The notes under the pieces were generated by a model, which was given only the letters and a program-made list of their open reading frames with translations, was not told the origin of the DNA and did not search any database. This document shows, one piece after another, positions 1 through 26,063 of a DNA stretch of 26,063 nt. How positions within the stretch are numbered: position 1 is the stretch's first letter; the number at the start of each line of letters is the position of its first letter. The DNA comes from a virus, in the IMG/VR virus record IMGVR_UViG_3300025168_000577, positions 1-26,063 of that record; one strand, written 5' to 3'. A program made the position numbers and the translations under genes.

Positions 1-33
1 ATTTTGTTATTTGTTTGTTGTTTAATGATAGAC

Positions 34-65
34 CAAATATAAAACAAAGTTTCTAATAAAACAAA
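34..65 (-). promoter_or_regulatory. Leftward Bacteroidota-type promoter
   Basis: On the minus strand TTTG (bases 65-62) is followed after 20 bases by TATATTTG (bases 41-34), an exact fit to the Bacteroidota -33 TTTG and -7 TAnnTTTG elements with normal spacing. It points off the left edge. No leftward gene fits within bases 1-33, so its target lies outside the window or, if the molecule is circular, is the leftward operon at the right edge. Confidence 0.55.
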
Positions 66-99
66 TTAATTTATATTTTTTTTTAAAGTTTATTTTTAT

Positions 100-107
100 T
101 ATCTTTG
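100..107 (+). promoter_or_regulatory. Rightward -7 element of the early promoter
   Basis: TATCTTTG matches the Bacteroidota -7 consensus TAnnTTTG exactly. The expected -33 position lies in a T-run (TTTT rather than TTTG), so that half is weak. Transcription would begin near base 114, which excludes the GTG at 107 as a start and supports the ATG at 137 for the first gene. With the leftward promoter at 34-65 it makes a divergent control region. Confidence 0.5.
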
Positions 108-136
108 TGGCACTATTAATTCCAAAATATTATACT

Positions 137-601
137 ATGGAAAACCAAACAAAAAAAGTCGCTTCTATACAAGGCGCAGGAACGTATGAAGGAAAGCACG
201 GCATCCTTTATTCTTTTGATTATAGTTTCGATGATGAAACTTCTATACGTGCAAACCACAAAACAACCGCACCCCCCTTTAGTGTAGGGGATGAAGTGGA
301 TGTTATTATAAGGGGGTCGCGCGATGGGTTTAGTTGGGGGCAAGTTAAACGCCCTGAAAATCTTGCTTTTTCTTCTAAACCTACAAGCGTAGCAAAATTT
401 CAAGATAGACAAGACATCATCTTAAACGAGTGGTCTATAGGTAGGGCGTTAGAATGGGAGATGAATAAGTCACACCCACACGAAGCCAGTATAAAAGAAG
501 CTATTGCTTTAGCGAAGCAGTTAAAGAAATATGCTTTAGATTTAGATAATATTTCTTTTGAAAAAACTTTAGAAGAAAGTAATACAAATTCAACATTCTA
601 A
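137..601 (+). CDS. OB-fold-like protein, possible ssDNA-binding protein
   Basis: A 154-aa protein, first gene of the rightward early operon. Residues about 8-72 alternate short beta-like stretches (GTYEGKHGILYSFDY, then FSVGDEVDVIIRG and FSWGQVKRP), a pattern like small OB folds that bind single-stranded DNA. The C-terminal half (RQDIILNEWSIGRALEWE onward) looks helical and charged. The ATG at 137 is preferred over the in-frame GTG at 107 because that GTG overlaps the -7 element at 100-107. Its stop shares a base with the next ATG. A role in replication or recombination is inferred from position beside an initiator-like gene and from the fold-like pattern; no catalytic motif is visible, and the exact family is not recognised. 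Confidence 0.6.
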   Translation: MENQTKKVASIQGAGTYEGKHGILYSFDYSFDDETSIRANHKTTAPPFSVGDEVDVIIRGSRDGFSWGQVKRPENLAFSSKPTSVAKFQDRQDIILNEWSIGRALEWEMNKSHPHEASIKEAIALAKQLKKYALDLDNISFEKTLEESNTNSTF

Positions 602-810
602 TGAGGCAGTTTATAAAGAAACATTATGGTTCTCAATTAAGGATGTCTAAAAAGTTAGGCATTACAAATCAGACCATAACAAATTGGATGAAAACAAACC
701 CACGTGGGATGCTTAAATACCTCCCCGAAATAGTGTCCTCAGCAGATACTACCGAACGCGAAGTGGTTTGGGAAGTTATGTTTCACGAAAAAGAAATGTG
801 TCGTGATTGA
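601..810 (+). CDS. Small helix-turn-helix DNA-binding protein
   Basis: A 69-aa protein. Residues about 10-40 (QLRMSKKLGITNQTITNWM) form a clear Cro/XRE-like helix-turn-helix, with the recognition helix around TNQTITNW and a following NPRGMLKYLPEI segment. The ATG shares one base with the stop of the preceding gene, so translation is probably coupled. The small size and early position suggest a Cro-like regulator or accessory replication protein. No C-terminal oligomerisation domain or protease site is visible, so it is not a full CI-type repressor. The DNA target is unknown. Confidence 0.7.
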   Translation: MRQFIKKHYGSQLRMSKKLGITNQTITNWMKTNPRGMLKYLPEIVSSADTTEREVVWEVMFHEKEMCRD

Positions 811-1492
811 GTACTTTTGCTTCTCTAAAGAAGATGCAGAACAATACGGAGTGGATGGGGCAGTAATGCTTCACCATATCCGCTATTGGGTAGCTAAGAA
901 CGAAGCCAACGAAAACAACTACCACGAAGACAAGTACTGGACTTATAACAGCACAAAAGCCTTTGCTCAGTTGTTTCCCTTTTGGTCAGCTCGAAAAGTT
1001 GGTAGGGTTTTAAATAAGTTGGAAGAAGAAGGTGCAATATTATCGGGTAATTTTAACGGCAAAAGATATGACCGCACTAAGTGGTTTACTTTGGTAAATG
1101 CAATTACCGAAACGGGTAACATCCATTTGACAAAAACGGTAAATGCATATACCGAAATTGTCGAACCTATACCAAAACACAACCAAAGTACTACTCAGAA
1201 TACACCCATAAAGGTAATTTTGCCATTTGAAGGGGGTAAATTTGCGGAAGCCTGGCAGATGTGGAAGCAATACAAAAAGGTAGAAAAAGGTTTTATGTAC
1301 AAATCTTCAATATCTGAACAAGCAGCCTTATTAAATTTACAAAAAATATCTAACCAAAATGAACAACAAGCAATCGAAATCATCCACAATGCCATCGCAC
1401 AAGGGTGGTCAGGACTTTATGCAGATAAAAAAGCTAAAGGAAAAAAAGGATTTGATAAAGACAAGTATCTCGCGCATCTCGACACGCTTTGA
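803..1492 (+). CDS. DnaD/replisome-organiser-like replication protein
   Basis: A 229-aa protein starting at GTG, overlapping the preceding stop by 8 nt. Residues about 1-100 look like the winged-helix N-terminal domain of phage replisome organisers: FCFSKEDAEQYGVDGAVMLH, then KYWTYNSTKAFAQLFPFW, then RVLNKLEEEGAILSG. After a polar linker (about 105-140), a helical C-terminal region (FAEAWQMWKQYKKVEKG and ALLNLQKISNQNEQQAIEII) resembles the C-terminal region of DnaD/DnaT-type helicase loaders. It probably binds the phage origin and recruits the host helicase, since no helicase or polymerase gene was found. The family assignment is by pattern, not alignment. Confidence 0.68.
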   Translation: MIEYFCFSKEDAEQYGVDGAVMLHHIRYWVAKNEANENNYHEDKYWTYNSTKAFAQLFPFWSARKVGRVLNKLEEEGAILSGNFNGKRYDRTKWFTLVNAITETGNIHLTKTVNAYTEIVEPIPKHNQSTTQNTPIKVILPFEGGKFAEAWQMWKQYKKVEKGFMYKSSISEQAALLNLQKISNQNEQQAIEIIHNAIAQGWSGLYADKKAKGKKGFDKDKYLAHLDTL

Positions 1493-1976
1493 ATTAACCC
1501 CTGCTCAGGCGTGGGAATATGGAAGCAATGTAAGGGAGGCGTTTAAGTACGAACCTAAGATGGTTCACGTTTCCCTTATGGCTATTTTAAAGGATGCGGT
1601 AGATTACTTAGATTTTAACAAGTCCTTCCGACATGAAGGGGATTACATCGAAGCTATCGACTATCTCATTAAAGAGTTTCCAGTAATGAAGATAGAAGAA
1701 TGGAAGATTATCTGCATAAATTTAAAAGCGGGTAAATACGGTAAGATGTACGAACGTTTAAAGCTACCCGAACTTATTGAGATATTCCAACAATACGAAG
1801 GTGAACGTGCTGAAATGCGAGAGAAACAAATGCGAAGGGATAAGGACGTACCACCATTACCGAGTATAGATCCCGAACTTTTAAAGCGGTTATCTAAAGA
1901 CCTGGCTTTACCTGAACCCGACACCGATGCAAAAGGACGTTGGGAGTTTATACCACACCCAAACACCCCCGAATGA
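1419..1976 (+). CDS. Conserved phage protein of unknown function
   Basis: A 185-aa protein in the replication cluster. The core (FELTPAQAWEYGSNVREAF, then VHVSLMAILKDAVDYLDF, then KIEEWKIICINLKAGKYGK) is helical and resembles a recurring Bacteroidota phage family; I cannot name a function. The last 40 residues are charged and proline-rich. The start is uncertain: an open frame extends to 1359 inside the preceding gene, the ATG at 1419 gives a 74-nt overlap, and a TTG at 1452 a shorter one. The stop overlaps the methyltransferase ATG (ATGA at 1973-1976). A replication accessory role is a guess from the neighbours only. Confidence 0.6.
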   Translation: MQIKKLKEKKDLIKTSISRISTRFELTPAQAWEYGSNVREAFKYEPKMVHVSLMAILKDAVDYLDFNKSFRHEGDYIEAIDYLIKEFPVMKIEEWKIICINLKAGKYGKMYERLKLPELIEIFQQYEGERAEMREKQMRRDKDVPPLPSIDPELLKRLSKDLALPEPDTDAKGRWEFIPHPNTPE

Positions 1977-2629
1977 TAAACTTAACGAATGAAGACAACA
2001 TGGAGTTAATGAAACGCTATCCTGACAACTACTTTGAACTTGCTATTGTAGATCCTCCATACGGTTTAGGTAAGGTTAATTTTTCCACAAAGAAAACTCA
2101 CAAAGAAAAAAAATGGAATGATGAAATCCCTTCTCCTGAATACTTTAAAGAATTGTTGAGGGTTAGTAAGAATCAAATAATTTGGGGGTGCAACTACTAC
2201 AATAATAATATTGAATCTAAAGGAAGAATCGTTTTTGACAAGAAGATACCAAATCACGGGATGCAAAATTTTAGTGATTGCGACTTAGCAAGTCAATCTT
2301 TTACAAATACTATTAAATTATTTAAAAGTGAATGGAGGGGGAATGTTCAAAATGGTAGAATGAATATTAAAAACGAAGAAGATATTAAAAACGGAATGGA
2401 GAAAAGAATACACCCAACACAAAAACCCGTTAAGCTCTATGAGTGGTTATTAATGAACTACGCAAAAGAGGGTGATAAAGTACTTGACACTCATTTGGGT
2501 AGTGGCTCAATAGCTATTGCCTGTCATAACTTAGGCTTTGACTTGGTGGGTTGTGAATTAGATAATGAGTATTATGACGCAGCCTGTAAGCGATTGAAAA
2601 TCCATCAAGCACAACTGACAATGTTTTAG
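1973..2629 (+). CDS. DNA adenine N6-methyltransferase (beta-class order)
   Basis: A 218-aa protein that probably transfers methyl from S-adenosylmethionine to adenine in DNA. The catalytic motif DPPYGL is at residues 27-32. The SAM-binding motif (DTHLGSGS, normally FxGxG) is near residue 171, after HPTQKPVKLYEW near 147. Catalytic motif before SAM motif is the beta-class order. The SAM loop starts THLGSGS instead of the usual F-x-G-x-G, keeping the glycines but not the phenylalanine. The target-recognition region (about 60-140) is short. Start ATG overlaps the preceding stop (ATGA). No restriction enzyme lies nearby, so it is an orphan, probably protecting phage DNA from host restriction. The recognised sequence cannot be read off. 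Confidence 0.88.
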   Translation: MINLTNEDNMELMKRYPDNYFELAIVDPPYGLGKVNFSTKKTHKEKKWNDEIPSPEYFKELLRVSKNQIIWGCNYYNNNIESKGRIVFDKKIPNHGMQNFSDCDLASQSFTNTIKLFKSEWRGNVQNGRMNIKNEEDIKNGMEKRIHPTQKPVKLYEWLLMNYAKEGDKVLDTHLGSGSIAIACHNLGFDLVGCELDNEYYDAACKRLKIHQAQLTMF

Positions 2630-2666
2630 TATTTGGTAGATTAATTTTATTGTCGTAAATAGCGGA

Positions 2667-2801
2667 ATGGCTGCAACGTTTTTTATTTCCGTTATAGTAA
2701 TTTCTTTTTTTGACATAGGGGTAGAGTATTTCGTGAACTCACAAATACGAGTGTACCCGATTATGTCTATTGTCTTTTGTCTTTTAGGTATGTTTCTATG
2801 A
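2667..2801 (+). CDS. Hidden 44-aa hydrophobic membrane peptide
   Basis: A short frame in the apparent gap between the methyltransferase and the NinG-like gene. The product begins MAATFFISVIVISFFDIG and ends with PIMSIVFCLLGMFL: two hydrophobic stretches (about residues 3-16 and 31-44) around a short polar middle containing NSQIR. Its TGA overlaps the ATG at 2798 (ATGA), the same coupling used by many genes here, which supports it as a real gene and fixes the start of the next one. The function is unknown; a small inner-membrane protein is inferred. No signal-peptidase or lipobox motif is seen. Confidence 0.5.
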   Translation: MAATFFISVIVISFFDIGVEYFVNSQIRVYPIMSIVFCLLGMFL

Positions 2802-3184
2802 AGCGAAGCACCTTAGTAAAGAAGCTCGATAAGATATTCAGTATATGGGTTAGGTCTAAAGACGCAGACCACGCAGGGATGGTCGATTGTTTTACGTGTG
2901 GAGTGACTAAGAATTGGAAGTACGAAATAGACGCAGGGCATTTTCAATCGCGTGGAAAGTACGCAACCCGATGGGAACCCTTAAATGTAAAGCCCCAGTG
3001 TAAACGGTGCAACGGATTTAGAGGGGGTGAGCAGTATCGATTTGCCCGAAACTTAGATACCTTATATGGTGATGGAACTGCCGAATGGTTAGAGTTTGAA
3101 AGCAACCAATCCGCACGATTTACGAACGATGAGTTGTTAGTAAAAATTAAACACTATACTGAGTTAGTGAAATCTTTGAAATAG
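2798..3184 (+). CDS. ninG: NinG/Rap-like recombination nuclease
   Basis: A 128-aa protein resembling lambda NinG (Rap), a structure-specific endonuclease acting on recombination intermediates. The zinc/HNH-like residues are visible: CFTCG (C31, C34), DAGHFQSRGKYATRW (H48), and QCKRCNGFRGG (C68, C71), the arrangement seen in this family. It is shorter than lambda Rap (about 200 aa) and lacks its N-terminal part. The ATG at 2798 is chosen over an in-frame TTG at 2777 because it couples by ATGA to the 44-aa gene upstream. Processing of branched replication or recombination DNA is inferred. No other lambda nin-region genes are nearby. Confidence 0.85.
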   Translation: MKRSTLVKKLDKIFSIWVRSKDADHAGMVDCFTCGVTKNWKYEIDAGHFQSRGKYATRWEPLNVKPQCKRCNGFRGGEQYRFARNLDTLYGDGTAEWLEFESNQSARFTNDELLVKIKHYTELVKSLK

Positions 3185-3194
3185 ATTCCGCAAA

Positions 3195-3206
3195 TACGTT
3201 CTTACC
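3195..3206 (+). promoter_or_regulatory. Candidate phage promoter/start motif, copy 1
   Basis: TACGTTCTTACC ends 3 nt before the ATG at 3210 of the sigma-like gene. It matches TACATTTTTACC before the ATG at 15269 in 10 of 12 bases, and resembles the element before 18541. The start TAnnTT resembles a host -7 box. Whether it acts in transcription or translation is unknown. Confidence 0.3.
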
Positions 3207-3209
3207 TAT

Positions 3210-3752
3210 ATGATTCAAAGGTACATACGCGATAACTATGATTCTATCCTTGAGATAGCTAAAGTAATCACGAAAGGAAGGAAGCCCGACTACGAAGATT
3301 TAGCGCATGAGATTATGGTAATCTTATTAACGGGCAACCGTGAGAAGATGAATAGTTTAGTAAAGAATAAAAAGATAAAATTTTACATAGTTCGTGCAAC
3401 CATAAACCAGTACCGCAGTTCTTCAAGCCGATACTTTAAGAAGTACCGAAAAGAAACTACCGCAATACGCAAACAAACATCTTCACTTACGGAACACCTA
3501 ACGCACTTAAAGAATTTAGATTTAACATATAGTAAAAACCACAACGAAGAAGTGTTACAATTTATAGACGAGAAGTTAAACGATGTGGAGTGGTTCGAGA
3601 AGAATTGCTTTGCGATTTATTACGGTGATGAATTAACTTTAGATTCTATGAGTGAACTAACTGGAATAAGTCGCAACACTTTATACCGTGCGATCCGTGA
3701 CACAAGAAACTACATACAAGATGAAATCGAAAGCTCAAGGTTTAGGCGATAA
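3210..3752 (+). CDS. Sigma-70-like transcription factor
   Basis: A 180-aa protein with the layout of a small group IV sigma factor. Residues about 20-80 (KPDYEDLAHEIMVILL and IKFYIVRATINQYRSSSSRYFKK) resemble sigma region 2, which binds core RNA polymerase and the -10 element. Residues about 135-175 (YGDELTLDSMSELTGISRNT, then LYRAIRDTRNYIQ) form a region 4-like helix-turn-helix. Such proteins in phages may redirect host polymerase to middle or late promoters; that is inferred here. The C-terminus overlaps the next gene by 32 nt. A motif (TACGTTCTTACC) just before its own start recurs before 15269. It could instead be a DNA-binding regulator that does not contact polymerase. Confidence 0.62.
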   Translation: MIQRYIRDNYDSILEIAKVITKGRKPDYEDLAHEIMVILLTGNREKMNSLVKNKKIKFYIVRATINQYRSSSSRYFKKYRKETTAIRKQTSSLTEHLTHLKNLDLTYSKNHNEEVLQFIDEKLNDVEWFEKNCFAIYYGDELTLDSMSELTGISRNTLYRAIRDTRNYIQDEIESSRFRR

Positions 3753-4086
3753 AGTTGCAGCCGTAACAAAGGCAACAGGAATAGAGAAGATTGTAAAAAC
3801 CTTCTTTGGAGATGACTGCGGTTGTGATGAAAGGCGTGAACGGTTAAATTTGATGTTCCGCCGACCCGTAAAAATGATGGATTCGGCTCAAAGGAAATTT
3901 TTTGAAGAAGAAATAATGACACGCTACAAAAGTGGTCAAAACTTAACCAAGCATATCGGGGATGAGTTCTACAAATTATATGAAGAATTATTGAGTAAGA
4001 AGAAAAAAAGAACCACTTGTACTTCATGCAATAAAAATATGTATATTGAACTTTTAAAAATCTATGAATCAAGTTGCGATGAATAA
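3721..4086 (+). CDS. Conserved phage protein with Cys motifs, unknown function
   Basis: A 121-aa protein. The N-terminus (KAQGLGDKVAAVTKATGIEK, then IVKTFFGDDCGCDERRERLN) resembles a recurring Bacteroidota phage family with a C-G-C motif and a helical N-terminus. Near the C-terminus a CTSCNKN motif and a final Cys suggest a small metal site, but the four-cysteine pattern is not complete enough to call a zinc finger. I chose the ATG at 3721 over an upstream in-frame ATG at 3688, because homolog-like sequence begins at KSKAQGLGD. It overlaps the sigma-like gene by 32 nt and the next by 23 nt. I do not recognise a function. Confidence 0.65.
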   Translation: MKSKAQGLGDKVAAVTKATGIEKIVKTFFGDDCGCDERRERLNLMFRRPVKMMDSAQRKFFEEEIMTRYKSGQNLTKHIGDEFYKLYEELLSKKKKRTTCTSCNKNMYIELLKIYESSCDE

Positions 4087-4414
4087 TGTATATGAATGGA
4101 TGTTGGAAAAGGAAACCCCTGCCATAAAAATCAAATCCCCAAAGGTTAAAGCTTTAATCTATTGTCAAGAATCGGTTGAGAAAATCGGATGTACGTGGGA
4201 AGAAATAAAATCTAAAGACCGTAAAAGAAGGTTATCCGATGCGCGAAAGTGTGTTACAAAATACTTAATAGCTCACGGGTGGACTACGGAAGCAGCAGGG
4301 GAACAAATGAACCGTCATTATTCTACGGTGGTGTATCAAAAACAAAAGTGCAAAACGCTACTGGAATACGATGCAGACTTTCGTCATACGTGGCAAGAAT
4401 TTACAAGGGTATGA
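4064..4414 (+). CDS. Free-standing DnaA domain IV-like DNA-binding protein
   Basis: A 116-aa protein. Residues about 45-100 resemble the C-terminal DNA-binding domain (domain IV) of the replication initiator DnaA. WEEIKSKDRKRRLSDARK matches the basic helix before the helix-turn-helix; HGWTTEAAGEQMNRHYSTVV matches the recognition segment, with RHYSTVV in place of the DnaA GRDHTTV signature. The AAA+ ATPase domain is absent. It may bind DnaA-box-like sites, either to start phage replication or to interfere with host DnaA; both are inferred. An alternative start is the ATG at 4079. The stop overlaps the next ATG (ATGA at 4411-4414). Confidence 0.65.
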   Translation: MNQVAMNNVYEWMLEKETPAIKIKSPKVKALIYCQESVEKIGCTWEEIKSKDRKRRLSDARKCVTKYLIAHGWTTEAAGEQMNRHYSTVVYQKQKCKTLLEYDADFRHTWQEFTRV

Positions 4415-4641
4415 GTAATAGAAAAGATATGCGCGAAGCAAAGAAGCATCTAACCAATGCGCAAGACTACCTAATTTTTACGGTAGTAAAAGATAAGATA
4501 TTTGTGGACTATCAAAACAATTCGTCTTTAAATATCATAGGGGATTTAGCTGTAGCAAATAAAGACTTCGCTAACTACCTGGAAGAAGTTTTACGTGCCA
4601 TTAAAAACCAAGAAGATGAAGACGCAAAAGGTTCAGATTGA
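4411..4641 (+). CDS. Small hypothetical protein
   Basis: A 76-aa protein, MSNRKDMREAKKHLTNAQDY at the start, then a predicted beta/helical middle and an acidic end (NQEDEDAKGSD). The ATG overlaps the preceding stop as ATGA, so this start is preferred although the frame is open upstream to 4249. It overlaps the ParB-like gene by 26 nt. No motif is recognised. Confidence 0.6.
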   Translation: MSNRKDMREAKKHLTNAQDYLIFTVVKDKIFVDYQNNSSLNIIGDLAVANKDFANYLEEVLRAIKNQEDEDAKGSD

Positions 4642-5149
4642 AACCATAAAATTAGATCCAAGCAACCCACGTTCTATAACGAAGGAAGCCTTTGAAAGTC
4701 TAAAGCAAAGCATAACGGACTTTCCCGAAATGCAATCGGTTAAACCTTTGGTGGTAGCGGATGGATATGCCCTTGCAGGTAATATGCGTTTACTGGCATA
4801 CAAAGATTTAGGATACCGTGAGCTTCACGTTTTAGACGTTTCGGAATGGTCACAAGCGAAGCGCGATGAGTTTATGATTAAAGACAACACGCACTACGGA
4901 ACGTGGGATTACGATGCCTTAGCAAACGAATGGGATAACTTACCCCTTACGGATTGGGGTTTAGATGTATGGGAACCTGAAGTAGAAGAATTAAAAGAAG
5001 AAGCACCCCCCACTTTTTTAAGGGGAATTAATATCGACTTTATTATGGAAGATTATGATGTTGCTAAAGAGCTTTTAGAATCGTTAAAGAAATCAGATAT
5101 TTACATTGGCGCGATAGTATTAGAGGCACTAAGAAAGCAGTTTAAATAA
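4616..5149 (+). CDS. ParB-like nuclease/CTPase-fold domain protein
   Basis: A 177-aa protein. Residues about 1-95 match the N-terminal ParB/Srx fold: IKLDPSNPRSITKEAFESLK, then KPLVVADGYALAGNMRLLAY and KDLGYRELHVLDV. The GNMRLLA segment stands where ParB proteins have G-x-R-R-x-x-A. The following segment (RDEFMIKDNTHYGTWDYDAL) is typical of phage ParB-like proteins beside terminase genes. No ParA partner or partition site is seen, so plasmid-type segregation is unlikely. In phages such domains are often linked to methyltransferases or packaging, but the role is unproven. The C-terminal 45 residues are family-specific. The start overlaps the preceding gene by 26 nt. Confidence 0.72.
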   Translation: MKTQKVQIETIKLDPSNPRSITKEAFESLKQSITDFPEMQSVKPLVVADGYALAGNMRLLAYKDLGYRELHVLDVSEWSQAKRDEFMIKDNTHYGTWDYDALANEWDNLPLTDWGLDVWEPEVEELKEEAPPTFLRGINIDFIMEDYDVAKELLESLKKSDIYIGAIVLEALRKQFK

Positions 5150-5155
5150 TCACAA

Positions 5156-5479
5156 ATGTCACATAATAAAAAAGATTTTTTAGATGCACTTGAGCGATCC
5201 CTTGGCGTAGTAACTACCGCAGCGAAGGTGTGCAATATAGATAGACGAACTCACTACCGATGGTTGGAAGAAGATGCCGAATATAAAGAGGCGGTAAACG
5301 ACATACAAGAAAGCGCGATAGACTTTGCAGAGAGTTCACTACATCAACAAATAAAAGACAAGATACCAAGCAGCACAATCTTCTACTTAAAAACGAAGGG
5401 CAAGAATAGGGGGTATGTAGAGAAACAACAAATAGAGATAAACGAACCAAAACCTTTTAAGTGGTTTGATGATGAATGA
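5156..5479 (+). CDS. terS: Terminase small subunit
   Basis: A 107-aa protein that would recognise phage DNA and load the large subunit for packaging. Residues about 6-45 form a helix-turn-helix of the terminase small subunit type: DFLDALERSLGVVTTAAKVC followed by NIDRRTHYRWLEEDAEY. The central helices (AIDFAESSLHQQIKDK, then STIFYLKTKGKNRGYVEKQQ) match the oligomerisation region of the family. Its length is normal. It precedes the large subunit with one small gene between them. Phage small terminases often bind near their own gene; no clear repeated site was seen inside it. Confidence 0.82.
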   Translation: MSHNKKDFLDALERSLGVVTTAAKVCNIDRRTHYRWLEEDAEYKEAVNDIQESAIDFAESSLHQQIKDKIPSSTIFYLKTKGKNRGYVEKQQIEINEPKPFKWFDDE

Positions 5480-5639
5480 ATACGACACCGAACCTGACCA
5501 AGACAAAGAACCATACAAATGGTTTGCTTATTGGTTTTATAGGTTAAACCCTGATAGACATAGTTCATATTGGAACGTTCCACCTGCTACGGAAGAAGAC
5601 CGTAAAAAAATAGCTTTTATACGAGTTAAAACGGATTGA
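5469..5639 (+). CDS. Small hypothetical protein between terminase genes
   Basis: A 56-aa frame, MMNEYDTEPDQDKEPYKWFA at the start, rich in Trp, Tyr and Phe (YKWFAYWFYRLN). It overlaps the small terminase by 11 nt and its TGA overlaps the TTG start of the large subunit (ATTGA), so it fills the gap between two packaging genes exactly. That placement and uninterrupted reading support it as real. It might be a packaging accessory factor; no motif is recognised. Confidence 0.55.
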   Translation: MMNEYDTEPDQDKEPYKWFAYWFYRLNPDRHSSYWNVPPATEEDRKKIAFIRVKTD

Positions 5640-6790
5640 AGCAACCGACTACATATTACCAAGCTAAGAAGTCAAAGGCTAAAATACAAGTCCATCAAGG
5701 GGGTTCGCGTAGCGGAAAGACCTTCTCACTTTGCCAGGTTTTAATACAGCTTTGTTTTAGGAATAGAAATGCAGGTATTGTCATAACGATAGTACGCAAA
5801 ACTTTTCCTGCTTTACGCTCATCAGTTATGCGTGACTTTATGCAGATACTTACCGAAGGGGGTAACTACTACGAAGAACACCACAACAAAAGCAACGCGA
5901 CCTATAACCTATTTGGAAACCTAATCGAGTTTATCAGCACCGACCAACCCCAAAAACTAAGAGGACGTAAAAGAGATATTCTATACGTCAACGAGGCTAA
6001 CGAAATAACGTTGGAGGATTGGAGGCAGTTGCTACTTAGAACAACGGGTAGGATATTTATAGATTACAACCCTTCGGACGAGCATCATTGGATCTATGAC
6101 CATATCTTAGAACGCGAAGACGTGGACTTCTTTCAAACCACATACTTAGATAACCCCTTTTTAGAACAATCCGTTATAGACGAGATAGAACGCTTCAAAG
6201 AAACGGACGAAAACTTTTGGCGTATCTACGGACTTGGGGAAAGGGGGGTTAATGTGTCGGCTATATTCCCACAATGGCAAGTCGCTGATGCTATCCCTGA
6301 ACGTGCTAAGCTCGTAGCGTATGGATGTGACTGGGGGTTTACTAACGACCCAACGGCAATCGTTTCGGTATGGCGTGAGGACTATTCCCTATACATTCAA
6401 GAACACCTATACAAGACGGGATTAACGAACCGAGATATTAGTTTGGAGTTAGATAAATTATACTTAGATAGAACGCCAATCATTTGCGATAGTGCTGAAC
6501 CTAAATCTATCGAAGAACTACACCGTTTAGGCCATAACGTTAAGCCGTCTAAGAAAGGTCCTGATTCAATTCGGTTAGGTATTGACATAATGAAACGCCA
6601 CAAGCTATTCGTCTTGAAGGATTCCTTAAACGCACAAAAGGAGTTCCGCAATTACCGATGGGAGGTAGACCGTAACGGGGTACAACTAAATAAACCTATA
6701 GACCACACGAACCATATTATCGATGCAGTCAGGTACGTATGTATCAACCGCATCGGAACTTCTTACTCAGGCAAATATTACATTTCGTGA
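5636..6790 (+). CDS. terL: Terminase large subunit (packaging ATPase-nuclease)
   Basis: A 384-aa motor that pumps DNA into the prohead and cuts it. The Walker A motif GGSRSGKT is at residues 22-29. Walker B is DILYVNEAN at 114-122, with catalytic Glu120. The C-terminal nuclease has the expected acidic residues in YGCDWGFTNDPTA, IICDSAEP and NHIIDAVRY. At 384 aa it is slightly short for the family (about 400-450) but has both domains. It starts with TTG at 5636, overlapping the stop of the 56-aa gene; no ATG lies upstream of the Walker A in this frame. It resembles XtmB-type terminases of headful-packaging phages, which fits the suspicion of a permuted genome. Confidence 0.93.
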   Translation: MKQPTTYYQAKKSKAKIQVHQGGSRSGKTFSLCQVLIQLCFRNRNAGIVITIVRKTFPALRSSVMRDFMQILTEGGNYYEEHHNKSNATYNLFGNLIEFISTDQPQKLRGRKRDILYVNEANEITLEDWRQLLLRTTGRIFIDYNPSDEHHWIYDHILEREDVDFFQTTYLDNPFLEQSVIDEIERFKETDENFWRIYGLGERGVNVSAIFPQWQVADAIPERAKLVAYGCDWGFTNDPTAIVSVWREDYSLYIQEHLYKTGLTNRDISLELDKLYLDRTPIICDSAEPKSIEELHRLGHNVKPSKKGPDSIRLGIDIMKRHKLFVLKDSLNAQKEFRNYRWEVDRNGVQLNKPIDHTNHIIDAVRYVCINRIGTSYSGKYYIS

Positions 6791-6834
6791 AAGAACTCAC
6801 TTAATAGCATAACCAAAAGTGAACACGCACGTTT

Positions 6835-6907
6835 CCCGTAAACCCGTACGATTCCCGTAAAATACCCGTAACCCCAGTAAAACCAAGCAACCCCGCAAAC
6901 CCCGTAA
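6835..6907 (+). repeat. Cluster of CCCGTA words in a noncoding leader
   Basis: In the 139-nt gap after the large terminase gene, CCCGTA occurs exactly at 6835, 6843, 6854, 6865 and 6901, with near-copies at 6873 (CCAGTA) and 6892 (CCCGCA). The first four starts are 8, 11 and 11 nt apart, about one helical turn. All three rightward frames are broken by stops, so the gap is not coding. It could be a protein-binding array (packaging, replication or regulation) or an unstructured A/C-rich translation leader for the tail genes. Confidence 0.5.
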
Positions 6908-6929
6908 ATACCACCTTAAAAACCGCAAA

Positions 6930-7493
6930 ATGAAAATAACCGTTCCCGATTCCCTTGCTGACATAACCGTTAAGCAATACAAACTATTAGCTGATTTAAA
7001 CCTGGATGAGAAATCTACCGAGTGGATAGTGGAGGCGATTTGTATAATGTGCAACCTATCCAAAGAAGAAACCAACCAACTGACGATTCCTGAAATGGAA
7101 AAGATAAGCAGTATCATAAGCCGCATAAATGACGCTGACGGGCAAGACGAAAAGTTAGTATCGAAATTAGATTACAAAGGGAAGCGGTATGGATTCCATC
7201 CGAACCTATCTAAGCTCACGGTAGGCGAGTTTGCAGATTTAGAAACGTATTGCTCACAAGGTTTGTTCGATAACTTAGGTTATATTATCAGCATTCTTTA
7301 CCGACCTATCAAAACTGAATCGGGGGATTTCTACACGATAGAAGACTACAAAGGTGACGGTGATCCCACGTATTGGGATAACTTGAAGATGGACATAGTA
7401 ATGGGTGCTATCAATTTTTTTTTGTCTATAGGCGTGATATTAACAAAAGATTTAGCCAACTCTTTAGTGGAGGGGGAGGGGAAAATCTCATAG
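6930..7493 (+). CDS. Tail assembly chaperone-like protein (short form)
   Basis: A 187-aa protein that opens the tail gene cluster. The N-terminus (KITVPDSLADITVKQYKLLA) and the middle (FHPNLSKLTVGEFADLETY) resemble Bacteroidota phage proteins found before tail genes. In siphoviruses this place is held by the gpG-type chaperone, whose longer form arises by -1 frameshift. Here AAT followed by a run of nine T occurs at codons 162-165, and the -1 frame stays open to the next gene. The zero-frame end after the slip is 23 residues (beginning LSIGVILTKDLANS). The chaperone role is inferred from position and frameshift architecture, not from sequence identity to gpG. Confidence 0.6.
   Translation: MKITVPDSLADITVKQYKLLADLNLDEKSTEWIVEAICIMCNLSKEETNQLTIPEMEKISSIISRINDADGQDEKLVSKLDYKGKRYGFHPNLSKLTVGEFADLETYCSQGLFDNLGYIISILYRPIKTESGDFYTIEDYKGDGDPTYWDNLKMDIVMGAINFFLSIGVILTKDLANSLVEGEGKIS
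7415..7423 (+). other. Candidate -1 slippery site (T9)
   Basis: Nine T in a row follow AA. Read in the zero frame as AAT TTT TTT TTG, this contains T-TTT-TTT, which fits the X-XXY-YYZ form for tandem -1 slippage. It could also cause polymerase slippage or be a sequencing length error. A purine-rich stretch follows about 45 nt downstream; no clear pseudoknot was seen. Confidence 0.5.
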
Positions 7494-7660
7494 CTGAGAA
7501 GTGGGGATGGTATGCCACGATTCATTTTCTTGCAGGGGGAAATCCTTTGCATATAGAGGCGGCGACTGAAATTGAAATAGAATTGGCTTTTACGTTTTTA
7601 TCTTATGAACAAGACAATAGCCGAAAGGATAAAGCACCTGACGTAAACCAGTACCGATGA
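7421..7660 (+). CDS. Minus-1 frame extension of the tail chaperone (long form)
   Basis: An open -1 frame from the T9 run to the TGA at 7658-7660, 79 codons. It reads FVYRRDINKRFSQLFSGGGG, then AEKWGWYATIHFLAGGNP and ELAFTFLSYEQDNSRKD, sensible protein with a Trp-rich motif and a glycine linker. It has no ATG or GTG near its beginning; the first plausible start (a TTG near 7547) would discard the Trp motif. Its TGA overlaps the next gene's ATG (ATGA at 7657-7660), the normal junction style of this genome. A -1 slip on T-TTT-TTT would give a fusion of about 243 aa, as in gpG-T of lambda-type tails, where the long form recruits tail subunits to the tape measure. Confidence 0.55.
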   Translation, partial: FVYRRDINKRFSQLFSGGGGENLIAEKWGWYATIHFLAGGNPLHIEAATEIEIELAFTFLSYEQDNSRKDKAPDVNQYR

Positions 7661-8118
7661 AATCATACAAGCAGATAGTAGAACTTTTAGAAGACATAGA
7701 AGAAAAGCACTTAATTCTTCAATCGTTTCATGCAGGACCTTTAGACCAGGTCGACATCGCGAAACTTGGACAACCTGATTATCCGCTTTTGTATTGTGAG
7801 ATAATGGGGGTAACGATAGATAATGGGGTGCTAACATATGACCTTGAATTGTTGGTAGCGGATATGATTCTGCCCGACCTAAAGAATAGAACGCAAGTGT
7901 ATTCCGATACCTTGCAACTGCTTCACGATGTACTCGATATGTTTATTCAGTCATTAGCGAATAGCAACACAACGGTAGATAACGACTACAAGTTTGAACT
8001 ACCTGCAACGTGTACACCTTTCACGGCACGATTCGATAACGAGTTAACGGGGTGGAGTGGTTCATTTTCTATTGAGGTATCTAACTCAAACGATTTATGT
8101 ATAGCACCTTATGTCTAA
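7657..8118 (+). CDS. Putative tail completion/terminator protein
   Basis: A 153-aa protein. Its pattern (PDYPLLYCEIMGVTIDNGVL, then TYDLELLVADMI and a helix around SDTLQLLHDVLDMFIQSL, then GWSGSFSIEVSNSNDLCIAP) is like a family recurring in Bacteroidota phages between terminase and tail genes. The alternation of strands with one long helix is reminiscent of tail terminators that cap the tail tube; that is inference from pattern and position. ATG overlaps the stop of the chaperone extension, and the end overlaps the next gene by 8 nt. No catalytic motif is present. Confidence 0.5.
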   Translation: MKSYKQIVELLEDIEEKHLILQSFHAGPLDQVDIAKLGQPDYPLLYCEIMGVTIDNGVLTYDLELLVADMILPDLKNRTQVYSDTLQLLHDVLDMFIQSLANSNTTVDNDYKFELPATCTPFTARFDNELTGWSGSFSIEVSNSNDLCIAPYV

Positions 8119-8707
8119 ACCTACGATAGTAATTGGAAAGAAGACGTACCCTATGACCGAAACGATTAAGACGTTGGAGAAGATAGGGAAGATATGGCGC
8201 AAGAACGCACGTATCTCTTTACGTATGCAAGGCAAAGTAAACACGGGTGCGCTGTATAATTCTATGCCTGTAACCGTAGGTGAAAATCAACATGCATATT
8301 ATGTAAACATAACCCCCCAAGTTGATTACTGGGAGTTTGTAGATAAGGGAGTACAAGGGGCAAGTAGAAACATCTTCGCACGGCAGTCTGAATCGCCTTT
8401 TAAATTCGGTGCAAATAAAACACGAGGCTTACGAGGTGGGATTGATAAGTGGGTTATCCAAAAGGGCATACAAGGAACACGCGATGCACAAGGTAGATTT
8501 ACCCCTCGTAAGTCCTTAGTGTACCTTATTTCGAACGCAATATGGCATAGAGGGTTAAAGCCTACCTTCTTTATTTCGGACACCTTAAAACGGCTAAAAC
8601 CGAAAGCGATGAAATGGTTGGGATTAGCGTTAGGCGAAGACATAGCTAATGCGATTAAAAAAAGTTTAGCCATTAAAAAGAAAGCTCAATCTTTCGTTAA
8701 AGGTTAG
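8111..8707 (+). CDS. HK97 gp10-like head-tail/tail component
   Basis: A 198-aa basic protein. The N-terminal third (IKTLEKIGKIWRKNARISLR, then GALYNSMPVTVGE) and the WEFVDKGVQG segment resemble gp10-like neck or tail proteins of siphoviruses; the middle is rich in Arg and Gly (NKTRGLRGGIDKWVIQKGIQ). The C-terminus is odd: the last 28 codons are followed out of frame by a second, diverged copy of the same end. The stop TAG at 8705 lies at the very start of that second copy, so the gene has probably lost an original tail ending at 8778. Position between tail completion and distal tail genes supports a structural role. Confidence 0.55.
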   Translation: MSKPTIVIGKKTYPMTETIKTLEKIGKIWRKNARISLRMQGKVNTGALYNSMPVTVGENQHAYYVNITPQVDYWEFVDKGVQGASRNIFARQSESPFKFGANKTRGLRGGIDKWVIQKGIQGTRDAQGRFTPRKSLVYLISNAIWHRGLKPTFFISDTLKRLKPKAMKWLGLALGEDIANAIKKSLAIKKKAQSFVKG

Positions 8708-8778
8708 CGTTAGGGCAAGACATAGCCAACACAATTAAAGAAAGTTTAACACTCAATAAAAATATAGAAGCGAAATGA
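8624..8778 (+). repeat. Tandem imperfect duplication of a gene's 3' end, second copy out of frame
   Basis: Bases 8624-8670 and 8704-8750 match at 39 of 47 positions, offset 80 nt. The first copy encodes LALGEDIANAIKKSLAIKK in frame. The second, in the -1 frame, encodes LALGQDIANTIKESLTLNK followed by NIEAK and a TGA at 8776-8778. That TGA overlaps the next gene's ATG (ATGA), as at most junctions here. The 80-nt offset is one short of a codon multiple, suggesting a one-base loss after an in-frame duplication, or a base-call error. Confidence 0.7.
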
Positions 8779-10277
8779 GTATGACAATAGAATATGAACC
8801 AAGCACTGCATATGTACATGGGGCATTTGAACCGATAACTTTTGTAGTCACCTCAACGGAACAAGCAGGAGGAACGTTTTACAACTTTAAATACATAGCG
8901 GATATTTATATTGCCAGTACCGATTCACCTTACGCTTATGCTTTACAAGCTCGTATTAAGATTGACCCAAACAATGTAGGTGCAGGGATATTTCGAGTTG
9001 ATAAAATCATAGCAGATTACGTTGCTATAACTACGGGTGATTCTTCTACTTCTGCAGCAGGGTTTGTGAACGATACCATCCACACTTTAGGTTCTAACTC
9101 AACAACTAAAATTTGGGTAAATAATGACGGTACAAATTACCGAAAGATTAAAGTAAACTTCGGACAAGAATATTCTACTACTGCCACTACCGCACCAACT
9201 GAATATCTTGATATGCCTGGAGTTATCGACAACTATGTTAGTTGTGTAATGAGTGCAGGGATGCAAATGCTACCTACTTGGGATGAAGGTGGTAACTATG
9301 TTTCCGCAGGAAATAATTACCTTTTAGACTTTTGCCCTAACGATTCTACTAAAAAGGTTTTAAGCGATAGACAAACCACTACCGAATATACCTCAACCTT
9401 AGCTTCTAACGTAAGTGTGATAAACCAAGATGTAACGAATTTTGAGTGGCGCACTTTAGGGGTTCTTATGGACGATACTTCCCCAGTCGCTTCGGATGCA
9501 GTTAGTTTTTATGTAGCGTTATTTGATTCAAGCGATTCACAACTCGATGCAAATTGGTTTACCGCAGGAACAGACGGGGGAACTACCCCTGCCAATTCTG
9601 ACCAAGACTTTGAAAGGTTGCAATACGTAGGTATAGGAACAAGAAACTTAACTGCTCAAACAATAGATGCAGGATTTGCTACACACTTTAACGCAGGAAC
9701 CGTAGCGTACTACGAAGTGTTTTTTATGGACGATAGTGCCACCGTTCCTGCAAATGGAACGACTGGTAACATGGCTTCGCTATGCTATCGCTTTACGGTA
9801 AAATCTGCTTCATGTATTTATAGAAACCTAAACGGAACGAACAAATACAACTACGTAACTTTAGCATGGCAAAACTCTTTGGGGGCGTGGGATTACCAAG
9901 CGTTCGCTTTAAAGCATCAAAGAACCACAAGCAATATAGAACGCAAGACCTTTGACCAAGTGGCAGGGAATTGGGATACGGCTAATACAAGCGTACAATT
10001 TGCTTATCGTGGTGATGAGGGTGGGGTGACCACTACTCAGATACAAGCACGTCAAACGATGGTAGCTAATACCGATTTGTATAACGAAGACGAAGTTGCT
10101 TTTTTAGAGAACCTTTGGCTATCTCCAAAAGTGCAACTACTGAACTATGACGGCTCTGCTATTCCGATACTTTTAACGGATAAAAATTGGATACGTAAAA
10201 ACAACTTAAACGAAGGGGGTGCTTTTACCTACCAAGTAAAGTTTGAATATGGTAAACAAAGACCTACGGTACGATGA
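8775..10277 (+). CDS. Putative distal tail / baseplate protein
   Basis: A 500-aa protein rich in Thr, Ser, Asn and Gly with few charges, typical of phage tail-tip or fibre proteins. The N-terminus (TIEYEPSTAYVHGAFEPITF) and the late segment NKYNYVTLAWQNSLGAWDYQ, followed by AFALKHQRTTSNIERKTF, resemble a recurring Bacteroidota phage structural family. Near the end, DEVAFLENLWLSPKVQLLNY leads into a strand-rich C-terminus. No enzyme motif is visible. Its ATG overlaps the TGA of the orphaned tail of the previous gene, and its end overlaps the 1046-aa hub gene by 4 nt. Position between neck and hub genes suggests it links the tail tube to the tip. Confidence 0.6.
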   Translation: MSMTIEYEPSTAYVHGAFEPITFVVTSTEQAGGTFYNFKYIADIYIASTDSPYAYALQARIKIDPNNVGAGIFRVDKIIADYVAITTGDSSTSAAGFVNDTIHTLGSNSTTKIWVNNDGTNYRKIKVNFGQEYSTTATTAPTEYLDMPGVIDNYVSCVMSAGMQMLPTWDEGGNYVSAGNNYLLDFCPNDSTKKVLSDRQTTTEYTSTLASNVSVINQDVTNFEWRTLGVLMDDTSPVASDAVSFYVALFDSSDSQLDANWFTAGTDGGTTPANSDQDFERLQYVGIGTRNLTAQTIDAGFATHFNAGTVAYYEVFFMDDSATVPANGTTGNMASLCYRFTVKSASCIYRNLNGTNKYNYVTLAWQNSLGAWDYQAFALKHQRTTSNIERKTFDQVAGNWDTANTSVQFAYRGDEGGVTTTQIQARQTMVANTDLYNEDEVAFLENLWLSPKVQLLNYDGSAIPILLTDKNWIRKNNLNEGGAFTYQVKFEYGKQRPTVR

Positions 10278-13200
10278 TTGAACTATTTGCCTACGACCAA
10301 AGATATGAAAAGCAACAACTTTTAGATATTGAAGAAGCAGGTGCTATCTCTTTAAATTATGAGATAGGAACGGCAGGGGATTTAGTTGGCAGAAACAGCC
10401 CATATTCTCAAACCTTTAACCTCCCTTTTACTTCTACTAACAATAAGTTCTTTCGTCAGTTCTATAATATCAATGTTGAAACCGATATTAATTTAGGAGT
10501 AAGTGCATCTTCAGCTTTTGACGCTGACCTAAAAACTTTATGCGGTATTCACGTTGATGGCATACCAGTTATTTCGGGGATGTTTCAACTCATTAGCTGT
10601 TCGTTAGAGCAAAGGGTTTATAAGATAGCGGTGTACGGAAACGAAGCAAACCTTTTCCAAGCTATAAAAGAAAAGAAACTTATTGATGCTTTTAAATATG
10701 GGGATTCTTATGTTACCACTTATAACGTAAATATAAACGAGGCAAACATAATAGATTCATGGACTTTAACAAATGACGTAACACAAGGGGGAATTGGAAA
10801 CGGTATTATAATCTTCCCACTTATCGACTATGGGTTTGTTGGTGATTACAATTTTTTGTGGTTAGAAAATAACGGCTTTTTAAATCAAGGGTTAGCCGAA
10901 CCATATTTTTTACAAGCTCAGGACTTTAAACCTGCTATTCAATTACGAGCATTATTTGAGAAGGTAATAAACGAAGCAGGGTTTACCGTTGCATCAAATT
11001 CCTTTATTACAAGCGATGCTTTTTCTAAGGCATATATGACTTTAGGAACGGATAGGGAAAGTATGGCAACGACTACCCTACACCAAAGCCAAGTAGGTAA
11101 TACCGCATCTACAAACATACTTACATGGGGTGCTTTAGGTTCACCGATTAACTCCTGGCAACCAATTCTATTCCCCACCCAGTCGGGTGCAGGGGCGTCA
11201 AATAACCCCCCTTTATTTTATGATTCAAATGACGATTGGAATGTAGCAGGTGAATATATTTTTCCTTATACGGGTGCTTATAACGGAGTTATAAACGCAA
11301 CTTTTGATACTGGTCCTGCTTCTTTGACTAATGGGGCAACGGTGCAAATGATGGTAGAGGGATCTTTTGGAACTAATACTTTATCCCCTACTATTGATTT
11401 GGTAGGTAATGATGGAGGTGCTGCGATTGTTTCAAGTCACACCTTAATCTTTGACGTGCAAGGGATAGAAGGGGAAACACTAACCGTTAAAATGTTAGCA
11501 TATACTTCAGTAGGGTTTAGTGTTGACCTTTTAGCCGCAGGAACATTTTGTACGATTGTTTCTACGTCAATCGCAGGGGTTTGTGATACACCTGCTAACC
11601 TACCCGATGTTTCTCAAACCGATTTTATAACGGATATTCTACAAAGGTTTAATTTAGTTGTGGTAGCTGAAGAAAGCAATAGTCGGAATCTAACAATTAT
11701 GCCCTATCAGGATTACATAGATTCAGGCACAAGGAAAGATTGGACGCAGAAGTTAGACTTATCACAAGAACGTACTATCTCACCTACCACTAAATTCAAA
11801 AAACAATTTATAAAGTTTTCTGACTTAGAAGACGAAGACAATAGAAACGTTGCTAACCAAAACACCTACGGGGAAGTATTTGGAAACTATACTCAAAAGA
11901 TAAACGGGGATTTTTTAACGGGTAATTTAGAGAACAAATCTATCTTCTCACCCTTCCATGTTAATCCCGTTCCAAGACAAGATAATAGTTCAACTTCCGA
12001 TGCCCCTAATTTAGTAATCCATCAGGGTTATGCCTTTGGCACTACTGGTCCTTTAGCAAGTTGTAAACCAAAACTCTTTTATCATAACGGGTTAGAATAT
12101 CTACAATCAGACGATAGAATCTATGTGGGGTTAACTCAGTCGAATAATTACCCCCTTTGTTTACCTTACTATAACGCAGGAGGACAAATGGCAGAAGATT
12201 CTCCGATGTTATATTGGCAGTTTCAAACCCCGAACTCGTGGGGTGGTGTTGTCTATGGAACTACTCCAAGCTCTGAGGGGTATTTTAAGCGGTACTGGCA
12301 GCAGTTTCTTATGTCCTTTTATGATTCTAACGCACGAGTGCTTAACTGCTCTTTATACCTTACCGCAGCCGATATTCATAACTTTCAATTTAACGATGAA
12401 ATAGTAATAGAAGATACTGCATATCGTGTTTTAAACATAGATAACTACCAACCTAACGCAAACATCCCAACTAAAGTTCAACTATTAAAGAAGATATTTA
12501 ATGTTGGTGCTTTACAAATTACCGATGTAGGGGCTGACTGCGAAGCATCCCCCGTTGCTTTATTTGAAAGCGGAATAGTACAATTTCAAAATGATGTTAC
12601 GGGGGCAACCGTAACGAGTGAAATATGCTGCACCGAATACAATTACTTTTGGGATGGAACGGAGTGCTATTGGAACTACGGAGGCGGTGGTGGAGGAAGC
12701 GGTGACCCTACTACTGGACTTGGTGGTTGGAATCCACACGGTGTTCCTACGGACGATACAATAGGAGGTATAGATGATTTGAAAGGTGTAGGGGGATTTC
12801 ATACTCGTAAAAGAGGTGGAGTGGGTAATATCAACCCCGTACTTGGCGAACATTCTACACGAGGTCAAAACGTAGAAAGTATAGCCAACTCGGTAAATAA
12901 AACTTTCGTTTATTATGCCACAAGTAAATCAACTACTTCAACCATCGCAACCCCAAATGGAATAGAAGGGGAAAAGTCAGGGCTGCAAATTCCGTTGGAT
13001 ACTATGGCACGTTTTATCGTTAGGGCTTTAAGCGTTCAAACTCATGTACTCACGGGTGGTTCAGGATCGTTTGGTTCTTCTGCTTTCCAGGTGTGGACTT
13101 TTTTAGTTAAGAATGTAGGGGGAACGATTACCGTTGTGGGGGGGTCTGAACAAACCGACTTCCAAGAAGCTGATGCAGATGCAGGAACACGAACGTTAGA

Positions 13201-13414
13201 TATTGTCGGGGCAGCAGGTAAAGGGGGTTTTGCAGGGAATAGAGGTGTAAACATCGAGTGTACTGGTCCTGCTAATTCGCTTGTAGCATGGCACTTAGAC
13301 TGCGAGGTAACGTATATGGATTTCGCGTTTACTAAGAGCTTAGACAATTTGATTTTAACCGAAGACTATAATTATTTAATTACCGAAAACGGGTACTATT
13401 TAGAACAAGAATGA
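10274..13414 (+). CDS. Tail hub/tip protein with C-terminal receptor-binding-like domain
   Basis: A 1046-aa protein, the largest here. The N-terminal part (LNYEIGTAGDLVGRNSPYSQ, then TFNLPFTSTNNKFFRQFYN and DGIPVISGMFQLISC) is typical of Bacteroidota phage tail-hub proteins. Two cysteine pairs occur around residues 755-795 (GADCEAS and EICCTEYN). A glycine hinge (YGGGGGGSGDPT, about 801-812) leads to a basic Gly-rich linker and a beta-rich C-terminal domain (about 870-1015). The last residues repeat a phrase: LILTEDYNYLITENGYYLEQ. I infer a conserved hub attached to a variable adhesion domain. There is no tail lysin motif. Junctions are ATGA on both sides. Confidence 0.65.
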   Translation: MIELFAYDQRYEKQQLLDIEEAGAISLNYEIGTAGDLVGRNSPYSQTFNLPFTSTNNKFFRQFYNINVETDINLGVSASSAFDADLKTLCGIHVDGIPVISGMFQLISCSLEQRVYKIAVYGNEANLFQAIKEKKLIDAFKYGDSYVTTYNVNINEANIIDSWTLTNDVTQGGIGNGIIIFPLIDYGFVGDYNFLWLENNGFLNQGLAEPYFLQAQDFKPAIQLRALFEKVINEAGFTVASNSFITSDAFSKAYMTLGTDRESMATTTLHQSQVGNTASTNILTWGALGSPINSWQPILFPTQSGAGASNNPPLFYDSNDDWNVAGEYIFPYTGAYNGVINATFDTGPASLTNGATVQMMVEGSFGTNTLSPTIDLVGNDGGAAIVSSHTLIFDVQGIEGETLTVKMLAYTSVGFSVDLLAAGTFCTIVSTSIAGVCDTPANLPDVSQTDFITDILQRFNLVVVAEESNSRNLTIMPYQDYIDSGTRKDWTQKLDLSQERTISPTTKFKKQFIKFSDLEDEDNRNVANQNTYGEVFGNYTQKINGDFLTGNLENKSIFSPFHVNPVPRQDNSSTSDAPNLVIHQGYAFGTTGPLASCKPKLFYHNGLEYLQSDDRIYVGLTQSNNYPLCLPYYNAGGQMAEDSPMLYWQFQTPNSWGGVVYGTTPSSEGYFKRYWQQFLMSFYDSNARVLNCSLYLTAADIHNFQFNDEIVIEDTAYRVLNIDNYQPNANIPTKVQLLKKIFNVGALQITDVGADCEASPVALFESGIVQFQNDVTGATVTSEICCTEYNYFWDGTECYWNYGGGGGGSGDPTTGLGGWNPHGVPTDDTIGGIDDLKGVGGFHTRKRGGVGNINPVLGEHSTRGQNVESIANSVNKTFVYYATSKSTTSTIATPNGIEGEKSGLQIPLDTMARFIVRALSVQTHVLTGGSGSFGSSAFQVWTFLVKNVGGTITVVGGSEQTDFQEADADAGTRTLDIVGAAGKGGFAGNRGVNIECTGPANSLVAWHLDCEVTYMDFAFTKSLDNLILTEDYNYLITENGYYLEQE

Positions 13415-13590
13415 AACAATACATAGACAACGTAGGGAAGTCGATGCCCTACACTTTAAAACTCGCACAAGAAAAGGAAGTAATAGTAGATAACTATTCT
13501 TTAATCCTTTACGGGTATTATCAGTACACGGGATTACGTGGTTTTTTTAAGAAGGTTAGACAAGGAATAAAAGCAAGAAACAATGGCTGA
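13411..13590 (+). CDS. Small basic hypothetical protein before the tape measure
   Basis: A 59-aa frame, MKQYIDNVGKSMPYTLKLAQ at the start, with LILYGYYQYTGLRGFFKKVR near the end. The ATG overlaps the hub gene's stop (ATGA) and the end overlaps the tape measure start by 8 nt, so it fills the gap exactly. It is basic with an aromatic centre. A tail accessory role is inferred from place only. Confidence 0.55.
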   Translation: MKQYIDNVGKSMPYTLKLAQEKEVIVDNYSLILYGYYQYTGLRGFFKKVRQGIKARNNG

Positions 13591-15235
13591 GAAAATAGAA
13601 GTAGGAATAACGATAAAAGGGGCAGATGCCGCCACTAAAGAAGTAAACAAAGTTGATTCCGCGACTAAAGGTTTAGGGGGCAATATAGATATGGCAACGG
13701 GTGCGCTTGATAAAATGACTGGGGGGGCGGTTTCTGCCTTTAAGGGAATTATCAGTGGAGTAAAGAAAGCCGTTATAGGAATGAAAACACTAAAAACCGC
13801 AATAATTTCTACGGGAATTGGGGCATTAGTTGTTGCAGTAGTTTCATTGGTAGCTTATTTCACTTCTTCACGGAAGGGTGCTAATCAATTAAAGGTAGCG
13901 ATGGCTGCTATGGGTGCAGTAGTGGAACGTGTAACGGGATATTTTGCTGCGGCAGGGGGGTATTTAAAGAATCTCTTTACCGTTGGCCATAAGGCGGCAG
14001 CAGTTGCTTTCAATGAAGAAATAAAAAAGTTGCCTGGTTCTATGCAGGACGTAATAGATAAGGCAATAGAGTTAGAGAAAAGGTCACAAGCATTACGGAA
14101 TACCCAACGGGATATGACGGTAGCTTTTGCCGAAGGGAGGGCGCAAATCAAAGAATACAATATGGTTGCGGAAGATGTTACAAGGTCTTTGAAAGATAGA
14201 CTGGAAGCGGCACAAAAAGCGATAGATATTGAAAGGGAGTTAATGGCAGAGCGTCAAAGAAACGCGCAAGAAGAATACGACATAGCTTTAGAAAGGGCAG
14301 CGCAAAGCGATACAAGCGAAGAAGACTTAGACAATCTTGCGGCATTAGAAGTAACCCTAATAAATATCAGGACAGAATCGGCTGAAATGCAAACGACTTT
14401 AAATAACAAGTTAAACATCATACGCCAACAATCGGCTGCCGCAGCCCAAGCGGAAGCTGATGCAGTTATTGAAGCAGAAAAAGAGAAACAAGATGCTTTA
14501 AAAGCAACCGCAGAAATTGAAGCAAAAATACGTGCTGAAAAAGAAGGACATCAATTTAACGCGGAACAATCTTTAAGGGATTATTTAAAGACTGAAGAAG
14601 AATTAGAAATAGAAGCATTTGATAAAAAAGCGGCAGCCTTACTTATGGCAAATCTTACCGCAGGGGAAGACGCAAATAAATTGTATGAAAAATTAGATAA
14701 AGAACGACAAGCCATAACGGATAAATATAACGCAGAAGAAGTAGCCACCGCAGAAGCTACTGCACAAGCGGTACGGGCTGCAAGATTGGGGATAGTAGCG
14801 GCAGGGTTTCAGGCTTTGCAGTCTATGGCAAAAACCGAAGAAGGACAAAAGAAGTTAGCCATATCACAAATCTTAGTTAATCAAGGTATCGCGATGGCAG
14901 AGGCTTATCGAGGTGCTATGCAATCCGCTACGGGAACTGGACCATTAGCGGCGTTTACTGCACCAGGTTTTACTGCAACTATGATAGGTATGGTATTAAG
15001 TTCTTTCGCTTCAATTAAGGGCGTAATGAATCAAGCAGGGGCATCTTCGGGTTCGATTGGTACATCATCGGCAGGAGGTAGTAGTGCAGGGATGCAATTA
15101 GGATTAACACCCAACATAGAAGGGGTAACCCAAATTCAAGAACCCGTTGCGCCCGTTAAAGCCTTTGTAGTACAAAGTGAATTAGCTGACGAAAGTGCTT
15201 TAGTTGCTCAGTTAAAGGCTATGGCATCTTTATAA
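13583..15235 (+). CDS. Tail tape measure protein
   Basis: A 550-aa protein rich in Ala, Glu, Lys and Gln. The N-terminus (EVGITIKGADAATKEVNKVD) is the common tape-measure opening. A hydrophobic stretch at about 70-92 (AIISTGIGALVVAVVSLVAY) could insert in the host membrane during DNA entry. A long coiled coil spans about 195-400. The last 80 residues are Gly/Ser/Met-rich. No lysozyme or peptidase domain is seen. By the rule of about 1.5 angstrom per residue, the tail would be roughly 80 nm. Unusually, it stands upstream of the head genes instead of after them. A weak motif before the next gene suggests a new transcript starts after it. Confidence 0.85.
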   Translation: MAEKIEVGITIKGADAATKEVNKVDSATKGLGGNIDMATGALDKMTGGAVSAFKGIISGVKKAVIGMKTLKTAIISTGIGALVVAVVSLVAYFTSSRKGANQLKVAMAAMGAVVERVTGYFAAAGGYLKNLFTVGHKAAAVAFNEEIKKLPGSMQDVIDKAIELEKRSQALRNTQRDMTVAFAEGRAQIKEYNMVAEDVTRSLKDRLEAAQKAIDIERELMAERQRNAQEEYDIALERAAQSDTSEEDLDNLAALEVTLINIRTESAEMQTTLNNKLNIIRQQSAAAAQAEADAVIEAEKEKQDALKATAEIEAKIRAEKEGHQFNAEQSLRDYLKTEEELEIEAFDKKAAALLMANLTAGEDANKLYEKLDKERQAITDKYNAEEVATAEATAQAVRAARLGIVAAGFQALQSMAKTEEGQKKLAISQILVNQGIAMAEAYRGAMQSATGTGPLAAFTAPGFTATMIGMVLSSFASIKGVMNQAGASSGSIGTSSAGGSSAGMQLGLTPNIEGVTQIQEPVAPVKAFVVQSELADESALVAQLKAMASL

Positions 15236-15253
15236 ATAAACGCAAATAGAATT

Positions 15254-15265
15254 TACATTTTTACC
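15254..15265 (+). promoter_or_regulatory. Candidate phage promoter/start motif, copy 2
   Basis: TACATTTTTACC ends 3 nt before the ATG at 15269, first gene of the head module. It matches the element before 3210 in 10 of 12 bases, and both are preceded by CGCAAATA. TACATTTT also fits 7 of 8 positions of the host -7 box. Confidence 0.35.
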
Positions 15266-15268
15266 ATT

Positions 15269-16123
15269 ATGAGAAAACAAGTAGAGTTGTTAATTGACGA
15301 AGACGAGCTTACTGGAATCGAAGCCGTAAGCCTTGTAAGGTTTCCTGCCATAGAACAAAATTGGGTGTACCTAAGTGCAACCCAAGACAAGAAGATGCAG
15401 TTTGCTACCGATGATGAGAAACGGATGCTTATTGGTCCTGCATTGATACCTGATAAATTGATTATGCGGTTAGACGAAGACGATGAAGAATACGATGTGT
15501 TTTTTTCAAAGGAAACGGTACGTCATGCGATGGAGTTATTTATGCAAGAAGCACGAACTAACGAAAGCACCTTAGAACACCAATCTAAGATAGACGGGGT
15601 AACCGTAGTGGAATCGTGGTTGATAGAAGACAAGAAGAAAGATAAGGCTGCTTTGTACGGCTTTGAACTTCCTATTGGTACGTGGATGCTATCCGTAAAA
15701 GTAAACAATGCAGATATTTGGGAAAAGGTAAAAGCAAAGGACGTTCGTGGTTTCTCGGTGGAAGGATTTTTTACTGATAGGCTCGTTGAGATGATGAAAG
15801 GAAAGTTATGTAAAAACTGCCCTGAAGATAAAGAAATTTTAGAGAAGCTAAAAGCCATCATTTTAGACGAGCTTAAGCCCAGTTCTTTCCTTAATGACAA
15901 ACCCCTATTCGATAGCAAAAGAACGGCTGAATTATGGGGTCAGATGTTCCACGATGTATCGGGGTTTGAAGAAGTTAAGTTAAACGGTCAAACTCTCTAC
16001 ACCGCTAACTATCGCTTAGAATCTTACGACTGGGATACTTGTGTAAGGGAACAAACTGCGGAGTATGGATCTAAAGAAATAGCGGAGAAGGTATGCGGAA
16101 CGATACGTGCTAAATATGGATAA
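15269..16123 (+). CDS. XkdF-like head maturation serine protease
   Basis: A 284-aa protein resembling the XkdF/S78_2 protease family that trims capsid and scaffold. The conserved run is clear: EKRMLIGPALIPDKLIMR, then YDVFFSKETVRHAMELFMQE, LEHQSKIDGVTVVESWLIED, and VRGFSVEGFF. By analogy with related proteases the likely active residues are His104 (LEHQ) and Ser163 (GFSVEG). A C-terminal part (about 255-284, YDWDTCVREQTAEYGSKEIA, then EKVCGTIRAKYG) is a small separate Cys-containing domain found on several Bacteroidota phage proteins. It is followed by scaffold-like and capsid genes, the normal order protease-scaffold-capsid. Confidence 0.8.
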   Translation: MRKQVELLIDEDELTGIEAVSLVRFPAIEQNWVYLSATQDKKMQFATDDEKRMLIGPALIPDKLIMRLDEDDEEYDVFFSKETVRHAMELFMQEARTNESTLEHQSKIDGVTVVESWLIEDKKKDKAALYGFELPIGTWMLSVKVNNADIWEKVKAKDVRGFSVEGFFTDRLVEMMKGKLCKNCPEDKEILEKLKAIILDELKPSSFLNDKPLFDSKRTAELWGQMFHDVSGFEEVKLNGQTLYTANYRLESYDWDTCVREQTAEYGSKEIAEKVCGTIRAKYG

Positions 16124-16174
16124 AATAAACGTAATTGAAATAACTGTTTTTAACCTTGTAAAGCTATACTTAAA

Positions 16175-16855
16175 ATGAATACAATTCAAAAAATCCGTGA
16201 GATTATGGGATTACCAAAAACCAATCTCTACGCCGAAGTCAAGATTGACGATGGGCGTGTACTTGTAACCGAAGCCGATGCCTTTGAGCCTGGCGTAGAT
16301 GTTCGTGTAATTGATGACGGTGGAAGTACCGTTGTTCTTGATGCAGGAACTTACACTTTAGAAGATGGCCGTAAGGTTATCGTAAACGAAGATTCTCGTA
16401 TGGAATCTTTCGAGGTAGAAGAAGAAGAAATTGAAGTGGAGGTAGAATTGGAAACAATCCCCGAAGCAGAAGAAGAAGGCTACCGCGATGGAATAGACGA
16501 TGAAAAGGAAGACGTTCGTGAAGATATGGATTACGATAAAGTGCGTGATGTACTTGCTGACCGTTTCCCTGACCTTGACGAATCGGTAAGGGATGCAATC
16601 GCACAAGTTGTTTCTGACATCTATACACCCGAAGTAGAGGTGGAAGTGGAAGCATCTAAAGAAGATTTAAGCGAACTTTTAGAAGAAGCGTTTGCATCAA
16701 TAAGCAAAAGACTTGAAGCATTAGAAAACGTACCTGCGGAATCAGGCGTTAATGTTTCACCAACTAACCTTTCGGCAAAGCACACGCAGAAAGACTTAAC
16801 TAAATTATCAGGTGTGGACCGTGCGCTACATATTATTCAAAATTCTCATCGATGA
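16175..16855 (+). CDS. Acidic scaffold-like head assembly protein
   Basis: A 226-aa strongly acidic protein between protease and major capsid genes, where a scaffold is expected. Residues about 10-75 look beta-rich (YAEVKIDDGRVLVTEADAFE). Residues about 80-120 are nearly all Glu, Asp and Val (EVEEEEIEVEVELETIPEAE), and about 160-190 (SKEDLSELLEEAFASISKRL) is a probable coiled coil. The C-terminus (DLTKLSGVDRALHIIQNSHR) is conserved-looking and may bind the capsid. Its TGA overlaps the capsid ATG. Removal by the XkdF-like protease during maturation is inferred. The 51-nt gap before it contains TAACCTTG, close to a host -7 box but without a -33 element at proper distance. Confidence 0.6.
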   Translation: MNTIQKIREIMGLPKTNLYAEVKIDDGRVLVTEADAFEPGVDVRVIDDGGSTVVLDAGTYTLEDGRKVIVNEDSRMESFEVEEEEIEVEVELETIPEAEEEGYRDGIDDEKEDVREDMDYDKVRDVLADRFPDLDESVRDAIAQVVSDIYTPEVEVEVEASKEDLSELLEEAFASISKRLEALENVPAESGVNVSPTNLSAKHTQKDLTKLSGVDRALHIIQNSHR

Positions 16856-17826
16856 ATTTATCATTAAACAAGAAGTATAACTTCGATATTGACGCAACCG
16901 TCAATACTTATGCAGGGGAGTTAGCCCTTCCTTATGTAACTGCTGCACTTCTCGGTGCAGAAACAATCGCTAAAGGGCGTTGCCGCTTTTTAGAAGGTAT
17001 CGTAGGTAAGACCGTTATTAGCGGACTTGGTTTTAGTACCGATACAATCGTTGCTGCAAATTGCGACTTTGCTGATAACTCGGCACTTGTATTAACTGAA
17101 CAAGTTTTAGACCCTGCGGATTTAGCCGTTATGGAAGAAATTTGCAGAGGTACTATGTATCCTACATGGATTGCTGCTAACGGAAGAATGGAACGTAACG
17201 GACAACTACCCGTAGCGTGGTCTGATTTTCTATTAGGCGCGGTTGCTGAAAAAACTGGTACAAACTTAGAATCTCTACTTTGGACGGGTGCTGCACCTTT
17301 TGGAGTTGGTTTCCTTTCTAACGATGGAACTATTGACGAAGCAGGTATAGACGCTTCTGCTTGTGCAGACTTTATTGAGCACGACACAGCAGCAGCAGCT
17401 TGGACTAACGCAACTATCTTAGGTCATATGAGTGGTGTATTTGATGCAGCACAAGCTGTACCAGGTATTTTACAAAAGCCAGGTTGTGGGTTCTTCTTAT
17501 CTTACGAAGCATACGCTTTTTTCTTACAAGCTATGGCAGAGCAAAACACTGGACCTGGTTTTAATCAGTCTATGGAGGGTGCAACTTACTTAGGTTACCC
17601 AGTTTACCCAACTTCGGGAATACCTAACGCGGTTGATGTTATGGTATTCACTTACCCTGACAACTTGGTGGTAGGTGCAAACAGCTACACGGCTGACATC
17701 GCTGCACAACTAATCCCAACATACATGTATGATGGTTCGGACAACGTTCGCGCTTCTATGCGTTTCGCTGTTGGAGTTCAAACTGGTGTTGCAGGTGACG
17801 GGGTTGTAGGATTCAACTTTACTTAA
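16852..17826 (+). CDS. Major capsid protein
   Basis: A 324-aa protein. Its place after protease and scaffold-like genes, its size, and its Ala/Gly-rich low-charge composition fit a HK97-fold capsid subunit. The N-terminus (FDIDATVNTYAGELALPYVT) and the late segment MEGATYLGYPVYPTSGIPN, followed by a TYPDNLVVGANSYTADIAAQ stretch, resemble capsid proteins of Bacteroidota phages. A C-terminal segment (DNVRASMRFAVGVQTGVAG) matches the usual final strand region. There is no long N-terminal delta domain, consistent with the separate scaffold gene. It shares ATGA with the scaffold gene, allowing coupled translation. Confidence 0.82.
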   Translation: MNLSLNKKYNFDIDATVNTYAGELALPYVTAALLGAETIAKGRCRFLEGIVGKTVISGLGFSTDTIVAANCDFADNSALVLTEQVLDPADLAVMEEICRGTMYPTWIAANGRMERNGQLPVAWSDFLLGAVAEKTGTNLESLLWTGAAPFGVGFLSNDGTIDEAGIDASACADFIEHDTAAAAWTNATILGHMSGVFDAAQAVPGILQKPGCGFFLSYEAYAFFLQAMAEQNTGPGFNQSMEGATYLGYPVYPTSGIPNAVDVMVFTYPDNLVVGANSYTADIAAQLIPTYMYDGSDNVRASMRFAVGVQTGVAGDGVVGFNFT

Positions 17827-17838
17827 TACTTAAATAAA

Positions 17839-18447
17839 ATGGCTTGTAAAATAACTGCCGCACGGGGTATAGATTGCCGTGACGCTATTGGTGGCTTAAA
17901 AGCTATTTATTTTTGTAGCTCTTATTCTGCTAACATACTTGCTTCGGCAACGGTTACCGCTGATTCATATACTATAACTGACGCAGACTTTGCTGATTGG
18001 GATATTTATGGTTCACCAACGGTTGGTAAAGTGCAAGTGTATAAGTATGATTTAGTAACTGACCTATCAACTTTTAAATCTGCTGTTGAAGCGGATAAAG
18101 CTACGGGATCAGTTATGTGGAATCAGACTTTAGACGTAGTTCTACATAAAGTTGTAGCTGCTGATTTATTCCAACTCGGACTAATTTCTAAGAACCGTGC
18201 GCAAATCTTTGTGCAAGATTCAAATGACAATGTGTACTTGATGGGTATAACTGACGGTTGTTATTTAACGGGTGGTGATTCTATCGCTACGGGAACAAAT
18301 CGTTCTGATATGAATGGTTTGACGTTAAGTTTCACAGCTAAGGAACAAGCACCGTTGTACATACTACCTACACCAACGTTAGGTGGTACAAACTATCCTT
18401 TCGATGGTTTGACTGATGGTGCAGATATTGCTATTACGGCAGCCTAA
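17839..18447 (+). CDS. Putative major tail tube or capsid-associated structural protein
   Basis: A 202-aa protein. The opening MACKITAARGIDCRDAIGGL, with KAIYFCSSYS, resembles a recurring Bacteroidota phage structural protein (Cys-x9-Cys then GGLK). The middle has SVMWNQTLDVVLHKVVAADL and the end DMNGLTLSFTAKEQAPLYIL, like the last strands of tail tube subunits. It is the last gene before a strong terminator, so it is probably transcribed at high level with the capsid gene, as expected for a repeating subunit. A tail tube is my preferred reading, because no other tube candidate is seen; a head decoration protein is possible. It lies 12 nt after the capsid gene. Confidence 0.55.
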   Translation: MACKITAARGIDCRDAIGGLKAIYFCSSYSANILASATVTADSYTITDADFADWDIYGSPTVGKVQVYKYDLVTDLSTFKSAVEADKATGSVMWNQTLDVVLHKVVAADLFQLGLISKNRAQIFVQDSNDNVYLMGITDGCYLTGGDSIATGTNRSDMNGLTLSFTAKEQAPLYILPTPTLGGTNYPFDGLTDGADIAITAA

Positions 18448-18471
18448 AAGCTAACGTAACGAAACGAAACT

Positions 18472-18503
18472 GGGAGGGTGGCACAAGCCGTCCTCCCTTT
18501 TTT
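18472..18503 (+). terminator. Rho-independent terminator after the capsid operon
   Basis: GGGAGGGTGGC pairs with GCCGTCCTCCC (11 bp including two G-T pairs) around the loop ACAA, followed directly by six T. This is a strong intrinsic terminator for the transcript carrying capsid and tail-tube-like genes. The next gene starts 38 nt later, so it needs its own promoter or read-through. Confidence 0.88.
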
Positions 18504-18524
18504 ATTATAAACGGATTTACACTT

Positions 18525-18536
18525 TCTATTCTTACC
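18525..18536 (+). promoter_or_regulatory. Candidate phage promoter/start motif, copy 3
   Basis: TCTATTCTTACC ends 4 nt before the ATG at 18541. It shares TTCTTACC with copy 1 and, like copy 2, is preceded by ATTTACA. It lies between a strong terminator and the next gene, where a promoter is needed. TATTCTT is a poor fit to the normal host -7 box. Confidence 0.35.
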
Positions 18537-18540
18537 ATTG

Positions 18541-20445
18541 ATGCTACAAATTCTATCTACATCTAACGAAACTTCTACGGGTCCTGAATTGGTGCAGAAT
18601 GGAGATTTTAGTGCTGTTCCATTAGGTAGTGAGCTTGTGACTGATGGAAACTTTCCAACGCCAAATGTAAATTGGAGTTTATCGACAGCATTTTCAATAG
18701 CAAATAACAAGCTGCATTGTGTATCAGATGGAACATATGAATTTGCTTATCAGAGTTCAGTATTTGAAATAGGAAAATCATATGTAATTACTTTTGATAT
18801 TACTGGATGGAGTTTAGGAACAATAAGAGTAAGACCGACTGCTGAATCTCCTTTTCAAACTGCTTCTGCTAATGGTAGTTTTTCTTTTTTTTATGTAGCT
18901 GTTGAAAATACTCAATTAATAATAGAAAGAGATGGTGCTTGTGATATGTACCTTGAAAATATTTCAGTTAAGGAAGCTACCAACCTTGTAAGCAATCCAA
19001 ACTTTACGGATACGGGAAGTGAGTTAGCTACATTTTCATTAGGTAATATTTCTTTTGCTAATTTGGATGGAAGTATAAGCACTTCATTGGGTGGTATAGA
19101 TTATCGAAGCGTTGCAATAGGTGATACAAATGATTCACGACCAAGAGTTTCATTTGATAATTTAACTGAGGGAAAATCATACAAAGTAGTTTATACCCCA
19201 TCTTCTACTACTGGAGTTTCAGACTTTGATTTGTTTCAAAACGGAGTAAGACTTGTATTAAATCATGATATTTCTTTACCATTAACAACTTATCTAATAG
19301 CTGGTTCAGGGTATAATGGAATAGATTTTAATGGTACAAATACTTTTACGACTGACTATACTCTATCCATCAAAGAACTCGGAGAGGGATGGACACTTGG
19401 AACTGGGTGGAGTATTGGAGAAGATACAGCTATCTCAGACGGCACAAATGCGGCTTTATCACAAGCGAGTGGATTGACACCAAATTCATATTATAAAATT
19501 ACCGTCACTAAATCAGGTGTAGGAGGAATATATTTTGATTCCAGTAGTTTTTATGGCGATGCGTCAAGTAGGTTAATTGCAGACGGCACAAGTACAACTT
19601 ATTTACAAGCGAAAATTTCAACTTTTTCCGTTGAAGCAACTACATCTCCCAGTCCTTCTACAATCACAAACATCGTAGTTCAAGAACTCGGTGAAGATTG
19701 GACGCTTGGAACGGGGTGGTCAATAGGTGATTTAAAAGCGGTATGTGACGGAACGCAAGTTGCAAATAGTAACCTTTACCAAGCTGTTTATACAATAAGT
19801 AACTCATACAAAACTACCATAAACGTTATTAGAACTGCGGGGACTTTGTACGTCTATACAGGGACACCCTCTCAAACGATTACGATAACATCAAGTGGAA
19901 CGTATAACTTTAGTGGATTATCTTCATCTTCAACAAATTTATACATACAAGCGCAATCTGACTTTGTTGGTTCAGTAGCAAACGTATCAGTAAAACTTTT
20001 AGGGACATACGATGCCCAAAGCATCTACGTTACCGCCGCAGACGTTCAAACTATTCCACAAGCGAGTGTGTATTACTTAGTAGAATTAACTTCTATGGCT
20101 TCGAAGAATAGCATATACTTCCTTCCATCTTCGGTAGTACCCAATAATGGACGTTATACTAAATTGAATTTCACGGTAATAAGCAAAGACGCAACACCTA
20201 CCCCTGCAAGTGGGATTATTTCTTTCTATGATTCCGTTGGTGGGTTTGATACCTACCCTATGGGGTTTTATGAGTTTAGAATCTACGAGCAAACAAGCTC
20301 TACGAACTTAGACCCGACATTAGCTACTGGACTTTTAGAGAAGGGCTTTGCCTTCGTTCGTGATTTTAGTGGTAATATGCAAGAACTTACTGACGGCTTC
20401 AAAGAATACAACCCTGCCTTAACACAATACGTTTACTCAAAATGA
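18541..20445 (+). CDS. Mosaic carbohydrate-binding-like structural protein
   Basis: A 634-aa protein. The first 430 residues hold repeated beta-sandwich-like units resembling galactose-binding/CBM jelly rolls. They open with LVQNGDFS, LVTDGNFP and LVSNPNFT, and contain WTLGTGWSIG twice with ELGEGW/ELGEDW before it. The last 150 residues (AQSIYVTAADVQTIPQASVY onward, with DTYPMGFYEFRIYEQ) look like a conserved structural domain, probably the virion attachment part. I infer a receptor- or glycan-binding decoration protein. Bases 18661-19380 contain 9 CpG, against 38 in the 720 bases from 20461, so the repeat region is probably a recent import. ATG 18541 is preferred over TTG 18538. The end overlaps the portal gene by 4 nt. 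Confidence 0.65.
   Translation: MLQILSTSNETSTGPELVQNGDFSAVPLGSELVTDGNFPTPNVNWSLSTAFSIANNKLHCVSDGTYEFAYQSSVFEIGKSYVITFDITGWSLGTIRVRPTAESPFQTASANGSFSFFYVAVENTQLIIERDGACDMYLENISVKEATNLVSNPNFTDTGSELATFSLGNISFANLDGSISTSLGGIDYRSVAIGDTNDSRPRVSFDNLTEGKSYKVVYTPSSTTGVSDFDLFQNGVRLVLNHDISLPLTTYLIAGSGYNGIDFNGTNTFTTDYTLSIKELGEGWTLGTGWSIGEDTAISDGTNAALSQASGLTPNSYYKITVTKSGVGGIYFDSSSFYGDASSRLIADGTSTTYLQAKISTFSVEATTSPSPSTITNIVVQELGEDWTLGTGWSIGDLKAVCDGTQVANSNLYQAVYTISNSYKTTINVIRTAGTLYVYTGTPSQTITITSSGTYNFSGLSSSSTNLYIQAQSDFVGSVANVSVKLLGTYDAQSIYVTAADVQTIPQASVYYLVELTSMASKNSIYFLPSSVVPNNGRYTKLNFTVISKDATPTPASGIISFYDSVGGFDTYPMGFYEFRIYEQTSSTNLDPTLATGLLEKGFAFVRDFSGNMQELTDGFKEYNPALTQYVYSK
19375..19755 (+). repeat. Diverged direct repeat within the binding-protein gene (309-nt period)
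   Basis: GAACTCGG at 19375 and 19684 each begin a similar stretch of about 70 nt. Both encode an ELGE-x-WTLGTGWSIG phrase followed by a DGT motif. The spacing of 309 nt is 103 codons, one domain length, so two tandem domains arose by duplication. The second copy has the CpG-rich wording of the rest of the phage genome, the first does not. Confidence 0.65.
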
Positions 20446-22490
20446 AGAAACAAAACTTTTCCGTATTAAATTACGGCTCAACCGAGATACCGTTGTTCGC
20501 TGAAAAGCAAGGACAAGAATGGGTTGATTATGGCATAGATAATTTATACGGTGATTACTTACGGGATCTATTCCTTTCATCCAGTACTCACGGTGCAATC
20601 GTAAACGGTGTTGCTGATATGATTTACGGAGGTGGTTTAGACGCTACCGATAGGGAAGATAACGACCAAAAGAAGGAACAATGGATTCGTCTTCAAGAAC
20701 TACTTAACAATAGCGATGATGGACTGCTTCAGAAGATAGCTTTTGACATTAAGTTATACGGTATGGTTTACTTGAATGTTATTTGGAATCGGGCAAGAAC
20801 TCGCATAGGTGCGATAAAGCACTTACCCGTTCACACGATGCGTAGCGGTGTCGCTGATTCTGATGGGTACGTAAGCCATTATTATTACAAATACGACTGG
20901 AACGATAGCAGAGAGCAAGAACGTCCTTTAAACGCCTTCTCTATGGAAGATAGAACAGAGGCTTCTACGTGCTATCAAATCAAACGCTACTCAGTCGCAC
21001 AACATTACTATGCCGTACCTGATTATGTAGGGGGAACAAATTACATTGAGTTGGATCGTGAGGTTTCAACTTTCCATTTGAACAATATCCGCAGGGGGTT
21101 CTTTCCTTCTATGCTATTGAGCTTTAAAAATGGAGTGCCAACGGAACAAGAAAGAATACAAATAGAACGTAAGGTTATAGAGAAGTTTACGGGTGCAGAT
21201 AATTCAGGGCGTATTCTAATTACGTTTAATGACGGTGATGAAACCGCACCTGAGTTTACACCTATCGAAACCAACGGGGCAGATACTATGTACGAGTTCC
21301 TTTCTAAAACGGTAAGCGAAAAGATACTTACTTCACATCGTGTCGTTAGTCCGTTGATGTTTGGGGTTAGGTCTGAGGGTGGAGGCTTTGGTAATAACGC
21401 AGACGAGTTAAGAGATTCATACAGCCTATTTAACAACACGGTGATAGCACCCTTCCAGGATATTCTTTTAAAGGCAATGGGGGGCTTGTTTGCTATTAAC
21501 GACATTGAGTTAGATATTTACTTTATTACTGCAAAACCTGCCGACTTCTTAGACCTTGACGTTATAGAAACTTTAGACGAAGGGGAACAAGAAAAAGAGG
21601 GGATAGAAAACCCACAAGAAGAAGGTGAAGTGGTAGTAGATGAACCAATAGAAGAAGGGATGCCAGTAATATCAGCCGATAACGAAGCGTCTTACAATGG
21701 CGCACAAATTTCTTCCGCATTGGATATTATCGTTAAAGTAGGTGAAGGTTTATTAACCCCTGAACAAGCGATAGTGTTCCTTATTCAGATGTTACAATTC
21801 GAACCATCGGTAGCGGAAGCGTTATTTACTGAGGGGCAAGATGCTATCGAGAAAGTCGAAGCGTCAAAGTTTTCCAAGCTACCGAAAAAGATGCAATTAA
21901 AGGTAGCAAAAGAGTTGATAGAATTAGGTGAAGAACAAAAGGACTTGCTTAGTGATTACGCTTTAATTGATTCAAGGAAAGTAGATTACGATGAGGAAGA
22001 AAAGTTAGATGCTATGTGGACTTTTGCAACCGTTCCCAGTTCACAACCTACCTCAAAAAGCGACCACCCAAAACACGGTCAAGATACCGAACTAATAAAA
22101 GTGCGTTACGTTTATAAGCAGGGTAACTTTAAAAACATCGGGAAGTCAAGGGAGTTCTGCGATAAGATGATGGCAGCAGGTAAGGTCTATCGAAAGGAGG
22201 ACATTATGTTTGCAGGGGATAGGGCGGTGAATCCTGGTTGGGGTGAATACGGTGCTAACAAATACTCTATATGGCTTTTTAAAGGTGGTGCGTTATGCCG
22301 TCATTGGTGGGAACGTCAAACGTATTTGAAGAAGAACAATAAAAGAATTACCGTAAACGAAGCTAAAAGGATTATCAGGACTAATAGTGGAACGGATTTA
22401 GAAATTAACGACACAAGGGTAGCACAAGCCCCAAGAACGTGGAAAGATAAGGGATTCGTAAACCCTAAACTAATAGAAGAATACAAATGA
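20442..22490 (+). CDS. Portal protein with C-terminal extension domain
   Basis: A 682-aa protein. Residues about 1-390 look like a phage portal: YGIDNLYGDYLRDLFLSSST, then HGAIVNGVADMIYGGGLDAT, with a long central helix region (FTGADNSGRILITFNDGDET) and SHRVVSPLMFGVRSEGGGFG. An acidic linker (about 385-415) and a helical segment (LLTPEQAIVFLIQMLQFEPS) follow. Residues about 560-640 are a separate domain: SREFCDKMMAAGKVYRKEDI, then NPGWGEYGANKYSIWLFKGG and ALCRHWWERQTYLKK, with Cys and His residues that could bind metal. At 682 aa it is much longer than usual portals (400-500). It stands after capsid genes instead of beside the terminase. Junctions overlap by 4 nt on both sides. Confidence 0.82.
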   Translation: MKKQNFSVLNYGSTEIPLFAEKQGQEWVDYGIDNLYGDYLRDLFLSSSTHGAIVNGVADMIYGGGLDATDREDNDQKKEQWIRLQELLNNSDDGLLQKIAFDIKLYGMVYLNVIWNRARTRIGAIKHLPVHTMRSGVADSDGYVSHYYYKYDWNDSREQERPLNAFSMEDRTEASTCYQIKRYSVAQHYYAVPDYVGGTNYIELDREVSTFHLNNIRRGFFPSMLLSFKNGVPTEQERIQIERKVIEKFTGADNSGRILITFNDGDETAPEFTPIETNGADTMYEFLSKTVSEKILTSHRVVSPLMFGVRSEGGGFGNNADELRDSYSLFNNTVIAPFQDILLKAMGGLFAINDIELDIYFITAKPADFLDLDVIETLDEGEQEKEGIENPQEEGEVVVDEPIEEGMPVISADNEASYNGAQISSALDIIVKVGEGLLTPEQAIVFLIQMLQFEPSVAEALFTEGQDAIEKVEASKFSKLPKKMQLKVAKELIELGEEQKDLLSDYALIDSRKVDYDEEEKLDAMWTFATVPSSQPTSKSDHPKHGQDTELIKVRYVYKQGNFKNIGKSREFCDKMMAAGKVYRKEDIMFAGDRAVNPGWGEYGANKYSIWLFKGGALCRHWWERQTYLKKNNKRITVNEAKRIIRTNSGTDLEINDTRVAQAPRTWKDKGFVNPKLIEEYK

Positions 22491-23047
22491 GCCAAGCACT
22501 TTTCGTTTCAGCAAATAGATTAAAGCGCGACACCGCAATAGGTGGTAGCGTAGATGATGATTTAATACGCCCGTATGTTTATATGGCGCAACAACGTTGG
22601 ATACTTCCCGTACTGGGAACGAAGTTATACGATAAAATTTCTGCCGACATAGATGCAGGAACGGTAACGGGGGATTATGAAACGCTTTTAAACGATTATA
22701 TTATACCAAGCACGGTTCAGTATTCCTTCGTTCAGTTAGTGCCTTTCCTGCGTCTTAGATTCGTTAATAATGCGGTTGTGGTTATGAACTCAGAACAAAG
22801 CTCTGCTGCTACCTATGACGATTTAAAGCCGTTAATGGATCAAGCGTTAGATATGGCTACTTTCTACCGTGAAAGGTTGATAGATTACATATGCAATAAC
22901 TCGACTTTGTTTCCTGAATACAACACGAATACGGGGGCAGATTTAAACCCTACACAAAACAACTATACGCAGGGAATGAATTTAGACTATGGAGGTTTAG
23001 ATTTAAGATACGAAGCGTTCTTATCAGGTGCAGGAATAAAATGGTAA
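22487..23047 (+). CDS. Head-tail connector-like protein
   Basis: A 186-aa protein directly after the portal gene. The pattern (SANRLKRDTAIGGSVDDDLI, then RPYVYMAQQRWILPVLGTKL, and YETLLNDYIIPSTVQYSFVQ) resembles the Bacteroidota phage connector family (possibly DUF6712), a mostly helical adaptor that docks under the portal. The C-terminal segment (ATFYRERLIDYICNNSTLFP) is also family-like. It overlaps the portal gene by 4 nt and the next small frame by 7 nt. The connector role is inferred from family resemblance and from its position beside the portal. Confidence 0.65.
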   Translation: MSQALFVSANRLKRDTAIGGSVDDDLIRPYVYMAQQRWILPVLGTKLYDKISADIDAGTVTGDYETLLNDYIIPSTVQYSFVQLVPFLRLRFVNNAVVVMNSEQSSAATYDDLKPLMDQALDMATFYRERLIDYICNNSTLFPEYNTNTGADLNPTQNNYTQGMNLDYGGLDLRYEAFLSGAGIKW

Positions 23048-23235
23048 ATAGAAAACGATATGCACCAAGTTTACAAAACGAGGAAAAACTAAAAAAGTTT
23101 ATAGATGGCAAACAAGAAAATAACGGAACTCACAGCTTTAACAAGCGCAGCATCAGACGATGTACTGGCGATTGTGGATGTGTCGGGAACTGCGGAAACA
23201 AAGAAGATAACGGTAGCAAACCTAACGGCAGGTAG
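23041..23235 (+). CDS. Possible small protein overlapping the fibre gene
   Basis: A 64-aa frame starting at an ATG that overlaps the connector stop by 7 nt. It begins MVNRKRYAPSLQNEEKLKKF and is basic. The second half, which overlaps the next gene by 131 nt, reads CTGDCGCVGNCGNKED, Cys-rich. The first 22 codons fill an otherwise empty 57-nt gap. Either this is a true overlapping gene or only its start is used and the rest is a shadow of the fibre gene. No function is recognised. Confidence 0.3.
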   Translation: MVNRKRYAPSLQNEEKLKKFIDGKQENNGTHSFNKRSIRRCTGDCGCVGNCGNKEDNGSKPNGR

Positions 23236-23653
23236 TGGGGGAACGACAACGGTTAAAGTTTCTATAAGTAATGCTGATGTATTAGATATGAAATATGACG
23301 ATACGCCCATAACTTTAAAGGCTGCGGAAGCGTCAAAGATTGTCATGCCTATTTCAGTTATTTGCGTAGCGACACATGCAGGGTCTAACGAAAGTTCATC
23401 CGATGATTTACGAATGGGGTGGGATGCCGCATCTTCTACAACAAATGACCGTTGGGGTGAATCGCGTGACTGGATGAATGGGGTGTCGAGTGGAACGATT
23501 ACTGCTTGTTTCGGTGCTAATAATTCAGCAGGGAATAGCGAAAAAATGACTTTTACAATTACTAACAAACCCTTTCAGATTTGGTGTTCAGGTGTTTTCA
23601 ACGGAGGGTGGACTATGGATGTATATTTTTCATACGTAATGGTAGATGCATAA
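23105..23653 (+). CDS. Fibre/adhesin-like structural protein
   Basis: A 182-aa protein. The N-terminus (KKITELTALTSAASDDVLAI, then VDVSGTAETKKITVANL) is the repeated attachment motif common on phage fibre and head-decoration proteins. The rest (GWDAASSTTNDRWGESRDWM and TACFGANNSAGNSEKMTFTI) is a beta-rich domain resembling the C-terminal domain of the 1046-aa hub in style. It contains no enzyme motif. Binding to host surface or capsid is inferred. It follows the connector gene and its stop overlaps the ATG of the small membrane protein by one base. It could sit on the capsid, since portal and connector genes are the neighbours. Confidence 0.6.
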   Translation: MANKKITELTALTSAASDDVLAIVDVSGTAETKKITVANLTAGSGGTTTVKVSISNADVLDMKYDDTPITLKAAEASKIVMPISVICVATHAGSNESSSDDLRMGWDAASSTTNDRWGESRDWMNGVSSGTITACFGANNSAGNSEKMTFTITNKPFQIWCSGVFNGGWTMDVYFSYVMVDA

Positions 23654-23814
23654 TGGAAAACGGAAAACTTTTAAGTATAAACTTTTTATGGTCTGGATGG
23701 GTTTACGGAATGATTAGCGAGAATTTAACTTTAGTGATTGGTGCAATAGGTGGTATCACTTTGATATGGCTTAATATAGAGGGCATTATTACTCACCGAA
23801 AAAATAGAAAATGA
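23653..23814 (+). CDS. Small membrane protein, holin-like
   Basis: A 53-aa protein with one membrane segment at about 23-45 (ENLTLVIGAIGGITLIWLNI) and a basic tail (THRKNRK), the layout of a small class III holin or accessory. It stands directly before the amidase gene and overlaps it by 4 nt. The start ATG shares a base with the fibre gene's stop. The frame is open upstream to 23581, but that part would lie inside the fibre gene. The holin call is inferred from size and place. Confidence 0.6.
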   Translation: MENGKLLSINFLWSGWVYGMISENLTLVIGAIGGITLIWLNIEGIITHRKNRK

Positions 23815-24281
23815 GAGAGATAAAATCAGTAATTTTACATTGTACCGCTACCCCTGCCGATAGGGTTTTAACGGTTAAAGAGATACGCAAATGGCATACC
23901 TCTGAACCTCGTAATTGGGCAGACATTGGATACCATTTTATAATTCATCAAGACGGCACAATAGAGCGTGGAAGACATATCGGAAAAGTCGGGGCGCATA
24001 CTTGGGGAAACAATTACGGAAGTGTTGGTGTGGCATATTGCGGAGGGGTAGCAAAAAAAGTTAAGAAATCTTTAGATAAAGAAAAACCCAAGTCAAAAAC
24101 CACGATAGTATCAAAAGACACTATGACGAAAGAACAAGAATCTTCGTTTAGGAATCTCTTTGAAATGTTGGAAGTGATGTTTGGAGAGTTAAAATTAAGC
24201 GGTCATAACGACCATAACAAAGCCAAAGATTGTCCTGCGTTTAATATGCGTGACAAGTTTGGCGATTTAATAAATAGATAA
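23811..24281 (+). CDS. N-acetylmuramoyl-L-alanine amidase (endolysin)
   Basis: A 156-aa type 2 amidase that cleaves the bond between N-acetylmuramic acid and L-alanine in peptidoglycan, freeing progeny. It resembles T7 lysozyme. Zinc ligands are His10 (LHCTATP), His132 (GHND) and Cys141 (KDCPAF); catalytic Tyr41 (DIGYHFIIHQDG) and Lys139 are also present. No cell-wall-binding domain and no signal peptide are seen, so a holin is needed for export. The length matches T7 lysozyme (about 150 aa). It is flanked by small membrane proteins and shares ATGA-like overlaps at both ends. Confidence 0.92.
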   Translation: MREIKSVILHCTATPADRVLTVKEIRKWHTSEPRNWADIGYHFIIHQDGTIERGRHIGKVGAHTWGNNYGSVGVAYCGGVAKKVKKSLDKEKPKSKTTIVSKDTMTKEQESSFRNLFEMLEVMFGELKLSGHNDHNKAKDCPAFNMRDKFGDLINR

Positions 24282-24436
24282 TGGAATTTTTTACAACTAA
24301 CTGGGTAGAATTACTACTCGCAGCGATTACATTTTTAGGAACGTACACGGCATTAACGGAAACAACGAAGGATGATAAACTACTGGATATTGTTAGACGA
24401 ATACTCAATGCTGTTATTCTTGGAAGAAACCGATGA
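24281..24436 (+). CDS. Small membrane protein, holin-like
   Basis: A 51-aa protein with one membrane segment (about 8-26, WVELLLAAITFLGTYTALTE) and an amphipathic basic end (DKLLDIVRRILNAVILGRNR). Its ATG shares a base with the amidase stop and its TGA overlaps the next ATG (ATGA at 24433). Such proteins follow the amidase in many Bacteroidota phages. A holin or antiholin role is inferred. Confidence 0.6.
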   Translation: MEFFTTNWVELLLAAITFLGTYTALTETTKDDKLLDIVRRILNAVILGRNR

Positions 24437-24648
24437 AAACGGTCTTAGCACTTTTATCGAAGTTGGACTTCACGGAAGTGTTTCGTGATAAAGGAAAGCT
24501 CAGGAAGTGGTCAGCTAAAAGAACCATCGGAGGTTTAATCGTAGCCTATGCACTAACGTCAATGGACGGGGAGATAGAATGGAAGGGGGTGGTGTTGTGT
24601 GTCGTGGGTATTGTTCCACTATGCTTATCTTTTTTTGAAAGACGTTAG
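24433..24648 (+). CDS. Small two-helix membrane protein, holin-like
   Basis: A 71-aa protein. The first third is amphipathic and basic (FRDKGKLRKWSAKRT). Two hydrophobic segments follow: about 31-42 (TIGGLIVAYALTS) and about 51-67 (GVVLCVVGIVPLCLSFF), then a basic end (ERR), the usual class II holin layout. It is the third small membrane gene in the lysis region. Which of the three forms the lysis pore, and whether one acts as antiholin or spanin, cannot be told from sequence. Confidence 0.58.
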   Translation: MKTVLALLSKLDFTEVFRDKGKLRKWSAKRTIGGLIVAYALTSMDGEIEWKGVVLCVVGIVPLCLSFFERR

Positions 24649-25378
24649 ACCAAGACTAAAAGGGAACAAGCTAAAAGCGTTCCAACACCTGACCAAAAAG
24701 GAAAGGCGTATTCTTGTCGTTGGTGATTTGCACGAGCCGTTTTGTTTGAAGGGATACTTGGAGTTTTGCCAAGACACTTATGCGAAGTGGAATTGTAACC
24801 AGGTTATCTTCATCGGGGATATTATAGACAATCATTATAGCAGCTACCACGAAGCAGACCCGAACGGGATGGGTGGAGGTGATGAGTTAAAGTTAGCCGT
24901 AAAGAAGGTTGCTAAATGGGCTGAGGCTTTTCCAAAGGCTGATGTCCTGATAGGTAACCATGACCGCATCATAATGCGTAAGGCGTTTAGTTCATCTATC
25001 CCACGCGAATGGATCAAAGATTATAATGAGGTCTTAGGAACGAAGTGGAACTGGGTTGAAAGTATCGTTTATGACGATGTACTTTATGAACACGGGGAAG
25101 GGGGTCAGGCTAAGACTAAAGCCAAAAATAATATGATGTCAAGCGTTTGCGGTCATACCCACACACAAGCGTATGTGGAATGGTTAGTAGGTAAGAAATA
25201 TCGAGTGTTCGGGATGCAGGTTGGATGCGGTGTTGATGCTTCTACTTATGCAGCAGCATACGCAAAGAACTTCAAGAAACAAGCAATCGGATGTGGTGTT
25301 GTGTTGGGAGGCCATACAGCCATCAACGTGCTGATGCCTTTGGGTAAACCTAAGCCAAAGAAGGGTACGGTTTTATAA
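24599..25378 (+). CDS. Calcineurin-like metallophosphoesterase
   Basis: A protein of up to 259 aa with the whole metal-binding set of this family: GDLHE (residues 42-46), GDIIDNH (73-79), GNHD (about 119-122) and GHTHT (about 185-189). It probably uses two metal ions to hydrolyse a phosphoester; candidate substrates are nucleic-acid ends, cyclic nucleotides or protein phosphates. There is no signal peptide, so it acts in the cytoplasm. The start is uncertain: GTG 24599 overlaps the previous gene by 50 nt, while TTG 24635 (giving MKDVRPRLKGNK) overlaps by 14 nt and keeps all motifs. It is the last rightward gene, after the lysis cassette. Confidence 0.82.
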   Translation: MSWVLFHYAYLFLKDVRPRLKGNKLKAFQHLTKKERRILVVGDLHEPFCLKGYLEFCQDTYAKWNCNQVIFIGDIIDNHYSSYHEADPNGMGGGDELKLAVKKVAKWAEAFPKADVLIGNHDRIIMRKAFSSSIPREWIKDYNEVLGTKWNWVESIVYDDVLYEHGEGGQAKTKAKNNMMSSVCGHTHTQAYVEWLVGKKYRVFGMQVGCGVDASTYAAAYAKNFKKQAIGCGVVLGGHTAINVLMPLGKPKPKKGTVL

Positions 25379-25393
25379 CTTTCCTTTTAAAAG

Positions 25394-25423
25394 TTTCACG
25401 TTCTTTCATTACCTTTCACGTTT
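25394..25423. repeat. Three 10-bp tandem units in the convergent region
   Basis: TTTCACGTTC, TTTCATTACC and TTTCACGTTT follow one another without gaps, each starting TTTCA. The period of one helical turn would put the repeated bases on one face of the DNA, as in an operator. It lies between two converging transcripts and no frame fits it; the remaining 120-nt gap holds only this and the hairpin at 25432-25473. Confidence 0.45.
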
Positions 25424-25431
25424 TTTGCAAT

Positions 25432-25473
25432 AGAAAACCCCCCGCTTCCAAAAGGATGTGAAAAAGCGAGGGG
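25432..25473 (-). terminator. Hairpin terminator of the leftward operon
   Basis: Bases 25439-25447 pair with 25464-25473 (9 bp with one bulged A). On the minus strand the stem is followed by TTTTCTATTG, a short T-tract, so it can stop leftward transcripts ending at 25499. Rightward there is no T-run after it. The loop is long (16 nt) but contains a small TCC-AAAA-GGA hairpin. Confidence 0.6.
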
Positions 25474-25498
25474 CGGTCACCAAATATAAACAACAAGG

Positions 25499-25876
25499 CT
25501 AATATACAACATTATCTTTAACATTAGATAGTTGTTTAATTAAAGCAGATTTAACGCTACTAATTGAGTTGATGCGCTCAGATAAAGAAAGTATGTAGGT
25601 TTCTACTTCGTCTTTATTAGTGGCTACATAGTAGCCTTTAGAGGTAGCTATAAGCAAAGGCACAAGGTGGTTAGTACGTATGTGATGCACAATCTTTCTT
25701 AGCCTGGTGTCGGTTATTTTACACCCCCCTTCTTTCAGAGCTTTACAAATATCCTTATTAGTTATAGCTTTGCCTTTACCTAATTTGGTAGATAAACCAT
25801 GCACGACAATGGGCAGAAGCGTATGTAGTTCGTAGTGGTTTAGTTCGTGGGTTTCCCTTTCGAAGTTCGTTATCAT
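25499..25876 (-). CDS. Winged-helix-like phage protein, unknown function
   Basis: A 125-aa protein, last gene of the leftward operon. It starts MITNFERETHELNHYELHTL; the middle (KAITNKDICKALKEGGCKIT, then DTRLRKIVHHIRTNHLVPLL) is like a DNA-binding winged helix, with IATSKGYYVATNKDEVETYI as the wing and following helix. The pattern recurs in flavobacterial phages, usually unnamed. The ATG at 25876 is preferred to an in-frame GTG at 25927, because the TGA of an overlapping small gene makes ATGA with it. Transcribed against the rest of the phage, it could be an early regulator; that is inference. Confidence 0.65.
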   Translation of the reverse strand: MITNFERETHELNHYELHTLLPIVVHGLSTKLGKGKAITNKDICKALKEGGCKITDTRLRKIVHHIRTNHLVPLLIATSKGYYVATNKDEVETYILSLSERINSISSVKSALIKQLSNVKDNVVY

Positions 25877-25977
25877 TGTTTTAAGGTTATGTAAATATAA
25901 AAGAGAAGGTACAAAGCGAGTAACCAAATTAATATAGTTATTCGTTTGTGCTTTAGTGAAGATGGGTTGTACATCAT
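25873..25977 (-). CDS. Hidden 34-aa single-pass membrane peptide
   Basis: A short leftward frame, MMYNPSSLKHKRITILIWLL at the start and ALYLLFYIYITLKQ at the end: a basic N-terminus followed by one hydrophobic segment (about residues 13-32). The ATG overlaps the stop of the partial gene before it (ATGA at 25977-25974), and its TGA overlaps the next ATG (ATGA at 25876-25873). Two coupled junctions make it likely to be real. The function is unknown. Confidence 0.5.
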   Translation of the reverse strand: MMYNPSSLKHKRITILIWLLALYLLFYIYITLKQ

Positions 25978-26063
25978 TCTTCTCCGCTTATAAATTCGCA
26001 ATGCTCTAAGCAGTCGGGGCATATCCCGTATTCAGTCATAAAGCAAGAAGCCCCACAACAATC
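25974..26063 (-). CDS. Small Cys-rich zinc-ribbon-like protein, 5' end missing
   Basis: The last 29 codons of a leftward gene cut by the right edge: DCCGASCFMTEYGICPDCLE, then HCEFISGEE. CCGA followed by CPDC-x2-HCE is the pattern of short phage zinc-ribbon proteins. These proteins are usually only 30-60 aa, so few residues are missing. It opens the leftward operon and is probably served by the promoter at 34-65 if the genome is circular. An internal ATG exists at codon 9 but would discard the CCGA half. Confidence 0.55.
   Translation of the reverse strand, partial: DCCGASCFMTEYGICPDCLEHCEFISGEE

What the first reader, a model, noticed from the sequence alone, without database searches (positions are those of the whole stretch)
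7401..7660. Programmed -1 frameshift (or slippage) at T9 in the tail chaperone gene
The zero frame ends at 7493, but the -1 frame is open from the T9 run at 7415-7423 to a TGA that forms ATGA with the next gene. The extension reads as good protein (AEKWGWYATIHFLAGG), has no start codon of its own, and is encoded just where siphoviruses keep the gpG/gpGT chaperone. The site is a plain T-TTT-TTT, not the usual G-containing heptamer. A one-base error in the homopolymer would give the same picture.
Basis: partly seen in the sequence, partly recalled or inferred. Interest (0 to 1): 0.7.

Follow-up and report, generated by a model that had tools for sequence, protein, structure and literature searches.

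The report
Slippage-decoded two-product phage tail gene
A marine Bacteroidota phage gene makes a short and a long protein from one start by slipping at a run of nine Ts, and because every frameshifted relative examined keeps an unbroken run of nine or ten Ts wherever it falls in the codons, the slip most likely happens when RNA is copied from DNA and not, as in other phages, on the ribosome.

Summary
In detail: T9 at 7415-7423, zero frame ending at 7493, and a -1 frame with no start codon running to TGA 7658-7660, which overlaps the next ATG. It is no sequencing error. All 353 complete homologous IMG/VR, phage and genome loci (217 distinct junctions), cultured phages P12024L/S, and six more Bacteroidota genomes carry the extension in the -1 frame behind a run of exactly 9 or 10 T. 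Distant relatives (Duneviridae, Leef, a Microcystis phage) encode the same long protein as one ORF without the run. The mechanism is more likely transcriptional slippage than a ribosomal heptamer. The run sits in all three codon phases (at least 11 changes on the tree) but is never under 9. Flanking codons compensate: AAT-TTTTTT-TTG, GTT-TTTTTT-TAT, TTT-TTTTTT-CTG. A change to TTC that is silent in both frames in 71 of 117 lineages, and leaves a good ribosomal heptamer, is never seen. No stimulatory RNA structure was found. Against this, the direction is always -1, which by a published criterion points to the ribosome. 'Tail chaperone' is plausible but only weakly supported; the gene lies behind terminase, 6 kb before the tape measure gene.

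The parts
6930..7493 (+). Zero-frame ORF (short product, 187 aa). Residues 1-164 are conserved; the part after the slip site is a short variable tail.
   Evidence: phrog_32199 (unknown function), E 2.3e-11. AlphaFold model pLDDT 86.6.
7415..7423 (+). T9 slip site. Zero-frame codons AAT|TTT|TTT|TTG, covering T_TTT_TTT (7415-7421) and T_TTT_TTG (7418-7424).
   Evidence: T9 or T10 in all 217 distinct junctions, phases 0, 1 and 2.
7424..7660 (+). -1 frame extension (78 aa plus TGA) with the KWGWY motif; reached only by frame change; fused product 243 aa.
   Evidence: Substitution pattern follows the -1 frame. Homologous to the C-terminal part of one-ORF relatives.
7657..8118 (+). Next gene (153 aa, phrog_30964, unknown). 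Its ATG overlaps the extension's TGA (ATGA), so slippage could couple its translation.
   Evidence: A phrog_30964 gene also follows in Flagellimonas.
5636..6790 (+). Terminase large subunit directly upstream; the same neighbour in P12024L/S and Flagellimonas.
13583..15235 (+). Probable tape measure protein (550 aa), about 6 kb downstream of the slip gene.
   Evidence: phrog_24676, E 6.9e-5.

Best explanation
This is a virion-assembly gene, probably of the tail, that yields two proteins from one start. Most mRNAs carry the templated U9 and give the 187-aa short form. When RNA polymerase slips on T9, some mRNAs get one extra U (U10), which puts the -1 frame in register and gives the 243-aa form with a conserved C-terminal KWGWY domain, ending at ATGA beside the next gene. 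mRNAs that lose a U stop almost at once. Shown here by comparison: the extension is a real, selected protein segment; it is always in -1; the run is kept at 9-10 T in any codon phase. Inferred: slippage by RNA polymerase as the main mechanism, the product ratio, and a gpG/gpGT-like role.
For: 353 loci and 217 distinct junctions all have T9 or T10 and the extension in -1. Further genomes G217, G206, G1348, G756, G1407 and G1374 agree, down to E about 1e-8, as do cultured phages P12024L/S. On a tree of 117 lineages the run changes codon phase at least 11 times and phase or length 15 times, never below 9 or above 10. Flanking codons compensate; by block permutation the chance that all runs are 9 or 10 is 0.0011 to under 1e-4 depending on how blocks are counted. 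c3p3 T to C would be silent in both frames in 71 of 117 lineages and would leave U_UUU_UUC, an efficient E. coli heptamer (PMC4066793), but is seen in 0 of 217; the invariant YGF Phe codon shows 29 TTC of 103 with 25 changes on the same tree. No downstream RNA structure (mean z -0.04 against controls of -0.32 to +0.08). The +1 frame closes after a median of 2 codons. After the run, third positions of the -1 frame vary most. The fused protein aligns over 235 columns with one-ORF phage proteins (hhalign 98.4%, E 5e-15). Precedents: Thermus dnaX A9 and Shigella mxiE U run (PMC1088944); mxiE 20-30% and mxiA 15% slippage (PMC4256274).
Against: The direction is -1 in every locus; Antonov et al. 2013 (PMC3711429) found both directions in confirmed transcriptional cases and would class a one-direction cluster as ribosomal. 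Every T9 also contains in-frame T_TTT_TTT. P2-like ribosomal sites also lack downstream structure (PMC3091744), so its absence is weak evidence. Independent changes of the individual flanking sites are few (3-5 independent pairs for c1p2). An SD-like motif lies upstream in 18 of 117 against 1 control. No RNA or protein was measured, and slippage by Bacteroidota RNA polymerase on T9 is untested here.
Confidence: 0.7

Rival explanations
1. Programmed -1 ribosomal frameshifting: tandem tRNA-Phe slip on T_TTT_TTT (or T_TTT_TTG) as in P2 E/E' or lambda G/GT, with the long T run only raising efficiency.
For: Direction always -1. In-frame T_TTT_TTT in all. T_TTT_TTG, the P2 site (PMC3091744), is present in the window's clade. 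Tail chaperone precedent is ribosomal (PMC5009743).
Against: Seven nucleotides would do, yet the run is always 9-10 and compensated on either side. The free last position is never C, although TTC is silent in both frames in 71 of 117 lineages and shift-prone in E. coli. No structure.
Confidence: 0.17
2. Both mechanisms contribute at one site, since any T9 is a slippery heptamer as well as a polymerase slip site.
For: Poly-A run length correlated with frameshift yield for magnesium chelatase cassettes (7, 9, 11 A giving 10, 40, 63%) in E. coli (PMC3711429).
Against: The ribosomal share cannot be seen in the sequence; the conservation pattern is explained by run length alone.
Confidence: 0.12
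3. A one-base sequencing or assembly error, or a pseudogene, in the homopolymer; the true gene is one continuous ORF.
For: Distant relatives do have one ORF.
Against: All 217 distinct junctions from independent metagenomes, two cultured phages and several bacterial genomes show the same offset; none in the family is continuous.
Confidence: 0.01

Closest known systems
Phage P2 gene E/E+E' tail chaperone (PF10109 Phage_TAC_7), -1 shift at TTTTTTG
   Same: Two products from one start, -1 direction, T-rich site, no downstream hairpin; 7 of 49 short-form sequences match Phage_TAC_7 weakly (best E 0.0013).
   Different: P2 lies between tail tube and tape measure and uses a heptamer. Here the run is 9-10 T in any phase, the gene follows terminase, and the match is below Pfam's cut-off.
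Phage lambda gpG/gpGT
   Same: Short form plus a -1 extension as a separate C-terminal domain.
   Different: Lambda uses ribosomal slippage; no sequence relation was found.
Shigella mxiE / Thermus dnaX / IS630-type transcriptional slippage (T or A runs of 9 or more)
   Same: Nine-base homopolymer; an inserted nucleotide opens the longer frame (mxiE).
   Different: Those are bacterial or IS genes; here it is a phage assembly gene, and the direction is never reversed.
phrog_25418 one-ORF proteins of Duneviridae (Flavobacterium 23T, laban; Cellulophaga Ingeline), Polaribacter Leef, Microcystis phage Mea-Yong924-1
   Same: Homologous to the fused product end to end.
   Different: One continuous ORF of 259-301 aa, no T9, no frameshift.

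Membership tests
Programmed transcriptional slippage site | Homopolymer of about 9 or more A or T kept by selection | tested here: met
   T9/T10 in 217 of 217; silent interruptions absent.
Programmed transcriptional slippage site | Run position free of codon phase | tested here: met
   Phases 0, 1, 2 with at least 11 changes.
Programmed transcriptional slippage site | Orthologues in both frame directions (Antonov criterion) | tested here: not met
   Only -1. A heuristic, not a requirement; expected if one-base insertion dominates.
Programmed transcriptional slippage site | Heterogeneous mRNA length at the run | not testable with these tools
   Needs cDNA.
-1 ribosomal frameshift site | In-register X_XXZ_ZZN heptamer | tested here: met
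   T_TTT_TTT in all, implied by any T9.
-1 ribosomal frameshift site | Conservation limited to the heptamer, last position free | tested here: not met
-1 ribosomal frameshift site | Downstream structure or upstream SD-like stimulator | tested here: not met
   Mean z -0.04; SD-like motif in 18 of 117. Not obligatory, P2 has none.
Tail assembly chaperone (gpG/gpGT-like) | Short and frameshifted long product from one gene | tested here: met
   Architecture only; products not measured.
Tail assembly chaperone (gpG/gpGT-like) | Sequence or fold match to a known chaperone family | tested here: inconclusive
   Phage_TAC_7 in 7 of 49 below cut-off; phrog_166 'tail protein' in 23 of 49, best E 3.6e-4; one Foldseek hit named tail assembly chaperone, E 2.8e-4; no PDB match.
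Tail assembly chaperone (gpG/gpGT-like) | Located between major tail protein and tape measure gene | tested here: not met
   Behind terminase; tape measure about 6 kb downstream.

The most novel reading that the evidence does not exclude
A large, mostly uncultured group of Bacteroidota phages has fixed RNA polymerase slippage at a T9/T10 run, instead of ribosomal frameshifting, to set the ratio of two forms of an assembly protein, probably the tail chaperone. The run wanders through codon phases under selection for its length alone.
Probability: 0.65. Interest if true: 0.72.

Novelty: new variant of a known kind. Interest (0 to 1): 0.62.

Why it matters
The papers read here describe frameshifted phage tail chaperone genes as translational. 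This family offers a case, conserved over hundreds of phages and across deep divergence, in which the decoding event appears to have moved to transcription. That would tie the protein ratio to RNA polymerase and not to the ribosome. It gives a clean, testable comparative signature (run length kept, codon phase free, silent interruptions absent) for separating the two mechanisms from sequence alone. It also shows that two genes annotated as hypothetical in P12024L/S (gp40/gp41 and gp38/gp39) are one gene, and gives a domain to a family that Pfam lacks and PHROGs leaves without function.

Tried and rejected
Sequencing error: rejected. Separate start for the extension: no start codon in the window's -1 frame; P12024L's annotated ATG lies downstream of the conserved start of the extension. 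Stimulatory RNA structure: none in 117 lineages, none in the window (z -0.84), no Rfam match. Terminator-like site at the T run: none. Genome-contig scan with the extension alignment: no relative; with the short-form alignment five. PDB by sequence and fold: nothing. Flavobacterium phage 6H looked like another frameshifted relative, but its near-identical relative 23T has one ORF, so 6H is an isolated indel or error.

Full report
Observation. The window (a 26,063-base IMG/VR virus record) has T9 at 7415-7423 inside the ORF 6930-7493, read AAT TTT TTT TTG. The -1 frame is open from 36 nt upstream of the run to TGA 7658-7660, overlapping the next ATG. It has no start codon near the run and the extension has no Met. 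It missed that T_TTT_TTG (7418-7424), the P2 E/E' heptamer, is also in register, and it placed the gene nearer the tape measure than it is: terminase is directly upstream and the probable tape measure gene starts at 13583.

Homologues. Searches with the short form and with the extension in IMG/VR, phage records and bacterial genomes gave 355 loci with the short form; 353 carry the extension and the other two end before it. All 353 have it in the -1 frame. After removing identical junctions 217 remain, at short-form identities down to about 25-30%. Every one has a run of exactly 9 (185) or 10 (32) T at the same place; none has 8 or fewer, none 11 or more, and none is continuous. The cultured Nonlabens phages P12024L and P12024S have it too, annotated as two hypothetical genes. 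About 1,590 genome searches of Bacteroidota added six more genomes with T9 and the -1 extension (G217, G206, G1348, G756, G1407, G1374), some matching at only E 1e-8 to 1e-16. Two other weak matches (G124, G275) are one-ORF forms without the run. An error in the homopolymer is thereby excluded.

The extension is protein. In 39 ungapped close relatives, substitutions after the run concentrate in the third position of the -1 frame, both in the overlap (0.233 against 0.079 at second positions) and beyond it (0.287 against 0.074). The motif KWGWY and the following ...LT-L-YE-D are conserved across the family. Distant phages (Duneviridae 23T, laban6-1, Ingeline_1; Polaribacter Leef_1; Microcystis Mea-Yong924-1) encode one ORF of 259-301 aa that aligns with the fused product across the junction: hhalign 98.4%, E 5.1e-15, 235 columns; the extension HMM alone finds the Microcystis protein at E 3.6e-6. 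So the long product is the whole protein as these relatives make it, and the slip adds a short form. Which state is older was not determined.

Mechanism: run length against heptamer. A ribosomal -1 heptamer needs X_XXZ_ZZN, here T_TTT_TTN. Any T9 contains it, so its presence does not discriminate. Four things bear on it. First, the run lies in codon phase 0, 1 or 2, with at least 11 phase changes and 15 phase or length changes on a tree of 117 lineages, always 9 or 10. Second, the codons on each side compensate: where codon 1 contributes one T (AAT, GGT, GCT, GAT, AGT, TCT), codon 4 always starts TT; where it contributes two (GTT, CTT, ATT), codon 4 starts with one T or TT; where it contributes three (TTT), codon 4 may be CTG. 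Permuting over tree-defined blocks gives P 0.0011 for the most conservative block count, 6.5e-5 for blocks forced by well-supported branches, and none in 200,000 for the parsimony count. The blocks are approximate, so these are guides and not exact probabilities. Third, changing the last base of the second TTT to C is silent in the zero frame always, and silent in the -1 frame in 71 of 117 lineages (TTA/TTG to CTA/CTG). It leaves U_UUU_UUC, among the efficient motifs in E. coli (PMC4066793). It occurs in none of 217, whereas the equally invariant Phe of the YGF motif is TTC in 29 of 103 with 25 changes on the same tree. Fourth, there is no excess of RNA structure downstream. All four are expected if selection acts on an uninterrupted run long enough for RNA polymerase to slip; the first three are not expected for a heptamer. 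Runs of 9 A or T are documented polymerase slip sites (PMC1088944), with 15-55% slippage in Shigella genes and 20-25% at A11 in Citrobacter tssM (PMC4256274).

What speaks against it. The direction is -1 without exception. Antonov et al. (PMC3711429) observed both directions within transcriptional families and used one-direction clusters as a sign of ribosomal shifting. One-base insertion as the main slip product would give -1 only, as in mxiE, and here the +1 frame closes after a median of 2 codons, so deletions make only a truncated form; but this is an explanation after the fact. The single-site compensation rests on few independent changes. A mixed mechanism is possible; poly-A run length is known to raise frameshift yield in E. 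coli. No RNA or protein was measured. I put polymerase slippage as the main mechanism at 0.7, ribosomal at 0.17, a real mixture at 0.12.

Function. Neighbours are terminase upstream and phrog_30964 and a Neck1/HK97-gp10-like gene downstream; terminase and phrog_30964 flank the gene in Flagellimonas too. The short form belongs to phrog_32199 (unknown). It weakly matches phrog_166 'tail protein' (23 of 49) and Phage_TAC_7 (7 of 49, best E 0.0013, below cut-off). Its model (pLDDT 86.6) hits a viral protein named tail assembly chaperone at E 2.8e-4 and nothing in the PDB. A gpG/gpGT-like chaperone is the best guess (about 0.55), but position is not the usual one and no match passes a curated threshold, so I do not file it as a member of a chaperone family.

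Overlap with the next gene. The long form ends at ATGA with the next gene, while the short form ends 164 nt earlier. Slippage could therefore also raise translation of the next gene by coupling, as reviewed for Shigella spa13/spa32 (PMC5009743). This is inference.

Literature. Paper searches found no report of transcriptional slippage in a phage tail gene; the library holds open papers only, so this is not proof of absence.

Noticed in passing
window 76-84: A second T9 run near the left end of the record, before the first ORF (start 107); not part of any frameshifted pair that I looked at.
   Followed up: no
window 13138 and 13721: Two G7 runs inside long ORFs (the 1046-aa ORF and the probable tape measure gene); could be slip-prone or mutable sites.
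   Followed up: no
L357 (NC_021867, Flavobacterium phage 6H) 10352-10927: The one-ORF homologue (293 aa in near-identical phage 23T) is broken by a frame change in 6H; either a real mutation or a sequencing error in that record.
   Followed up: partly
L110 4001-4695, L358 1237-1931 (P12024L gp40/41, P12024S gp38/39): Two annotated hypothetical genes in these cultured phages are one frameshifted gene with T9.
   Followed up: yes
L353, L355: Contigs binned as a Euryarchaeota and a Pseudooceanicola MAG carry this phage gene with T9; probably phage contigs misbinned, or a wider host range.
   Followed up: no
window 5636-23047: Unusual late gene order: terminase, then tail-like genes, tape measure, then protease, capsid and portal-like genes.
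   Followed up: no
L373 (Microcystis phage Mea-Yong924-1): A phage recorded from Microcystis carries a protein otherwise seen here in Bacteroidota phages; the recorded host may deserve a check.
   Followed up: no
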